From Streptomyces clavuligerus (GTDB lineage: Bacteria > Actinomycetota > Actinomycetes > Streptomycetales > Streptomycetaceae), in contig NZ_CP027859.1 of NCBI RefSeq assembly GCF_005519465.1, positions 806,001 to 870,000 of the forward strand: a stretch of 64,000 nucleotides of DNA, in the 5' to 3' direction. Made by a program: the position numbers and the translations under genes. Below, piece after piece: positions 1 to 64,000 of the stretch. A model generated the notes under the pieces. It was not told the DNA's origin and made no database searches. It was given only the letters and a program-made list of their open reading frames with translations. The number at the start of each line of letters is the position of its first letter. Within the stretch, counting starts at the first letter, position 1.

Positions 1-364
1 CCTGGTAGGTCCAGGGCTCCACGGCCCACCAGTGGTCGACGTTGCCGGCGCAGCCCCACTGGATCAGCCCGGTCCCGGGCCGGTTGTCGGCGCCCTGGAC
101 CGCGAGACAGAAGGTCCCGTCCGTCCCGCCGTTGCGAAGGTGAAGCCAGGTGACGGGCGCCCGGGTGGCGGCCGGCACCCCGGGGACCGACCGGACCGGC
201 GCGCCGTCCAGGAGGGGTGTCCCCGCCGGTGCCGTCGCGGGGACGGGGACACGCTCGGACGGCTCCGCGCCCGCGGCCGTGCCGGGGGCGGCCTGCGCCG
301 GGAGGCCGACTGCGGTGGTCAGGGCGAACGCGATCGCGCCGAGTACAGCGGAACGCAAGCGCAT
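1..364 (-). CDS. Secreted ricin-type beta-trefoil lectin protein, 3' end outside window (partial)
   Basis: Reading leftward from ATG at 364, an in-frame ORF runs off the window edge after about 121 residues. Residues 1 to about 25 form a signal peptide (MRLRSAV, hydrophobic core, then AQAAPG as cleavage region). After a Pro/Ala-rich linker comes a ricin-B-like segment with FCLAVQG, then IQWGC and WW, the usual spacing of a carbohydrate-binding QxW-type beta-trefoil repeat. A good GAGGAG ribosome binding site lies upstream of the start. The family binds sugars outside the cell, either alone or as the appendage of a glycoside hydrolase or protease. The rest of the protein is not visible, so a catalytic domain cannot be excluded. 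Confidence 0.7.
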   Translation of the reverse strand, partial: MRLRSAVLGAIAFALTTAVGLPAQAAPGTAAGAEPSERVPVPATAPAGTPLLDGAPVRSVPGVPAATRAPVTWLHLRNGGTDGTFCLAVQGADNRPGTGLIQWGCAGNVDHWWAVEPWTYQ

Positions 365-829
365 GGAGGTACTCCTCTGCAAGCATGCCGACAAAGCGGC
401 GTACTGATGAGTCGACAACGGGGCGCGGAGGACCATTCTTCGCCGGTAGGTACGGCTCCGCCTGTCCTCTTCCAGCCACTTAGCCGGGCCGCCGGGGAAC
501 CACTCCGACGGGAAAGCGACTTGCCGGACGGGGACACCGTCCACACGACCGGACCCCGGGGAACAGCCGGGCGGGAAGTGGGTTCGCGCCACCGCGGGCT
601 CGCTCCGCGTACCCATCGGGTTTCAGCCATCGGAAGGCGTCTCACGCTGTCCGGTGCCGCCGGTTCTCGTACCCTCACGTCCCGCGCCCCGTCCCCCGTA
701 CGCTACGCAGAGCCCCTTATCGCCCTGCCTGTCACTTTTATCCGACACCTTCGTCCCGCACTCGACGTTCAGCACGCCCCGCCCGCACTCCGCACCCCAC
801 CCTCCGTATGCTCACGCAAAGGAGAAACC
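365..829. other. Divergent intergenic region, no gene seen
   Basis: These 465 bases separate the leftward lectin gene from the rightward amidohydrolase gene and must hold both promoters. Reading frames that cross it have no coding character or recognisable motifs. No strong hairpin or operator was seen. Confidence 0.5.
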
Positions 830-3800
830 GTGCAGCCTTTCCCCCGTAGACGCTTCCTCACGGCCGCTTCCGGCACCGCGGTCACCGGTCTGCTGGTCCC
901 GGATGCTCTCGCCCAGTCCGCCGGGGCCGTTGAGGCAGCCCCACCGACGGCACCGGCGACCCGGGGCGCGGAAGCGGCGGTGGCGGCCGGACCGCCGGGC
1001 GGTGTGGTCGAACTGCGTTTCACCGAGGCGACCAACGGCGCCGCGTCGGCGACCGCCGACGGCCGGCGCCTGGTCGCCGAGGTGCAGAACATCCTGTGGT
1101 CCCTGGACCGGGACGGCTCCCCGGCCGTGCCGCTGACCCCGCCTGATCTGGAGCCCACCCGTCCGGTCATCTCCCCCGACGGCCGGGAGGTCGCGATGGC
1201 GGCGTACCGGGGCGGCTTCTTCTCCATCTGGGTGATGCGGACGGACGGTTCCCGGCTGCGCCGCCTCACCGGCGGCCCCTTCGACGACCGTGGACCCTCG
1301 TGGTCGCCCGACGGCACCCGGATCGCGTTCTCCTCCGAACGGGGCGGCGACCCGGTCGCGGGCAGCCCGTACCGGATCTGGACCGTGAACGTGCGCGACG
1401 GCGGGCTGACCCGGCTCACCGGGCTGCCGGGGCAGCAGGGCCCCGCGCAGGACGGCCCCTGGGAGGACTTCGACCCCGTCTGGTCCGCCGACGGCTCGCG
1501 CGTCCTCTTCGTCCGCGGCCGGTTCACCGCCCCGGCGCTCGTCTCCCGGACGATCGCCTCCGTACCGGCCGACGGCGGCGGCGGTCCCGTCGTCACCGAA
1601 CACACCGCCACCGAGGGCAATCTGCTCACCCCCGCGGTCTCCCCGGCCGGGCGGACCGCCTGGCTCCGCAGTGTTCCCGGACCGGCCCGGCCGGAGACGA
1701 TCACCCTCTTCGTCGACGGTGAACCGGTGGCCCTCGACGGCGATCTCGCCCCCGCGCCGCCGCGCTGGATCGGGGACGAGCAACTGCTGATCACGCTCGG
1801 CGGCCAATTCCAAATCATCCGCCCGCACCGGGAGCGCACGGGCACACTCGTCCCGCTGGACGCGACGCTGCGGGTGCGCCGCCCCGCGTACACGGTGAAG
1901 ACGTACGCGCTGGAGGCCGAGCGGCCCCGCCCCGTGCGCGGGGTCCACCTCCCGCAGCTCTCGCCGGACGGCCGGACGGTCGCCTTCGCCGCCCTCAACT
2001 CCCTGTGGACGGTGCGCGCGTCGGGCGGCGCGCCGCGCCGGATCGTCCGCTCCTCCCCCACCGCCTACATCCAGGGCCCGGTGTGGACACCGGACGGCCG
2101 CGCGCTGATCTACACCGACGACCGCGACGGGCTGAACGCCGTCCGCCGCCGGGACCTGGCCGACGGCACGGAGACGGTGCTCGCTGCGGGCGGGCGGGTG
2201 CAGGGCGTGCCCTCGCCGGACGGCACCCGGCTCGCCTGCCTCGACATGGCGGGCAACCTGGTCGTGCGCGACCTCGCCGCCGGGACGGAGCGGACGCTCG
2301 TCGCCGCGCTCGGGGCGGGCGGACTGCCGGGCCGTCCAAGCTGGTCACCCGACGGCCGCTGGATCGCTCTGTGCGATCGCAACCGGCTGAACCACCGCTT
2401 CCGCGAGGGCCACAATCTGATCCGGATCGTGGACGCCGCCACCGGCGCGTCCCGGCTGCACGGGATGGGCCCGTATGTCTCCCTCTCCGACCGGTATGCG
2501 TCGGGCCCCGTCTGGTCGCCCGACGGCCGCTGGCTGGCGTGCGTCAGCGAGTCCGCGCTGTGGCTGCTTCCGGTCGGTCCGGACGGCGTCCCCAGCGGCG
2601 AGGCACGGCGGCTGAATGACGAGCCCGCCGACCACCCCTCCTGGTCAGGGAACTCCCGAACGCTGCTGTACCAGTCGAACGGGCGGCTGCGGCTGCTCGG
2701 CATCGACGCCTCGGGACGGCCCGCAGGGGCGCCGCGCACCGTGCCCGTCTCGCTGGACGTCCGCCGACCCGCCCCCGTTGACACCGTTGTCCACGCCGGG
2801 CTGCTGTGGGACGGCACCGGTTCGGCGCCCCGCGCCGACGTCGACATCCTCATCCGGCGCGGACGGATCACGGCCGTCGAACCGCACCGCGGGGGACGAC
2901 GGGCCGCCCGTCGGGTCGACGCGTCGGCGCGGACCGTCCTCCCCGGCCTGTGGGACGCGCACACACACCCCTGGCAGTACACGTACGGGGCCCGGCAGGG
3001 CGCGCTCCAGCTCGCGTACGGCATCACCACCACCGTCTCGCTGGGCGGTTTCGCGTACGAGCAGGCGCGGCAGCGGGACGACATCGCCGCGGGCAGGCTC
3101 CTCGCCCCCCGGCTGCTGACGGCGGGTGAGCTGCTGGACGGCTCCCGGGTCGGCTACAGCATGGGGCGGGCGCACCGCACCCGCGCCGGGCTCTCCCGCT
3201 CGCTGGCCCGCGCCACCGCCCTCGACTGGGACTTCGTCAAGACGTATGTCCGCGCCCCGTACGACTACATGGAGGCGGCGGCCCGCCGCGCGCAGGAGCG
3301 GCTGGGCGTGCTCAGCGGAAGCCACCTGTGCTCGGCGGGGATCCAGGCCGGACAGGATCTGACGACGCATCTGGTCGCGACCGAGCGCGCCGAGTACGGG
3401 CACGGGAGCAGCGGCGGCGGATACACGTACGAGGACACCGCGCGGGTCTACACGGACGGGCGGTTCCATCTGATCGCGACGCCGTTCACGGCGGCGGCGC
3501 TGCTCGGCGCCGATCCCGGGCTGGCGGCGGACCCCCGGGTGCGGGTGCTGATGCCGCCGTGGGACGTGCAGTCGGCGGACGCGCGGGCGGCCCGGCCGCC
3601 GTCGGCGGCGGAGCTGGAGGTGCTGGCGCGGGAGGTCGGCGCGTACCGGCGGATTCTGCGGGGCGGCGGCGATGTCGTCCTGGGCACCGACGCGCCCCTG
3701 GTCCTCGTGGGTCTGCATCAGCATCTGGCGATGCGGGCGCTGCACCGGTACGGGCTGAGCGCGGCCGAGGTGCTGACGACGGCGACGGCGGCTCCCGCGC

Positions 3801-4132
3801 GGGTCTTCGGCGTGGAGCGGGATCTCGGCACGGTGGAGACGGGCAAGCTGGGCGATCTGACGATCGTCGACGGGGACCCGTTCACCGACTTCGACTCGCT
3901 GATCCGCGTCGACGCGGTGGTCCGCGCCGGTACCGTCCATGAGCGGGCCGCGCTCATGGACGCGTACCCGGCGCGGACCTACGCGGCCCCGTCGTCCGCC
4001 CCGCTGTCCGGCCCGGCGTCCGGCCCGGCGGGCGACGGCCACGGGCACGACCGGAGCGACGCCGAGGGCTGGGCGGCGGTGGCCGAGCAGATGACGCGGG
4101 ACGGGTGCTGCGGGACGTCGGCGTACCACTGA
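830..4132 (+). CDS. Tat-exported beta-propeller (TolB/PD40-like) amidohydrolase
   Basis: The protein has 1100 residues from GTG at 830, chosen because AAAGGAGAAA lies just upstream and a twin-arginine signal follows at once (RRRFLTA, then a hydrophobic stretch ending near residue 30). Residues about 55-650 hold repeated WSPDG-type beta-propeller blades (SWSPDG, VWSADG, QLSPDG, VWTPDG, VWSPDG) as in TolB/PD40 proteins. Residues about 660-1060 are an amidohydrolase domain with the metal-binding H711-T-H713 in WDAHTHPW, a later GTDAP segment with the catalytic Asp, and a typical C-terminal GKLGDLTIVDGDP. Family members hydrolyse amide or ester bonds, often of imidazolone or dipeptide substrates. 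It probably acts outside the membrane. It appears monocistronic; its substrate is unknown. Confidence 0.88.
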   Translation: MQPFPRRRFLTAASGTAVTGLLVPDALAQSAGAVEAAPPTAPATRGAEAAVAAGPPGGVVELRFTEATNGAASATADGRRLVAEVQNILWSLDRDGSPAVPLTPPDLEPTRPVISPDGREVAMAAYRGGFFSIWVMRTDGSRLRRLTGGPFDDRGPSWSPDGTRIAFSSERGGDPVAGSPYRIWTVNVRDGGLTRLTGLPGQQGPAQDGPWEDFDPVWSADGSRVLFVRGRFTAPALVSRTIASVPADGGGGPVVTEHTATEGNLLTPAVSPAGRTAWLRSVPGPARPETITLFVDGEPVALDGDLAPAPPRWIGDEQLLITLGGQFQIIRPHRERTGTLVPLDATLRVRRPAYTVKTYALEAERPRPVRGVHLPQLSPDGRTVAFAALNSLWTVRASGGAPRRIVRSSPTAYIQGPVWTPDGRALIYTDDRDGLNAVRRRDLADGTETVLAAGGRVQGVPSPDGTRLACLDMAGNLVVRDLAAGTERTLVAALGAGGLPGRPSWSPDGRWIALCDRNRLNHRFREGHNLIRIVDAATGASRLHGMGPYVSLSDRYASGPVWSPDGRWLACVSESALWLLPVGPDGVPSGEARRLNDEPADHPSWSGNSRTLLYQSNGRLRLLGIDASGRPAGAPRTVPVSLDVRRPAPVDTVVHAGLLWDGTGSAPRADVDILIRRGRITAVEPHRGGRRAARRVDASARTVLPGLWDAHTHPWQYTYGARQGALQLAYGITTTVSLGGFAYEQARQRDDIAAGRLLAPRLLTAGELLDGSRVGYSMGRAHRTRAGLSRSLARATALDWDFVKTYVRAPYDYMEAAARRAQERLGVLSGSHLCSAGIQAGQDLTTHLVATERAEYGHGSSGGGYTYEDTARVYTDGRFHLIATPFTAAALLGADPGLAADPRVRVLMPPWDVQSADARAARPPSAAELEVLAREVGAYRRILRGGGDVVLGTDAPLVLVGLHQHLAMRALHRYGLSAAEVLTTATAAPARVFGVERDLGTVETGKLGDLTIVDGDPFTDFDSLIRVDAVVRAGTVHERAALMDAYPARTYAAPSSAPLSGPASGPAGDGHGHDRSDAEGWAAVAEQMTRDGCCGTSAYH

Positions 4133-4509
4133 CGCGGGGCGGGTACCCGGCCCGGGGCCGCGACCACGCTCTCCCCGGCCTGCGTCACGGAGGTCGTCGA
4201 GCCGGCCCCGGGAGACCCCGCCGCCCCGGGCCGCACGCACCGGACCGCTGGGGGCGTGCAGGCGCCCACCTCTGTGCGGCACGGGGCGACGGGAGACGGC
4301 GGGGGACAACGGGAGACGAAGACCGGCCAGATCAGCGTCCCTCGGGCAGGGGGCGCCTGGCCGGAGTCCGCCTTCTCAGTCCAGCGGCCGTTGAGAATAC
4401 TCAGGAGTGATCAACGCTCCGCCGTCGCGCGCGGCCGGCCGCCTCCCCGCATCCGGCCGCGCCGCCGCCCTGTGCGCCCCCGCTGTCGGCCCTGCGAGGA
4501 GATCCCCCG
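4133..4509. other. Intergenic region upstream of terpene synthase
   Basis: These 377 bases contain no credible gene. They hold the presumed promoter of the terpene synthase, with a GAGGAG ribosome binding site immediately before its ATG. GC-rich inverted segments follow the amidohydrolase stop and may terminate it, but I see no clean long stem. Confidence 0.4.
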
Positions 4510-5475
4510 ATGACCATCTCCGTTCCCCAGCTCGACTGCCCGCTGAGCCGTCCGGTCCACCCGGAAGGAGAACGGGCCGACGCGTACGCCGTGGAGTGGT
4601 TGCGCGGCGTGGGCCTCATGGCGGACGAGGCCGACGCCGCCCCGGTCCTGGCCGTCGGGCTCGGCAGGCTCGCCGCGTGCTATGTCGACGAGAACGCCTC
4701 CTGGGACACGTTGGCCTTCATGACCATCCTGATGGCCTGGTACGCCGAGTACGACGACCGCGCGATCGACTCCACCGGCGCGATCGACGGTCTGACGGAC
4801 GCGGAGGTGGCGGAACTCCACCGCGCCCTCGGGGAGATCCTGCGCGACCGGCCCGCACCCGACCCCTCCGACCCCGTACAACGCGGACTGGCCGACGTCT
4901 GGCGGACGCTGAACGGCCTCGCGTCCGACTGGGACCGCGCTGCCTTCGTCGACACCACCCTCCGCTACTTCGAAGCCAACCGGTACGAGCGGGTCAACAT
5001 CCGCCGGGGAATCCCTCCGACTCCTTCCGCCCATATCGGCATGCGCCGCCACGGCGGCCATGTGTACGGCATGTACATCCTGGGTGCGGCGGTCAACGGC
5101 TACCGGCCCGAGCGCCGGGTGCTCGACCACGCCGCCGTCCGCGAACTGGAGACCCTCGCCGCGAACTACACCTCGTGGGCGAACGATCTGCACTCCTTCG
5201 CCCGCGAACACCGCATGGGCCAGGTCAACAATCTGGTCTGGTCGGTCCACCACCACGAGGGGCTGACCTTCCAGCAGGCGGCGGACCGGGTCGCCGATCT
5301 GTGCGACAAGGAACTGGCCGCCTATCTGGAGCTGCGGCAGACGCTGCCCGAGTTGGGCATCCCCCTCACCGGGGCCACCGGACGGCATGTCAGGTTCCTG
5401 GAGGACATGATGTGGTCCATGGTCGACTGGTCTGCGCGGAGCGCGCGCTACGACGTCGTGCCCGAGGCCGCCTGA
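4510..5475 (+). CDS. Class I terpene synthase (terpene cyclase)
   Basis: This 321-residue protein has the usual length and all three landmarks of bacterial class I terpene cyclases. The first metal motif is D82-D83-R-A-I-D87 (DDxxxD). The NSE triad is N225-D-x-x-S229-x-x-x-E233. The RY pair is R313-Y314 near the C-terminus. Such enzymes ionise a prenyl diphosphate with three magnesium ions and cyclise the cation in the cytoplasm. GAGGAG precedes the ATG at a good distance. The FAD monooxygenase is convergent downstream and a P450 lies further on, which suggests oxidative tailoring of the hydrocarbon. Chain length (C15 or C20) and product cannot be read from the sequence; no prenyl diphosphate synthase is nearby. 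Confidence 0.88.
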   Translation: MTISVPQLDCPLSRPVHPEGERADAYAVEWLRGVGLMADEADAAPVLAVGLGRLAACYVDENASWDTLAFMTILMAWYAEYDDRAIDSTGAIDGLTDAEVAELHRALGEILRDRPAPDPSDPVQRGLADVWRTLNGLASDWDRAAFVDTTLRYFEANRYERVNIRRGIPPTPSAHIGMRRHGGHVYGMYILGAAVNGYRPERRVLDHAAVRELETLAANYTSWANDLHSFAREHRMGQVNNLVWSVHHHEGLTFQQAADRVADLCDKELAAYLELRQTLPELGIPLTGATGRHVRFLEDMMWSMVDWSARSARYDVVPEAA

Positions 5476-5481
5476 GCCGCC

Positions 5482-5510
5482 ACGGGCGGCCCGCCGCGGC
5501 GGGCCGCCCG

Positions 5511-5511
<1 letters not shown>
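5482..5511. terminator. Perfect 30-bp palindrome between convergent genes
   Basis: Two 15-base arms (5482-5496 and 5497-5511) are exact reverse complements with no extra loop bases. The element lies between the terpene synthase stop and the monooxygenase stop, and its last base is the first base of the latter's stop codon. A bidirectional terminator is the simplest reading. Confidence 0.65.
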
Positions 5512-8813
<3,302 letters not shown>

Positions 8814-8882
8814 TTACCGATTAACCCGCCCCCGTGAAGGATGTGCGACGTCATGCACACGACTTCCCGGAGAGGGACCATC

Positions 8883-9200
8883 ATGCGTTCACGCCGTACT
8901 CTCGCCACCACCGCCGCCGCCGTGGCCTGCGCCGCCGCCGCTCTCGGCACGGGCACCGCGACCGCCGCGACCACGTCGGCCGCCACCGCCCCGGGCGGCC
9001 CCGTGCCGTCCTGCGTCTCCGTCGTGGTGCAGAGCCCGGGCCCGGTCACCAGGGTGCAGTTCACGAACAACTGTCAGACGGCGGTCCAGGTCGGGGTCGC
9101 CACGAGCACCGATCCGGCGTCCTTCTGCGTGCGGCTCGAACCCGGCAACCGCTACCTGCTCGCCACCCAGGGCAACTTCGTCCGCGCCTACTCGTGCTGA
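8883..9200 (+). CDS. Small secreted four-cysteine protein, tendamistat-like fold
   Basis: A 105-residue protein with a twin-arginine-like or Sec signal (MRSRRTL, Ala-rich core, cleavage near residue 29). The mature part has four cysteines, C44, C64, C82 and C105, in the order and spacing seen in Streptomyces alpha-amylase inhibitors of the tendamistat type (C-V ... N-x-C ... C-x-x-x-PG ... C). The Trp-Arg-Tyr triplet that contacts amylase in tendamistat is absent; the loop reads PGPVTRVQF. It therefore probably shares the disulfide-bonded beta-sandwich but has another target. GGAGAGGGA precedes the ATG. The resemblance is by eye and needs structural confirmation. Confidence 0.65.
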   Translation: MRSRRTLATTAAAVACAAAALGTGTATAATTSAATAPGGPVPSCVSVVVQSPGPVTRVQFTNNCQTAVQVGVATSTDPASFCVRLEPGNRYLLATQGNFVRAYSC

Positions 9201-9208
9201 CCGCCTGA

Positions 9209-9279
9209 CCCCCGGGGATTTCCGGGACTCCCCGGGGGATTTCCGGTTCCTTCCCAGGGTTTGCCGGGAAATCCCGGGG
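9209..9279. terminator. Imperfect inverted repeats between convergent genes
   Basis: CCCCGGGGATTTCCGGG near 9210-9226 is nearly the reverse complement of CCGGGAAATCCCGGGG at 9264-9279, with a second GGGGGATTTCC copy between them. It fills the gap between the mini-protein and the sigma factor, so it probably ends both transcripts. Confidence 0.55.
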
Positions 9280-9288
9280 AATTCACGC

Positions 9289-10275
9289 TCAGCGGCTCAG
9301 CGCGGTCTCACTCCGCATGTGCGAGAGTTTCTCGGGATTGCGCACCGCGTAGAGCCCGGTGATGAGACCGTTGTCCACCTGCACCGCGACGACGGTGTCG
9401 ATCGCGCCGTCGAACCGGACGACCAGCGCCGGGCGGCCGTTGATCTGCACCGGTCCCAGTGACCCCACGGCGGCGATCCTGCCCAGTCCCGCCGTCAGCA
9501 GCCGGGCCACCCTCTCGACCCCCACCACGGGGTGCGGGACGGCCGGTTTGATCCCTCCGCCGTCGCCGAGGAAGACGACGTCCGGCGCGAGGATGTCGAG
9601 CAGCCCCTGGAGGTCGCCCGTGTCGACGGCCCGCTGGAACGCGGCGATCGCGTCCCGGGTCTCGGCGGGGGAGACGACTCCGCGCGGCCGTCGCGCCGCG
9701 ACATGGGCCCGTGCCCGGTGCGCGATCTGGCGCACCGCGGCCGGGCTCTTGTCGACGGCCTCGGCGATGTCGTCGTACCCGACCCCGAACACCTCCCGCA
9801 GGACGAACACCGCCCGCTCGGTCGGCGTCAGGGTCTCCAGGACGAGCAGCATCGCCATCGAGACGCTGTCGGCCAGCTCGATGTCCTCGGCCACATCGGG
9901 CGTGGTGAGCAGCGGCGCGGGCAGCCAGGAGCCGACGTAGGACTCCTTGCGGCGGCTGAGCGCGCGCAGTCGGCTCAGCGCCTGGCGGGTGGTGACGCGG
10001 ACGAGATAGGCGCGCCGGTCCCGTACGGTGCCGAGGTCGACGCCCGTCCAGCGCAGCCAGGTCTCCTGGAGGACGTCCTCCGCGTCGGCGGCCGAGCCGA
10101 GCAGTTCGTAGGCGACGGTGAAGAGCAGATTGCGATGGGCGAGGAAGGTCTCGGTGGCCGCGTCCACACCGCTACCGCCGCCGCCACCTCCCTCGCCACC
10201 GTCACCGCCACTGGCGCTTCCGCCCCCGGCGCGGCCCGCCCCGCCGTCGGTACGTTCGTCGCGTTCGCTCCTCAT
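9289..10275 (-). CDS. sigJ: ECF RNA polymerase sigma factor, SigJ type with SnoaL-like tail
   Basis: The protein has 328 residues from ATG 10275, preceded by AGGAG. After a Gly/Ser-rich N-terminus, region 2 is visible (LLFTVAYELLGSAADAEDVLQETWLRW) and then region 4 (LTPTERAVFVLREVFGVGYDDIAEAVDKS, with a helix-turn-helix). The last 120 residues (AFQRAVDTGDLQGLLDILAPDVVFLGDGGG) form the SnoaL_2-like domain of the SigJ/ECF41 class, which in relatives controls sigma activity without a separate anti-sigma factor. It is divergent from an AhpD-like gene, the standard ECF41 arrangement; in that group the neighbouring oxidoreductase or decarboxylase gene is usually the direct target. Confidence 0.9.
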   Translation of the reverse strand: MRSERDERTDGGAGRAGGGSASGGDGGEGGGGGGSGVDAATETFLAHRNLLFTVAYELLGSAADAEDVLQETWLRWTGVDLGTVRDRRAYLVRVTTRQALSRLRALSRRKESYVGSWLPAPLLTTPDVAEDIELADSVSMAMLLVLETLTPTERAVFVLREVFGVGYDDIAEAVDKSPAAVRQIAHRARAHVAARRPRGVVSPAETRDAIAAFQRAVDTGDLQGLLDILAPDVVFLGDGGGIKPAVPHPVVGVERVARLLTAGLGRIAAVGSLGPVQINGRPALVVRFDGAIDTVVAVQVDNGLITGLYAVRNPEKLSHMRSETALSR

Positions 10276-10450
10276 GGGCTGCTCCTGCCTCTCGGCTCTC
10301 GACGGTGCCATGCGCACAGGACGCCCGTCACCGCGATCGTGTGACGCCGTTGAGCGATGGCGTGCATCACATCGCGGCCCTGTCACAGGGGGCGGTCCAC
10401 CGGCGTCCCATGGTCGTCCGATACGACCCACCACGCGTGAGGACCCCACC

Positions 10451-10936
10451 ATGGACCTGAGGTTCGATCTGTCCGGAAACAAGCTCTTCGCCGCTCTCTC
10501 CCGGCGGTTCGCCGGTGCCGCGCTGGTCGTCCACCAGTCGACGCTGCCGAAGTCCACACAGGAGCTGGTCTCGTTGCGGGCCAGCCAGATCAACGGCTGC
10601 GGCTTCTGCGCCGACATGCACACCAAGGAGGCAGCGGCGGCGGGAGAGACGGCGACCCGGCTCGGCCTGGTCGCCACCTGGCGCGAATCCACCGTGTTCA
10701 CCGAGGCCGAACGGGCCGCGCTGGCCCTCACCGAGGAGGGCACCCGGCTCGCCGACGCCCACCAGGGCGTGTCCGACGAGACCTGGGACCGGGTGCGCAA
10801 GCACTACGACGACGACGGGATCGCCGCGCTGATCTCTCTGGTCGCCCTGATCAACGCGGCCAACCGGCTCGCCGTGATCGTGCGGCAGAAGGGAGGTTCC
10901 TACGAGCCCGGCATGTTCGGCGCGCAGTTCGGCTGA
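10451..10936 (+). CDS. AhpD-like carboxymuconolactone decarboxylase family protein
   Basis: A 161-residue all-helical protein. The redox motif is C50-G-F-C53-A-D-M-H57, the CxxCxxxH signature of the alkylhydroperoxidase AhpD branch, and the following LVSLRASQIN context is typical. Family members reduce peroxides through the vicinal cysteines and a nearby His/Glu relay. It is divergent from the SigJ-type sigma factor, and the 175-base gap contains the region where an ECF41 promoter is expected. Probably induced by that sigma factor; the physiological substrate is unknown. Confidence 0.88.
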   Translation: MDLRFDLSGNKLFAALSRRFAGAALVVHQSTLPKSTQELVSLRASQINGCGFCADMHTKEAAAAGETATRLGLVATWRESTVFTEAERAALALTEEGTRLADAHQGVSDETWDRVRKHYDDDGIAALISLVALINAANRLAVIVRQKGGSYEPGMFGAQFG

Positions 10937-10966
10937 CGGTCCTGAACGGCCCCGCCGAACGGTCCG

Positions 10967-11065
10967 CATGAACGAACAGTGCGAACGAAGAGCGTGAGCG
11001 AACGACGTGAACGTCCGCGTGAACGGTCCGCGTGAACGAACGACGTGAGCGGTCCGCGTGAAGGA
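10967..11065. repeat. Degenerate GTCCGCGTGAACGAACG direct repeats
   Basis: The string GGTCCGC(G/A)TGAACGAACG(A) recurs about four times with small changes, interspersed with GACGTGA(A/G)CG. It lies downstream of the AhpD-like gene in DNA with no coding signature. It looks like slippage-type repeat expansion; no function is apparent. Confidence 0.5.
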
Positions 11066-11113
11066 ATCAAGCGAATGATTCGGGCGGACGGTCCGAGGAG
11101 CGACCCAAGCGAC

Positions 11114-11392
11114 TCAAGCGACTGAACCCCCGGCATGGTTTCCGCAATTCTCCTGTGCCGGTGGGCCGGTCGGGATCTCTCCGATCATCTGGAGAGCCCA
11201 CGCCGCCAGGGCCGGATCGATCAGGGCCGGATCAATGTCCTGGTCATACGGCAATGGGATCAACGTCACCGGCGGGGCCCAACCACGGCCCCGTTCCCCG
11301 GTGTCGAGGCCACCGCCAGAACCTCCCGGAAGACCCGACGCGGTTCGGCCGTGAACAGTTCCCCGCGGGCAGAAAATCACAGTCGGAGTCAC
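11114..11392 (-). CDS. Possible small hypothetical protein
   Basis: A 92-residue frame on the minus strand whose third positions are moderately G/C rich, particularly in the last 50 codons (PLPYDQDIDPALIDPALAAW). I recognise no family, signal peptide or membrane segment. The upstream half looks less convincing, and an internal GTG would give a protein of about 50 residues. It sits alone in the otherwise empty stretch between the AhpD-like gene and the lysin gene. Possibly a chance frame. Confidence 0.25.
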   Translation of the reverse strand: MTPTVIFCPRGTVHGRTASGLPGGSGGGLDTGERGRGWAPPVTLIPLPYDQDIDPALIDPALAAWALQMIGEIPTGPPAQENCGNHAGGSVA

Positions 11393-11521
11393 GGAACGCC
11401 GGACCCGCCGAAACCGATGACCGCGCTCAGGACACCGACGCGGCGGCAGGGACGGAAGAGGCCCCGAGCCGAGCCGAGCAGCCCGAGCGGGCGGCCCGGT
11501 GACGGCCCGGGGTCCCTCGGC

Positions 11522-13624
11522 TCAGAACCTGCCCAGATTCAGACCGTTCTGCACTGCCCTGACGGTGGCGGGACCCCACAGCCCGTCGACGGTCAGCCCC
11601 GCGGCGGCCATCCGGTTCAGATGGGTCTGCAACGCGCGGACCGTGCCCGGCCCCATCGCCCCGTCCACCGTCAGGGACGCCCCGCCCCAGGTGTTGAGAT
11701 GGCGCTGGAGCCCCCTGATCGAGTCGGGCCCCCAGACGCCGTCGGCGGGGACACCGACGGCCCGCTGCACGGCGGCGACGGTCGCCTGACCGAAGACGCC
11801 GTCGACCGCGAGCCTCGCGCCCTCGTCAAGCCAGGCGTGGTACGCGGCCTCGGTCGCGGGTCCCCAGAGTCCGTCGGCCGCGACCCCCACCCGCTGCTGG
11901 AGCCAGCGCACACCCGCGTCCGTCGACGGCCCCCAGACACCGTCGACCGCCAGTTGCGGCGTCCGGCCGAGGTCGTTGACGGCCCGCTGCTGCGCCGCGA
12001 CCGAACGCACCGACGTCATCCCCCCGCCACCACCGCCACCGGAACCGCCCCCCGTGTAGGCGGCGTACGCCTGTTCCGTCGCGGGTCCCCAGAGTCCGTC
12101 GGCCGCGACCCCCACCCGCTGCTGGAGCCAGCGCACTCCCCCGTCCGTGAGCGGCCCCCAGACTCCGTCGACCACCAGCTTCGGCATGTGTCCGAGGTCG
12201 TTGACGGCCCGCTGCTGCGCCGCGACCGAACGCACCGACGTCATCCCCCCGCCGCCACCGCCACCGGAACCGCCGCCCGAGTCGTCCCGCACGGGAAGGT
12301 CGTCCCCCTGCATTCCGCCCTGGACCCAGGCGCGCAGCGCCGACCCCGGGCAGGAGGTCGACTGTCCGGGCAGCCCTCCGTGCCAGGTCCTGGCGAGGCT
12401 GCGGCCCGCGAGCTCGCAGGCCCGGGTGTACAGGCCGCGGACGGCCGTCGCGACCCGGGGGCCCGCGTCGCCGTCGCCGCCGATGAAGCACACCCCGATA
12501 TGGCTGGTGTTGTGGCCGGTGGCGTGCGCGCCCTCGACCGTCCAGCCCCGGCCCTCGTAGATCCGGCCGTCGCGGTCGACGAGGAAGTTGTAGCCGATGT
12601 CGTCCCAGCCCCGGGAGTCCATGTGGTAGTTCTGGATCTGCCGGGGCGTCTGGGTCGGCGGACCGGCCGAGTAGTGGACGGTGAAGCCGGTCCGAGAAGT
12701 CCATGGGACCCGCGCCACGGTGCGCGGCGGACGTGCTCCCCAGCGGTAACGGGCGTGGATCACCAGCTCCGAGCCGCCGGGGGTGCCCTCGTTGCCGGGC
12801 TCAAGATCCCCGTTGCCCACGGACTGGTAGAGGTTCCCCGGGCACTCCGTCCGGTAGAGATCGCGGTGGCCCCTGATCCGGGGGCCCGCGCTGTGGGTGG
12901 AGCGCAGGAAGCCGATCAGATCACGGATGCCGTAGCGCATCTGGAGGCTCGGGTGGTCGTCGAGCCGCAGCAGGCCGCAGATCGCGAAGTAGTCCTGGTT
13001 GGCGCCCGTGGTCTCGTCCCCGTTCGCGGCGGAACGGACCGACGGCCCCCGGCCCTCGAAGATCCCGCCGTGCTGGCACACCAGGTAGTTGTAGGCGATG
13101 TCGACCATCTCAGGGTCGCGGAAGGCGATGTTCTGGACCTCTCTGACCTGCTGGAAGCAGTCCGTGGTGTGGTCGGCCGAGGGGACGGAGCCGTTCCCCA
13201 GGTGGTGGATGGCGGCCCCGCCGTTCCAGGGCTGCCAGGAGTGGGCGTCGTACGGGCGTTTCGGGGGCTGCGCGCCCCAGGTGTGCCGGGAGATGATCTG
13301 GATGGACCGGGTGGAGGCCCCGTAGCGGGGCGGGGGCGCGGTGAGCCCTCCCGGCTTCGCGAGCGCCCCCGGGCCCGCCGGGGCCGCGTACGCGGGGGTG
13401 CCGCCGCCGGACAGCGCGGGGAGGACCAGCCCGGCGAGGGCCGCCGAGCCGCCGACCAGGGCCCCTCGGCGGCTGACGCCCGGTCTGCCGCCATCGGCCG
13501 GACCGGTGATGCGTTCGCCGTACGAGCCGCTGCCGCTGCTGCCGTTGCCGTTGGCGTCGGGCAGAGCGATGCCGCTGTCGTCGGACGGGGCGGTTCCGTG
13601 CGGGGAGTCGCAGGACGTGCACAT
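11522..13624 (-). CDS. Secreted double-PGRP N-acetylmuramoyl-L-alanine amidase with peptidoglycan-binding repeats
   Basis: A 700-residue protein. A long N-terminus leads to a Tat-type signal at about residues 51-80 (SRRGALVGGSAALAG). Two amidase_2/PGRP domains follow: about 105-275 (zinc ligands in AIHHLG and GHRD...ECPG) and about 285-440 (FTVHYS, TWHGG, TSCPG). The rest (about 450-700) is a run of peptidoglycan-binding units with LxVDGxWGPxT motifs. Two of these, with [11 protein letters not shown] linkers, are encoded by a 225-bp near-identical tandem duplication. The enzyme should cleave the bond between MurNAc and the stem peptide. The module order resembles phage lysins. Two consecutive PGRP domains are unusual. 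Confidence 0.88.
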   Translation of the reverse strand: MCTSCDSPHGTAPSDDSGIALPDANGNGSSGSGSYGERITGPADGGRPGVSRRGALVGGSAALAGLVLPALSGGGTPAYAAPAGPGALAKPGGLTAPPPRYGASTRSIQIISRHTWGAQPPKRPYDAHSWQPWNGGAAIHHLGNGSVPSADHTTDCFQQVREVQNIAFRDPEMVDIAYNYLVCQHGGIFEGRGPSVRSAANGDETTGANQDYFAICGLLRLDDHPSLQMRYGIRDLIGFLRSTHSAGPRIRGHRDLYRTECPGNLYQSVGNGDLEPGNEGTPGGSELVIHARYRWGARPPRTVARVPWTSRTGFTVHYSAGPPTQTPRQIQNYHMDSRGWDDIGYNFLVDRDGRIYEGRGWTVEGAHATGHNTSHIGVCFIGGDGDAGPRVATAVRGLYTRACELAGRSLARTWHGGLPGQSTSCPGSALRAWVQGGMQGDDLPVRDDSGGGSGGGGGGGMTSVRSVAAQQRAVNDLGHMPKLVVDGVWGPLTDGGVRWLQQRVGVAADGLWGPATEQAYAAYTGGGSGGGGGGGMTSVRSVAAQQRAVNDLGRTPQLAVDGVWGPSTDAGVRWLQQRVGVAADGLWGPATEAAYHAWLDEGARLAVDGVFGQATVAAVQRAVGVPADGVWGPDSIRGLQRHLNTWGGASLTVDGAMGPGTVRALQTHLNRMAAAGLTVDGLWGPATVRAVQNGLNLGRF
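11852..12277. repeat. 225-bp tandem duplication inside the lysin gene
   Basis: The segment at about 11852-12052 recurs at about 12077-12277 with few changes, offset by exactly 225 bases (75 codons). It encodes the glycine-rich linker plus a peptidoglycan-binding unit. The high identity suggests a recent duplication. Confidence 0.75.
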
Positions 13625-14077
13625 GGTGGTTCCCCCTTGGACACGAGGACGGTGGCGTGCGCGCCCCGGACACCTGGGGTGCGCCGTGGATCAGGGGCCC
13701 ACTCTGCCGCCCGTCGCGCCGATGGCTCCACCTTTTGCGGTACGGCGCAATGGCCCAGCCCGTCCCCGGCATTGTTCTCCCTGCGAAATTCCGTGGCGCA
13801 GAGGAAAGATCAAGACTGTTTGCAGGGCTCAGCAAATTTGCCACCGGAGAGGTGTGGCGGAGCCGTCGAGCGCATCGGGGGAGTGCGTTTCCCCCGCGGC
13901 ATGCCGACAGTGCCGGGGATTGTTCCCGGAAACCGTCGTATCGATGGGAGTCCTACGGTACGTAGATATATCCGGCCGGACGGACTCCACCATCCAAGCA
14001 ACAGCGTCCCGTTTATTAGGCCGGAAAGCACCGGTGTTCCTGGCGGTCGGTCACCGACGACTCACACAATGTCAAGC
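13625..14077. other. Divergent intergenic region, comparatively AT-rich
   Basis: About 450 bases between the lysin and the LLM oxidoreductase. The stretch 13780-13850 is clearly poorer in G/C than its surroundings. Short frames cross it but show no family motif. It should carry both divergent promoters. Confidence 0.4.
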
Positions 14078-15127
14078 ATGAAATTCAGCTATGCGATGCT
14101 ACCCGACCACCCGCTCGACGAGGCCCTGACGACCATCGAACTCGCCGACGATCTGGGCTTCTACGCCTGTTACGCGACGGACGAGACCTGGCACAAGGAC
14201 CTGTGGGTCCTCTTCGCCGCGGCGGCCTCCCGGACGAACAGCATCCGCTTCGGCCCCAGTGTCTCCCCCGTTCTGCTCCGTGAGCCGAGCCATCTGGCCC
14301 AGGCCCTGGCCACGCTCGACGAACTCTCCGGTGGCCGGGCCGAAGCGGCCCTCTCCTGCGGGAACGCCGGTCTGCTGGAGCAGTACCGGATTCCGCTGAA
14401 GGGCCAGAAGCCGCTCTCCCGCACCAAGGAAGCACTCCATGTGGTGCGGACCCTGCTGGACGAGGGGACGATCACGTTCGATGGCGAGTTCTTCTCGTAC
14501 GACGGTCTGTTCACCTTTGCCCGTCCGGTGCAGGAGCGGTTGCCGCTGAAGCTCGGCGCGATGCGCGGCCCCCTCTCCTTCGAGGCCGCAGGGGAGTTCT
14601 CGGACGGCTGTCACCACGCCCTCAGCTACACCCGTGAGGCGTACGAGTACATGGTGCGGCATCTGACGATCGGCGCCGAGCGCGCGGGGAAGGACGTCTC
14701 CTCGCTCGACATCGGCGCCTGGGTCGTCTTCGCCACGTCGATGGACGGGGACGCGGCGCGGGAGGCCGCCCGCAGCATGGTCGGCATCTACGCCTCCGCG
14801 ATGCCCGACGACCAGCTTCGGCGCAACGGGGTCGACCCCGAGGAGCTGCGGCCCGCCATCGAGGCCATCCGGGCCGGGGACCTGGCCAGGGGTATCGAGC
14901 TGACCTCGCCCGAGGTGACGGAGCGGCTGTCGGTCTCGGGCACCCCGGCCGAGTGCGCCGAGAAGATCAAGACGCAGCTCGCGGCGGCGGGCGTCAATCA
15001 CACGATCTGCGCGGTGACCGACCGGACGCTGGTACGGGCCTTCACCGGGCGGCACCTCCCGCAGGTGCCGGGTGCGGCGGAACAGCTCCGGCTGATCCAC
15101 GACCACATCATGCCCGCCTTCGCCTGA
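14078..15127 (+). CDS. LLM-class F420- or flavin-dependent oxidoreductase
   Basis: A 349-residue TIM-barrel protein of the luciferase-like monooxygenase class, starting MKFSYAMLPDHP; an ATG three codons earlier (14069) is also possible, and no strong ribosome binding site separates them. Typical segments are ELADDLGFYACYATDETWHKD, SIRFGPSVSPVLLREP, DELSGGRAEAALSCG and the C-terminal SGTPAECAEKI. The pattern resembles coenzyme F420-dependent methylene-H4MPT-reductase-like enzymes more than bacterial luciferase. The substrate is unknown. It is convergent with an AraC-type regulator 15 bases beyond its stop. Confidence 0.85.
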   Translation: MKFSYAMLPDHPLDEALTTIELADDLGFYACYATDETWHKDLWVLFAAAASRTNSIRFGPSVSPVLLREPSHLAQALATLDELSGGRAEAALSCGNAGLLEQYRIPLKGQKPLSRTKEALHVVRTLLDEGTITFDGEFFSYDGLFTFARPVQERLPLKLGAMRGPLSFEAAGEFSDGCHHALSYTREAYEYMVRHLTIGAERAGKDVSSLDIGAWVVFATSMDGDAAREAARSMVGIYASAMPDDQLRRNGVDPEELRPAIEAIRAGDLARGIELTSPEVTERLSVSGTPAECAEKIKTQLAAAGVNHTICAVTDRTLVRAFTGRHLPQVPGAAEQLRLIHDHIMPAFA

Positions 15128-15142
15128 CGTTCTCCGGGGGCG

Positions 15143-15592
15143 TCAGGCCGACGGCCCCGGGGTACCGGTGCCGGCGCCGGTGCTCGTACCGGCTCCGGTG
15201 CCGGACGGCCGTGTCCACGCCATCGTGAAACAGGTCGGCACGACCGACGCCGCCGCCATGTCCCTGCGGTACTGGCGCGGGGAGCGGCCGACGATGTCGC
15301 GGAACGTACGGCTGAAGGTCCCGGTGCTCCCGAAGCCCACCGCGAAACAGATGTCCGTCACACTGCGGTCGGACTCCCTGAGCAGAAACATGGCCCGTTC
15401 GACCCGGCGGCGCTGGAGATAGCGGTGCGGTGTCTCGCCGAACGTGGCTCGGAATGTACGGGTGAAGTGTGCCTCGGACACATGCGCGATCCTCGCCAGG
15501 GCGGGTACGTCCAAGGGCTCGGCGTAGGCGCGGTCCATGGCGTCCCGGGCCCGGAGCATTCTGCGGTTGGTCTCTTCAGCGGCACGACTCAC
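15143..15592 (-). CDS. AraC-family helix-turn-helix regulator
   Basis: About 149 residues if translation begins at the GTG at 15592; longer upstream starts exist but the added sequence is Arg-rich and looks non-coding. The two AraC helix-turn-helix motifs are clear: LDVPALARIAHVSEAHFTR and VTDICFAVGFGSTGTFSRT followed by GRSPRQYRRD. There is no ligand-binding domain before them, so it is a short stand-alone DNA-binding form. The C-terminus is a Gly/Thr-rich tail encoded by GGTACCGG-like repeats. Its target may be the convergent LLM gene, but this is only positional. Confidence 0.82.
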   Translation of the reverse strand: MSRAAEETNRRMLRARDAMDRAYAEPLDVPALARIAHVSEAHFTRTFRATFGETPHRYLQRRRVERAMFLLRESDRSVTDICFAVGFGSTGTFSRTFRDIVGRSPRQYRRDMAAASVVPTCFTMAWTRPSGTGAGTSTGAGTGTPGPSA

Positions 15593-15840
15593 GGCGCCAT
15601 CAGACCACAGCCGCCGTCCGCCACCCGCTCGCCCTCGTCCGCCAGCGCCCCTCCGCGTCCGCCAGCGCGCGTTCGCGTCCGTCGCTTTTCCGTCCCGACG
15701 GCGTCGCACACCGATTCCAAGCCGGTAAAAAAGCTCCCAAGTGCGGTTATGTCGCTCGTCAACGGTCCATCGTTGTCCTGTGAACACCACCCGACCCGTC
15801 CGGCTCCGCCGGGCGACGGCAACAAGGGGGCAGCGTCAGC

Positions 15841-16419
15841 ATGACCGTCAATGGAGTGGATGTTTCGGCGTACCAGCCGACGTATGCGACCAAGGGTCTC
15901 GACTTTGTCTTTGTCAAGGCCACCGAAGGCCACACCTGGACGAGTCCGGTCCAGGGCAAGCAGGTCACCGCCGCGCGGGACGCGGGCACCGTCGTCGGCT
16001 TCTACCACTTCCTGTGGCCCGGTGACATCGGTGCCCAGGCGGCGCACTTCGTCGGGCAGTGCGCGAGCCGCCCCGGGGACATCCTGGCCTGCGACTGGGA
16101 GACCACCAGCGACGGCACCGCCGCGAGCTGCGCGGAGAAGGACGCCTTCCTCGCCGAGGTGAAGCGCCTCCGGCCGGGGCTGCGCACGGTGCTGTACTGC
16201 AACACCGACTTCTGGCACCACCGCGACACCACCTCCCACTGCGGCGACGGGCTGTGGATCGCCGACGTCACCACGGCGGGCCACCCGCGCGTCACCCACC
16301 CGTGGACGTTCCACCAGTACAGCTCGGCGGGCGGCATCGACCGGGACGTCGCCGACTTCGCCGACCGGGCGGCCCTGCGGGCCTGGGCGGCTGAGCCGCC
16401 GACCGGCGCCACCCCCTGA
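15841..16419 (+). CDS. GH25-family lysozyme (muramidase)
   Basis: A 192-residue protein consisting of just a glycoside hydrolase 25 domain. Signature elements are GVDVSAYQ at residues 5-12, FVKATEG, GFYHFLWPGD, and ACDWETT, where the Asp/Glu pair is catalytic. The C-terminal segment is WIADVT...WTFHQYSS. The enzyme hydrolyses the MurNAc-GlcNAc linkage of peptidoglycan. There is no signal peptide, which is usual for phage endolysins and their domesticated descendants, so release may need a holin or lysis. Another lysin-like gene lies about 2 kb away. Confidence 0.88.
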   Translation: MTVNGVDVSAYQPTYATKGLDFVFVKATEGHTWTSPVQGKQVTAARDAGTVVGFYHFLWPGDIGAQAAHFVGQCASRPGDILACDWETTSDGTAASCAEKDAFLAEVKRLRPGLRTVLYCNTDFWHHRDTTSHCGDGLWIADVTTAGHPRVTHPWTFHQYSSAGGIDRDVADFADRAALRAWAAEPPTGATP

Positions 16420-16686
16420 CACCCGTCACAGGCGGGCGCGGCGACCAGGGCGGGCCCCGGCCTGCCCCCGTGCGATACCCCGGCGACAGCCTGTCCGGAG
16501 CTGTCCGCCTTCGGCTGATGGGCTGAAACCGGGGCGGCGCCCGGGAGCGGGGCGCGACAGGAGGGGAGTTGTCCGCTGGGCCCGGCAGCGGCGACGGCAT
16601 CGCCCCGGTCGGGTCCCCAGCGGCCGGACACCCCCGGCCCGGCCCCGGTCACAGACCCGGCCGCGGCCGGGGTTACGGTCACGGCC

Positions 16687-18060
16687 ATGATCATGAACAC
16701 GCTCGTCGCCAGCGGAGAGGGGTCGGCCCTTGGAGATGTCGAGGAAGGCGTCGGCGCAGCCGCCCACACCGCCCTGGGGGCGCTCTCCCCTGCGGCCTCC
16801 GCCCTGAACGCACCCGCCGCCGAACTGCTGTCGATCGCCCTGCTGCTGGCGATGCTGGGCTGGGCGGTGGTCCGCCCCCGGGGTCTCTCCGAGGCGTTCG
16901 TCGCCGTACCGGCCGCCGGGGTGGTCGTCCTCACCGGGGCGCTCTCCTGGGAGCACGCGGCCGAGGAAGTGGCCCGGCTGGGCCCCGTGGTGGGCTTTCT
17001 GGCGGCTGTCCTGGTCCTGGCCCGGCTCTGCGACGACGAGGGGCTGTTCCACGCCTGCGGGGTGTGGATGGCCGACTTCGCCCGGGGGCGCCCCCGCCGG
17101 CTCCTGGCCGCGGTCTTCGTCGTCGCCTCGGTCGTCACCGCGGTGCTCAGCCTGGACGCGACGGTGGTCCTGCTGACGCCGGTGGTGTTCGCCACCGCCG
17201 CCCGCCTCGGCGCCCGCCCGGGGCCGCATGTGTACGCCTGCACCCATCTGGCGAACACCGCGTCGCTGCTGCTGCCGGTGTCGAACCTGACCAATCTGCT
17301 CGCGTTCACCGCGTCCGGGCTGAGCTTCACCCGTTTCGCCGCGCTGATGGCGCTGCCCTGGCTGGTCGCCATCGGTATCGAGTACGCCGTCTTCCGCCGG
17401 TTCTTCGCCACCGACCTGGACGCGGGCGCGCAGGCGCCCGCCGTCCGTGAGCGTCCGGAGCTGCCGCTGTTCGCGCTGGTCACACTGGGCTGCACCCTCG
17501 CGGGCTTTCTGGTGGCCTCCTTCGCCGGTGTCGAGCCCGTCTGGGTCGCGGCGGCCGGTGCCGCCGTGCTGGCCGTCCGTTCCCTGGCCCGGCGCCGCAC
17601 CACGCCCGCCGGGATCGTGCGCGCGGCGGCGCTTCCGTTCCTCGCCTTCGTCCTGGCGCTGGGCGTCGTGGTCCGCGCCGTCGTCGACAACGGGCTGGCG
17701 GCGGCGCTCGGGCGGCTGGTGCCGGAGGGGACCTCCCTGGTCGCGCTGCTGGGCTTGGCCGCGCTGGCGGCCGTCCTGGCGAACGCCCTCAACAACCTGC
17801 CCGCCGTGCTGGTACTGCTGCCGCTGGCCGCGCCCATCGGTCCGGGCGCCGTGCTCGCCGTTCTGCTGGGCGTCAACATCGGACCCAACCTCACCTACAC
17901 CGGCTCCCTGGCCACCCTGCTGTGGCGCCGGGTGGTCCACGCGCACGACAGCGATGTGGATCTGCGCGAGTTCACCCGGCTGGGGCTGCTCACCACGCCC
18001 GCCGCGCTCGTTGGCTCGGTGGTGGCCCTGTGGATCTCGCTCCGGCTGGCCGGGGGCTGA
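16687..18060 (+). CDS. ArsB/NhaD-like (SLC13-related) membrane transporter
   Basis: A 457-residue integral membrane protein with about 11-12 hydrophobic segments. The ArsB/Na-H antiporter fold shows in LSLDATVVLLTPVVFATAARLG, in LANTASLLLPVSNLTNLLAF and in the second-half hairpin NALNNLPAVLVLLPL...GVNIGPNLTYTGSLATLLW. Such proteins export arsenite or antimonite, or carry other anions. No arsenate reductase or ArsR gene is adjacent, so a general anion or cation role is equally likely. The start at ATG 16687 keeps a short hydrophilic N-terminus. A UspA-type gene follows 92 bases downstream and may be co-transcribed. Confidence 0.85.
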   Translation: MIMNTLVASGEGSALGDVEEGVGAAAHTALGALSPAASALNAPAAELLSIALLLAMLGWAVVRPRGLSEAFVAVPAAGVVVLTGALSWEHAAEEVARLGPVVGFLAAVLVLARLCDDEGLFHACGVWMADFARGRPRRLLAAVFVVASVVTAVLSLDATVVLLTPVVFATAARLGARPGPHVYACTHLANTASLLLPVSNLTNLLAFTASGLSFTRFAALMALPWLVAIGIEYAVFRRFFATDLDAGAQAPAVRERPELPLFALVTLGCTLAGFLVASFAGVEPVWVAAAGAAVLAVRSLARRRTTPAGIVRAAALPFLAFVLALGVVVRAVVDNGLAAALGRLVPEGTSLVALLGLAALAAVLANALNNLPAVLVLLPLAAPIGPGAVLAVLLGVNIGPNLTYTGSLATLLWRRVVHAHDSDVDLREFTRLGLLTTPAALVGSVVALWISLRLAGG

Positions 18061-18152
18061 GCGGGGGCCGCCACGGAGACAGGAGCGGGAGCAGAGGCAG
18101 CAACAGAAGAGCGGCAGAAGCTGGAGCAGAGCAGAACGGAGGCCGTGTCACC

Positions 18153-18668
18153 GTGACCGTCATCGCCTGGATCGTGGAGGGTACCTGGCCCGCCTGTGTG
18201 GACGCGGCCCGCGCCCACGCGCCCGAGGGTGCCCGGATCGTACTGCTGCACATCACCGGCGGCGAGGCGGGAGGCGCCGCCGCCCACGGCGCCTACGCCG
18301 GGCTCCTCGGCCGGGGCCGCCCCCACCACGACCCCGGGACCGCCGTGGACCGGCTCGCCTCCGCGTCCGCCGAACGTCTCCTCGCGCGGGCGGCGGAGCG
18401 GCTGGGCCGTCCCTGTGTCCGCAGCGAGCGCACCGGCCGGGTGGAACGGGAGGTCGTCGCCGCCGCCGAGGGCGCGGAGCTGCTCGTCCTCGCCCGGGAC
18501 GGGGACCGCGCCCGCCTCGGCCCCCGCAGCCTCGGCCCCGCCGCCCGGTTCGTCGTCGACCACGCGCCCTGTCCGGTCCTGCTGGTCTGGCCGGAACTCG
18601 CGCCCGGCACGGACACCATCCCGCCACCGCCACCGCCGCCACCGGGGAGTCGCCACCCGCGGCGATGA
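18153..18668 (+). CDS. Universal stress protein (UspA) family
   Basis: A 171-residue protein from GTG 18153, placed 10 bases after a strong AACGGAGG site. The Usp fold shows in the N-terminal beta strand TVIAWIVEG, the RIVLLHI strand, AAEGAELLVLARDG, and the C-terminal FVVDHAPCPVLLVWP. The ATP-binding GxxGx9G(S/T) loop is altered (RDGDRARLGPRSLG), so nucleotide binding is uncertain. The last 20 residues are a polyproline tail. It follows the ArsB-like gene in the same orientation and probably shares its transcript. Confidence 0.82.
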   Translation: MTVIAWIVEGTWPACVDAARAHAPEGARIVLLHITGGEAGGAAAHGAYAGLLGRGRPHHDPGTAVDRLASASAERLLARAAERLGRPCVRSERTGRVEREVVAAAEGAELLVLARDGDRARLGPRSLGPAARFVVDHAPCPVLLVWPELAPGTDTIPPPPPPPPGSRHPRR

Positions 18669-19293
18669 GCGAACCATCTCGGCCGGTGGGTCGCTTGAGT
18701 CGCTTGAGTAGCTGCCCTGTGAAAGGGAACTGATCACCGCTCAGAGAGCCGTGCGGGCGACCCGCTCGGCCCCGTGCGGGGTGGTGTGCCGTGCCGGTGG
18801 GCCGGACCTCCGGGGAACGGGCCGAAGCGCCGGTCGGGGGCCACGCACGGCTGAATCCGTGGGCTCAGGTGACAGCCGGGGGGCCAACGGGCCGAAGTCG
18901 ACGGTGCAGGTCGACACCCCCTGCCTGTAGGGCCGTTCGATACGCCGTCCCCGCGCTGGACGGTGAGCGGCCGACGGCCGCACCGGGCCGTGGCGCGTTC
19001 GGCGGGCTGCGCTACGACGCGGGGAGCGCGGCGGAGTGTAGCGGGCAGGACACTCCGCCGGATCTGGGTGAGATATTTCCCGCCAACGTACTCGGCGACC
19101 GCGGACCGAGGTACCCGGAGTGCCGGAGCCCGGCTGCGGACCGGGGTACCGGAGCCGTTCCGGGGGACGGCTCCCTGCCGGGGACGACTCCCTGCCGGGG
19201 GACGCGGGCGGAGTCCGGCCATCCACCCCCGGCGCGGTCTCAGGCCACCTGCTCATGTGTCCGCGGGCGATGGAACACCTCGCCGGTCCGGGC
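18669..19293. other. Intergenic region between convergent genes, no gene seen
   Basis: Some 625 bases with several open frames of about 160-180 codons on both strands, none with a family motif or consistent codon bias. It contains short direct repeats (GTCGCTTGAGT near 18690) and repeated GGGGACG(G/A)CTCCCTGCC near 19165-19200. I see no recognisable element. Confidence 0.45.
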
Positions 19294-20880
19294 TCAGAGG
19301 CCGAACCAGGTGGCCAGTGCCGCGGTGAGCGTGTGATCCGGCTCGGGGGCGTCCACCGTGGAGATCCACGCGGTGTGTCCGTCGGGCCGGATCAGCACCC
19401 CTTGGGGCGCACGGTGTCCGGGGCCGCCGGGGAACCGGACGCGGTACGTGTCCACCCCGCGTTCCGCGCCCGGCGGCAGGGCGCGGGCGCCCCCGGTGAG
19501 GAACACCGGCCGGGCGGGCGCGAGCAGTTCGGCGACGCTCGTGGGGCCGTCGTCGGTGACGAGCCGCAGATTGGGGGTGAGCCTGCCGAGCCAGGGGTGG
19601 TCGCCGGGGATGCCCGGGTCGTAGTGGAGGTTTCTGCCGGAGACCAGTCCGGCCAGGTGCGCACCGGCCTCGGGCAGCGCCGCCAGCTCGCCGAAGAGGT
19701 CCCGCAGCGGCTCCAGGGCGGGATCGTCCCGGCCGAGGAGTGTCTGCGCGCGGGTGGTTCGCAGCACCTGGGCCCCGGCCCGGTGGCGTTCCCGGTGGTA
19801 GCTCTCCAGCAGTCCGTCCGGCGCGTCGCCGCGTACGGTCGCCGCCAGTTTCCAGCCGAGGTTGACCGCGTCCGCGAGCGCCACATTGACGCCGACGGCA
19901 CCGCCCGCGGGTGGCTGGATATGGGCGGCGTCTCCGGCGAGGACGATCCGGCCCATGACATAGCGGTCAGCCTGCCGTGCCGCGTCGGAGAAGCGGGTGA
20001 GCCAGCGCGGCCGGACGAGCCGCACTTCGCTGCCGGGGCCGAGCACCCCGTTCAGCACCTGTTGGAAGTAGTCGGGCCGTACGGGTTCGTCGCGGTCGGC
20101 GGGCGGGGTCGGTTCGTCGAGGACGATCCGTACATGGCCGGGGCGCGGGATCACGAAGACGGTGCCGTGCGCGCCTTCGGTCGCTCCCGGCGGGAGCGCG
20201 GACGGATCGGCGAGTTCCACATCGGCGAGGAGAGTGAAGGCGGTGGCCGGGGTGCCGGGGAAGCCGATTCCGGCCCGGCGGCGGACGAGGCTGCGGCTGC
20301 CGTCGCACCCGGCGAGCCAGCCGAAGCGCCGCCGCCGCGCGGGGCCGCCGTCGGCCGGGCGGAGGGTCACGTCGACGCCGTCGCCGTCCTGGGCGAGGCC
20401 GGTCAGCTCCTGCCCCCGTACGACGGTCACGCCCAGTTCGGCCAGGCGCTGTTCGAGGATCTCCTCGACGCGGGTCTGGGGGATGCCGAGCAGATACGGA
20501 TGGTCGGTGTCGAGCACGCTCAGGTCGAGGGGCCGGGCCGGGTCGGCGAACAGGGCGTACGGGACGGTCGGGCCCTCGGCCAGGAAGCGATCGGCGATGC
20601 CCCGGCGGTCCAGCAGTTCCAGACTGCGGGCGGTGAGGGTGAAGCCCCGGCAGTGCGGCGAGCGCCGGGGCAGCCGGTCCACGACGGTGACCTCGACTCC
20701 GGCGAGCGCCAGCTCCGCGGCGAGGGTGAGCCCGGCGGGCCCGGCTCCGGTGACGAGGACCGTGCGGGGGCCGGTCCGGGAACGGGAACGGGAACGGGAA
20801 CGGGAACGGAGCCCGGGATGGACTGTGCGGGGCTCGGGGCCTGTCCAAGGTCCGGGCCGGGGTGTGTCCGCCGGGCTCAT
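19294..20880 (-). CDS. FAD-dependent monooxygenase, second copy type
   Basis: A 528-residue class A flavoprotein monooxygenase starting with ATG 20880, which overlaps the stop of the upstream PadR gene by four bases (ATGA). An N-terminal extension of about 40 residues contains a Ser-Arg run (SRSRSRSRSR) encoded by a hexanucleotide repeat. The FAD motif TGAGPAGLTLAAEL then follows, and GDAAHIQPPAGGAVGVNVALADA is the second FAD-contact motif. Tail VLIRPDGHTAWIS matches the RdmE-like group. These enzymes hydroxylate aromatic or polyketide substrates, or inactivate antibiotics such as rifampicin. Its coupling to a PadR repressor suggests induction by a phenolic or drug-like substrate. Confidence 0.88.
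   Translation of the reverse strand: MSPADTPRPGPWTGPEPRTVHPGLRSRSRSRSRSRTGPRTVLVTGAGPAGLTLAAELALAGVEVTVVDRLPRRSPHCRGFTLTARSLELLDRRGIADRFLAEGPTVPYALFADPARPLDLSVLDTDHPYLLGIPQTRVEEILEQRLAELGVTVVRGQELTGLAQDGDGVDVTLRPADGGPARRRRFGWLAGCDGSRSLVRRRAGIGFPGTPATAFTLLADVELADPSALPPGATEGAHGTVFVIPRPGHVRIVLDEPTPPADRDEPVRPDYFQQVLNGVLGPGSEVRLVRPRWLTRFSDAARQADRYVMGRIVLAGDAAHIQPPAGGAVGVNVALADAVNLGWKLAATVRGDAPDGLLESYHRERHRAGAQVLRTTRAQTLLGRDDPALEPLRDLFGELAALPEAGAHLAGLVSGRNLHYDPGIPGDHPWLGRLTPNLRLVTDDGPTSVAELLAPARPVFLTGGARALPPGAERGVDTYRVRFPGGPGHRAPQGVLIRPDGHTAWISTVDAPEPDHTLTAALATWFGL
20778..20810. repeat. (GGGAAC)n hexanucleotide tract
   Basis: About five and a half copies of GGGAAC within the 5' part of the monooxygenase gene; read on the minus strand they encode alternating Ser and Arg. 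Similar tracts occur at 49826, 54547, 55250 and 61460. Confidence 0.8.
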
Positions 20881-21500
20881 CCGGGCTCCCCCGCATCGGT
20901 GCTCTTGCCGGTGCCGGACTCGGGCCAGGCCAGTCGGCCGGTCCCGATCTCCTCGGAGATCTCCTCCAGCCAGCTCAGCTCGGCCTCGCGCATCCGTACG
21001 GCGTACTCGGCCTCGATCACGAAGAGTCTCGGCACCTCCCCCGTCTCCAGGGCCGCCCGGTGCCCCTCCCGTATCCCGTCGAGCGCGGCGCGCACCCGGT
21101 CGGCCCGTTCGCGCAGTGCCTCGGCGGCCCCGTCGGGCCCGAGGGCTCCGAGGTAGCCCACCGCCGCCAGGAATCTGGGGTACTCGTCGACCGGGACGCG
21201 GATCAGCTCGTCCACCCAGCGGATGAACTCCGCGCGCCCGAGCGCGGTGTGCCCGTACACCGTCCGCTCCGGCCGGGCACCGACCCTGACCGTCTCGCGC
21301 TCCTCGATCCACCCGGCCCGCTCCAGGGCCCTGACCACGTCGTAGAGGGAACCGGTGGTCACCTTGACGACGCGGTCCACACCGCGTTCGCGGAGTGTCA
21401 CGGCCAGGGCGTGGGGGTGCGCCGGGGCCTCCAGCAGCAGCCCGAGCACCGCGAGTCCCAGGGGGTTGGACACAGGACGGCGTGCGGGTCCGCCACTCAT
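20877..21500 (-). CDS. PadR-family transcriptional regulator
   Basis: A 207-residue PadR protein. The N-terminal winged helix reads NPLGLAVLGLLLEAPAHPHALAVTLRERG, followed by TTGSLYDVVRALERAGWIEERE, the recognition helix and wing. The C-terminal Vir_act-like helical domain (about 110-190) mediates dimerisation. PadR proteins usually repress a neighbouring detoxification or efflux gene and release on ligand binding. Here the gene overlaps the monooxygenase start by ATGA, so both are on one transcript. A perfect TTACTCGG / CCGAGTAA palindrome lies 18 bases upstream of the start, suggesting autorepression. Confidence 0.9.
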   Translation of the reverse strand: MSGGPARRPVSNPLGLAVLGLLLEAPAHPHALAVTLRERGVDRVVKVTTGSLYDVVRALERAGWIEERETVRVGARPERTVYGHTALGRAEFIRWVDELIRVPVDEYPRFLAAVGYLGALGPDGAAEALRERADRVRAALDGIREGHRAALETGEVPRLFVIEAEYAVRMREAELSWLEEISEEIGTGRLAWPESGTGKSTDAGEPG

Positions 21501-21517
21501 CGTTCACTCACTTCGTA

Positions 21518-21535
21518 TTACTCGGTTCCGAGTAA
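21518..21535 (-). promoter_or_regulatory. Candidate PadR operator, perfect inverted repeat
   Basis: TTACTCGG and CCGAGTAA form exact 8-base arms around TT, just upstream of the PadR start codon, where they would overlap the promoter. The element is AT-rich against its background. Binding by the adjacent PadR is inferred. Confidence 0.6.
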
Positions 21536-21590
21536 GTTGGGTGGGAGCCGAGTGGAACAGAGAAGTGGGGCCGCGGTCAAGGGAGTTCGA

Positions 21591-21648
21591 GGAGCACAGC
21601 CCGCGGGCGGGCACCCTGCGCAGGGTGCCCGCCCGCGGGCTGTGCTCC
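21591..21648. terminator. Perfect 58-bp palindrome
   Basis: The 58 bases are fully self-complementary around 21619/21620 (GGAGCACAGCCC ... GGGCTGTGCTCC). It lies 25 bases beyond the stop of the VOC gene on the minus strand and before the PadR promoter. A strong hairpin terminator is the simplest reading, although its perfect symmetry is unusual. Confidence 0.65.
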
Positions 21649-21672
21649 CCCGTGGACGGGGAGGGCTGACGC

Positions 21673-22152
21673 TCAGGATGTGCCGTCCGCCGCCGCCTGA
21701 AGTGCCGCGATGTCCAGCTTCCGCATGGTCATCATGGCCCGCATGGCGCGCTGCGTGCGGGCCGGGTCGGGGTCGGAGAGCAGGTCCTCCATCATCTTCG
21801 GCACAACCTGCCAGGAGAGCCCGTACCTGTCCTTGAGCCAGCCGCACGGCCCCTCCGATCCGCCGTCGGCGGTCAGCAGCTCCCAGTAGCGGTCGACTTC
21901 TGCCTGGTCGGCGCACTCGATCAGCAGGGAGACCGCCTCGTTGAAGGTGAACGCCGGGCCGGCGTTGAGCGCGACGCACGGCAGGCCGTCCAGCTCGAAG
22001 TCGACCGTCATGACCGTGCCCGCCGGGAGCGGCCCGGCCTCGCCGTAGTGGGTGACCCGGGTGATCCGTGAGTTCGGGAAGACCGAACAGTAGAACTCGG
22101 CGGCCTCCTTGCCCTGGGTGTCGAACCAGAGGTTGGGAATGATCCTGGGCAT
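21673..22152 (-). CDS. VOC-superfamily PhnB-like protein
   Basis: A 159-residue protein starting MPRIIPNLWFDTQGKEAAEFYCSVFPNS, the typical opening of PhnB/3-demethylubiquinone-methyltransferase-like glyoxalase-fold proteins. Two beta-alpha-beta-beta-beta modules follow, with FNEAVSLLIEC, CGWLKDRYGLSWQVVP and a helical C-terminus common in this group. The family's biochemical role is generally unproven. AGGAGA precedes ATG 22152; an in-frame extension to 22266 has no coding signature and was excluded. A 58-bp palindrome follows the stop, so it seems monocistronic. Confidence 0.85.
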   Translation of the reverse strand: MPRIIPNLWFDTQGKEAAEFYCSVFPNSRITRVTHYGEAGPLPAGTVMTVDFELDGLPCVALNAGPAFTFNEAVSLLIECADQAEVDRYWELLTADGGSEGPCGWLKDRYGLSWQVVPKMMEDLLSDPDPARTQRAMRAMMTMRKLDIAALQAAADGTS

Positions 22153-22384
22153 CGCACTCTCCTGCTGTCGTCCTGGCGCGGGCCTGCCCGCGTGGTCCGG
22201 TGGGGCCGTGCGCCCCGCGGAGTCGGGGTACGGCCCGTGCGGGGCGCTCATCCGTACGACTCCCACCGCACTCGGAAGTCATCGCTCGCGGAACATCTTC
22301 TCCAGGAGTCCCGGCGGGGCACGCCATCCGGCGGGGCACGGCGCGCCGGACGGGCCAAAGGCCACCCACACGAGAGGCAGGGGC

Positions 22385-23239
22385 TCAGCCCGCCAGGATG
22401 TTGGGCGTGTCGGACAGCAGCCCCACGGGCTGGGGCTCGGTCACCCGGACCGGGGTGCCGAAGTCCGACAGGGTCAGGGTCGACATCACCGTGGCCGCTC
22501 CCGGCATCACGAGCGACACCCGGGTGCGCACCGCGCGCCCCCGGTCGTCGATCCAGATCTCCGCGCTGACCGGCAGATCGTGGCCGAAGGCGGTACGCAG
22601 CTCGTCCAACTGCTTCCGGCCCTGCTTCGACATGCCCATGAGAAGCGCGCTGTGGTCGAGTATCCCGCCGTAGTGGTCGACCCGGGCGCCGTTCAGGGTC
22701 TGCTTGTCCCCCGAACGGACCTCGCGCATCCTCGCCACCTGCCGCAGGGTGTGCTCGGGGTCGTTGAGCGGGGCGCGCAGCAGGTAGTTGGCCCGCGCGG
22801 AGTCGCGTGACCTGACGGCCCAGTCGCGGTTCACGCCCGCCGGTGCGAGGTTGCGCATATAGATCCGGCCGTCGGCGAAGATCTCCTCGCCCTTGTTGCC
22901 GCTCTGGACCGCCTCCACCTCCAGCCTGCCCCGGTCGCGGGCCATGTCGAAGCTGCCGTCCGCGCGGATCTGGAACCGCTCGCCGGGACCTCCGTCGAGG
23001 TCGAGCCGTACGGTGAAGTCGGCGCTGGTCCCGGTGGTCGCGGCGATGGCGGCCCGTACGACGGCGACGGGGTCCTCCCGTTCCGTCGCGGCGGCGCTCT
23101 TCGACGGCGTACCACCATCGGCGCCGACCGCCGGGGAGGCACCGGCCGCGCCGCCGTCCGCGTCGGTACGGGCGCATCCCGTGCCGAGCAGGACGACGAC
23201 GGCGGCGGTGGCAGTGGTCAGGAGCAGGGGGCGGCGCAT
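22385..23239 (-). CDS. Putative lipoprotein, LppX/LprAFG-like
   Basis: A 284-residue protein with a lipoprotein signal: MRRPLLLTT, hydrophobic core, lipobox LLGTGC with Cys near residue 22. The mature part has an acidic low-complexity linker to about residue 55, then a beta-rich domain (FTVRLDLDG, FQIRADGSFD, EIFADGRIYMRN, ISLVMPG-like strands) similar to the half-barrel LppX/LprG fold that carries lipids or anchors sensors. It should be attached to the outer face of the membrane. The start chosen places the lipobox correctly; a longer frame upstream is not supported. Function is unknown. Confidence 0.78.
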   Translation of the reverse strand: MRRPLLLTTATAAVVVLLGTGCARTDADGGAAGASPAVGADGGTPSKSAAATEREDPVAVVRAAIAATTGTSADFTVRLDLDGGPGERFQIRADGSFDMARDRGRLEVEAVQSGNKGEEIFADGRIYMRNLAPAGVNRDWAVRSRDSARANYLLRAPLNDPEHTLRQVARMREVRSGDKQTLNGARVDHYGGILDHSALLMGMSKQGRKQLDELRTAFGHDLPVSAEIWIDDRGRAVRTRVSLVMPGAATVMSTLTLSDFGTPVRVTEPQPVGLLSDTPNILAG

Positions 23240-23379
23240 CGGGGGCTCCGGGAGTCCGAGGTGAGGTACATCCGTCGGACCGCTGGGTGCCGGAAGGCAG
23301 GAGCGGGGAGAACCGGGCTCTCGTGACATCGCGCGTCGACCGATGGTGCCGACGGGGTGTCAAGCGAGTCAAACCCTAC

Positions 23380-23417
23380 CCCACCTGGGCCTTTACGCTG
23401 GAAAAGGCCCAGGTGGG
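23380..23417 (-). terminator. Terminator of the ABC-F gene
   Basis: Exact 15-base arms (23380-23394 and 23403-23417) enclose an 8-base loop, about 60 bases beyond the ABC-F stop on the minus strand. The arms end in a run of T/A next to the loop rather than a U-tract, which is normal for Streptomyces terminators. Confidence 0.7.
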
Positions 23418-23477
23418 TCCTGTGCGCGGGCCCCTGCGCGCCGAGGTCGGACGGCGGAGGACGACGCGAGCACCGAC

Positions 23478-25118
23478 TCAGAACGCCGACTCAAGCGCAG
23501 GCTCAAGCGCGGACTCGGCTGCCGTCCGGAGTGCGAGCCGGTTCCCCTGCCAGCTCCGGGCCAGCCGACGGTCATGGCTGACGATCACCAGCGTTCCCCC
23601 GTACCCGGCGAGCGCGGTCTCCAGTTCCTCGGCGAGAACGAGCGACACATGGTTCGTGGGCTCGTCCAGGAGCAGGACGTCCCACGGCTCACTGAGCAGC
23701 CGGGCGAGGGCGAGCCGCTGCCGCTGCCCGGTCGACAGGGAGCCGACCCGTACGGAGAGCTGCTCGCGGTTGAACAGCCCCAGCGAGAGCAGCCGTTCGG
23801 TGTGGTCGGCGGGGTGCCCCGCCCGGCCCCGGGCGAACGCGGCCGACACCGTCTCACCGGGCCGGTCGAAGCGCGGCTGCTGCGGCAGGTAGCCGATCCG
23901 GCCGCGCCGGGTCACGGTGCCGCCGTCCGGGGCGACCTCCCCGGCCAGGACGCGCAGCAGCGTGCTCTTGCCCGCCCCGTTGGCGCCGGTGATCAGCAGC
24001 CGGTCGCCCGCCTGGACGGTGACGCTCGTCCGGTGGAGCCGGTCCGCGACGAAGACATCGGTGGCGTCGAGGACGGCGCCCTGTCGCAGCCTGCCGGAGC
24101 GGAGTACCGGCGCGAACCGCAGCGGCTCGGGCGGCGGCGGGACCGGCGCGGCGAGCAGCCGGTTCAGCCGCTCCTCGGCCTGCCGGACCCGGCCGGCGAG
24201 CGACTGCTGCACCCGCCCGGCCGCCCGGTCGTAGGCCATTTTGTTGCCGTCCTTCATAGCCCGCCCGGGGGCGACCCGCCGCGCGGTGGTCGCGGCGGCC
24301 TCGCGGACCCGGTCCACCTCGTCCTGCCACTGCGTGTGTTCCTGGGTCCAGCGGCGGCGGGCCGCCGCCTTCTCCGTGAGGTATCCGGCGTAGCCGTTGC
24401 CGTACCGGACGACGGTGCGGCGGTCGGCGTCGACCTCCAGCAGGCTGGTGGCGACCCGTTCCAGGAAGGCCCGGTCGTGGCAGACGGCGACGGTGGTGCC
24501 CCGGCGGGTGCGCAGATGGTCCTCCAGCCAGTCGAGGGCCGACTCGTCGAGATGGTTGGTCGGTTCGTCGAGGAGCAGGATCTCGGGGCTCGCCGCGAGG
24601 ACGGCCGCGAGGCGGAGCCGGACCTGCTGCCCGCCGGAGAGGCCGCCGATGGCACGGTCCCGTTCGAGGGAGCCCAGACCGAGGCCGTGCAGGGCCCGTT
24701 CGACACGGGCGTCGGCCTCGTAGCCGCCGCGCAGCTCGAAGACGGTCATCAGCTCGCCGTACTCGGCCATGACGGCCTCGTCGCCGTCGGCCATCCGCGT
24801 CTCCAGGGAGCGCATCCGCCGCTCGATCGCGCGCAGCTCGGACAGGGCGCCGTCGATGACTTCCCGCACGGTGGCGCCGGGGGCGAGGTGCCCCTCCTGG
24901 GCGAAGTAGCCGATGCCGCCGTCGGCCTGGACGACGATCTCGCCCTGGTCGGGCTGTTCGCAGCCGGACAGCAGGCGCAGCAGGGTGGTCTTGCCCGATC
25001 CGTTCTCGCCGATGATCCCGGTGCGCTCACCCGCGGCGAGCGAGCACGTCACCGAGTCAAGGACGAGCCGGCCGCCGAGGGACTTGGTGACGGCGAGAGC
25101 GGTGATCTGTGTAGGCAT
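23478..25118 (-). CDS. ABC-F family ATPase (antibiotic-resistance/ribosome-associated type)
   Basis: A 546-residue protein with two nucleotide-binding domains and no membrane segment. Domain 1 has GENGSGKTT, LSGGQQVRLRLA and LLLDEPTNHLDE. An interdomain linker (about 240-330), rich in Arg, Gln and Glu, matches the P-site tRNA interaction motif. Domain 2 has GANGAGKST, LSTGQRQRLALARL and LLLDEPTNHVS, the last with VS instead of the usual LD. ABC-F proteins act on ribosomes to protect from macrolides, lincosamides or pleuromutilins, or ease stalled translation. GGAGT precedes ATG 25118. It is divergent from a TetR gene, and an overlapping leader ORF upstream suggests translational control. Confidence 0.9.
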   Translation of the reverse strand: MPTQITALAVTKSLGGRLVLDSVTCSLAAGERTGIIGENGSGKTTLLRLLSGCEQPDQGEIVVQADGGIGYFAQEGHLAPGATVREVIDGALSELRAIERRMRSLETRMADGDEAVMAEYGELMTVFELRGGYEADARVERALHGLGLGSLERDRAIGGLSGGQQVRLRLAAVLAASPEILLLDEPTNHLDESALDWLEDHLRTRRGTTVAVCHDRAFLERVATSLLEVDADRRTVVRYGNGYAGYLTEKAAARRRWTQEHTQWQDEVDRVREAAATTARRVAPGRAMKDGNKMAYDRAAGRVQQSLAGRVRQAEERLNRLLAAPVPPPPEPLRFAPVLRSGRLRQGAVLDATDVFVADRLHRTSVTVQAGDRLLITGANGAGKSTLLRVLAGEVAPDGGTVTRRGRIGYLPQQPRFDRPGETVSAAFARGRAGHPADHTERLLSLGLFNREQLSVRVGSLSTGQRQRLALARLLSEPWDVLLLDEPTNHVSLVLAEELETALAGYGGTLVIVSHDRRLARSWQGNRLALRTAAESALEPALESAF

Positions 25119-25194
25119 GGGGCGACTCCGAAGCATTCGAGGACGGGACGGCCGCGTGGGGCCGGAGGGTCGGGTGAACGCTTCGCTTGAGCAC
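25057..25194 (-). other. Possible leader ORF overlapping the ABC-F start
   Basis: A GTG at 25194 follows a strong AAGGAG by 7 bases and opens a 45-codon frame (VLKRSVHP...) that runs past the ABC-F start codon by about 60 bases in another frame. ABC-F resistance genes are often controlled by leader peptides, so a regulatory role is plausible. The peptide itself shows no family motif. Confidence 0.35.
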
Positions 25195-25205
25195 GGGGCC
25201 ACTCC

Positions 25206-25238
25206 TTAAGTCGACGACTGTTGCATTAGGATGGTGGC
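25206..25238 (+). promoter_or_regulatory. Predicted promoter giving a leaderless tetR mRNA
   Basis: TAGGAT at 25227-25232 matches the Streptomyces -10 consensus, with TTAAGT 15 bases upstream as a weak -35. Transcription would start at or next to the A of the tetR ATG at 25239. Confidence 0.5.
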
Positions 25239-25967
25239 ATGCCGACAGACCGCCGCGCAAGCGGCTTCTCGAACGAACCTTCCGGGGACCCATCGGCCGG
25301 AGATCCCGCAGCCGGAGGCCCCCCGGCCGATGGGTCCGCCGCCGCAGACCCTGCCGCCGGTGGGCCTCGCCCCCGCAGGCGCCCGGGCGGCCGGACCGCC
25401 CGCGTCCGCGAACAGGTCCTCGAAGCGGTCGGCGCCCAGCTCGTGGAGCACGGCTACGACGAACTCACCGTCGACGCCGTCGCCGCCCGCGCCGGAGTGC
25501 ACCGCACCACGGTGTACCGGCGCTGGAAGGACGTCGGCGGCCTGCTCGCGGACGTCCTCGACGCGGCGGGCGACGACACCTGGCAGCCGCAGGACACCGG
25601 TTCCCTGGAGGGAGATCTGACCGCCCTGAACGAGGAGATCCACCAGGGCCTCACCGCGCAGCCGTCGATCACCACCGCGCTGATCGCGGCCTCCTTCCGC
25701 TCCGAGGAGGCGGCGGAGGCCCTGCGCCGCTTCTGGGACGACCGCTACGCCCGCTGCGAGGTGGTGATCACCCGCGCCGTCACCCGCGGCGACCTCCCCC
25801 CGACCACCCTCCCCCGCCCCCTCCTCATCACCGCGACGGCCCCCCTCTACCACCAACTCGCCCTCCTCCACACACCCCCTGACCCCGCCCTCCCGGCCCG
25901 CGCGGCCAGGGCCGCCGCGCTGGCGGCGTCGGCGGGAGCCTTCACGGCGGTGGCCCCGCCCACATAG
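25239..25967 (+). CDS. TetR-family transcriptional regulator
   Basis: A 242-residue regulator with an acidic, Pro/Ala-rich N-terminal extension of about 45 residues. The TetR DNA-binding domain follows (REQVLEAVGAQLVEHGYDELTVDAVAARAGVHRTTVYRRW). The C-terminal ligand domain resembles the TetR_C_11-like group (FWDDRYARCEVVITRAVTRGDL). It is divergent from the ABC-F gene across a short gap, so it probably represses that gene and itself in response to a drug. The predicted -10 element lies seven bases before the ATG, indicating a leaderless message. A clean terminator follows its stop. Confidence 0.9.
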   Translation: MPTDRRASGFSNEPSGDPSAGDPAAGGPPADGSAAADPAAGGPRPRRRPGGRTARVREQVLEAVGAQLVEHGYDELTVDAVAARAGVHRTTVYRRWKDVGGLLADVLDAAGDDTWQPQDTGSLEGDLTALNEEIHQGLTAQPSITTALIAASFRSEEAAEALRRFWDDRYARCEVVITRAVTRGDLPPTTLPRPLLITATAPLYHQLALLHTPPDPALPARAARAAALAASAGAFTAVAPPT

Positions 25968-25969
25968 AT

Positions 25970-25995
25970 GTGGGGCCCCGGTGCCGGGGCCCCAC
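25970..25995. terminator. Convergent terminator after tetR
   Basis: Exact 12-base arms (GTGGGGCCCCGG / CCGGGGCCCCAC) around TG, directly after the tetR stop and just before the stop of the small membrane peptide on the other strand. It can serve both transcripts. Confidence 0.7.
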
Positions 25996-26004
25996 GGGGT
26001 TCGG

Positions 26005-26118
26005 TCAGAGCTGTTCGGCCGCGCCGGTGCCGAGGAGTCCGAGGACGGACAGGCAGGTGACGGTCATGAGGCAGGACCAGGGCAGCCAGAGGAAGGCGCG
26101 GAACGCTTTGCGCTTCAC
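26005..26118 (-). CDS. 37-residue membrane peptide coupled to the HATPase gene
   Basis: A GTG at 26118 overlaps the stop of the upstream HATPase gene (GTGA, four bases), which argues for translation by coupling. The peptide starts VKRKAFRAFLWLPW and continues as one hydrophobic helix (CLMTVTCLSVLGLLGTGAAE). A basic N-terminus followed by a single transmembrane segment suggests a cytoplasm-in membrane peptide. I do not recognise a family. It could anchor or modulate the HATPase; this is inference from the overlap. Confidence 0.5.
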   Translation of the reverse strand: MKRKAFRAFLWLPWSCLMTVTCLSVLGLLGTGAAEQL

Positions 26119-26516
26119 CGGTCCGCCCCGTCGTGGGGGACGTGGAGTTCGCACCACACCCCGGTCTGGTCGGTGGTGAGCCCCCACGCGTCGGCGCACG
26201 CGGCCACCAGGTCCAGCCCGCGCCCGCTCTCCGCGTAAGCGCTTCTCGGACGCTCGCCGGGAAGCGTGACCACGGTCCCGTCACCGACCTCGACCCGCAC
26301 CACCGCCCCGGCCCGGGACAGCCGTAACCCCACACGCGCCCCCCGCCCGTGCACGAACGCGTTGGTGACCAACTCAGACACCACCAGCTCCGCCCGCTCG
26401 ACCACCCCCTCGGCCCGCCAGTGCCGCAACCGCGCCCGCACAATCCGCCGCGCCCGCCCCACCCACTGCCGATCGGCATCGGGCAACGGCTCACCCGGAC
26501 GGCCGTACCGCGTCAT
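26115..26516 (-). CDS. ATP-binding protein, anti-sigma-factor-like HATPase (RsbW/SpoIIAB type)
   Basis: About 133 residues from ATG 26516 (MTRYGRPGEP). Upstream in-frame ATGs exist at about 26624 and 26684, but the extra sequence lacks coding character. The GHKL fold shows in AELVVSELVTNAFVHG (N box) and VEVGDGTVV...SGRGLDLVAACADAWG (G1/G2 region). Streptomyces has dozens of such stand-alone kinase-domain proteins that pair with HTH regulators of the neighbouring type. It is divergent from an HTH/TPR gene. The role is probably regulatory binding or phosphorylation of a partner protein, which is not identified here. Confidence 0.82.
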   Translation of the reverse strand: MTRYGRPGEPLPDADRQWVGRARRIVRARLRHWRAEGVVERAELVVSELVTNAFVHGRGARVGLRLSRAGAVVRVEVGDGTVVTLPGERPRSAYAESGRGLDLVAACADAWGLTTDQTGVWCELHVPHDGADR

Positions 26517-26784
26517 CGACACCTGACACGGACCGAAGACAGAAGGAGAACGGGGAGTGTCAGCCGTCGACACGGACGCGGCTTCCGCAAGGCTCCTTAT
26601 CGAGCCCACAGCGACGAATGGCATGGCGAGACCCCTCCGGTGAACGAGGCAGACAGCGGACATCAGCGATGGGCAGCGACGCAAAAATCATTTCCGCTTG
26701 TCAGACCTGCTGGATGTCTCCAGTGAAGCGGGACAGCCCGATCGGCGACCAGAGAGCACAAGAGGGAAATACGTTCAATGGCGT

Positions 26785-26818
26785 TCAAGAAGGTCCCGGG
26801 CAGCGCTAGCGTTGTGCC
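26785..26818 (+). promoter_or_regulatory. Predicted promoter giving a leaderless mRNA
   Basis: TAGCGT at 26807-26812 fits a -10 element, and its expected start point coincides with the GTG at 26819. No ribosome binding site precedes that GTG. TTCAAG near 26785 could be a weak -35. Confidence 0.4.
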
Positions 26819-28204
26819 GTGAACCGGCTGCCCAATGAGCCCCTCCGTGAATTGATCAAGCAATCGGGACTGAGCTACGAGGAGATCGCCCGAGCGGTCA
26901 GAGCCGTCGCCGCAGAGTCCGGCGATGCCGTGGTCCGTACGAGTAAATCGAACATCGCTTACTGGGTGCGGGGCACACCACCCAACCCGCGGACCGCCCT
27001 TTACCTGCGGGAAGCCCTCTCCCGGGCACTACGCCGCCCGGTCTCCTTCGTCGACATCGGCATCTCTGTTCCGTACGACGATTCCGAACCGACGGATCTG
27101 GGGCTTACTGTCGAAGACGATCCAGTGGAGACACTGGGGCGCATCGGGAGGGCCGACATCGAACGCCGTAACTTCCTCACCACGACCGCCTATTCCGTGG
27201 CCGCCGCCTCACTGCCCCTCGGAGCAGCCGCCGACGCTCATGCCCGTACCCGGCAAGCGGTGCGCGGTGGCGTCGCCGGGGACGAGGAGATCCGCGCCGT
27301 CCAGGACATGGTGGCAATGTTCACCGGGATCGACGAGCGACATGGCGGCCAGCACGGGCGGAGCACTGTCGTCCAGTACCTCACCAGCGATGTCGCCGCG
27401 TTGTGCCGGGCGCGCTTCCGTACCGGGCGACAACACGACGACATGCTGTGTGCGGCGGCTTCCCTCACCTACCTGGCGGGCTGGAAGGCGTACGACGCCG
27501 GTGAGATGGGGCTCGCACAGCGCTACTACCTTCAGGCGTACGCCCTCACCCAGGAAGCCGGAAATCTTCCGCACCAGGCGTTCACACTGCGGATACTCGC
27601 GCACCACGGCATGGACAACCAGCGGCAGGAGCACGTTCTCGGCCTCGCGGACACAGCACTGGACCGCGCCCACGGCCGGGTCAGCCCCGCCACGGAGTCG
27701 GTGTTTGTCATCTGCCGGGCCAGGGCCCTCGCCGGAGCCGGGCCCAGGCAGCACGGGAAGGCCCTCGCCGAGGCGGAACGGGCCAGGGCGATGGCCGAGA
27801 CGTCCGGCGCCGGGGACATGGCGGGATGGGCGTCGATGTGGGGGGCGGCCTCGGCGACGGTGGCCAGCCATACCGCGAAACTCTATGAGCAGGTCGGGGA
27901 CCATGCGAGCGCCGAACGGCACTACGCGCGGGCGCGGCAGCAGTACGGCGGCACCACACACCGTCGGATCGCCGCGCTGTCCGCCGTGTCTGAGGGGCAC
28001 GCCCAGTGCCGACAGGGCCGGATCGAAGCCGCATGCGACACCTGGGGCCAGGCCCTCGACGCCATGAAGGGAATCCGTTCGGCTCGTACCGTCAAAGCCG
28101 TGCGCGGCATGCGGTCCGCCGTCGCTCCGCTGACGGTGCGCGGCGCCCGCCCCGCCCAGGAATTTGACGAACGGGCGCGGCTCTGGCTACGCACGACAGT
28201 CTGA
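26819..28204 (+). CDS. HTH/TPR transcriptional regulator (first copy type)
   Basis: A 461-residue protein. Residues 1-80 form a lambda-repressor-like helix-turn-helix (LIKQSGLSYEEIARAVRAVAAE...NIAYWVRGTPPN). After a linker with ERRNFL, helical TPR-like repeats fill about 150-450 (AGWKAYDAGEMGLAQRYYLQAYALTQEAG; LYEQVGDHASAERHYARARQQYGG; GRIEAACDTWGQALDAM). This architecture is widespread in Streptomyces and often neighbours HATPase genes like the one divergent here. Such proteins are thought to sense small molecules or peptides through the TPR domain. It may regulate the downstream biosynthesis-like genes. Leaderless translation is likely. Confidence 0.83.
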   Translation: MNRLPNEPLRELIKQSGLSYEEIARAVRAVAAESGDAVVRTSKSNIAYWVRGTPPNPRTALYLREALSRALRRPVSFVDIGISVPYDDSEPTDLGLTVEDDPVETLGRIGRADIERRNFLTTTAYSVAAASLPLGAAADAHARTRQAVRGGVAGDEEIRAVQDMVAMFTGIDERHGGQHGRSTVVQYLTSDVAALCRARFRTGRQHDDMLCAAASLTYLAGWKAYDAGEMGLAQRYYLQAYALTQEAGNLPHQAFTLRILAHHGMDNQRQEHVLGLADTALDRAHGRVSPATESVFVICRARALAGAGPRQHGKALAEAERARAMAETSGAGDMAGWASMWGAASATVASHTAKLYEQVGDHASAERHYARARQQYGGTTHRRIAALSAVSEGHAQCRQGRIEAACDTWGQALDAMKGIRSARTVKAVRGMRSAVAPLTVRGARPAQEFDERARLWLRTTV

Positions 28205-28458
28205 ACGGAGGTGGAAGGCCTCACTGCCGACTGCAGATAGGGGAACCGTGATCGAGCCTGCCCACGATCAGTGTCTACACCGGCTGCGGCACTCGGCCCA
28301 GCCAGCATTCGGCAGTGGACATGACCAGGCGCGGCACAGGTCGCGTACGTCATGGCTTACGCCAGGGGCCAGCCGCACGAAGTTCGTTCTCAAAAGCCCC
28401 AGGCGTTACGCTGCACTGGGCCGTGCAGTGGCCCCGGTGCGTGGAGGACGGGTTCTCG

Positions 28459-29352
28459 ATGAGCAGGGAAAATTCCGTGGTCAAGCGAACGGTCGATGTT
28501 GTCGTGCTCACCATGAACGACCGGGACCAGGAGTTCCGGGCAGCGATGTCATCGGTTCTCGCGCAGCAAGGCGTCGATCTACGTGTGGTGATCGTAGGAA
28601 ACGGCGTGACACCCGATTATGTACCCGAGGGAGTGCAAAGCGTCGCTCTGAAAACCAATACCGGTATTCCGGAGGGGCGGAATGTGGGAGCCCAAGCCCT
28701 GGCCGCCGGTGGCGCCGAGTTCGTACTGTTCTTCGACAACGATGCGATCCTCCCTGATCCGCACACCCTGACACGGCTGATCGAGGAGTTCGACAGGCAT
28801 CCGAACGCGGCGTATGTGCAGCCCCGGATCACCGACCCCGCCACGGGTGAGACGCTGGGCCGGTGGGTTCCCCGCCTGAGGTCGGGTGATGCCCGACGCT
28901 CGGGTGTCGTCACGGTCATGGCTGAGGGAGTGGTGCTCGTGCGCCGGGCGGACTTCGCAGCCGCAGGCGGCTGGCCCGGGCATTTCTTCCTCTTCCACGA
29001 AGGCGTGGACCTTTCGTGGCGGCTGTGGGATCTCGGGAAGGTAGGCTGGTATGCGGGGGACATCGAGGTACATCACCCAGCGACGAACCCGGCCCGCCAC
29101 GGCCCGTTCTACCGGATGGTCGCCCGCAATCGGGTCTGGGTCGCACGCCGGCGTCTTCCGGCGCTGCTGGTGCCCGTCTATCTGGCCGTCTGGGTCGTGA
29201 TCAGCGTGTGGCGGTTCCGCTCTTCCAAGAACCTGAGCGTCTTGTTCAAGGGTCTCGCCGAAGGGCTGCGCGGCGGGCACGGGGAGCGTCGGCCGATGTC
29301 GTGGCGGACGGTGTGGCGGCTCACGCGTGCAGGCCGACCGCCGATCGTCTGA
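28459..29352 (+). CDS. Family 2 glycosyltransferase
   Basis: A 297-residue GT-A fold protein. The N-terminal strand VDVVVLTMNDR, the FFDNDAILPD segment containing the DxD-type metal site, and the later FFLFHEGVDLSWRLWDLGKVGWYAGDIEVHHP (the ED/xxW acceptor region) identify it as GT2, rhamnosyl- or galactosyl-transferase-like. The last 60 residues contain one hydrophobic segment (LPALLVPVYLAVWVVISVW), possibly a membrane anchor. GGAGG lies 11 bases before ATG 28459. It transfers a sugar from a nucleotide donor; donor and acceptor are unknown. It lies convergent with the second HTH/TPR gene at the edge of the RpiB-DegT gene set. Confidence 0.85.
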   Translation: MSRENSVVKRTVDVVVLTMNDRDQEFRAAMSSVLAQQGVDLRVVIVGNGVTPDYVPEGVQSVALKTNTGIPEGRNVGAQALAAGGAEFVLFFDNDAILPDPHTLTRLIEEFDRHPNAAYVQPRITDPATGETLGRWVPRLRSGDARRSGVVTVMAEGVVLVRRADFAAAGGWPGHFFLFHEGVDLSWRLWDLGKVGWYAGDIEVHHPATNPARHGPFYRMVARNRVWVARRRLPALLVPVYLAVWVVISVWRFRSSKNLSVLFKGLAEGLRGGHGERRPMSWRTVWRLTRAGRPPIV

Positions 29353-29383
29353 ACCCTGGACGCACTCCGGTGCCGACTTCCCG

Positions 29384-30715
29384 TCAATTGACTCCGGCGA
29401 CCCTTTCGTCAAGATCTCGCACGGCGGAGAGGCCCGTACGGGTTCCCATGGCGCGCACCAGTTCCTGGAGGGGACCGATGGTGCGCTGTGAGCTGATCTG
29501 GTCGGTGAGATCCAGAGCCTGATGGGCCGTGCTGCATGCTTCTTCCCAGTGTCCTTGGCGCCACTGTGCGTCGGCTTGCCGCACGAGGTAGAGGGCGTGA
29601 GTACGCACCGCGCCTCCGTCGAACGCCCGTGCGGCGACGGCGAAAGTGGCTTCCGCGTCGCGCGGAAGGCCCATGGCGAGTTGAGTGGAGGCCCTCGACC
29701 CCTGGAACTCGGCCATGTCCATCCAGTACGCCCACTCCGGCTCCCCGTCGCCCTTGCTCTGCTCGACTCGGTGCAGATGACGCTCGGCGAGATCCAGATC
29801 GGCCCAGCAGCGGTTGTCTCCGAGGTGGGAACGGGCACGGGCACGTCGGGCGTAGACGAGTGCTTCAACACGGGGCGAGGCTTTGCCGCGTACCGCGCTG
29901 AGGGCGGCGGTGGCCATATTCTCGGCCTCGGCGGGACGGTCACAGTTGTAGGCGGCTGCCGCCCAGAAGGTCAGAACGTGTGCGCCCAGAGCCGGGTCAC
30001 CCGCACTGTGCGCCAAGTGCAGAGCAGAGGTGAAGGTCCGGTCGCTGCAAGCTCCGTGGACGTCAAAGAGAGCCCAGGCACGCATACGCTCCAGGTCCGC
30101 CGCTGCGGCGTACAGTCGCCGCGCGTGATCGAGGGTGCAACTACGTTTGGCGAGAAGGTCGGCGACCAGCTCGTTGGTTGTGGCCGTGTCGCGGAGCAGG
30201 GTACCGCCACCGTCTTCGTCGTCGGCACGGCGCAGCGCGCGGACTTTGCGCTCGATGTGTGTAACAGCGGCTTCGCCGATCCGCCGACCACTGGTGATCT
30301 CACCTGCGGCCGCCGGGTCGGCCGTCAGCCAGGAGAAGAGGCTTGAGGTCAGGGTCGTCGAGCTGCAAATGAAGGACCGGCGATGCATGTCACTCCCGAC
30401 TGAGTCTCTGAGCGCGTCCAGCGCGCCTTGGGGGGTCCAGGGAAAGTCGGTGAACTGCTGAAGCGGATCGAACTCAAGCCACACCGGCCAAGGATGGGTG
30501 TCAACGAGACGGGGATCGATGTCGAACAGCTCGGCCAGCAGTCGCTGCGTCTCTGTCGCGGGCTCACGGCCGTTCTCCCAGCGCAGAACGCCAGAGGGGG
30601 CGGTACCCAGAGCCGGCCTCCGCTCGGCGCTGAGTCTGCGCAGCGCATGAGCCAGAGCAGGCCGTGTCATGTTGCGGGCCTCACGAGCGATGACCAATCG
30701 GTGGACCTTCGGCAC
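29384..30715 (-). CDS. HTH/TPR transcriptional regulator (second copy type)
   Basis: A 443-residue protein from GTG 30715, preceded by GGGAGG. The N-terminal HTH has EARNMTRPALAHALRRLSAE and VLRWENGREPATETQRLLAELFDI, an XRE-like fold. The remaining residues are TPR-like helices (LAHSAGDPALGAHVLTFWAAAAYNC, MATAALSAVRG, QADAQWRQGHWEEACSTAHQALDLTDQI). It is divergent from the rpiB-like gene across 241 bases and so is the most likely local regulator of the RpiB/DegT/radical SAM operon. The ligand is unknown. Confidence 0.83.
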   Translation of the reverse strand: MPKVHRLVIAREARNMTRPALAHALRRLSAERRPALGTAPSGVLRWENGREPATETQRLLAELFDIDPRLVDTHPWPVWLEFDPLQQFTDFPWTPQGALDALRDSVGSDMHRRSFICSSTTLTSSLFSWLTADPAAAGEITSGRRIGEAAVTHIERKVRALRRADDEDGGGTLLRDTATTNELVADLLAKRSCTLDHARRLYAAAADLERMRAWALFDVHGACSDRTFTSALHLAHSAGDPALGAHVLTFWAAAAYNCDRPAEAENMATAALSAVRGKASPRVEALVYARRARARSHLGDNRCWADLDLAERHLHRVEQSKGDGEPEWAYWMDMAEFQGSRASTQLAMGLPRDAEATFAVAARAFDGGAVRTHALYLVRQADAQWRQGHWEEACSTAHQALDLTDQISSQRTIGPLQELVRAMGTRTGLSAVRDLDERVAGVN

Positions 30716-30956
30716 GGTACCTCCCGCAGAGACTCGTCGCGAGCCTGGCTATCCGAACGACGTTAATACTCCGCTGCCCCCCGCGACAGAGCACGGGGCA
30801 GTGCTCCGACAGTGCTCGGTGCCGCACGAGAGCGGCACTGCCGCCACCGCTTCCCGGATCAGGCCGACGAACGCCACGGTGGGACCACAGCCGGAAGCCG
30901 CTGTCGACGTCAAAGCCCGCCCGCCGAGCCGCACCACCCCAGGGAGAGCCACGTCC

Positions 30957-31436
30957 ATGCCCGCAGGACTGCGTGTCGTCGTCGGTTCTGACCGTGCCGG
31001 TGCCGCTTACTGCACCGTCCTGGTCGACCATCTGCATGATCAGCCTCGCGTCCAGCAGATCATCACCACTGGAACCGGCGAAGGCGACGTCCGGCCCTAT
31101 CCGGAGATCGCCTTGGCCGCTGCTCAACTGATCGGCGTCGGGCTCGCGGACCGTGCCTTGCTGGTCTGCCATACCGGCGTCGGCATGGCGATCGCCGCCA
31201 ATAAGGTCACCGGAATCCGCGCCGCCACTGCCCACGATCCGCTCAGCGTGGAACACGCCGTCACCCACAACAACGCCCAGGTGCTGTGCCTGGGAGCCGG
31301 TGTCATCGGTCTGGCCCTGGCACAGCAGCTCACCAAGTCGTGGCTGAACCACTCCTTCGACCCCGCTTCCCGCGCCGCCGCCAGGATCGCTCTGATCACC
31401 GATGCCGAGCACCGTCGCCGGTCCGCGCTGTACTGA
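30957..31436 (+). CDS. RpiB/LacA-type sugar-phosphate isomerase
   Basis: A 159-residue protein. The family motif is present as CHTGVGMAIAANKVTGIRAATAHDPLSVEHAVTHNNAQVLCLGAGVIG (in short pieces: CHTGVGMA with the active-site Cys, and HDPLSVEHAVTHNNA). The usual N-terminal DHAG reads DRAG here. Canonical RpiB interconverts ribose and ribulose 5-phosphates; LacA-type members act on other sugar phosphates. Its place at the head of an operon with an aminotransferase, a radical SAM enzyme and a nucleoside phosphorylase suggests a specialised copy feeding a modified pentose. The GAGAG before ATG 30957 is a modest ribosome binding site. Confidence 0.85.
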   Translation: MPAGLRVVVGSDRAGAAYCTVLVDHLHDQPRVQQIITTGTGEGDVRPYPEIALAAAQLIGVGLADRALLVCHTGVGMAIAANKVTGIRAATAHDPLSVEHAVTHNNAQVLCLGAGVIGLALAQQLTKSWLNHSFDPASRAAARIALITDAEHRRRSALY

Positions 31437-31478
31437 CGGTCTCTTTCCCAGCACCCTTCGCGACTCAGGAGAACATTC

Positions 31479-32684
31479 GTGCCCACAGACCCCACCACCG
31501 TTCCCCGCTGCAAGGCGCCACGGCGCTGGCCCGACGAACCCGCCCAGGGCGGCTGGTACACCGACGCCGAAGACGCCGCGATGCGCGAGGTGATGGACGA
31601 CTCGCTCTCCTGGCGAACCGGCTGGCGCGGCACCGAGCGAATCACCTCCTTCGAGGACGCGTTCGCGGCGAAAGCGGACAGCCGTTATGCGATCGCCTTC
31701 AACGGCGGCGGACCCGCCCTGGAGATGGTCCTGCACTGTCTCGGCCTCCAGCCCGGCGACGAGGTGATCTCCTGCGGGCTGAATTTCGTCGGCACTCATC
31801 TGCCCGTCCTCCACCAGGGCGGCACCCTTGTCCTGGCGGAGCCCGACCCGCTCACTCTGAACCTGGACCCCGTCGACGTCGAGCCCCGGTTCACCACCCG
31901 TACCCGAGCAATCCTGGTCACGCACTGGAACGGCCTGGTCGCAGACCTGCGGCCTTTCCTCCGGCTCGCCGCCTGCCATCCTCATCCGCGTCACGGCCCG
32001 CCGGTGGTGATCGTGGATGCGGCCCGGGCCTGCGGCGGCACCACGCCGGCGGGGCACCCCGTCGGCGCCGAGGGCTGGGCAACCGTCTTCAGCTTCGAGA
32101 CGAAGAAACTGATGACCACGCATGGTCAGGGCGGCATGGTCACCACACAGGACGACGCGCTCGCCTCACAGCTCCGTCGACTGCGCACCTATGGACTAAG
32201 CCGCCACTGGGGCACCAATCAGCAGCTCAACAAGGCCCAAGCCGCTGTCGGGGCGGTCCAGCTCAGCCGTTTGGACGAGATGAACGCCGCCCGCGTCGCA
32301 CGTGGTCACCAACGCACCCGCCTCCTGGAAGACGTCCCGTATCTGACACTTCCGCCGACCCTGACCGGCGGGCAGCACCTGTATTACCGCCACAACCTGC
32401 TCGTCCCCGAATCCTGGGCCGGTGCCGGACGCGACGCACTCATGGAGACCCTCGCCGAACGCTACGGGCTCGGCAGCATCATCAACGACCCGCCCACCTA
32501 CACCAGCCACGACTACATCCATGCCCGCACCCACGGCCAAGCGTGCCCCCGTGCCGAACAGCTCGCCGCCCGGCTGCTCTGCCCCTGCCTGCACCCACTG
32601 ATCAGCGACGCCGAAGAGCAGGAGATCTGCGACGCGATCCGAGAGGCCGCCGAGCAGGTCGCCCGGGCCTTCGGCACTGTCTGA
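31479..32684 (+). CDS. DegT/DnrJ/EryC1/StrS-family aminotransferase
   Basis: A 401-residue PLP enzyme from GTG 31479, nine bases after CAGGAGAA. Fold-type I motifs are AFNGGGPALEMVLHCLGLQPGDEVISCGLNF, VVIVDAARACGG (with the cofactor-binding Asp), and SFETKKLMTTHGQGGMVTT with the Schiff-base Lys. The family installs amino groups on keto-sugars attached to nucleotides, or on cyclitols. It lies 42 bases after the rpiB-like gene and 72 before the radical SAM gene. A role in making an aminosugar or amino-modified nucleoside is inferred. Confidence 0.88.
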   Translation: MPTDPTTVPRCKAPRRWPDEPAQGGWYTDAEDAAMREVMDDSLSWRTGWRGTERITSFEDAFAAKADSRYAIAFNGGGPALEMVLHCLGLQPGDEVISCGLNFVGTHLPVLHQGGTLVLAEPDPLTLNLDPVDVEPRFTTRTRAILVTHWNGLVADLRPFLRLAACHPHPRHGPPVVIVDAARACGGTTPAGHPVGAEGWATVFSFETKKLMTTHGQGGMVTTQDDALASQLRRLRTYGLSRHWGTNQQLNKAQAAVGAVQLSRLDEMNAARVARGHQRTRLLEDVPYLTLPPTLTGGQHLYYRHNLLVPESWAGAGRDALMETLAERYGLGSIINDPPTYTSHDYIHARTHGQACPRAEQLAARLLCPCLHPLISDAEEQEICDAIREAAEQVARAFGTV

Positions 32685-32756
32685 CCCAGCAGCGCCGCTG
32701 TCTGTCCCCTCCATGGATCTCCGCCCGTTCCTCCGCTGACGAAGGAAGCCGACACC

Positions 32757-34562
32757 ATGTCCCAGCTCGACCTGGAAGCCGCTGCCATCCAGTCCCGTGA
32801 AACCGTGCTCGGCACCCCATATCCCACCGAACATCGCGAGAACGACCTGCGGATGGTCTTCCTCTTTCCCTACGGCCACGGCTACTCGTTGATGTGCAAC
32901 GGCCCCATGGCCTTGTACGACCTCATCAACCGCGACCAGAGTCTGCCCGCGTACGCCGAGCGGGCATTCCAGTATGATTGCCTCATCCGGGACGGCAACC
33001 GGCTCATCACACCCAACGATGAGATCTACCGGAGCGTCGAGTCCCCCGCTCCGGTCCACGAGGCCGACATCGTCGGGGTGTCCGTGACCAACGCCGGCGA
33101 CATGCACTCGGTGTTCCGGCTCCTGGACCTCGCCGTAATTCCGCGCCGTACCACCGACCGTGTCCCCGGCAGGCATCCCGTGGTCGTCGGCGGCCAAGGT
33201 GGCCTGGCCAACCCTGAAGTACTGGCCGATTACCTCGATGTGGTCGTCCTCGGCGAGGCCGAGAGGTCCCTGCCCCGGCTCATTCGCACCGTACACGCCC
33301 ACCAGTGCTCCCCTGACCCTGGTATCTCGCTGTACGAGCTGCTCGCCAAGATCCCCGGTCTGTACGTACCGTCCCTGTACGAGTGCGACCTGGTCGCCGG
33401 AGGCGGAGTCAGCGCGGTACGGCCCAAGGCCGTCACCGTACCGGCCGCTGTGCGCGCACAGTGGCTCGCACTGGACGATCTCCACAACGCCCACTTCGTG
33501 TATCCGATCACGGACGGTACCGCCGCTGGAATGATTCCACTCCTCGGCTGCCGCCACGCGTGCTTCTTCTGTACCCTGCGCACCCCACCCTTCCGTCAGG
33601 CGCCACTTGAGGTGCTGCTTCGTTACATCGACCGCGTCGAAGAACTCGGCGTGCCGCTCATCATCATCAGCGCCCCTACGTTCACCCAGTATCGGCACCG
33701 CACACGGCTCCTTGAGCGAATCCGTGCCTACCGGGACCGCGCCAGGGCCCGAGGCATCAGGGTGAGCGTCATCATCGGCTCGGTCCGAGCGGACGAGATG
33801 ACCTCCGACTATCTGCGGGATGTCAACGAACTCGGCGACTTCGGGCATCTGTTCACAGAGCTGAGCCTGACTCAGGCCCGCGGCATCGTCACCATCGCGC
33901 CCGAATTCGCCGATGCCGAACTGGTCTCTCTGTACGGCAAGACCATGCCGCCCGAGCGCGTCGACCGCGCCATCGACCAGTGCAGGGAAGCCTCCGACGT
34001 CATCGACACCGTCATGCTGTATTTCATCATCGGGGCCCCCGGCGAACGCCGGGAGGACCGTCTCGCCATAGCCGACAGGGCCCGCGATATCCACGCCCGC
34101 CTCGACCGGCCCGATGCCTCGGTCATCATCAAACTGCATCAGTTCATGCCGGAGCCGGGTACCCTCACTCAGCGGCTGCCCATGACCGACCCCGGCCTCA
34201 TCGACGGGTACGTGGAGGAGATCACCGACCGGCTTCGCCGACTCGTCGGCGAGGAGACCTTCGCCGAGCACTATCGCGTCCTGTACGGAGAGGCCAACCG
34301 CCTCCACCTTGAAGCAGTCTGCTTACGCGGAGACCGGCGAGTCGGCCACGCCTTGGAAGACCTCTACAAGAGTGGTGCCGACCTCACTCGCCTGGATCGC
34401 AGCGATCTGCTGAGCTCGTTGAACGCCCACGGCCTTGATTTTGAACGACATCTACGGCTCATCGACGACCCGGTCCTGCCCTGGCACACCGTCAACGAGG
34501 TCGACACTGTGCAGGAGCAACGCGTGACGGCCGCGATCGGGAAACGGATGTCCGACCGATGA
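32757..34562 (+). CDS. B12-binding-domain-like radical SAM enzyme
   Basis: A 601-residue protein. Residues about 75-180 (VHEADIVGVSVTNAGDMHSVFRLLDLAVIPRR ... VVVGGQGGLANPEVLADYLDVVVLGEAE) resemble the Rossmann-like N-terminal domain of cobalamin-type radical SAM enzymes, but I see no DxHxxG cobalamin ligand motif. The cluster-binding loop is LGCRHACFFCTL (CxxxCxxC) at about residue 263-274. The barrel continues through VSVIIGSVRAD and TIAPEFADAELV to GAPGERREDRLAIADRARDI. It could methylate, rearrange or cleave a C-H bond. Its stop overlaps the nucleoside phosphorylase start by ATGA. No characterised homologue is recognised. Confidence 0.82.
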   Translation: MSQLDLEAAAIQSRETVLGTPYPTEHRENDLRMVFLFPYGHGYSLMCNGPMALYDLINRDQSLPAYAERAFQYDCLIRDGNRLITPNDEIYRSVESPAPVHEADIVGVSVTNAGDMHSVFRLLDLAVIPRRTTDRVPGRHPVVVGGQGGLANPEVLADYLDVVVLGEAERSLPRLIRTVHAHQCSPDPGISLYELLAKIPGLYVPSLYECDLVAGGGVSAVRPKAVTVPAAVRAQWLALDDLHNAHFVYPITDGTAAGMIPLLGCRHACFFCTLRTPPFRQAPLEVLLRYIDRVEELGVPLIIISAPTFTQYRHRTRLLERIRAYRDRARARGIRVSVIIGSVRADEMTSDYLRDVNELGDFGHLFTELSLTQARGIVTIAPEFADAELVSLYGKTMPPERVDRAIDQCREASDVIDTVMLYFIIGAPGERREDRLAIADRARDIHARLDRPDASVIIKLHQFMPEPGTLTQRLPMTDPGLIDGYVEEITDRLRRLVGEETFAEHYRVLYGEANRLHLEAVCLRGDRRVGHALEDLYKSGADLTRLDRSDLLSSLNAHGLDFERHLRLIDDPVLPWHTVNEVDTVQEQRVTAAIGKRMSDR

Positions 34563-35419
34563 CCTGCCCGGTACCCGGTATGCCGCTGCCTGCCGACAAA
34601 CATCGGCTCCCGGCACTGACCGACCCCGCCGAGCACGCCGCCCACATCCGCACCCGCCGCCCCGATGCCGACCTCGCCCATACCGCAGGCGTCGTCCTGC
34701 TCTACCAGTCCTCTTTGATCGAAGAAGTAACGCTCCGTATCGGCACTCACCCAGTGGACCGCTGGGTATCCGCCGACCTCCACCTGAGCCACGACAATGT
34801 CGTACTCTGCTCCGGCTTCGGACGCGGCGCCCCAGCCGCGGGCCTCATCATCGAGCAGCTCATCGCCTTCGGCGCCCGCGCAGTCATCACCATCGGTACC
34901 GCCGCCACCCTGGCTGAGGGCCTGCACCCAGGAGATCTGGTGATATGCCGTGACGCCCTGCGGGGAGAGGGCCTCTCCCACCACTACCTGGCCCCCGGTC
35001 GCTACATCACCCCTGACACCCATTTGACCGGTCTTCTGGCTGCCGAAATCGACGGGAACGGCGCCAGAGTGCGCCAGGAGCGCGTCTGGACCACTGATGC
35101 TCTGTACCGGGAAACCGCGACCGAAGTACAACAGTTCACCGCCGAGGGCGCGATGGCTGCCGACATGGAAGCCGCCGGAGTACTCGCCGTCGCCCACTTC
35201 CGGCACATCCCGGCCGCAGCCGCCTTCGCGATCGCGGACTCACTCGTCTGCCGCACACCGCGCCACGACTCGCCCAAGACCCACAAGGGCCTCGTCACAC
35301 TCTTTGACGCCGCTGTCCGCACTCTCACTCGCCGCCTCCCGTCACCGGCGGGAGCCGACAGCAGGAGTCCTCGCGCCCGCGGGCTCAGCCCTGGGACTCC
35401 GCCGGAGCAGCCGGGGTAG
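34559..35419 (+). CDS. Nucleoside phosphorylase (PNP/UDP family)
   Basis: A 286-residue protein translationally coupled to the radical SAM gene. The phosphorylase fold shows in NVVLCSGFGRGAPAAGLIIEQLIAFGARAVITIGTAATL, the phosphate- and ribose-binding stretch, and in GAMAADMEAAGVLAVAHFRHIPAAAAFAIADSL, where Met-Glu binds the ribose and the Asp contacts the base. Family members split a nucleoside with phosphate into base and pentose 1-phosphate. In this operon it may supply or recover ribose phosphate, process a modified nucleoside, or clear 5'-deoxyadenosine from the radical SAM reaction. Its 3' end overlaps the convergent small membrane gene by 35 bases. Confidence 0.84.
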   Translation: MTCPVPGMPLPADKHRLPALTDPAEHAAHIRTRRPDADLAHTAGVVLLYQSSLIEEVTLRIGTHPVDRWVSADLHLSHDNVVLCSGFGRGAPAAGLIIEQLIAFGARAVITIGTAATLAEGLHPGDLVICRDALRGEGLSHHYLAPGRYITPDTHLTGLLAAEIDGNGARVRQERVWTTDALYRETATEVQQFTAEGAMAADMEAAGVLAVAHFRHIPAAAAFAIADSLVCRTPRHDSPKTHKGLVTLFDAAVRTLTRRLPSPAGADSRSPRARGLSPGTPPEQPG

Positions 35420-35636
35420 GGGCCGGGGTGAGGCCGAGGCCGAGACGGGTGAGGATTGCCTCGACGACGGGGAGGGCCATGACGCGGGTGATGGCACCCG
35501 CGATGGCCAGGGCGCCGGCCACCCACGGAAGGGTTTGCGGGATGCCGGACGCCTCGACGATTCCGGGCAGCATCGCCGCCAGGCCGATGGCGGTCTGGAG
35601 CACGGTTCGGATCGGACGCTTCGTCGTGTCCTTCAT
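35385..35636 (-). CDS. Small membrane protein, phage-holin-like
   Basis: An 83-residue protein with two hydrophobic stretches (VLQTAIGLAAMLPGIVEASG and LPWVAGALAIAGAITRVMALP) separated by a short turn, a basic N-terminus (MKDTTKRPIR) and a Pro/Ala-rich tail. This layout and the SGIPQT turn resemble small actinophage holin-type membrane proteins. AGAGGGG precedes the ATG. No other phage structural gene is nearby. It may be a prophage remnant at the border of the accessory island. The match is by pattern only. Confidence 0.6.
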   Translation of the reverse strand: MKDTTKRPIRTVLQTAIGLAAMLPGIVEASGIPQTLPWVAGALAIAGAITRVMALPVVEAILTRLGLGLTPAPTPAAPAESQG

Positions 35637-35814
35637 GGGAGCAGCCCCTCTCGGAGAAGTATGCGCACACGCGTGCGCACGCGGAGGAAATGAGGGAGTG
35701 GAGGAGGCGGAGGAGCGGACGTCCTGCGGCGCTCAGTCAGTTCATGCCCTCTCCCTGGCGGTTCGGAACCTGGGAGCGGGGCCCATTGTCAGACCCGTCG
35801 CCTACGGTCGTTCC

Positions 35815-36177
35815 ATGACCGAACACGAATACGGGGATCTCGCCCCGCTGCGCCTCTTCGAGTACGACCACCGGCCCGGCCACTACTGCCTGATGCTCAC
35901 GGACGACGCCATGGTGCCGGTGGAGGACGTCTTCGCCAAGCGGGGGTACGAGGGCTGCGGTTACGGCTGGGCGGGGGTGGCCCGGGTGGTGGTGCGGAAG
36001 AGGATGCCGGAGGTGGAGGAGCGGCTGGGGTTCGATCCCGAGGCCGGGATGTTCGTCGCGTACGGGGAGGACGCGGACGCGCTGCGGCGGCTGGGGGCCG
36101 AGTTGCGGAAGGCGCTCGCGGATCGGGCCGTGCTCGCGGGGCTCATCGAGGCGGGTGAGCCGGAGTGGTTCGACTGA
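35815..36177 (+). CDS. Imm51-like immunity family protein
   Basis: A 120-residue protein starting MTEHEYGDLAPLRLFEYDHRPGHYCLMLTDD. The following EDVFAKRGYEGCGYGWAGVARVVV and LGFDPEAGMFVAYGEDADALRRLGAEL fit what I know of the Imm51 immunity family, which protects against polymorphic toxins. No toxin gene or WXG/Rhs element is in the window, so it would be an orphan. A protein of the same shape without an immunity role cannot be excluded. No clear ribosome binding site precedes the ATG. Confidence 0.55.
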   Translation: MTEHEYGDLAPLRLFEYDHRPGHYCLMLTDDAMVPVEDVFAKRGYEGCGYGWAGVARVVVRKRMPEVEERLGFDPEAGMFVAYGEDADALRRLGAELRKALADRAVLAGLIEAGEPEWFD

Positions 36178-36347
36178 CCGGGTCCGGCGGAACAGCGACC
36201 TCCGAACACCCTGACGGGCCCCGATTCGCCCAGGTCATGCCGCTGATAATCTGCCGATCCACCTGGCCGTGAGATGTCCGGCCAGATGTCTCCCGTCCAT
36301 GGGCGAGCACCGTCCACGGACACCCTGCTCCCAGAGAAGAAGCACGT

Positions 36348-36531
36348 ATGAGCACAGGCAGACGCAGAGTCACCACCGGCGCCGTGGCCACGGTCACGGG
36401 TGCCCTGGCCCTCTCGTGTTCACCGTCCCCTCGGCACGGCCTCGGTCGACGGTGACTGGCGCTGGAACTTCGGCGGCACATCGACCACCGGTGCCACCCT
36501 CTCGGGCGCGGACTTCGTCGACGTCCGCTGA
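36348..36531 (+). pseudogene. Small secreted protein, apparently frameshifted
   Basis: ATG 36348 after AGAGAAGAAG opens a signal-peptide-like frame (MSTGRRRVTTGAVATVTGALAL) that stops at 36455 after 35 residues. A different frame directly overlapping it encodes a plausible mature tail (SVDGDWRWNF ... SGADFVDVR) ending at 36531. A one-base indel around 36415-36440 would join them. This may be a broken gene or a sequence error. Confidence 0.4.
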
Positions 36532-36569
36532 GCAGGGGGCAGCCGCCCGCCGCCGGATCGGTCCGCCCG

Positions 36570-37808
36570 TCAGCGGACCGGCTCCGGCCCGGGTCCCTCC
36601 GGCACGGGCCGGGGGGACCAGGTCACCGGGATGCTCGCGTACCCGGTGAGCAGCCGGTCCGGCAGCCAGCTCAGTTCGTCCTCGGCGACGGCCAGCCGCA
36701 GTTCGGGGACGCGGCGGAAGAGCGCGGGCACGGCGATGTTGAGCATCAGCCGTGAGATGGGGGCGCCGAGGCAGCGGTGCATGCCGTGGCCGAAGGTGAG
36801 ATGCGGGGTCGCGGTACGGTCGAAGTCCAGGGTCTCGGGGCTGCCGAACCGTTCGGGGTCGTGGTTGGCCGCCGGGATGGCGGGCAGGACGGCGCTGCCC
36901 CGGGGGATCGTCGTCCCCGCGACGACCACGTCCTCCGTGGTGATCCGCAGCAGGCTGGACTCGACGGCGTTGGTGTAGCGGAGCAGTTCCTCGATGGCGG
37001 GCTCGGGCCGTTCGGCGGCGGCGAGTTCCGCGGCGTGCGCCGGGGAGCGCAGCAGCGCGACCACGATCAGGCCGAGCTGGTAGACGACGGTCTGCAAGCC
37101 GCCGATCAACAGGAACATGGCCAGTGCTTCGAGTTCCAGCTCGGTGATCCGCTCTTCCTCGTAGCAGCGGCGGGCGAGGTCGGTGAAGACATTGTCGCCG
37201 GGGTCCCGGCGGCGTTCGGCGATCACTTCCCTGAGGTGGTGGTGGAGCAGTTCACGGGCCTCCTCCGCCTCCTGCTGGGTGTGGCCGCTGAGGTCGGTGA
37301 GGATTCCGGTCCAGCGCAGCAGCTCTTCCCTGCCGCTGAGCGGGACGCCCAGATATTCCAGGAGGACGGCGACGGGGAGCCGGACACACAGGGCTTCCGT
37401 CAGGTCCACCGGCGGCCGTCGGCCGATCAGCTCCGTCAGATGTTCGTCGGTGATCCGCTCGATGCGGGGGCGGAGCCGTTCCACGGTCTCCTGACTGAAC
37501 GCCGGTGCCACCAGACGGCGCAGCCTGGGGTGTTCGGGCCGGTCCATGTTGGCCAGTGTGGACAGCAGCAGATGGTCGGCGAGGCCCACGTCCCCGCGCC
37601 GCAGCCCGGCCAGTTCCAGGCTGCGGGAGAAGCGGGCGTCGGTGAGGACCATGCGCGCGTCCTCGTAGCGGGTGACCAGATAGGTGGGGTCGCCGCTGGG
37701 CATGGCCACCCGGACGACGGGGGTGTCCCTGCGGAACTCCGCGTACGCGGCGGGCGGCCGGGTCGCGGGTACGCGCGGGAAGGGGAAGCGGTAGGGGCAG
37801 TGCTCCAC
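36570..37808 (-). CDS. Cytochrome P450 with altered I-helix (GGLQT)
   Basis: A 412-residue P450 from GTG 37808. Heme loop FGHGMHRCLGAP and K-helix EELLR are normal. The I-helix, usually AGx(D/E)T(T/S), reads IGGLQTVV, so the acidic residue that helps protonate the iron-oxygen species is a Gln and the second Thr is Val; the first Thr is kept. Such changes occur in P450s with non-hydroxylating chemistry or substrate-assisted proton delivery. It is the last gene of the leftward biosynthetic run, 163 bases after the class III aminotransferase. No redox partner is encoded nearby. Substrate unknown. Confidence 0.87.
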   Translation of the reverse strand: MEHCPYRFPFPRVPATRPPAAYAEFRRDTPVVRVAMPSGDPTYLVTRYEDARMVLTDARFSRSLELAGLRRGDVGLADHLLLSTLANMDRPEHPRLRRLVAPAFSQETVERLRPRIERITDEHLTELIGRRPPVDLTEALCVRLPVAVLLEYLGVPLSGREELLRWTGILTDLSGHTQQEAEEARELLHHHLREVIAERRRDPGDNVFTDLARRCYEEERITELELEALAMFLLIGGLQTVVYQLGLIVVALLRSPAHAAELAAAERPEPAIEELLRYTNAVESSLLRITTEDVVVAGTTIPRGSAVLPAIPAANHDPERFGSPETLDFDRTATPHLTFGHGMHRCLGAPISRLMLNIAVPALFRRVPELRLAVAEDELSWLPDRLLTGYASIPVTWSPRPVPEGPGPEPVR

Positions 37809-37971
37809 ATGCGGCTCCGGTCGGCGCAGGGCCCTCAGGGCGGGGCCTTCAGTGGCAGGGGACGTTCAGCGGCGGGACATGACAGGACAGGGCAGGACGT
37901 ACGTCGGCAGGGCGTTCAGCGGGGCCCGAGGAGGGGCCGGGTGGGGCCCGGAGCAGGACCGGCCGCCGGGC

Positions 37972-39381
37972 TCAGGAACGGACGGGGAGCCCGGACAGCA
38001 CCTCGCCGAACGCGGCGACGATCTCGGTCGTCTCCCGGTCCGACAGCACGAGCGGCGGGGCCACGGTCAGCGCGCGCGGCCCGCCGCGTACCAGGACGCC
38101 CGTACGGTCCCGGATCTGGTCGGCGATGGCGTAGGTGCCCTCGGGCAGCGGGTCCCGGGAGCCGGGGGCGCGGACGATCTCGACGGCGGCGGTCAGTCCG
38201 TACTGGCGGGTCCCGCCGACGAGGGGGATGTCGTGCAGTGAGCGCAGCTCCTCCCCCAGCCGGGCCCCGGCCCGTTCGGCGGCGTCCAGCAGCCCTTCCC
38301 GTTCGATGATGTCCAGATTGGCGAGCGCCACCGCGCAGCCCACGGGGTGGCCGCTGTAGGTGTGGCCGACGGGGAACCCGCCGTCGCCGCCGAGGGTCCG
38401 CGCGATGTCCTCGCTGGTCACAACGGCGCCGAGCGGGAAGTATCCGGAGGTGAGCCCCTTGGACAGAACGGTCAGATCGGGCCGTACGCCGATCCGGTCC
38501 GCCGCGTACCAGTGGCCCACGCGGCCGAACGCGGTGACGACCTCGTCCAGGATGAGCAGGATGCCGTGGCGCCGCAGGACCTGTTCGACGCGCGGCCAGT
38601 AGTCGGGCGGCGGGGCGACCATACCGCCGAGGGCCAGGACGGGTTCGCCGATCAGGGCGGCGATCCGGTGGGCGCCGATCCGGTCGATCGCCGACTCCAG
38701 CTCGTGGACGAGCAGATCGGTGGCCTTCTCGGGGGCCTCCCCGGCGGCGAAGGGGTAGGGCGCGGAGAGCCGGTGGACCTGGCCGGGGTGGGGGCCGAAG
38801 CCGGTCGTGTACGGCGGGAAGTCGGACAGCTCGCCGCTCGCGTACCCCGCCCCGTGGTAGGCGCTGTCCCGGGTGAGGATCCAGGTGCGGTCGGGTTCGC
38901 CGCGCCGGTGGTGGACGTTGCGGGCCATCCGGAGCGCGATCTCCACGCCCTCCGAGCCGCCGCTGGTGAAGAAGACCCGGCGGGTGTCGTCGGAGCCGAT
39001 TCCGACCAGGCGTTCGGCGAGTTCGACCGCCCGGTCGTGGGTGTAGTCCCAGAAGACGGTGGAGTACTCCAGGGTGCGCATCTGTCCGGCCGCCGCCTCG
39101 GCGATCTCCCGGCGGCCGTGGCCAACCTGGCAGAGCCACATGCCCGCCGTCGCGTCGAGGTATTCGCGGCCCTCGGCGTCCCGCAGTCGGCAGCCCTCGC
39201 CCTCCACCATGACGATGCGGCTGTGCTGTTCGCCGGGGAGGAAGGGGTGGAGCAGCCGGGCGCGGTCCCGGTCGGCCAGGGCGCGGGCGTCGGGCCGGGC
39301 GCGGACGCCGGCCTCGGCGCTGGTACCGGCCTCGGCGCGGGGGTCATGAGGGCCGTCGACGGCGTCAGGTCTGGTCGTCAT
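37972..39381 (-). CDS. Class III (omega) aminotransferase
   Basis: A 469-residue PLP enzyme from ATG 39381, overlapping the end of the PNPOx-like gene by 17 bases. Motifs are [38 protein letters not shown] (phosphate-binding), [16 protein letters not shown] (cofactor Asp) and [16 protein letters not shown] with the Schiff-base Lys. The family transfers amino groups to or from terminal amines and omega-amino acids. The pattern is close to the beta-alanine/pyruvate and DAPA-type group. In this cluster it may act on a peptide-derived or amino-acid-derived aldehyde or ketone. Confidence 0.9.
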
Positions 39382-39964
39382 GGAGTGTCCTCGGATCGGG
39401 GCCGCCCTCAAAGGAGGCGGCATCGGCGGAAGCCCAGTCGGCGGGAACGGCTTCCGTACGGACAGCGCCGTCCTCGTACGGACCGGACGCGGCGGAGGGG
39501 CGGAAGGAGAGATCGGCGGTCCACAGCCGGTCGGGAACGAGCCGGGCCCAGCGGTTCTCCCCCGCGGCGGGGCCGTCGAGCCGGAACCTCGGGTCCCACC
39601 GGCTCTCGTCCGGGCCGAGATACCGGCTCAGCTTGCGGCGCGCACGCGGTGCGTCGATACCGGTCACCGCTCCCGTGCCGCGGGCGATCACCTGGCGGAC
39701 CCGGCCGTCGGCCGCTTCGCACTCGTCGACGACCAGCGTGAACGCGGGATCCGCCGCGAGCTGCCGGGACAGGGACGACCAGCTCCCGGTGATGACCCAG
39801 AAGGTCTCGTCCTCCCACAGGTACCAGACCGGGCGGACGGAGAGCGGACGGGTGGCGAGCCGGGCGACCAGCGGCCGGGCGAGGAAGGCCGCGACGTCGA
39901 ACGGGAGTCGGCCCTCGGGGCGGAGCAGGCCGTCCGGTCCGCGCCGGGAGACGGTGCCGGGCAT
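39365..39964 (-). CDS. Pyridoxamine 5'-phosphate oxidase-like (FMN-binding split barrel) protein
   Basis: A 199-residue protein whose ATG is one base after the TAG of the upstream aminotransferase gene. The fold shows in [42 protein letters not shown], the flavin- or F420-binding split barrel, and [22 protein letters not shown]. It lacks the full PdxH substrate signature, so it is better regarded as a family relative that may use FMN, F420 or heme. Sandwiched between two PLP aminotransferases, it could oxidise an amine or reduce an intermediate of the pathway. A longer frame to 40003 overlaps the upstream gene and was not chosen. Confidence 0.8.
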
Positions 39965-39965
39965 C

Positions 39966-41285
39966 CTAGGCACCTCCGGAGGGCGCCGCCGCACGCTTCG
40001 CACCGGCCGTGCGCACGGCGCGGGCCAGCCGGGCGCACCCCTCGGCCAGTTCGCCGGGGTCCGCCGTCGCGTAGGACAGGCGCAGGGTCGCCCGCTCCGG
40101 CTCCCGGGCGTAGAAGGCGGCGCCCGGGACGAAGGCCACCCCCTCCCCGAGGGCCGTGGGCAGCAGTTCCGTGGTGTCCAGGCCGCGGGTCAGCCGGGCC
40201 CAGACGAAGAATCCGCCGTCGGGTACGGCGAAGGCGATCTCGTCACCGAGGTGTTCGCGGAGCGCGGCGACCAGGGTGTCCCTGCGTTCACGGTAGAGCC
40301 CCCGCAGCCGGGCCACTTGGTGGTCCAGCAGTCCGGGGGTGGTGAGCAGGGCATGCGCCAACTGCTGGGTCAGCGCCGAATTGCCCAGGTCGGCGGCTTC
40401 CTTGAGTCTGCTCAACGGGGTGCGCAGCGGCTCGGGGGCCACCAGGTAGCCGATGCGGACGGCGGGGCTGAGCACCTTCGAGAGGCTGCCGAGGGTGATC
40501 ACCCGCTCCGATCCGCGATCCGATCCACGGTCCGTGACGGCATCGGCGGACGAGGTGCGGAAGCCGAGCTGCCGGTAGGGATCGTCCTCGACCACCACGC
40601 AGTCGTACCGTTCCGCCAGCCGGGCGAGCCCGGCGCGCTGTCCGGCGCTGAGGCTGTCCCCGGTGGGGTTGGCGTAGGAGGGGACGACATAGACCATCCG
40701 CACCGGCCGTACGGAGGACTCCCGTGCGAGCGCCCGGTCGAGCGCGGTCAGCTCCGGGTCGGACGCGATGGGAACGTCCCGCACCCGCGCCTGGTGCAGG
40801 GTGAGGAGCTGGAGCGCGCCGCTGTAGCTGGGCCGGTCCACGAGGACGGTGTCACCGGGGTCGAGCAGGGCCCGGCACACCAGGTCGAGGCCCTGCTGGG
40901 AGCCGTGGGTGACCACGATCCGGCGGGGGTGGACCGCCCTGCCCGTGCGGCGGGAGACATCGGCGGCGAACCACTCCCGCAGCGCGGGCAGTCCGCCGGT
41001 GTCGGTGTACTGGAGGGCCCCGGGCCGGGTCAGGACCCGGTCGATCAGCGAGCGGACCTCGTCGACCGGCAGGGCCGTTGCGGCGGGGCTGCCCGCGGCG
41101 AGCGAGATCGCGCGGTCACGGGCCGCTCCGCGCAGGGCCTCGGCGATCACGGAGGGCGGCAGGGCGGCGCAGTGGCGGGACAGCCGTGCCCCGGCGGGCC
41201 GGGGCCCCGGTGTGCTGCCCCCTCGGTCGGGGGTCGTTGTCCTGGCGTCCTCGGGGATCGTCGTCATGGCGTCGTCACCGTTCAC
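39966..41285 (-). CDS. Class I/II PLP-dependent aminotransferase (MocR-type domain without HTH)
   Basis: A 439-residue enzyme. GTG 41285 overlaps the stop of the LLM gene (GTGA); ATG 41267 six codons in is an alternative start. Motifs are GALQYTDTGGLPALREWFA, VVTHGSQQGLDLVCRALLDPGDTVLVDRPSY, VPSYANPTGDSLS, CVVVEDDPYRQLGF and SLSKVLSPAVRIGYL with the cofactor Lys. It resembles 2-aminoadipate/aromatic aminotransferases. There is no winged-helix domain, so it is an enzyme, not a MocR regulator. It belongs to the tightly overlapping leftward operon. Confidence 0.9.
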   Translation of the reverse strand: MNGDDAMTTIPEDARTTTPDRGGSTPGPRPAGARLSRHCAALPPSVIAEALRGAARDRAISLAAGSPAATALPVDEVRSLIDRVLTRPGALQYTDTGGLPALREWFAADVSRRTGRAVHPRRIVVTHGSQQGLDLVCRALLDPGDTVLVDRPSYSGALQLLTLHQARVRDVPIASDPELTALDRALARESSVRPVRMVYVVPSYANPTGDSLSAGQRAGLARLAERYDCVVVEDDPYRQLGFRTSSADAVTDRGSDRGSERVITLGSLSKVLSPAVRIGYLVAPEPLRTPLSRLKEAADLGNSALTQQLAHALLTTPGLLDHQVARLRGLYRERRDTLVAALREHLGDEIAFAVPDGGFFVWARLTRGLDTTELLPTALGEGVAFVPGAAFYAREPERATLRLSYATADPGELAEGCARLARAVRTAGAKRAAAPSGGA

Positions 41286-42343
41286 ACATCCGCGAGCGCG
41301 GGCAGCACATCGCGTCCCAGCAGGCCCACGGTGCGCATGGCCGCGCGCTGCGCGATGTCCCCGAACCGCACGTGGAGGCTGACCTCGGCGCCGGGGTACC
41401 GCTCGGCGACGAGCCGCAGGGCGTCGCGGGCGTCGGCGGGCGAGCCGACGACGACATGACCCGCGTCGAGCAGATCCGTGAAGGAGGTGGCCCGTACGGC
41501 GGCCTCCATCTTCTCGTACCCCGGGTACTGGTCGGAGCGGACCCCGCGCCAGGAGGCGTACGCGGCGAGCTGCTTGCTCCGGTAGTCGTCGAAGTGCCGT
41601 TCGGCCTCGTGCAGCGCCTCGGAGCGCTCGGGGGCGAGATAGGCGTGGTAGCTGACGTGGAGCCGGCCGGGGCCGGGGTGGCCATGGGCGGCGCGGGCTT
41701 CGTGGTACAGCTTCAGCAGTTCCTGGAGCCGCTGGTGGGAGGCGACGATGGGGATGACCATGAGGTGGTAGCCGCGTTCACCGGCCCAGACGAACGAGTC
41801 CTCGGAGACGGTCGCGGCGACATAGACCGGGGGGCAGGGGAGCTGGGCCGGGCGGGGCAGCAGCGGGGGCAGCGGTCCGAAGCGGTGGAACGTCCCGTCC
41901 CAGCGGAAGTCGCTGTCGGTCCACAGCCGTACGACGGCGTCGACGCCTTCGCGCATCCGCTCCTTGCTCTGGTCCATCGGCACCTCGAAGGCGTCGAACT
42001 CGGTCGGGAGGAAGGCCCGTCCGAAACCGGCGTCGAGCCGTCCGCCGGAGAGGTTGTCGAGCAGGGCGAGCGAGGCGGCCAGCTTGACCGGGTGGCTGAA
42101 CGCCGGGACACAGGCGCCGGTCACCAGCCGTACCCGGGTGGTGCGGGCGGCGACGGCGGAGAGGAGGGCGATGGGGTCGGGGCTGTAGCCGCCCCAGGGG
42201 TGGAAGTAGTGCTCCACGGCCTTGACGTGGGAGAACCCCAGCCGGTCGGCCGCGCCGCACAGATGGAGACAGTCCGCGTAGTACTCGGCCGCCGGGACCT
42301 CGTCCGGGCCGAGGGTGGGGAGGAAGTTGAGCCCGATCCTCAT
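41282..42343 (-). CDS. LLM-class flavin-dependent monooxygenase
   Basis: A 353-residue luciferase-like protein whose ATG overlaps the aldolase stop by four bases. Family segments are FSHVKAVEHYFHPWGGYSPDPIALLSAVAART, RVRLVTGACVPAFSHPVKLAASLALLDNLSGGRLDAGFGRAFLP and the C-terminal VVGSPADARDALRLVAERYPGAEVSLHVRFG. This pattern is of the FMN-dependent, luciferase-like branch rather than the F420-reductase branch. Enzymes of this type oxidise aldehydes, amines or peptidyl residues. It is translationally linked both to the class II aldolase and to the aminotransferase, implying one pathway. Confidence 0.88.
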   Translation of the reverse strand: MRIGLNFLPTLGPDEVPAAEYYADCLHLCGAADRLGFSHVKAVEHYFHPWGGYSPDPIALLSAVAARTTRVRLVTGACVPAFSHPVKLAASLALLDNLSGGRLDAGFGRAFLPTEFDAFEVPMDQSKERMREGVDAVVRLWTDSDFRWDGTFHRFGPLPPLLPRPAQLPCPPVYVAATVSEDSFVWAGERGYHLMVIPIVASHQRLQELLKLYHEARAAHGHPGPGRLHVSYHAYLAPERSEALHEAERHFDDYRSKQLAAYASWRGVRSDQYPGYEKMEAAVRATSFTDLLDAGHVVVGSPADARDALRLVAERYPGAEVSLHVRFGDIAQRAAMRTVGLLGRDVLPALADV

Positions 42344-43083
42344 GAGCGGACGTCCAGGGAGTGGCAGAGGTTGAGGAACTGCCGGTCGGCATACTCCTGT
42401 TTGCTGAGCATCGCGCCGGTCTCGCGGGCGATGGCGTCGGGGATGCGGTGCGGGGTGCCGACGGACTCGGCGAGGAGCTGTACGTCGGCGGCGCGTTCCA
42501 TGGCGACATGGAGCCAGGCGGCCTCGCCGATGGACCGGCCGCCGGTGACCCAGCCATGGCTCTGGAGGATGACCGCCGAGCCGTCGCCCAGGGTCTGCGC
42601 GATCTCCTTGCCCTCGTCCCGGTCGGTCACGGGTCCGCCGAAGCGGGGGTAGACGCTGTGCCGTCCGAAGAGCAGACAGGCGTCCTGGGTGATCGGGTCG
42701 AGCGGGCGGCCGAGGGTGGACCACGCCTTGCCGAGCCGGGAGTGGGTGTGCGCGAAGGCGGTGAGGTCGGGCCGTGCGCGGTGGAGTTCGCCGTGCAGCG
42801 CGTCCACGGAGGGGTTGAGGGTGCCGTGCCCCTCGGCGACCCGGCCCACGGGGTCGATCAGCAGCAGGTCCTCGGCGCGGACCCGGGTGAAGTCGACCCC
42901 GAGGGGGTTGACCCAGTAGTGGTCGGGGCTCGTGGGGTCGACGGCGCTGAAGTAGCCCGCCAGGCCGTGTCCGTAGCCCAGCGCGCCGAACAGCCGGATC
43001 GCGGAGACGAGCCGTTCCTTGACGAGCTGCGTCTCGACGCGTTGTGTCTCGACGCGCGGGGCGGGGGGCGTGGCGGTGCTCAT
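42340..43083 (-). CDS. Class II aldolase/adducin family protein
   Basis: A 247-residue protein with the zinc-site pattern of the family: FGALGYGHGLAGYFSAVDP, AHTHSRLGKAWST with the His-x-His pair, and LQSHGWVTGGRSIGEAAWLHVAMERA with a third His. Enzymes of this class split or join hydroxy-keto compounds, for example fuculose 1-phosphate, or decarboxylate. The N-terminus has a short RVETQ repeat. GGAGG lies 13 bases before the ATG. Its stop is fused to the LLM start (ATGA). It lies 229 bases downstream of the FGE-like gene. Confidence 0.88.
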   Translation of the reverse strand: MSTATPPAPRVETQRVETQLVKERLVSAIRLFGALGYGHGLAGYFSAVDPTSPDHYWVNPLGVDFTRVRAEDLLLIDPVGRVAEGHGTLNPSVDALHGELHRARPDLTAFAHTHSRLGKAWSTLGRPLDPITQDACLLFGRHSVYPRFGGPVTDRDEGKEIAQTLGDGSAVILQSHGWVTGGRSIGEAAWLHVAMERAADVQLLAESVGTPHRIPDAIARETGAMLSKQEYADRQFLNLCHSLDVRS

Positions 43084-43312
43084 CGGCTGTCGGCCTCCGA
43101 TCGGTGACTGCGTGGGGTACGGCTCTACGGCTGTACGGGATACGGCCGTGCGGCTGTCGGGTCGTGCGGGTGGGCGCGGCTGCGGCGCGGACGGCGGACA
43201 GATACGCGCGGGCGCGCGCCGGTCGTCGGGCAGGCGACCGGCGCGCCGTGTGCGAGTGGGGCGGACCGACGCGGATGTGGACGCCTCCGCGTGGGCGGCT
43301 GTACGGGGCGGG

Positions 43313-44671
43313 TCAGGCGTCCGGCGGCGCCGCGTCGTAGACGCAGCGGAATCCCACCTCGTTGTGCCGGTCGGTCAGCAGGTCCTTGCCCCGGTAGTAG
43401 GTGGTGAGGCAGACCGGCGGCGAGGTCCAGGTGCCCCCCTTCAGCACATGGAACGCCTCGGGCCGGTTCATGAACTCCACCCCGGTCCTCCCCTTGAAGA
43501 AAGGCGCCATGTCCTGGCGGGTGAAGAAGTTGGTCCGGGTGATCTCCCAGACGTTCCCCGCCATGTTGAGCGCCCCGTACGGGCTCGCTCCCCGGGGGTG
43601 GGCGTCGGCGGGCACCACGGGCTCCGGCGGCCAGACAAGCGAGGTCCGCACGAGCAGCGCCTCCAGCTCGTCCAGGTCGCGAGGGTTCTCGCCCGGGTAG
43701 GCGCTCTCGACGCTGCGGGCCAGCTCCGTGTCCCAGGTGTCGCCCCAGGGGTAGCGGCGGCCGTCCGTGCCGCGCGCGGCCTTCTCCCACTCGTCCTCGG
43801 AGGGCAGCCTTCCGCCCGCCCAGCGCGCGAAGGCGTAGGTGTCGTACCAGTCGACGCCGACCACGGGGAACGAGGGGTCGTCGAAACGGGGGTCGCGCCA
43901 GTGGGCCGGGGTGTGGTCCTTGCCGTCGGGCTGGTCGGGGTGGGCCCAGCGCTCGGCGCCGCCGCTCCGGACGGCATCGAGGAAGCGCCCGTACCGCTCG
44001 TTGGTCACGGCCGTGCGGTCGATGTGGAACGAGGGCAGCTCCACGACTCTGAGCGGGTTGTCGGCGTCGTCCATCTGGAACGGGCCCACCTCGTCGATGC
44101 GCGCTCCGGCGATCGAGGGGCCGCCGGGGACCAGGACGGCGTCGCTGAGGTCGGGCTCCACCCGGGCGGAGGCCACCTGGGCGCGTAACCCGGCGAAGTG
44201 CTCGTCCTCCAGGCGGCGCAGCTCCTCGGGGTCCCGGGAGCCGAAGATGCCCCACAGGGCGCGCTTGGTCAGCGCGGCGCCGCAGCCGACGGGCTTGCGG
44301 GCGTAGGCGGGGCGGCTGAAGTTGCTGGGCCAGCCGGAGATGCGGATCAGATGGGCGGCGGCTTCCGGCAGCCGCAGGGAGTGGACCGCGTTGATGGCCG
44401 TGAAGGCGACCCAGTCGACGTCGTCGTGGGTGGCCGCGCAGATGGCCTGCCGGGCCTCGGGCGAGTCGGCGAAGCGGGCGGCCAGGGCGTCGACGCAGAT
44501 CCGCCGTACGTTCCAGTCGGCGTGGCGGCCGGTTCCCCGGCACAGCTCGGCCTCCAGCTCCGGGGTGGGGGGCTGCCCGGTCACCTCCTTCTCCAGGACG
44601 GACAGGCGGTGCGCGTACGCCTCGTTGTCGAGGGAGGCGAGTGCGGGTGCGTCTGGCAGCTCGTAGTGCAC
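43313..44671 (-). CDS. Formylglycine-generating-enzyme-like (SUMF1/EgtB fold) protein with helical N-terminal domain
   Basis: A 452-residue protein from GTG 44671. Residues 1 to about 190 are helical and HEAT-like (RHADWNVRRICVDALAARF, DVDWVAFTAINAVHSL). The rest is an FGE-sulfatase domain (FHIDRTAVTNERYGRFL, VVGVDWYDTYAFARWAGGRLPSEDEWEKAARG, YPWGDTWD, MAGNVWEITR, GFRCVYD). In true formylglycine-generating enzymes the copper-binding CxxxxC pair follows GGS; here that stretch reads GGTWTSPPVCL, so only the second Cys is left. It is therefore unlikely to make formylglycine. Relatives with the same fold (EgtB, OvoA, PvdO) use iron and other substrates. The 19-residue ORF lies 196 bases upstream. 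Confidence 0.85.
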   Translation of the reverse strand: MHYELPDAPALASLDNEAYAHRLSVLEKEVTGQPPTPELEAELCRGTGRHADWNVRRICVDALAARFADSPEARQAICAATHDDVDWVAFTAINAVHSLRLPEAAAHLIRISGWPSNFSRPAYARKPVGCGAALTKRALWGIFGSRDPEELRRLEDEHFAGLRAQVASARVEPDLSDAVLVPGGPSIAGARIDEVGPFQMDDADNPLRVVELPSFHIDRTAVTNERYGRFLDAVRSGGAERWAHPDQPDGKDHTPAHWRDPRFDDPSFPVVGVDWYDTYAFARWAGGRLPSEDEWEKAARGTDGRRYPWGDTWDTELARSVESAYPGENPRDLDELEALLVRTSLVWPPEPVVPADAHPRGASPYGALNMAGNVWEITRTNFFTRQDMAPFFKGRTGVEFMNRPEAFHVLKGGTWTSPPVCLTTYYRGKDLLTDRHNEVGFRCVYDAAPPDA

Positions 44672-44867
44672 GGTGTGGTCCTGTCTCCTTCTTCTTTCGC
44701 CCTCGTGCGGGCGGCCCCTGCGCAGGGGCCGTGAGTGCGGCCCGGTCTGCGGGGAGGGGCGGTGGGGGCCGCGGGCGCCGATCGGGGGACGGCGCCCGCG
44801 GCCTGCCGGGCCGGGGCTGCGGGCCGAATCGCCCGGGCCCCGGTCCGGTGTCAGCGTGGGCGACGCG

Positions 44868-44927
44868 TCACCACTTGGTGGCAGCCTCGCCGGCCTCGCG
44901 AGAGCCCAGGAAGTCCTCGGCAGTCAT
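44868..44927 (-). CDS. 19-residue ORF, candidate precursor peptide
   Basis: ATG 44927 opens a 19-codon frame (MTAEDFLGSREAGEAATKW) ending at a TGA. An in-frame stop lies three codons upstream, so nothing longer is possible. Its ribosome binding site, AAGGAGGTGATC, is a perfect 12-base complement to the 3' end of 16S rRNA, stronger than any other in the window and well spaced. The acidic N-terminal half followed by a short Ala/Gly/Thr part and a C-terminal Lys-Trp looks like a leader with a very small core. It sits between the TerB-like and FGE-like genes, same strand. It contains no Cys or His. It may be a RiPP precursor or a short leader peptide. Confidence 0.6.
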   Translation of the reverse strand: MTAEDFLGSREAGEAATKW

Positions 44928-44931
44928 GGCG

Positions 44932-44943
44932 GATCACCTCCTT
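44932..44943 (-). promoter_or_regulatory. Full-length Shine-Dalgarno of the 19-residue ORF
   Basis: On the minus strand this reads AAGGAGGTGATC, matching the anti-SD tail of 16S rRNA over twelve bases, with GGAGG nine bases before the ATG. It indicates strong translation of the tiny ORF. Confidence 0.75.
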
Positions 44944-45040
44944 CCGTTGTTGGTGGACGGACAGGGGGCAGGGGGCGTGGTCCCGCTGTACGGGGACCTG
45001 ACCGGACCGGCTCCGGCGGAGCCGTCCGGAACCCGCCGGA

Positions 45041-45541
45041 TCAGAACGGGCGGCTCTCCGCGTCCGGGTAGCAGAGCTCGAAGCGGCGCTTGACCAGCTC
45101 CGCCTCCTGCTGGTGGATCTCGACGAGCTGAGCCACCGCGTCCCGTCCGACGCCCAGCAGGTCGGCCGCGGCCTCGATCTGCTCCAGCTCACCCGGAGCG
45201 AGGACGCCGTCGGCCGCCGAGACGCGGATCGCGTCGTAGAGCAGACAGGCGCCGGACGCCCCCGCTCCCTCGGCCGCCCCGAGAACCTCCTTGAGGTCCC
45301 CGTCGCCCGAGTCGGTCTTCAACTCCTCGACCAGGTCCGCCGGGCCGTGCATACCGGCGATCAGACCGACGGCGTACTCACGCTCCTCGTCGGCCAGGTC
45401 CCCGTCACCCTTGGCGCAGATGAGCAGAGCCTTGCCGTAGGCATTGAAGTCGGCCACCTGGGGCGCGTTCTTGAAGCCCCAGTAGCTCTGGAAGATCCAG
45501 CGAAGACCGATCTCGGCCGCGGTTTCCTGAGCGATCGACAC
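45041..45541 (-). CDS. TerB-like (tellurite resistance family) protein
   Basis: A 166-residue helical protein from GTG 45541, six bases after AGGAGGTGG. Two acidic loops, CAKGDGDLADEEREYAVGLIAG and SAADGVLAPGELEQIEAAADLLG, have the EF-hand-like acid spacing of TerB proteins, which bind metal and scaffold membrane-linked complexes. No other ter gene is near, so tellurite resistance is unlikely. It is the first gene of the leftward run and lies 113 bases upstream of the 19-residue ORF. A stable hairpin lies in its 5' untranslated region. Its role in the cluster is unknown. Confidence 0.75.
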   Translation of the reverse strand: MSIAQETAAEIGLRWIFQSYWGFKNAPQVADFNAYGKALLICAKGDGDLADEEREYAVGLIAGMHGPADLVEELKTDSGDGDLKEVLGAAEGAGASGACLLYDAIRVSAADGVLAPGELEQIEAAADLLGVGRDAVAQLVEIHQQEAELVKRRFELCYPDAESRPF

Positions 45542-45562
45542 GCAAACCACCTCCTGACATCG

Positions 45563-45593
45563 CGCTGGGCCCCCATGCGGTTGGGGCCCAGCG
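45563..45593 (-). promoter_or_regulatory. 11-bp inverted repeat in the 5' region of the TerB-like gene
   Basis: CGCTGGGCCCC and GGGGCCCAGCG form exact arms around a nine-base loop, just upstream of the ribosome binding site and downstream of an AT-rich promoter-like segment (45600-45700). It could be an operator or an attenuating or stabilising hairpin for the whole operon. Confidence 0.5.
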
Positions 45594-45841
45594 ATCACCA
45601 GAAGATACCTTCAGTAGCTATACGTGATCTGACAGTAACGGTTCTTCGTTCAAATGACCCTATTCTTATGCAGAAATGATTACTTCACGCCATCACGTCC
45701 TGAACTGGTTCACCTCGCGGGGATAAAGGGACGATCGGGGGCGCAACGAGCACAATGACCGGTGGACGAGTGGTGGCCGGCCGACAGCCAGCTCGGCGGG
45801 GGCGCGGCCGGAGGGAACGATCCTGGGGCGGGGGCCAAGGG

Positions 45842-46705
45842 ATGCCGAACGACATGGCTGACGGGTCGGATCCGACCGCGCGCTTTCTCGCGCGGTACGA
45901 CGCGGTGCTGCGGAAGTGGCCCGTACCGGTGCGCGCTGTCGAGGTGCCGTCCCGTTACGGAACCACCCGGGTCCATGTCTGCGGCCCAGCGGACGGCACT
46001 CCGCTGGTACTGCTGCCGGGCGGTGGGGACACCTCGGCGGTCTGGCATGTCAACGCGGGTGAACTGGCCCGCGAGCACCGGGTGTACGCCGTCGACCTCA
46101 TGGGCGACTTCGGGCGGAGCACGCACAGCGGGGCACCGCTGCGCGGCACCGCCGACCTCCTGGACTGGCTGGATACGCTCATGGACGCGCTGGGGCTGGA
46201 CAGGGCGCGGCTGTGCGGCCACTCCTACGGCGCCTGGATCGCGCTGAACTACGCGCTCCGGTCACCGGACCGGGTCGGCGGTCTCGCGCTGCTCGACCCG
46301 ATCAACTGTTTCACCCGGGCGAGCACCCGCTATCTGCTGCGGGCCCTGCCGCTGCTGCTGCGGCCGTCGCCGGAACGGATTCTCGCCTTCCAGCGGTGGG
46401 AGACGGGGCTGCCGGTGACGGACCCCGTGTGGCGGGCCTTTCTGGAGGGCACCGCGTGGGCGCGGCGGTCGAAGGTCCTGCCCATGCGGCGCCCGGGGGC
46501 CGAGGCCCTGCGGGCGTGCGCCGTGCCCTGTCTGGTGGTGCTGGCCGGGGAGAGCAAGGCGCACGACGCGCGACGGACGGGCGCCGCCGTACCCGCGCTC
46601 ATGCCCCGGGCCGAGGTCGTCGTCCTGCCGGATGTGTCGCACCACTCACTGCCGCTCGCGCCGTCGGCCGGGCGGCTGCTGGTGGAGTTCTGGCGGAGCC
46701 GCTGA
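45842..46705 (+). CDS. Alpha/beta hydrolase
   Basis: A 287-residue protein. The nucleophile elbow is GHSYG (LCGHSYGAWIALNYAL) and the oxyanion loop is LLPGGGDTSAVW. The catalytic acid and His fit CLVVLAGESKAHD and LPDVSHHSLPL. These enzymes cleave esters, epoxides or C-C bonds. The ATG at 45842 was preferred to the farther upstream ATG because the added N-terminus is Arg/Gly-rich and looks non-coding. It is divergent from the TerB-like gene across an AT-rich spacer of about 300 bases and could belong to that cluster's regulon. Convergent with the DsbA-like gene. Confidence 0.82.
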   Translation: MPNDMADGSDPTARFLARYDAVLRKWPVPVRAVEVPSRYGTTRVHVCGPADGTPLVLLPGGGDTSAVWHVNAGELAREHRVYAVDLMGDFGRSTHSGAPLRGTADLLDWLDTLMDALGLDRARLCGHSYGAWIALNYALRSPDRVGGLALLDPINCFTRASTRYLLRALPLLLRPSPERILAFQRWETGLPVTDPVWRAFLEGTAWARRSKVLPMRRPGAEALRACAVPCLVVLAGESKAHDARRTGAAVPALMPRAEVVVLPDVSHHSLPLAPSAGRLLVEFWRSR

Positions 46706-46753
46706 GGGAACGGGCCTTTTCGGCGGGAATGGCCCCGTCCGGCGGCAACGACC

Positions 46754-46788
46754 GGCCGCCGGGGCCCGCGGGCCGGGACCCGGCGGCC
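46754..46788. terminator. Inverted repeat between convergent genes
   Basis: Ten-base arms (GGCCGCCGGG / CCCGGCGGCC) around a GC-rich 15-base loop, in the 102-base gap between the hydrolase and DsbA-like stops. A weak bidirectional terminator is likely. Confidence 0.45.
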
Positions 46789-46807
46789 CCTCAGCCGCCC
46801 GCGCCGG

Positions 46808-47785
46808 TCAGCCGCCCGCGGTCGTCAGCCGGAGCTGGGCCTCCGCCTCCGGGGCCAGGCCGAGCCGCTGGAGCGTACGGCCGTACAGCAGCCGCGCGTA
46901 CATGTCGTCCGGCCACTCGTCCACGAGCGGCTCCAGAACCGTCCGGGCCCGGTTGAGCTGGGCGGACGCGAAGTAGGCGCGGGCCGCGAGCGTGCGCACC
47001 CCCCGGTCGTCGGGGAAGTCCGCGAGCAGCGGTGCGAGGAGGGTCAGCGCGCCCAGTGCGTCCCGCTGCTCCAGCAGGGACTCGGCCCAGCGCATCCGGA
47101 CGGCCTCGGCCGGGGGCTCCGCGCGGGGTGTGTGGCCGTCGAGGAACTCCCCGATCGCCCCGGGTGACTGCGCGCCCGCCAGCGCCCGTTCGCCGACGAC
47201 GAAGGACGGGGAGGTGCGCACCCCGCGGGCCCTGCCTTCGAGCAGCAGTTCGCGGACGAGCCGTTCACCAGCGTTGGTCTCCAGCAGCCGCGGGCCCTCG
47301 GGGAAACCGGCCCGGACGGCGATCCCGCCGAGGACGGCGCGGGAGCCGATGTCGCGGCCCTCCAGGAAGTGCGCGCGCAGCACCCCCTCGGCCACCGCGT
47401 CCTGTGCCGCCGCGCCCGCGTGGTCGAGCGTGAGCGCGAGGAGCCGGTGGGCGTCGTGGCTGCTGACGCGCCAGTGGGCGCCCCAGCGCGGGCCCAGGCC
47501 CTCCGCCGCCGCGACCCGGGAGACCCTGACCCGGTTCTGGGCCGGGGTCAGCCCGGGGGCGCAGGCGCGCAGCGCCTCGTCCATGAGCGGGTCGCGCAGG
47601 GCCTCGTCCAGCGGGACGGCCGCGGCGGGGGCGGTGGGGTCGATGCGGAACGGCCGCCAGACCACCTCGGCGGGTTCGCCTCCGGCCGTGCCCCGGTCGG
47701 CGCGGGCCGCGAGGGCCTGCTCCAGACGGCGCTTGCCGATGAAAGCCCAGGGGCAGACGACGTCCGCCCAGATCTCGATTCGCAT
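46808..47785 (-). CDS. DsbA/FrnE-family oxidoreductase-like protein with C-terminal TPR
   Basis: A 325-residue protein. The thioredoxin-like N-terminus MRIEIWADVVCPWAFIGK is of the FrnE/2-hydroxychromene-2-carboxylate isomerase type, but the active site reads CPWA instead of CPWC, so the second Cys is missing. An alpha-helical insertion and GVRTSPSFVVGERALAGAQS (cis-Pro loop) follow. The last 100 residues are TPR-like helices (LEQRDALGALTLLAPLLADFPDD, RTVLEPLVDEWPDD). A canonical promoter places transcription start on the A of its ATG, giving a leaderless mRNA. It may act as an isomerase, a reductase with a single Cys or a chaperone. Confidence 0.83.
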   Translation of the reverse strand: MRIEIWADVVCPWAFIGKRRLEQALAARADRGTAGGEPAEVVWRPFRIDPTAPAAAVPLDEALRDPLMDEALRACAPGLTPAQNRVRVSRVAAAEGLGPRWGAHWRVSSHDAHRLLALTLDHAGAAAQDAVAEGVLRAHFLEGRDIGSRAVLGGIAVRAGFPEGPRLLETNAGERLVRELLLEGRARGVRTSPSFVVGERALAGAQSPGAIGEFLDGHTPRAEPPAEAVRMRWAESLLEQRDALGALTLLAPLLADFPDDRGVRTLAARAYFASAQLNRARTVLEPLVDEWPDDMYARLLYGRTLQRLGLAPEAEAQLRLTTAGG

Positions 47786-47791
47786 GCCGCA

Positions 47792-47833
47792 AGAGTAGGC
47801 AACATCTGTCGTGTAGACAACACTTGTTGCCTA
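47792..47833 (-). promoter_or_regulatory. Promoter of the DsbA-like gene within a long inverted repeat
   Basis: On the minus strand TTGTCT (47815-47820), a 17-base spacer and TACTCT (47792-47797) form a near-consensus promoter whose start point falls on the ATG at 47785. Exact 9-base arms TAGGCAACA (47796-47804) and TGTTGCCTA (47825-47833) flank it, suggesting a regulator site shared with the divergent dehydratase gene. Confidence 0.55.
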
Positions 47834-47952
47834 AATGGTCGGCGGAGTGCGCCTCTTCCGTACCCTGAGTCCCATACGTCCTCCAGACCACGGACCGACC
47901 GCTGCCCACGACCATGACCACGATCACGACTACGACTACGGGAGCAACGCGC

Positions 47953-48951
47953 GTGCATCAGCTCAGCCAGGACGACATCACTGCCGCAGCCGAACGGGTG
48001 TCGGGGCGGGTGCGGCCCGTACTGCTCACTCCGTGGGAAGAGTTCGCGGAGCCCGACAGGGGGGACGACGGGGGGATCTGGCTGGCGCTGGAGTTCCTTC
48101 AGCACACCGGGTCGTTCAAGGACCGGGGCGCGCTCAACTTCCTCCGGGCCCACCAGGAGGCCGGTGCGCTGCCCGAGGCCGGGGTGACGATCGCGTCCGG
48201 CGGGAACGCCGGTCTCGCGTGCGCGTGGGCCGCCCGTGAACAGGGCGTGCGCGCCACCGTGTTCGTCCCGGTCGGCGCACCGGAGGTGAAGGTGCGGCGG
48301 CTGCGCGGGCTCGGCGCCGAGGTCCGCCAGGTGGGAACGGAGTACGCGGAGGCCCTGGCGGCCTGCGAGGAGTACGCGGCGAGCAGCGGGGCCCTCGCCT
48401 CCCACGCGTACGACCATCCGCTGGTCGCCGCCGGGGCGGGCACACTGCTGGAGGAGATCCACCGGCAGCTCCCGGACCTGGACACGGTGGTCGTCGCGGT
48501 CGGCGGCGGCGGTCTGTTCGCCGGGGTGGCCACCGCGGCCGTGCACCGCGGTATCCGTGCGGTGGGCGTCGAGCCGGAGCACTCCCGGGCCCTGCACGCC
48601 GCGATCGGGGCGGGGCGGCCGGTCGATGTGCCCGTGCGCTCGGTCGCGGCGGACTCGCTGGGTGCCCGCCGCAGCACCGCGATGGCCGTGGCGGCCGCCC
48701 GGCAGGAGGGCGCCTCGTGCGTCCTCGTGCCCGACGAGGAGATCGTCCGTGCCCGGCGGTCGCTGTGGGAGCGGCGGCGGATCGCCGTCGAACACGGCGC
48801 GGCCACCGCGCTCGCCGCGCTGACCGCCGCCGGAGCCGGAACCGGGACCGGAGCCGGGTCGGCGGGAGCGGGCCACGGCTACCGTCCCGGCCCCGGCGAG
48901 AAGGTGTGCGTCGTGCTCTGCGGGGCCAACACGGACCCCTCGGATCTGTGA
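47953..48951 (+). CDS. PLP-dependent threonine/serine dehydratase-like enzyme
   Basis: About 332 residues from GTG 47953, eight bases after GGAG; an ATG at 47914 would add a Thr-rich MTTITTTTTG segment that looks non-native. Fold-type II motifs are HTGSFKDRGALNFL with the Schiff-base Lys, IASGGNAGLACAWAAREQG and VVAVGGGGLFAGVATAA (phosphate-binding glycine loop). The family deaminates Thr or Ser, or acts as a racemase or beta-replacing synthase. It has no ACT regulatory domain, so it is a catabolic or biosynthetic form. A Gly/Ala/Thr-rich repeat lies near the C-terminus. Confidence 0.86.
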   Translation: MHQLSQDDITAAAERVSGRVRPVLLTPWEEFAEPDRGDDGGIWLALEFLQHTGSFKDRGALNFLRAHQEAGALPEAGVTIASGGNAGLACAWAAREQGVRATVFVPVGAPEVKVRRLRGLGAEVRQVGTEYAEALAACEEYAASSGALASHAYDHPLVAAGAGTLLEEIHRQLPDLDTVVVAVGGGGLFAGVATAAVHRGIRAVGVEPEHSRALHAAIGAGRPVDVPVRSVAADSLGARRSTAMAVAAARQEGASCVLVPDEEIVRARRSLWERRRIAVEHGAATALAALTAAGAGTGTGAGSAGAGHGYRPGPGEKVCVVLCGANTDPSDL

Positions 48952-49311
48952 TCGGACGACGGTGCCGACGCTGTACGGGGCCGGGCAGTCGGTGGCCTTG
49001 AGGATCGCACCGCCGCCCCGGACCAGCGGACAGCCGAACCGAACCCCGTCGACTCGCCCTTGACGAGCCACTGTTCCTCGAAGGTGACCGGAACGAGGAA
49101 CGAGGAACGGCGGTACGGCGGCGGAACGGCGGCAGAACGGCGACGAGGGCTGTGAGGAAGCCGCGCCCGCCCGGCCACGCCTTCCCCGCGAGCGGTTCCG
49201 TGCCGTGGCACCGTGGGACCCGACCCGGGCACCGGCCGGCCGCCCGCCGAGTGAGGCGGGCGGCCGGCCGCGTTCCCGCCAGGAGAGACCACCAGGAGAG
49301 GGGTGCCCGCG
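48952..49311. other. Intergenic region with GGAACG-type repeats
   Basis: About 360 bases without a credible gene. It includes repeated CGGAACGAGGAACG-like words at 49085-49145 and short inverted segments. It should hold the promoter of the toxin-antitoxin-like pair. Confidence 0.4.
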
Positions 49312-49557
49312 ATGGCCGAGGGCGACAGGCTGTGGACGGTCCACGACGGTGAACGGATCGACGTCCCCGCCACCGTCGCGGGCATCCGTGACGCGCTGCC
49401 GGACGAGCAGCGGGAGCGTTTCGTGGCGGAGGTCCTCGCGGCGAACGTCCTCACCGTCGAGCACGTCGTACGGGACTGGATCGTGCGGATCGCGTCCGAG
49501 CCGGGCGACGAGGACGTCTTCGCCCGGCTCCGGGCGGAGGACCAGGGGGCCGCGTGA
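49312..49557 (+). CDS. Small antitoxin-like protein
   Basis: An 81-residue protein from ATG 49312, nine bases after AGAGGG; GTG 49303 is an alternative. It is acidic with a helical middle (PATVAGIRDALPDEQRERFVAEVLAANVLTVEHVVRDWIVRI), like small dimerising antitoxins that cap a ParE/RelE toxin. It overlaps the next gene by four bases (GTGA). I do not recognise a named family. An antitoxin role rests on gene order and size. Confidence 0.65.
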   Translation: MAEGDRLWTVHDGERIDVPATVAGIRDALPDEQRERFVAEVLAANVLTVEHVVRDWIVRIASEPGDEDVFARLRAEDQGAA

Positions 49558-49799
49558 ACCGCTACCGGATCGCGTACGCCTCGGTGGCCGAAGCGGTGCT
49601 GCGGCAGATGAACGCGCCGGGTGACTTCCGGGCCGCGATGGAACGGACCCTGGGCCGGGACCCGTACGGCCACCGGTCCCGGGCCGTCAACGGGGAGAAG
49701 GACCGAAGACAGGCCGTGGTCGCCGGTGCACTCGTCGTCTACTACGTGAGCCAGACCGTGCTGCGGGTGACGGCCGTTCGTCTCATTCCGCCGCCGTGA
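49554..49799 (+). CDS. ParE/RelE-like toxin candidate
   Basis: An 81-residue protein coupled to the antitoxin-like gene. NRYRIAYASVAEAVLRQMNAPGDFRAAMERTLGRDPYGHRSRAVNGEKDRRQAVVAGALVVYYVSQTVLRVTAVRLI follows the RelE/ParE order: helices, then a four-strand sheet ending VYYV...VTAVRLI (read in parts: YRIAYASVAEAV, DPYGHRSRAV, ALVVYYVS). The basic RHRS-like residues fit the RNase or gyrase-binding face. The toxin assignment is by fold pattern; activity and target are unknown. Confidence 0.65.
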   Translation: MNRYRIAYASVAEAVLRQMNAPGDFRAAMERTLGRDPYGHRSRAVNGEKDRRQAVVAGALVVYYVSQTVLRVTAVRLIPPP

Positions 49800-49825
49800 G
49801 GCCGTGGGCCCGGGCACCGGCACTC

Positions 49826-49860
49826 GCACGGGCACGGGCACGGGCACGGGCACGGGCATG
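49826..49860. repeat. (GGGCAC)n hexanucleotide tract
   Basis: About five copies of GGGCAC directly after the toxin-like gene and before the secreted protein gene. It lies in non-coding DNA, unlike the similar tracts at 20778, 54547, 55250 and 61460. Confidence 0.8.
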
Positions 49861-50014
49861 GATGGAAGCCGATGCGGACCGGAACGGCGGTGCGCTGCGG
49901 ACCGTGGATTTCCACGATGGTCACACGGCGGCGCGGGGCGGAAGCTGAACTCACAGCCCGCACCCGCCAAACGGGTCCACGCCGGAACGACCACCCCGCA
50001 GAAGGGCCTCTCCC

Positions 50015-50407
50015 ATGGTGACCGAACGCATGCGGGCCGCCGCCGTCACGGTCACCGCCGTCGCGCTGCTCCCGCTCGCGGGCCCGGCCTCGGCCGTCGC
50101 CCCGGCGTATGAACAGACGGTCCTGAACGACTCGTGCGGTGTGGGGAACGAGGGCGGCAGGGCGCGGCTCCACGGCGCCCGTTCCGGCTCGGTCGGCGAT
50201 GACGACTATGTCGCGCTCTACAACAGAAACCCCCACCAGGCGGGCCCCTACGGCTACCTCGGCGGGGCCTGGCAGTGGACCGCCAAGGGCGACTACACCA
50301 CCGACCACGGCATGGACGGCGGCGCCCGGTACTGGTGTGCTCGCGTCGGCTACGACGGCGACGGCGAACAGCACGTCATCCTCACCACTCGTGGACCGTT
50401 CACCTGA
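50015..50407 (+). CDS. Small secreted protein of unknown function
   Basis: A 130-residue protein with a signal peptide (MVTERMRAAAVTVTAVALLPLAGPASA). The mature region has two cysteines (DSCGVGNEGG and YWCARVGYDG), probably one disulfide, and aromatic-rich segments (DDDYVALYNRNPHQAGPYGYLGGAWQWTAKGDY) suggesting a beta-structured extracellular domain. I recognise no family. GAAGGG lies before the ATG. It is convergent with the LuxR regulator, with a perfect terminator between them. Confidence 0.65.
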   Translation: MVTERMRAAAVTVTAVALLPLAGPASAVAPAYEQTVLNDSCGVGNEGGRARLHGARSGSVGDDDYVALYNRNPHQAGPYGYLGGAWQWTAKGDYTTDHGMDGGARYWCARVGYDGDGEQHVILTTRGPFT

Positions 50408-50497
50408 CGGTTTCCGCCGGGCGACCGTCCGGGCGGAATCCACCACCGGCCGGACGCCCCCACGCGTCAGAAACCCCGGACCGGTGGTGGTCCTGGT

Positions 50498-50534
50498 GTC
50501 TGCCCGCCGCAGTGAGCCGCTGCGGCGGGCAGAC
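50498..50534. terminator. Perfect 15-bp-arm convergent terminator
   Basis: GTCTGCCCGCCGCAG (50498-50512) and its exact reverse complement (50520-50534) flank a seven-base loop between two convergent genes. Confidence 0.7.
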
Positions 50535-50549
50535 ATGTATCGGGTGCCC

Positions 50550-53500
50550 TCAACGGCCGGTGGTCGCGGCGCCCACGGCGAGCCGGGTCGCGAGCTGGGT
50601 GCGCCGGGTCACCCCCAGCTTGCGGTACGCCTTCGTCAGATGGGACTCGACGGTACGGCGGGCCAGGTGCAGGCTGGCGCAGATCTGGTCGTTGGTCAGG
50701 CCCTGGACGGCCAGTTCCACGATCCGGCGCTCCGCCGAGGTGAGTTCGTCGACCGGCAGGAGGGCGGGAGAGGGGTCGGTGCGGCGGCACGGGCGGCCGG
50801 ACTCGGACGCGCGGAGGGCGGCGTCGACGAGGGCGACGAGGCGCGGGGTGAGCGGCCCGGCGCCCGTCGACAGGACATCGGTCGCGGGGCCGGGCGCGGC
50901 GGGGAGGAGGGTGCGGGCGAGCCCTTGGGCGTCGCGCAGCGTCTCGCGGCCCTTGCGGCGCCGGCCGGAGACGATCTGTGCCCGTCCGAGGTCGGTCAGG
51001 GTCTCGATCAGCTCCGTCGGCGCCGGGGCGGTGCCCAGGACGCGCGCGGCCTCCTCCAGTGTCTCCAGCCGTTCCCGCCCGCCGAGGGTCAGTGCGCGGG
51101 CGCGCAGGGCGGTGCCGATGTGGCGGGGCGTGCCCCAGGCGTGGGCGTAGCGGAGTCCTTCGTCGGCGAGGGCACGGGCCTCGGTGTGCCGGGAGAGGTG
51201 GGCGAGGGCGATGGCGGCGCCCGAGCGCCAGGGCTGGCCCACGGGGTTGACGAAGCCTCGGACCGCGTGCCGTTCGCCGCATCTGCGGTAGGCGGTGAGT
51301 GCCTGCTGCCACTCCCCGCTGTCGAGGTGGATACGGGCCCGGGTGTGGAGGACTTCCTCCCACTCCCAGGAGACGCCGGGCTCGTCGAAGGCGCCGAGCG
51401 CGTCGAGGTGGCGGTGAGCCAGGTCGGTACGGCCCAGTTCGTGCCAGGCGTGCGCGGTCAGGGCGCGGAGATAGGGCAGTCGGACGGCGGGGTCGCGGAC
51501 CCCGTCCAGGAGCGGGGTCAGCCGGTCGACGAGGTGCCGGAACCGGCCGAGTTTCCGTTCCACGGTGGCGTGGACGGTGAACAGGTGCAGATGGGCCTGG
51601 CTGGTGAGGTCCAGGGCCACCGGCAGGGCGGGCAGCGCGGGGAGTTCACGGGCGAGCAGGCCGCGCGCCTCGTCGAGGTGGTCGGCCCATTCGAGGACGG
51701 CGGCGGCCCCGGCGGTGAACGCGGTGCGCAGCCGGGGGTGCACGGGGGCGTGGAGGCGGGCGGTGACGCGCTGGACGGCGGTGTGCGCGTCGATCCTTCC
51801 GGTGCCGCCCTCGTGGATGGTGAGCAGGGCGCAGACGAGGGGTTCGACGGATTCGGGCGCGTGGGGGGCCAGGGTGCGCATCTCGTCGGCGGCGTGGTGC
51901 CAGGTGCGGGCGTCCTGGCTGGCGAGCGCGGCGACGCCGACCCTGACGACGGCGGTGAGCTGTTCGTCGTCGATGGTGCGGCCGGTGTCCTCCAGGACCC
52001 GGATGGCGGTGTCGACGTGTCCCTGCGCGGCGAGTGCTCCGCTCAGGGCCTCGGAGACGGCGCAGGGGTCGTGGCAGTCGGCGCGTTGCAGGCTCTCGTG
52101 GAGTCGGCGGATGCCGCTCCGGGAGGAGTGGAGCATGTCGAGGGCGCTGAGGCGCAGGGTGAGGGAGCAGTGGCGGGCCGGGGCGACAGGTCCGCCGAGG
52201 GCGTGGCGCAGGATACGGGCGGCGTGGTCGGGCGCGCCTGTGCGCAGTGCGTGCTCGGCTGCTTCCTCCAGGGTGTGGACGATCCAGGGGGCGCCGGTCT
52301 GCGGGGTGTCCAGGAGGAGGGGGGCGATGTCGGACGCCGGTCCGCCGTGCCGGTAGAGGGCGTGGGCGACGCGGTGGCGCAGGAAGGGGAGTTCGTGGTG
52401 GTCGGCGGTGGCGAGGACGGCTTCGCGGACGGAGGGCAGGGCGAGCATGGGGGTCAGCTCGGCGAGGTGGCGGCGGGCGGCGGGGAGCCGGTCCGGGGGC
52501 AGGCCGGTGAGGGCGGCGGTGAAGTCGGTGGTGAGGGCGGGTTCCTGGTCTCCGGCGGCCGGGGGGTCGATGGTGCCCGGGGGCAGGAGGGCCAGGGCGA
52601 GGGCGAGGGGGCGGCGCTCCGGTGCCGCCGGGCTCCGCAGCCAGCGGGCGAGGGCCGTGCGGTAGGGTGTGCCGAGGGGGCCGCCGGGCCAGGAGCCGGA
52701 CGGTCGGGGGCGGCGGGCGAGGGCGTCCAGCAGCAGGGGGTTGCCCGCTCCGGCGGCGAGCAGGTCGCGGTCCGCGCCGTCCATGCCCTTCTTGCCGTCC
52801 ATGCCGTCCTTGCCACCCGTGCGGTCTGTGCCACCCGTGCCGTTCGGGCTGGTCGGGCTGGTCGGGCTGGTTCCGGAGCACAGGCGGAACAGATGGGCCG
52901 CGGCCCCGGGGCCGAGCGGGGACAGCGGCAGCGCGGTTCCGGTGTCGCCGCACAGCCGTGCGCCGAGATCGGCGCCGGGGGTGTCGGCGCCGGACGGGCG
53001 TGGGTCCGCGCAGGCGGTGAGCAGCAGGAGTACGGGGAGGTCCGCCAGCCGGTGGGAGAGATGGCCGAGCCAGCGGCGGGAGGGCGGATCGGCCAGGTCG
53101 GCGTCGTCGACGGCGAGCAGCAGGGGGCGCCGGGCCGCGAGCGCGGCGACATGTCCGGTGAGCCGGTGGAACAGGCGTTGTTCCACGGTGGGGCCCGTCT
53201 CGCCGAAGGGCAGCAGGACGCCCTCGGGGAAGAGGCCCCGCAGGAGGGAGAACGCGAAGCCCGCCTCCTGCGGGACGGCGCGGGTGCTCAGGATCTGCAT
53301 CCGGCCAGGGGGTCCGGCGGCTGCCCCGCCAGGTGCCTCGCCCTGCGTCGCCCCGGCGGGTGTCCGGCCGTGTGGCCCGCCGTACGCCGGCCCGTGATTC
53401 CGGTTCCGGTCCCGGCTCTCGTTCCGGTTCCGGTTTTGCGTGGGGGCCGTGCGGGTCGCCGTGGCCGGTGCCGTTCCCCGGCGGTCCGTGGCCGTCTCCC

Positions 53501-53651
53501 GCCGGAGGATCTCCGTGAGGAGCGCCGACCGTCCCGCGCCGACGTCCCCGTACAGCAGCAGCCATCGGCCGCGCCCGGCCAGGGCGGCCGTGGCGGAACG
53601 TTCCCCCTCGTCCAGGGCGCTGTCCCGTCCCGCTCCTAACGGCAAGTGCAT
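50550..53651 (-). CDS. Large LuxR-family (LAL) ATP-binding regulator
   Basis: A 1033-residue protein from ATG 53651, with GGAAGG upstream; more distant ATGs would add sequence rich in rare residues. The N-terminal AAA/STAND domain begins with a P-loop, G35-DVGAGR41-S42, in which Arg replaces the usual Walker A Lys. Walker B is LLLAVDDADLAD. The middle is helical and TPR-like (about 400-950). The C-terminal LuxR helix-turn-helix is LTSAERRIVELAVQGLTNDQICASLHLARRTVESHLTKAYRKLGV. LAL proteins activate specialised-metabolite or sugar-uptake genes in response to unknown ligands. It stands alone and has no obvious cluster partner; divergent from the ArsR gene. Confidence 0.88.
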   Translation of the reverse strand: MHLPLGAGRDSALDEGERSATAALAGRGRWLLLYGDVGAGRSALLTEILRRETATDRRGTAPATATRTAPTQNRNRNESRDRNRNHGPAYGGPHGRTPAGATQGEAPGGAAAGPPGRMQILSTRAVPQEAGFAFSLLRGLFPEGVLLPFGETGPTVEQRLFHRLTGHVAALAARRPLLLAVDDADLADPPSRRWLGHLSHRLADLPVLLLLTACADPRPSGADTPGADLGARLCGDTGTALPLSPLGPGAAAHLFRLCSGTSPTSPTSPNGTGGTDRTGGKDGMDGKKGMDGADRDLLAAGAGNPLLLDALARRPRPSGSWPGGPLGTPYRTALARWLRSPAAPERRPLALALALLPPGTIDPPAAGDQEPALTTDFTAALTGLPPDRLPAARRHLAELTPMLALPSVREAVLATADHHELPFLRHRVAHALYRHGGPASDIAPLLLDTPQTGAPWIVHTLEEAAEHALRTGAPDHAARILRHALGGPVAPARHCSLTLRLSALDMLHSSRSGIRRLHESLQRADCHDPCAVSEALSGALAAQGHVDTAIRVLEDTGRTIDDEQLTAVVRVGVAALASQDARTWHHAADEMRTLAPHAPESVEPLVCALLTIHEGGTGRIDAHTAVQRVTARLHAPVHPRLRTAFTAGAAAVLEWADHLDEARGLLARELPALPALPVALDLTSQAHLHLFTVHATVERKLGRFRHLVDRLTPLLDGVRDPAVRLPYLRALTAHAWHELGRTDLAHRHLDALGAFDEPGVSWEWEEVLHTRARIHLDSGEWQQALTAYRRCGERHAVRGFVNPVGQPWRSGAAIALAHLSRHTEARALADEGLRYAHAWGTPRHIGTALRARALTLGGRERLETLEEAARVLGTAPAPTELIETLTDLGRAQIVSGRRRKGRETLRDAQGLARTLLPAAPGPATDVLSTGAGPLTPRLVALVDAALRASESGRPCRRTDPSPALLPVDELTSAERRIVELAVQGLTNDQICASLHLARRTVESHLTKAYRKLGVTRRTQLATRLAVGAATTGR

Positions 53652-53820
53652 GGTGTGCCTTCCATGGGTCCCGTCATCGATATCCTTCGTCCGATATCCG
53701 AACAGCCTCCCGTTGCGGAGCGCCGGATAGAAGGACGGCATCGGAAGCGATCACGTTGCCACCAGGGAGAAAAGAAAGAACGCGGAACTCCTCCTCCCCA
53801 TGGGCTCGTTCGCCAAGAAC

Positions 53821-53846
53821 TCTTTGCGAAGAAGTCTTTGCAAAGA
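53821..53846 (+). promoter_or_regulatory. Two tandem operator sites before the ArsR gene
   Basis: TCTTTGCGAAGA (53821-53832, one mismatch) and TCTTTGCAAAGA (53835-53846, perfect palindrome) are spaced 14 bases apart. The second overlaps TTGCAA at 53838, a plausible -35, with TAGGGT at 53860 as -10. The predicted start falls at the ATG (53873), giving a leaderless message. Autorepression is likely. Confidence 0.65.
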
Positions 53847-53872
53847 ACTGTTGGGAGTCTAGGGTGCGCCCC

Positions 53873-54601
53873 ATGAGCGCATCGAACGTGAGTACATCGA
53901 GCGGTGAGCCCGAGGGACCCGCCGGGGCGGGGCCCGACCCGGAGTCGGTCGTCCTGGACGCCAAGGGGCTGCGCGCCCTGGCCCATCCCCTACGGGTACG
54001 GCTCCTCGGACAGCTCCGGAGACACGGACCGTCGACGGCCACCCGGCTCGCGGAGCGGCTGGGCGTCAACTCCGGTACCGCCAGCTACCATGTGCGCCGC
54101 CTCGGTGCGGCGGGCTTCGTCGAGGAGGACACGGAGCGCGGCAACGCACGTGAGCGCTGGTGGCGTTCGGTGCACCGGACCACCTCGCTCACCGACTGGG
54201 AGCTGGCCGATCGGGAGCCCGAGGCCACGCTCGCGTATCTGCACTCCGTGGCCTCCGGCTACGCCCGGCGCACCCGGCAGGTCCTCGACGGGCTGGACAC
54301 GATGCCACGCGCCTGGCGGCAGAGCCTGGACATCAGTGACTGGCTGCTGCGGCTCACCCCCGAGGAGGCCACCGCCCTGGGGGAGGAGTTGCAGGCCGTC
54401 GTCGACCGTTACCGGCAGGATCTGCCGGGGGCGGCCACCCCCGAGGGCGCCGAGCGGGTCTCGGTGATCCTGCATCTGCTGCCCGAACCGGGCACCGTCG
54501 ACATCGCGGCCGACGCAGTGGCCGACCCGGCCGGCCCTCCGGACCACGGGAACGGGGACGGGCACGGGGACGGGGACGGGGACGGGGATGAGCCGAGGTG
54601 A
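53873..54601 (+). CDS. ArsR-type winged-helix regulator
   Basis: A 242-residue protein. A Gly/Pro-rich N-terminus precedes the DNA-binding domain: DAKGLRALAHPLRVRLLGQLRRHGPSTATRLAERLGVNSGTASYHVRRLGAAGFVEEDTERGNARERWWR. The remaining helical part (about 110-200) resembles the dimerisation region of ArsR proteins that pair with MFS efflux genes in Streptomyces. A Gly-Asp-rich tail is encoded by a GGGGAC repeat. Two palindromes overlap its promoter. Its stop overlaps the MFS start (GTGA), so regulator and pump are co-expressed. Confidence 0.88.
   Translation: MSASNVSTSSGEPEGPAGAGPDPESVVLDAKGLRALAHPLRVRLLGQLRRHGPSTATRLAERLGVNSGTASYHVRRLGAAGFVEEDTERGNARERWWRSVHRTTSLTDWELADREPEATLAYLHSVASGYARRTRQVLDGLDTMPRAWRQSLDISDWLLRLTPEEATALGEELQAVVDRYRQDLPGAATPEGAERVSVILHLLPEPGTVDIAADAVADPAGPPDHGNGDGHGDGDGDGDEPR
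54547..54592. repeat. (GGGGAC)n hexanucleotide tract
   Basis: About seven imperfect copies of GGGGAC at the end of the ArsR gene, encoding Gly-Asp repeats. Part of the family of short hexanucleotide tracts in this window. Confidence 0.75.
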
Positions 54602-55977
54602 CGGAGCGGACCGCCGACCGCCGCCGTTCCTTACGCCCGCTGGTCGGTGTCCTCGCCGCCCTCGCGGTCTCGGTGACCGCCACACGGATCTCGGCGCTCG
54701 CCCTGCCCTGGTTCGTCCTCGTCACCACCGGCAGCCCGACCCGGATGGGGCTGGTCGCGTTCTGCGAGCTGGCCCCCTATGTGCTGGCCATGGCGCTCGC
54801 CGGTCCCCTGGTGGACCGGGTGGGTCCGCGTACCGTCTCCTGGGTCATGGACCTCGCCAGCGCGGCGGCGGCGCTGCTCGTTCCGCTGGGGCACGCCCTG
54901 GATCTGCTCTCCTTCCCGCTGCTGTTGCTCCTCGTCGCGCTGATCGGTGTGGCGCGCGGCCCCGGTGACCTGGCCAAGGAGGTCATGGTGCCGGAGGCCG
55001 CCGAGCGCGCCGGGGTGCCGCTGGAGCGGGCGACCGGACTCTCCGGGGTGGTCGAGAGGCTGGCCGCGACGGTCGGGCCGGTGGCCGGTGGAGTGCTGAT
55101 CACCCTGACCGGCCCGCTGGCCGGGCTGCTCGTGAACGCCGTCTGCTTCGCCCTCGGGGCGGTGCTCGTCGCACTCGTCCTGCCCCGGCGGATGGGGCGC
55201 GCGGCGGCGGACGGGCCTCCGGCACCCGACGCGGCCCCAGGCACGGACCCGGGTACGGGTACGGGTACGGGTACAGGCGCGGACACGGGCGGGCGTCCGG
55301 CGGAGGCAGCAGCGGCGGGCTACTGGCGGCAGTTCGCCGAGGGGTGCGCCTTCCTCCGCAGCGACCGGCTGCTGTTCATGATGGTGTCGATGGTGGGTGT
55401 CACCAATCTGCTCGACTCGGCGTTCAGCACCGTCCTGCTTCCCCTCTGGGCGGCGGAGAGTGACGGTGGGCCCGCGCTGATCGGGCTGCTGACCGGGGCC
55501 TCCGCGGCCTCCGCGATCGGCGGGAGCCTGCTGGCGGCGGTGGTCGCGCACCGGCTGCCCCGACGGGTGGTGCTCTTCACCGCCTTTCTGCTCGCCGGGG
55601 CGCCGAGGTTTCTGATCCTCACTGCCGACGGGGCGCCGACCGGCGCGGTTCTCACCGTGTTCGTGGTCAGTGGCTTCGGCGCGGGCTTCCTCAATCCGAT
55701 CCTCAGCGCGGTCTGGTTCGAACGGGTGCCGCGCCGGATGCTGGGCCGGGTCAACGCGCTGGGGGACGCGGTGGCCTGGGCGGGCATGCCTCTCGGCGGG
55801 CTGCTCGCGGGAGCGGTGGTGACGGCGGCGGGGCTGCTGCCGGTGCTGGTGGTGAGCGGGGTGCTGTATGTCCTGACGACCAGTCTGACCGGGCTGCGGC
55901 CGGAGTGGCGCGCGATCGACCGTTCACCCGCTGCCGCCGCGTCCGGGGGGAGCGCCGCCCCTGCGGCACCGGACTGA
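54598..55977 (+). CDS. MFS efflux transporter
   Basis: A 459-residue protein with 12 predicted membrane helices in two halves. The loop 2-3 signature is present as GPLVDRVGPRTVSWV, and motif C-like glycine runs occur in helix 5 (GVLITLTGPLAGLLV). The central cytoplasmic loop holds a Gly-Thr repeat encoded by GGGTAC copies. The transporter pairs with the ArsR regulator in a common Streptomyces arrangement, and is likely a drug or metabolite exporter induced by its substrate. No single substrate can be assigned. Confidence 0.88.
   Translation: MTERTADRRRSLRPLVGVLAALAVSVTATRISALALPWFVLVTTGSPTRMGLVAFCELAPYVLAMALAGPLVDRVGPRTVSWVMDLASAAAALLVPLGHALDLLSFPLLLLLVALIGVARGPGDLAKEVMVPEAAERAGVPLERATGLSGVVERLAATVGPVAGGVLITLTGPLAGLLVNAVCFALGAVLVALVLPRRMGRAAADGPPAPDAAPGTDPGTGTGTGTGADTGGRPAEAAAAGYWRQFAEGCAFLRSDRLLFMMVSMVGVTNLLDSAFSTVLLPLWAAESDGGPALIGLLTGASAASAIGGSLLAAVVAHRLPRRVVLFTAFLLAGAPRFLILTADGAPTGAVLTVFVVSGFGAGFLNPILSAVWFERVPRRMLGRVNALGDAVAWAGMPLGGLLAGAVVTAAGLLPVLVVSGVLYVLTTSLTGLRPEWRAIDRSPAAAASGGSAAPAAPD
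55250..55276. repeat. (GGGTAC)n hexanucleotide tract
   Basis: About four and a half copies of GGGTAC in the MFS gene, encoding Gly-Thr repeats in the loop between the two transporter halves. Confidence 0.75.
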
Positions 55978-56128
55978 CGCAGGGTGCTCCGGCCCGGCCC
56001 CGCCGCATTCCGCTTCGCCGTCCGTTCCCGCTCGTTCCGCTCCGCTCCGCTCATTCCGCTCCGCTCATTCCGTTCGGCTCGTTCCGTTCGGCTCGTTCCG
56101 GTGCGTTCCGTTCGCTTCCGTTGCAGGA

Positions 56129-56163
56129 AGGAGGCCCGCAGGCGGGCCGCCTGCGGGCCTCCT
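56129..56163. terminator. Perfect 17-bp-arm convergent terminator
   Basis: AGGAGGCCCGCAGGCGG and its exact reverse complement share a single central G (56146). It separates the MFS gene and the giant secreted protein, and follows pyrimidine-rich TTCCGCTCCGCTC-type repeats at 56030-56115. Confidence 0.7.
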
Positions 56164-56213
56164 CCACCCCTCGCGCGTCGGGGTCCGTGATCGCTGGAGA
56201 TCGCTGGATGTCG

Positions 56214-57840
56214 CTAGATACGGACCTGGCTCGCCGGGGCTCCGACGCCGGAGGCGATCGTGCCGAGGGCGGACCATCCGCCGCTCAGCTCGCCGCCGTT
56301 GTTGAACCAGGCCCGTACGGAGCCATCGGCGGCCAGGGCCAGATGGTCCGCGCGGCCGTCGCCGTTGACCTCGGCGAAGAGGACCTGACCGCCGCTCGCG
56401 CCGACGGTGGGGGCGTAGACGCCCTGCGGGGACCAGCCCCCGTTGCCGTTGCCACCGTTGTTGAACCAGGCGCGCACCGAACCGTTCGCGTCCACGATCA
56501 GATAGTCCGCACGGCCGTCGGCGTTCAGATCAGCCAACCGCACCTGGTCGCCCGTGGCGCCGGTGACACCGGAGGCGAGGGTGGTGCCGCTGCCCCAGCC
56601 GCCGTTGCCGTTGCCGCCCTGGTTGAGCCAGGCGCGGACCGAACCGTCGGCGGCGACCGCCAGATAGTCCGCGCGCCCGTCCGCGTTGACGTCGGCGAAC
56701 CGCACCTGGGCGCCGGTCACACCGGAGACACCGGAGGCGTAGAGACCCAGCGGGGTCCAACCGCCACTGCCGTCACCGCCCTCGTTCAGCCAGGCGCGCA
56801 CCGAACCGTTCGCGTCCACGATCAGATAGTCCGCGCGGCCGTCGGCGTTCAGATCCGCGAACCGCACCTGGTCGCCCGTGGCGCCCACGCCCGCGGTGAG
56901 CTGTCCGGCCTCCGTCCAGCCGCCCGCCGGGGCGGCGCTGTTGTTGAGCCAGGCCCGGACCGCGCCGTTCGCGTCGACGACCAGGTAGTCGTCCCGGCGG
57001 TCGGCGTCGACGTCCGCGAACAGCACCCGTCCGGCGGGGGCACCGACGCCGGTCGCGATGGTTCCGGCCGAGGTCCAGCCGCCACCGCCCACGCCGGTGC
57101 CGTCGCCGCCGTTGTTCAGCCAGGCGCGCACCGCCCCGTTGGCCTCGACGACCACATAGTCGGCGCGCCGGTCGGCGTTCAGGTCGGCGAACCGCACCGA
57201 GGAGCCGGGCACGCCGACGCCGGAGGCGATCTGTCCGGCGGCGTTCCAGCCCGCGACGCCGGTGCCACCCTTGTTGAGCCAGGCCCGGACCGCGCTGTTG
57301 GCGTCGACCACGACATAGTCGGCGTAGCCGTCGGCGTTGACGTCGGCGAAGCGCACCTGCTCGGCGGGGACACCGACACCGGTCGCGATGAGACCGGCCT
57401 CCGTCCAGCCCGCGACGCCGGTACCGCCCTGGTTCAGCCAGGCCCGGACCGCGCCCCGGGTGTCGACGGTGGTGTAGTCGGCGTAGCCGTCGCCGTTGAG
57501 GTCCGCGAAGCGCACCTGCTCGGCGGGGACACCGACACCCGTGGCGATCTGTCCGGCGGCGTTCCAGCCCGCGACGCCGGTACCGCCCTTGTTGAGCCAG
57601 GCCCGGACGGCGCCGTTCGCGTCGAGCGCCAGATAGTCGGCGTAGCCGTCGGCGTTGAGGTCGGCGAACCGTATCCGCCCGCCGGGGACACCGACGCCGG
57701 TGGCGACGGTCCCGGCCGAGGTCCAGCCGCCGCGGCCGTCGCCGCCCTTGTTGAGCCAGGCGCGCACGGCCCCGTTGGCCTCGACGACGAGGTAGTCGGC
57801 GCGGCGGTCGGCGTTCAGGTCGACCTGGTAGTCACCGAAA
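56214..57840. repeat. Ten tandem VCBS/FG-GAP-type repeats in coding DNA
   Basis: A unit of about 150 bases recurs about ten times, each carrying (A)D(L/V)N(A/G)D(R/G)xADY and (V/A)RAWLNxGG. The copies are alike enough for recombination to change their number. Confidence 0.8.
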
Positions 57841-60254
57841 CCGGAACGGGGCGGGGCGGGGCGGACGACCACCTCGGGGCTGATCGAGCCCGCGCGCGCG
57901 GCCCGTTCGATCCCGCCGTAGAACGCGTCGGCCATCTTGACGTAGCCGGCGTCGTTCGGGTGCAGCCGGTCCCTCAGATCGGCCGTGGTCAGCGCCGACA
58001 TGGAGACCTGCTCCACCTTGTGCCCGACGGCCCGGCGCTCGGCGACGATCCGGGGGATCTGCGTGTTGTACGCGTTGACGCGTGCCTGTACGGCCGGTGA
58101 GGTGGAGGGCACCAGCGTTGCGACGATCACGGTGGTGGCCGGGGACGCGGCGATGATCTGGTCGATCAGCCCGGCCAGCCGGGCCGGGGCGGTGGCGACC
58201 TGGTGGTCGCGGTCCATGTCGTTGGTGCCGATGTGCAGCAGGACGACATTGGGCCGGGCGGCGGCCATCCAGGTGTCGATGTTCGCGGAAAGCCCCTCGA
58301 TCAGCCAGCCGGAGTGGCCCTCGTGGTCGGTGTCCGGGAGCTGTCCGTGTTTCTGCGAGCCCACGAAGTCCAGCGCCGGGGTGCGGGCGGCGAGCCGCGG
58401 ATGGAGCGCGGCGCGGTAACTGGAGCGGGTGGAGCTGCCCGCGCCCTCGGTGATCGAGTCACCGAGCGGCATCACGGTGAGCCGCGGCACCGTCCAGTTG
58501 CCGCCCTGGAGGTCGGGGACGCCGCCGTAGCCCGGGGTGTCACCGTGGTAGGTGTACGTGTTGAGCGCGTCGACGGCGCTCATCGGGTCACCGGTCTGAT
58601 AGCGGTCGACGGCGAGGAAGTTCGGCTTCTTGCGGGCGGCGGGCGAGCAGAACCGCTGGGCGCGGTCGAGCGCCTTCTGGTTGTCGATGCCGGAGGTGAT
58701 GTCGCCCGCCGCGTCCCGGAAGTGGTTCATGACGAACAGCCGGCGGAACTTGCTCTCCTCGCGGGAGAGGGGCACATTGCCCCAGCGGCTGTAGCAGCTC
58801 CAGTTCGAGTTGCCGATACCGGCGCCCATGGACCAGTAGTTCTCGGCCGTCCAGTCCCGTCCGAACGCGAAGCCGAGCCGGTTCTTGTCGGCGTCGTTCA
58901 CATCGCTGAACAGCAGCAGCCGCTTGTTCTCGGCGATCATCCGGGAGACCTTGGGCCAGCCCCGCTCCGCCACCTTCCAGGGCTCCGCGTCCGGGTCGAA
59001 CACCAGGCCGTGGAGCTGGCCGCCGGGGCCGAGATCGTCCCCGACCTCGGCGTTCAGCTCGTTGTAGCTGGACTCGTCCTGGACGAAGACCGTCACGATC
59101 TCACGCGGGTTGGCCTTCAGGAAGTCGGCGATGGCTCCGAAGACGTCCGACATGGGCTGGGAGGTCGGCAGACAGGCCCCGTGGCACATCCGGACCCGGC
59201 CGTTGAAGTCGTACGCGTCGAGCATCAGCGCCCGTACCCCGTTGTCGAGCTGGGTCCGGATGGAGTTGGGCTGGCTGGGCATCGGCGCGGCGCCGTTGGC
59301 GTCGTCCTGGTTGTAGAAGGCGTTGTGGGTGGTGAGAAAGGTGAGCTGGTCGAACGTCGGGTCCTCGGGCATATGGCCGCGCGCCGGGAGGATCGGCGTG
59401 ATGTACCAGGTGGTGTACGCGATGTGGTCGTGGTACGCCTGCCATGCCTCCCGGGCCTGGAGCTTCTCGGGGGTCTGCGGCTCGGAGTGGGCGTCCGCCT
59501 CCGTCATCGCGGGTCGCGTCCGCGCGTTCTCGAAGGTCACGGGCCCGCCCTCGTGCGCGCTCCGCAGGAACTCCTGCGTCCCCGGCACACTGATGCGGTA
59601 CCGCTCCCCCGCCTCCCGCTGGACGGTCCAGTCGGTGGCCGCCGCCGCGCAGTCGCGGACGGCGAGGCGCGCGCCCTCGGGTTCGGAGATCCGGGCCATG
59701 CACTGGTTGTCCCGGGTCGGGTTCCTGACCTTGAACGTGCCTGAGGCGGACGCCTCGAAGGACCACTGCTGGTGGTCCTCGTCGCCCTTGGGTCGGTGGG
59801 TGTTCAACAGCGGGGGTCCGGCCGAGATCTTGTATCCGCCGCCGACGCTCTGGAGGTAGAAGAGTCCGTCGGTGGGCGGGCCACCGCCCACGGGGGCGGC
59901 GGCGGGACGCGGCGCGGCGGTCGGCTGCGCGGCGCCGGGCTGAGCTGCGGTCGGCTGCGCGGCTGTCGTCGGCCGGGCCGCTGTGGGGTGGGCCGCTGTG
60001 CGGTGGGCTGTCGGCTGGGCCGCGGCGCTCACCGTTCCGGCGGCGAGCGCCCCGGTCACCAGGGCGACGACGAGCGCGCGGAGGCCGCGCCGTGCGGAGG
60101 CCGCCTGCCGGGGCGCGGGCGGGTGCTGCCGCGTGCCCTGGTGCTGCCGCGGGTCCTGGTGCTGTGGCTCGGACCCGTGCGCTGCGGCCGTGAACGCCGC
60201 GGGTCTCTGGGGCACGGTCCACCGCTGTCGCGGTGTTCCCGGATCTCGTCTCAT
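56214..60254 (-). CDS. Secreted trifunctional protein: lectin-like, PI-PLC-like, SGNH hydrolase and VCBS repeats
   Basis: A 1346-residue protein from ATG 60254 (AAAGGGCG upstream). Residues about 60-90 are a signal segment (LRALVVALVTGALAAGT) after a long basic N-terminus. About 125-250 is a ricin-like trefoil (LQSVGGGYKISAG, QWSFEA). About 310-600 is a PI-PLC-X-like domain (LTFLTTHNAFYNQ with the catalytic His, MLDAYDF, FVQDESS). About 640-850 is an SGNH esterase (MPLGDSITEG with Ser, HIGTND, DRLHPNDAGY with Asp/His). About 870-1346 is ten VCBS/FG-GAP repeats (ADLNADGRADYL). It should act outside the cell on phosphoinositide-like lipids and acyl esters. The combination in one chain is unusual. 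Confidence 0.85.
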   Translation of the reverse strand: MRRDPGTPRQRWTVPQRPAAFTAAAHGSEPQHQDPRQHQGTRQHPPAPRQAASARRGLRALVVALVTGALAAGTVSAAAQPTAHRTAAHPTAARPTTAAQPTAAQPGAAQPTAAPRPAAAPVGGGPPTDGLFYLQSVGGGYKISAGPPLLNTHRPKGDEDHQQWSFEASASGTFKVRNPTRDNQCMARISEPEGARLAVRDCAAAATDWTVQREAGERYRISVPGTQEFLRSAHEGGPVTFENARTRPAMTEADAHSEPQTPEKLQAREAWQAYHDHIAYTTWYITPILPARGHMPEDPTFDQLTFLTTHNAFYNQDDANGAAPMPSQPNSIRTQLDNGVRALMLDAYDFNGRVRMCHGACLPTSQPMSDVFGAIADFLKANPREIVTVFVQDESSYNELNAEVGDDLGPGGQLHGLVFDPDAEPWKVAERGWPKVSRMIAENKRLLLFSDVNDADKNRLGFAFGRDWTAENYWSMGAGIGNSNWSCYSRWGNVPLSREESKFRRLFVMNHFRDAAGDITSGIDNQKALDRAQRFCSPAARKKPNFLAVDRYQTGDPMSAVDALNTYTYHGDTPGYGGVPDLQGGNWTVPRLTVMPLGDSITEGAGSSTRSSYRAALHPRLAARTPALDFVGSQKHGQLPDTDHEGHSGWLIEGLSANIDTWMAAARPNVVLLHIGTNDMDRDHQVATAPARLAGLIDQIIAASPATTVIVATLVPSTSPAVQARVNAYNTQIPRIVAERRAVGHKVEQVSMSALTTADLRDRLHPNDAGYVKMADAFYGGIERAARAGSISPEVVVRPAPPRSGFGDYQVDLNADRRADYLVVEANGAVRAWLNKGGDGRGGWTSAGTVATGVGVPGGRIRFADLNADGYADYLALDANGAVRAWLNKGGTGVAGWNAAGQIATGVGVPAEQVRFADLNGDGYADYTTVDTRGAVRAWLNQGGTGVAGWTEAGLIATGVGVPAEQVRFADVNADGYADYVVVDANSAVRAWLNKGGTGVAGWNAAGQIASGVGVPGSSVRFADLNADRRADYVVVEANGAVRAWLNNGGDGTGVGGGGWTSAGTIATGVGAPAGRVLFADVDADRRDDYLVVDANGAVRAWLNNSAAPAGGWTEAGQLTAGVGATGDQVRFADLNADGRADYLIVDANGSVRAWLNEGGDGSGGWTPLGLYASGVSGVTGAQVRFADVNADGRADYLAVAADGSVRAWLNQGGNGNGGWGSGTTLASGVTGATGDQVRLADLNADGRADYLIVDANGSVRAWFNNGGNGNGGWSPQGVYAPTVGASGGQVLFAEVNGDGRADHLALAADGSVRAWFNNGGELSGGWSALGTIASGVGAPASQVRI

Positions 60255-60600
60255 CGAACGCCCTTTGGCTGGGGGGTGGTCATGTCGCCCAAGGTCTATG
60301 CCCCGCACACCTGTACAGTCCACCGCGCCCGACGAACTGTCCCGACCTGCGAAAAAGGTACCCACGCCCGGGACACCCCCACCCATGCGACCGAGCCGCC
60401 CGCCCGCGCGTCGGCGAGCGGCGCAGGACCCGGAGCGCGTGTTCGCGCAGTGCAAGCGTCCCGTCCAGCGGAGCGCAAGACCCGGTCAACAGAATCGGGG
60501 CTCAGAGTTTCGTGACTCACAGTTGCGCCGAACACACCGTCTCCGTTCCGCGCAGCCCGCATCAAGCCCGGGACCACACACCGTTCGAAGGAGGGCCGCT
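60255..60600. other. Divergent intergenic region before the AfsA-like operon
   Basis: These 346 bases hold both promoters of the giant secreted protein and the AfsA-like operon. A GAAGGAGG ribosome binding site ends the region. I found no clear gamma-butyrolactone-receptor box (ARE). Confidence 0.45.
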
Positions 60601-61533
60601 GTGGTACCACCCGTGGAGGAACACGTCACCACCGAGAAAGCCATGACCGAGAAAGACCTTTCTGGGAAAGGTCTTTCCGAGAAAGTCGTCTTCATCGTCG
60701 GTGACCATCTGGCGGGCAGTTCTCCCTCCCCTCATCTGATGTCCCTGTCCCAGCTCCTCTCCGGCCTGCGGGACGGGCAGGTGCGCGAGCCCTGGCCGAC
60801 CCTGGTACCGGGCCAGGGCATCGAACAGTACGAACGAGGAATCGTCCGCGGTGAGCTGCGTCGACTCGGGCTGCCGGAGTCGATCCTCCTGGATATCCCG
60901 ATGCCCGAGTTACTGGGCCACTCCGAGGTGCACAAGCACAATCCGGAGAATGTGCTCGTCGCGGGATTGCACCGGGTCGACGAGAATCTTTTCCGGGCGT
61001 CCTTCCGGATTTCCGACCGGCAGGAGATGGTCCTCGACCACGCGCCCAGCGCCCATGTGGCCGGCATGGTGATCACCGAACTGGTCCGGCAGATGTCACT
61101 GGCGGTCGGCGAGCGGTATCTGCTGCGCCCCACCGGGGTCTCCCGCCGGTTCATCCTCAACTCGCTGCAAACATCGTTCAGCAAATTCCTCCTCCCCCTC
61201 CCCGCCCTGATCGAGTACCGCGCGGAGAACCTGGTGCGGAAGGGGCCGGACTGGCTGCGCTTCCAAGGCCACTGCGATGTGGTGCAGGCGGGTGTCACCG
61301 CCGCGTCGGGCTCGATGGACATGGTCGTGATGGACGAGAGGCGGGCCGCCCGGATCGAGAAGAGGCAGTTCCTTGAGGTGATGCCGCTGCTCACCGATCT
61401 CCACCGGTTCCCGGTTCCGCTCCCACACCCACTCCCGCACTCGGCCCCGGCCCCGCACCCGGTTCCGGTTCCGGTTCCGGTTCCGCACCCGGCTCATTCC
61501 CCGGAAGGCGTCCATGCACTGGATTCTGCGTAA
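60601..61533 (+). CDS. AfsA-family (gamma-butyrolactone biosynthesis-like) protein
   Basis: A 310-residue protein from GTG 60601, seven bases after AAGGAGG. Two hotdog-like halves are seen; the AfsA-type motif is LDHAPSAHVAGMVITELVRQM, followed by a Lys/Arg-rich second half (GVSRRFILNSLQTSFSKF). AfsA enzymes condense a beta-ketoacyl thioester with dihydroxyacetone phosphate to begin autoregulator synthesis. The C-terminus carries a Pro-Val repeat encoded by a GGTTCC tract. No ArpA-type receptor or reductase gene lies in the window. It overlaps the methyltransferase gene by 20 bases. Confidence 0.83.
   Translation: MVPPVEEHVTTEKAMTEKDLSGKGLSEKVVFIVGDHLAGSSPSPHLMSLSQLLSGLRDGQVREPWPTLVPGQGIEQYERGIVRGELRRLGLPESILLDIPMPELLGHSEVHKHNPENVLVAGLHRVDENLFRASFRISDRQEMVLDHAPSAHVAGMVITELVRQMSLAVGERYLLRPTGVSRRFILNSLQTSFSKFLLPLPALIEYRAENLVRKGPDWLRFQGHCDVVQAGVTAASGSMDMVVMDERRAARIEKRQFLEVMPLLTDLHRFPVPLPHPLPHSAPAPHPVPVPVPVPHPAHSPEGVHALDSA
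61460..61490. repeat. (GGTTCC)n hexanucleotide tract
   Basis: About four copies of GGTTCC near the end of the AfsA-like gene, encoding Pro-Val repeats (VPVPVP). Confidence 0.75.
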
Positions 61534-62158
61534 ATATCCGCTCGTCATTCTTGGCGTCTGTGTGGCGGCGACCGCGACCGCGGTGCTGCGCGGGGTGCTC
61601 GACTGGTCCAACCCCTGGCAACGCGTGGCCGTGGTGCTCGCCGGGCTGCATCTGCTGTGGCTGCTGCTGGAGACCTGGACGACGGTCCGCAGTTCGACGT
61701 CCACGGAGACCGCCACCGACCGCGGCACCATCTATGTGTACGCCACCGCACGCGCGGCCACCGTCGCCGCCGCCTGTCTGCTGCCCGCCGACAACCAGAC
61801 CTACCACCCCTGGATGCTCGCGGTGCCGGTGGTCTTCGCCGCCGCCGTGGCCGTGCGGCTGTCCGCGATCCGCACCCTCGGCCGCTTCTACTCGCACCGG
61901 GTGCGCGCCCTCGACGACCACCGGATCGTCCGCACGGGCCCGTACCGCTGGGTGCGGCACCCGGCGTATCTCGGCATGGCGCTGGCCCATGTGGTGTTCG
62001 TGCTCTTCTTCCTCAACACCGTCAGCGCGGCGGCGCTGATGGTCCTGCTCCCGACGCTCGTGGTGCGCATCCTCGTCGAGGAGCGGATGCTGCTCCGCCT
62101 TCCCGGTTACTCCGACTATGCGGCGTCCCACCGCCGCATCATCCCCTGGGTGTGGTGA
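61514..62158 (+). CDS. ICMT/PEMT-like membrane methyltransferase
   Basis: A 214-residue membrane protein with about five hydrophobic helices. The conserved C-terminal SAM-binding part reads GPYRWVRHPAYLGMALAH and RILVEERMLLRLPGYSDYAASHRRIIPWVW; RHPxY and the final EExxL are typical of isoprenylcysteine carboxyl methyltransferase and phospholipid N-methyltransferase relatives. It would methylate a carboxylate, phosphate or amine of a lipophilic substrate at the membrane. It overlaps the AfsA-like gene by 20 bases and the next gene by four (GTGA). Its substrate may be an autoregulator precursor or lipid, by inference. Confidence 0.82.
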   Translation: MHWILRKYPLVILGVCVAATATAVLRGVLDWSNPWQRVAVVLAGLHLLWLLLETWTTVRSSTSTETATDRGTIYVYATARAATVAAACLLPADNQTYHPWMLAVPVVFAAAVAVRLSAIRTLGRFYSHRVRALDDHRIVRTGPYRWVRHPAYLGMALAHVVFVLFFLNTVSAAALMVLLPTLVVRILVEERMLLRLPGYSDYAASHRRIIPWVW

Positions 62159-64000
62159 AACGCTCCGTGAAACTCCCCTTCACACGGAAACTCCCCTTCA
62201 CACGCTCCCGGCCCGCGGCCGTCGTGCGCGGGCGGGCGCTGCTGAACGCGTCGGCGGTGGGTCCCAAGTTCGCGCGGCAGGCGCGGATGGCCGGGGCCGG
62301 ACTGCCCGTACCCCGCTTCTTCTGTCTGTCGGCGACGGTGTTCACCCGCGTCCTGCGCCCGGTGCGCGCCGAGATCGACGCCCTGCTGGACCGGCTGGAC
62401 CCGGCGGACGCCTCGTCGGTCGAGGAGACGGCGGCGGCGCTCAGAGAACTGGTCCTGCGGGCGCCGGTGCCCGAGGATGTGGAACGCCTTCTGTACCGGA
62501 CCTTCGACCAGGAGTTCGGGGCCGACGCCGTGGTCTCGGTCCGCTCCTCGGTCGTCGGGACGGCGGGCCAGCAGGGCGAGGACTCGGCGGACGACGCGTT
62601 CGCCGGTATCAGTGACAGCTTTCTCTATGTGACCCGGGCCGAGCTGCTGGACCGGGTGAAGCAGTGCTGGGCCTCGGGCTTCGGCTCGCAGGCACTCCTG
62701 TACCGGGCCGCCCGGGGCAGCGCGCAGCGGGGGTTCGCGGTCGCTGTCGGCGTTCAGCGGATGAGATTCGGCCAGCGGTCCTTCGTGCTGTTCACCTGCG
62801 ATCCGCTGACGGGTGCCCGCGATCGGGTGCTCGCCGCCGGTCTGGGAATCGGCGAAGGGGTGGTCCAGGAGAAGGTCCCCGTCGACCACTACTTCATCTC
62901 GCGCCGCGATGACACCGTACGCGCGGTCATCGCGCACAAGACGGAGCGCATGACAGAGCCCGGGCCAGTACCCGAGGCGGAGCCCGGGACGGAACGCGGG
63001 ACGGAATGTGGGTCGGGACGCAAAACGGAACGCGCGACAGAGCATGCGGCAGAACGCGCGGCGGCGCCCGGGACGGAACGCATGGCCGACGGCCCCCGTC
63101 TGTCGGCGGTGCCCGAGGAGCTGCGCGACCTGCCGGCGCTGACGGACGAGCAGATCCGCCAGGTGGTCGCGGCGGGCGACCGGATCGAGAAGCTGTTCGG
63201 CCGCCCGCAGGACATCGAGGGAACGTTCACCGCCGACGGCGCCCTGCATCTGCTCCAGGCCCGTCCGGTCGTGCTCGAACTCGACCGCCAGCGGCTGTGG
63301 AGCAACGCCAACATCACCGAGAGCTACCCCGGCGTCACCACCGCCCTGACCTACTCCTTCGCCCAGCACTTCTACCGCGAGGACTTCCACGACTTCTACC
63401 GCAAGCTCGGCGTCCCGCGCGATCTGCTCGACCGGCACGAGAACGAGCTGAGGGGAATGATCGGGCTGCTGCGCGGCCGGGTCTACTACTCGCTCAGCGC
63501 CTGGTACGTCCTGCACGGCCTCAGCAGGACCTTCCCGCTGTGGCGGAACAGCTTCGAGCGCATGATGGGCATGTCCCCGTCGGTCACCCATATCGCGCCC
63601 ACCCCCCTGCTGAAACCGGCCGACCGCCTGCCCGCCACCGCGGCGGCCCTGCTGCGTCTCGCGGTGCGCTGGGCCCTTCACGTCCCGGCGGCCCGGCGGT
63701 TCGAACGGTGGTGGCACGGGACCATCACCGAGCACCGGAGGGCCGCCGCCACCGCCGACCCGCTCCAGCTCGTCCAGTTGATGCGGTCGCTGTGGCGCGA
63801 GGCGGGCAGCCACTGGGGCATCACCCTGGTCAACGACATCCTGCTCCAGATCCACGAGACACTGGCGCTGCGGCTGTTCGAACGCTGGCTGCCGGACGCC
63901 GACCCCGGCCTCCACAGCGATCTGCTGTGCGGCGGCGACGAGAACCGCAGCGTCGTGATCCTGATGTCGGTCATCGACATCGCCGAACGGGTGCGCGCCA
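62155..64000 (+). CDS. PEP synthase/PPDK-like phosphotransferase, 3' end outside window (partial)
   Basis: GTG 62155 overlaps the methyltransferase stop, and the frame stays open to the window edge (over 610 residues). The N-terminal ATP-grasp of pyruvate phosphate dikinase-type enzymes is seen in VSVRSSVVGTAGQQGEDSADDAFAGISDSFLYV, a form of the RSSATxED...SFAG motif, and ADGALHLLQARPVVLE, the end of the ATP-binding domain. The later part (NITESYPGVTTALTYSFAQHFYREDF) fits rifampicin phosphotransferase and PEP-utilising relatives. The swivelling His domain and any PEP-binding domain lie beyond the window. It could phosphorylate a small molecule, such as the product of the AfsA-like pathway. 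A GGGACGGAACG-type repeat lies near 62980-63070. Confidence 0.78.
   Translation, partial: MKRSVKLPFTRKLPFTRSRPAAVVRGRALLNASAVGPKFARQARMAGAGLPVPRFFCLSATVFTRVLRPVRAEIDALLDRLDPADASSVEETAAALRELVLRAPVPEDVERLLYRTFDQEFGADAVVSVRSSVVGTAGQQGEDSADDAFAGISDSFLYVTRAELLDRVKQCWASGFGSQALLYRAARGSAQRGFAVAVGVQRMRFGQRSFVLFTCDPLTGARDRVLAAGLGIGEGVVQEKVPVDHYFISRRDDTVRAVIAHKTERMTEPGPVPEAEPGTERGTECGSGRKTERATEHAAERAAAPGTERMADGPRLSAVPEELRDLPALTDEQIRQVVAAGDRIEKLFGRPQDIEGTFTADGALHLLQARPVVLELDRQRLWSNANITESYPGVTTALTYSFAQHFYREDFHDFYRKLGVPRDLLDRHENELRGMIGLLRGRVYYSLSAWYVLHGLSRTFPLWRNSFERMMGMSPSVTHIAPTPLLKPADRLPATAAALLRLAVRWALHVPAARRFERWWHGTITEHRRAAATADPLQLVQLMRSLWREAGSHWGITLVNDILLQIHETLALRLFERWLPDADPGLHSDLLCGGDENRSVVILMSVIDIAERVRA

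Follow-up and report, generated by a model that had tools for sequence, protein, structure and literature searches.

A conserved 19-residue Lys-Trp peptide gene beside a HEAT and FGE-fold enzyme gene in Streptomyces clavuligerus: a candidate scaffold-peptide pathway of actinobacteria

In the biosynthesis of PQQ and mycofactocin, the last residues of a short conserved peptide are converted into a small molecule, and the chemistry is done by radical SAM enzymes and PqqD-type domains. In the pearlin or scaffold pathways, such as those for ammosamide and 3-thiaglutamate, an amino acid is rebuilt on the C-terminus of a peptide, released and then tailored; for ammosamide it is Trp that is rebuilt, and Amm20 is named as a putative asparagine synthase (passages of PMC11117183 and PMC12424672; scaffold-peptide pathways are also treated in a passage of PMC9303977). 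The biarylitides, as a passage of PMC13417212 describes them, have a precursor of five residues, residues of which are cross-linked by a P450, and the precursor gene escapes automatic detection.

In this study, we analysed a 64,000-nt stretch of Streptomyces clavuligerus DNA (contig NZ_CP027859.1, positions 806,001 to 870,000; hereafter the window), in which a 19-residue peptide ending in Lys-Trp (KW) is encoded directly upstream of a gene for an FGE-fold enzyme. As far as the passages cited above describe these systems, the working logic of the locus is nearest to that of the ammosamide and 3-thiaglutamate scaffold pathways, and Amm20 has a likeness in the AsnB-like gene present in six relatives of the locus. 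However, Trp is added post-translationally by a tRNA-dependent PEARL in the pearlin pathways, whereas Lys-Trp is encoded here and the constant enzyme is of the FGE fold. No PEARL or lantibiotic-dehydratase-like Pfam domain was found in the ten proteins encoded between 37.9 and 48.9 kb, in the P450 or in ten more proteins of the window; this result and the encoded Lys-Trp indicate that the peptide is not a pearlin. The FGE-fold enzyme also takes the place that radical SAM enzymes and PqqD-type domains have in the PQQ and mycofactocin systems. With the biarylitides, as far as they are described in the passage cited, the locus shares a very short and easily undetected precursor gene, but it is not one of them, the peptide having 19 residues and a KW end and its constant partner being the FGE-fold enzyme, while a P450 is inconstant. 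An earlier note on this DNA had held that so short a precursor with this enzyme set fits no known RiPP class, a statement weakened by the five-residue biarylitide precursors. Among the best matches of full-text searches of the open-access literature there was no description of a pathway pairing an FGE-fold enzyme with a KW peptide, which is no proof of its absence.

The peptide gene lies on the minus strand at 44868..44927, begins with ATG (44927-44925), ends with TGA (44870-44868) and has 19 sense codons for MTAEDFLGSREAGEAATKW, a putative precursor or scaffold peptide; it is a genuine gene, and one that is probably overlooked by annotation. Four bases upstream of the ATG stands the Shine-Dalgarno sequence (SD) AAGGAGGTGATC (44932..44943, minus strand), a complete complement of the 16S tail. 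The SD contains an in-frame TGA, which makes an upstream extension of the frame impossible; the upstream stop and the clean TGA reported in the earlier note are thus both present, the former within the SD itself. The window has a single copy of the 12-mer and 100 shuffles gave none; the 8.54-Mb genome has eight, this site among them. Five of these copies lie at 16S 3' ends, one for each of the five 16S genes in the RF00177 report, demonstrating that AAGGAGGTGATC is a true anti-SD complement and rare; the full complementarity claimed earlier is therefore borne out by the genome's own 16S genes. This perfect 12-nt SD is true of this strain but is not a family trait, since the SDs listed for the relatives are shorter than 12 nt, with weak ones at loci L011 and L075. 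A reading of AAGGAGGTGATC as a stray reversed 16S fragment was dropped, as Rfam gave no match in the window.

The FGE-fold protein was used as query at E <= 1e-40, revealing relatives in 18 out of 392 sampled Streptomyces genomes, the genome of the window included, and in 4 out of 394 genomes of a class sample, one of which was new. With six further contigs carrying a close FGE (from Lentzea xinjiangensis, Rhodococcus rhodnii and four Streptomyces), 25 loci (18 + 1 + 6) were inspected, namely the window and 24 others, with FGE identities from 80% to about 35%. At all 25 loci, a short ORF with an intact frame lay directly 5' of the FGE gene and ended in KW or in KW plus two residues (EA, EG or AA). 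The orthologous ORFs include those of Lentzea and Rhodococcus, and no frameshift was found in any relative, so the two checks that could have overturned the proposal of the earlier note, on conservation and on frame, both came out in its favour. The peptides typically take the forms MTAEDFLGSREAGEAATKW, MSNEEFIGSREAGEVATKW (in Rhodococcus), MSDRDFIETRDAKQECSKW, MSEKDFMGTRDNEQDTTKW and MSDETFLGSRDGGDETTAKWEA, and the distant FGEs (about 35 to 40% identical) pair with MKTLRQWNALRSQRKGGVRPAGKYFKWAA or MSYGSQWEKAVSTRSLKKRLTDADKW. In the main clades, an N-terminal motif of roughly F[LIM]x[ST]R[DE] accompanies the KW at or near the end; Lys-Trp is the sole element common to all 25 peptides, and the distant clades have KW alone in common. 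At L074/L088 the peptide is ambiguous, being either a longer ORF or 19 residues read from an inner GTG with no clear SD. Clusters of a related type are found at L063, L064 and L065, where the peptide has 29 residues and an FKWAA end and two FGE-fold genes stand in tandem.

A scan for SD-led short ORFs ending in KW found exactly one in the window, the peptide ORF itself, and one in total over 20 Markov-1 random 64-kb sequences; the scan was devised after KW had been noticed, and its random expectation is low (mean 0.05 per 64 kb). The same scan over the 24 large loci gave just three extra ORFs that were not near an FGE, and 22 of the 24 passed its stricter filter, L011 and L089, which have poorer SDs, failing. 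Among 44 control loci of other FGE-fold proteins (25-41% identical over the best segment, mostly from other phyla, three from Streptomyces), searched over at most 1,700 nt 5' of the match and over less DNA at a few loci, only one had a KW ORF, a doubtful one with a TTG start and a loose SD test. Without recourse to the FGE, a DNA-level search with a strict pattern covering the peptide's second half gave matches in 6 of the 392 Streptomyces genomes; the control, this pattern reversed, gave none. Five of the six genomes have the FGE and the sixth (G055) has an FGE remnant behind the peptide, so within this 392-genome sample the pattern was never met without an FGE or its remnant. In the sixth genome (locus L095, 1440 to about 1860; G055:C3:5945816), an intact peptide gene precedes a remnant covering only about FGE residues 5-77; L095 is a decayed copy of the cluster.

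Comparison with close relatives demonstrated that the peptide is under purifying selection at the protein level. In L013 (Streptomyces beigongshangae), the closest relative among those fetched, the peptide is identical to that of the window, with eight synonymous and no non-synonymous codon differences (simulated P = 5e-5, 1 of 20,000). L010 and L002 differ by ten synonymous and no non-synonymous codons. In both pairs, all differences fall in the third codon position, indicating that the peptide rather than the RNA of the ORF is kept. The peptide is thus coding, conserved, tied to the FGE family and characterised by its KW end. The proposal of the earlier note that it is a ribosomal precursor with a C-terminal Lys-Trp gains support from the conserved KW ORF and from purifying selection, the modification itself being what we infer.

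The protein encoded at 43313..44671 (minus strand), the candidate modifier of Lys-Trp, has the FGE fold (Pfam FGE-sulfatase, 153 bits) together with HEAT repeats (HEAT_2, 30.5 bits), which Pfam placed at residues 49-111, an N-terminal part that the structural comparison barely covered. Its structure model reached a pLDDT of 94.5 with an 80-sequence alignment; a poor model based on 44 close sequences (pLDDT 70) was discarded. In FGE, two cysteines are copper ligands. At the positions aligned to these in 6muj, Ser417 and Leu422 are found instead, so the protein is not a strict FGE and its chemistry cannot be read from that of FGE. EgtB, OvoA and SenA have an N-terminal DinB domain with a three-His iron site. 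All five NCBIfam models listed for the protein scored far under their cut-offs, including EgtB (79.9 bits, cut-off 360) and SenA (70.3 bits, cut-off 420). Within the fold family of FGE, EgtB, SenA, PvdO, CalU17 and ToxD, the enzyme is set apart by its N-terminal HEAT repeats, its missing copper cysteines and these low scores. In an alignment of 42 sequences of the FGE family, for 12 of which the KW ORF was seen, D430 and H436 are kept, and in a set of 35 FGE-fold proteins from outside the family these residues are not among the commonest at the same positions. The family likewise keeps H50, K126 and H244 constant, but in that set they often have no aligned counterpart. D430 and H436 are missing from the second FGE copies of L063-L065, although these copies share H50 and H244.

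Upstream of the peptide gene, a TerB-like protein is encoded at 45041..45598 (minus strand). The earlier note had placed the ORF between a TerB-like and an FGE-fold gene; the FGE assignment is firm, whereas the TerB match of the window protein is weak (19.7 bits, under the Pfam cut-off of 24.4), although the L010 orthologue passes that cut-off with 31.6 bits. The TerB-like gene was called solely in the window, L010 and L013. Downstream of the FGE gene, also on the minus strand, lie genes for a class II aldolase-fold protein (42340..43083), for which the decarboxylase NovR (9ryg, E 1.7e-45) is the solved chain closest in sequence, with TqaM among the next-nearest; a luciferase-like monooxygenase (41282..42343; Bac_luciferase, chain 7bip), the start of which was placed at the onset of the Bac_luciferase/7bip match, residue 128 of a long ORF; a fold-type I PLP aminotransferase (39966..41285), nearest to a solved 2-aminoadipate aminotransferase and then to kynurenine/2-aminoadipate aminotransferases and MppQ; a PNPOx-like protein (PPOX, 39365..40003), which accompanies the peptide and the FGE more constantly than any other partner; a class III aminotransferase (37972..39423); and a cytochrome P450 (36570..37808). 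A search with the PPOX sequence against solved structures yielded nothing useful (best E 0.61), and comparisons of the luciferase-like protein and the class III aminotransferase fixed no substrate. Elsewhere in the window, a plus-strand row at 30669-35419 (RpiB-like isomerase, DegT aminotransferase, radical SAM protein with a weak B12-binding match, PNP_UDP phosphorylase) looks like a separate small-molecule cluster, a large AAA/LuxR-type regulator with a GerE domain (50550-53741, minus strand) possibly controls a nearby cluster, and a terpene synthase family 2 protein is encoded at 4510-5475 (plus strand).

In the relatives, partner genes were grouped by clustering of gene calls, and only representatives were examined with Pfam or NCBIfam. 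PPOX homologues (at least 145 aligned residues; four queries, three of them drawn from these loci) were found within the fetched DNA at 19 of the 24 large loci, corresponding to 19 of the 20 loci with an FGE identity of about 55% or more. At L062 no PPOX lies in the fetched stretch, where the contig has just 12.5 kb; the distant loci L063, L064, L065 and L089 have none or a 40-residue fragment. At some loci PPOX stands about 8-9 kb off the FGE or on the opposite strand. The smallest set, at L009 and L011, comprises the peptide, FGE, PPOX and a LysE exporter. Elsewhere the set is extended by an MFS transporter together with an ATP-grasp ligase (L061, L083 and L084, the first two also with a methyltransferase and a P450), by NRPS genes (L012, L014, L059, L060, L080 and L081), or by an AsnB-like protein and an ATP-grasp ligase (L062, L082, L085, L086, L087 and L090), several of the last group with a PhyH protein, a GntG-type aldolase and a metallo-beta-lactamase-fold protein as well. 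A second FGE is present at L063-L065, with a PhyH oxygenase in between at L065. At L088 (8702-11614), peptide, FGE and PNPOx are followed by an EgtD-like Methyltransf_33 methyltransferase. That partners are swapped while the peptide-FGE(-PPOX) core stays constant suggests one building block as the product of this core.

Some of these partners bear on what the building block could be. In NRPS A domains, a conserved Asp holds the alpha-amine of the substrate. In four of the five A domains inspected (L012, L059, L060 and L080), Ala replaces the conserved Asp of LgrA, as would be expected if a deaminated acid were loaded, and the fifth (L014) has another motif, not of the Ala type; the change was read from the alignment with LgrA and the motif, and we take the mapped position to be the amine-binding one. 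NovR-type enzymes act on aryl-pyruvate-type acids. The window and several NRPS clusters share the aminotransferase, the NovR-like aldolase-fold protein and the luciferase-like monooxygenase. Judged from the genes, the set of aminotransferase, NovR-like protein and A domains would fit an aromatic amino acid, presumably Trp-derived, which would be loaded in deaminated form, as an acid. For an aromatic residue the EgtD-like methyltransferase is only a loose argument, and the building block may instead be derived from Lys.

An alternative role for the short ORF is regulatory. The 196 nt between the peptide and FGE genes in the window (44672..44867, minus strand) form very stable hairpins (MFE -120.9, z -5.7) and are a candidate read-through attenuator, and the ORF might encode a leader peptide translated only to make the ribosome pause, either on reaching Lys-Trp or at the stop codon, the hairpin then controlling the FGE operon. 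Such a role would agree with the position of KW at the stop or two residues short of it and with the stable hairpins found between the two genes at z <= -2 in 21 of the 24 gaps folded (18 at z <= -2.8; L011, L064 and L080 miss z <= -2), as measured against exact dinucleotide shuffles with gap bounds taken from the FGE alignment. However, a leader peptide is harder to reconcile with the conserved N-terminal half and with 8 to 10 synonymous changes that leave the peptide identical, and the distance from KW to the stop varies (KWEA, KWEG, KWAA). The stems are similar inside clades but differ across them, L088 has no gap between peptide and FGE that could hold a hairpin, and a scan of window positions 44600-45800 gave no T-tract terminator and no sigma-70 promoter consensus. 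A single Trp codon, moreover, is a weak basis for Trp attenuation. We therefore regard a leader peptide as unlikely. The hairpin may let the cell produce peptide in excess over enzyme. At L062, L085, L086, L087 and L090, the hairpins behind the peptide have a clade-wide stem of the CCGCCCGTACGG or CTGCCCGTACGG type.

It is likewise improbable, in our judgement, that the peptide stays unmodified and assists the FGE-fold enzyme as a small subunit or an activator, the true substrate being a free small molecule. The tight linkage to the FGE gene, the near-constant length in the main clades and the charged N-terminal half are compatible with a subunit; HEAT repeats commonly bind peptides, and the relatives EgtB and OvoA use free amino acids as substrates. 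Nevertheless, the best-conserved part is the C-terminal KW, which tolerates two extra residues and so resembles a core rather than an interface, and the FGE fold is known to act on a peptide. That the ORF arose by chance behind an SD-like sequence can be set aside with near certainty: the window has a GC content of 72%, at which spurious ORFs are frequent, but a chance origin is ruled out by the conservation of the ORF, by divergence at synonymous sites only, by the linkage to the FGE gene and by the low random expectation for such ORFs.

Taking these data together, we think it probable, on the basis of the sequence comparisons, that the locus encodes a RiPP-like pathway on a scaffold peptide, with the ORF as its substrate gene and the FGE-fold enzyme as the modifier of Lys-Trp. 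A short gene adjacent to a candidate modifying enzyme, the arrangement usual for RiPPs, was found at 25 of 25 loci, and the two products would stand to each other as substrate and enzyme. In such a pathway, the ribosome would produce the 19-residue peptide, with its N-terminal motif serving as recognition part and the C-terminal Lys-Trp as core. The HEAT and FGE-fold enzyme would bind the peptide and oxidise or cross-link Lys-Trp, Trp being the likelier final carrier of the change, although the modified residue may be Lys. The PNPOx-like protein could act as a flavin-type redox partner in a second redox step, and common peptidases would then free a modified amino acid or dipeptide; among the genes called and proteins scanned, no peptidase gene was constant. 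Cluster-specific steps would follow, namely export (LysE), coupling (ATP-grasp ligase, NRPS) or tailoring, the last carried out in the window by the aminotransferase, the NovR-like aldolase-fold enzyme, the luciferase-like monooxygenase, the class III aminotransferase and the P450. The steps are proposed with falling assurance, from the peptide as FGE substrate through Lys-Trp as site, PPOX as redox partner and release by peptidases to the cluster-wise tailoring.

We lean, by a small degree, towards the wider reading that this is an unreported ribosomal class, in which a HEAT enzyme of the FGE fold rebuilds an encoded Lys-Trp on a scaffold peptide of 19-29 residues and the released unit is shared among clusters, being exported, ligated by an ATP-grasp enzyme or fed to an NRPS depending on the actinobacterial cluster. 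If so, an FGE-fold enzyme would join the RiPP-modifying enzymes, and the pair of precursor and enzyme would be directly testable because a substrate of 19 residues can be synthesised. The finding also suggests that precursor genes of such size are readily missed. The pathway, if true, would suggest a route by which non-standard building blocks of ribosomal peptide origin may reach NRPS and ligase pathways.
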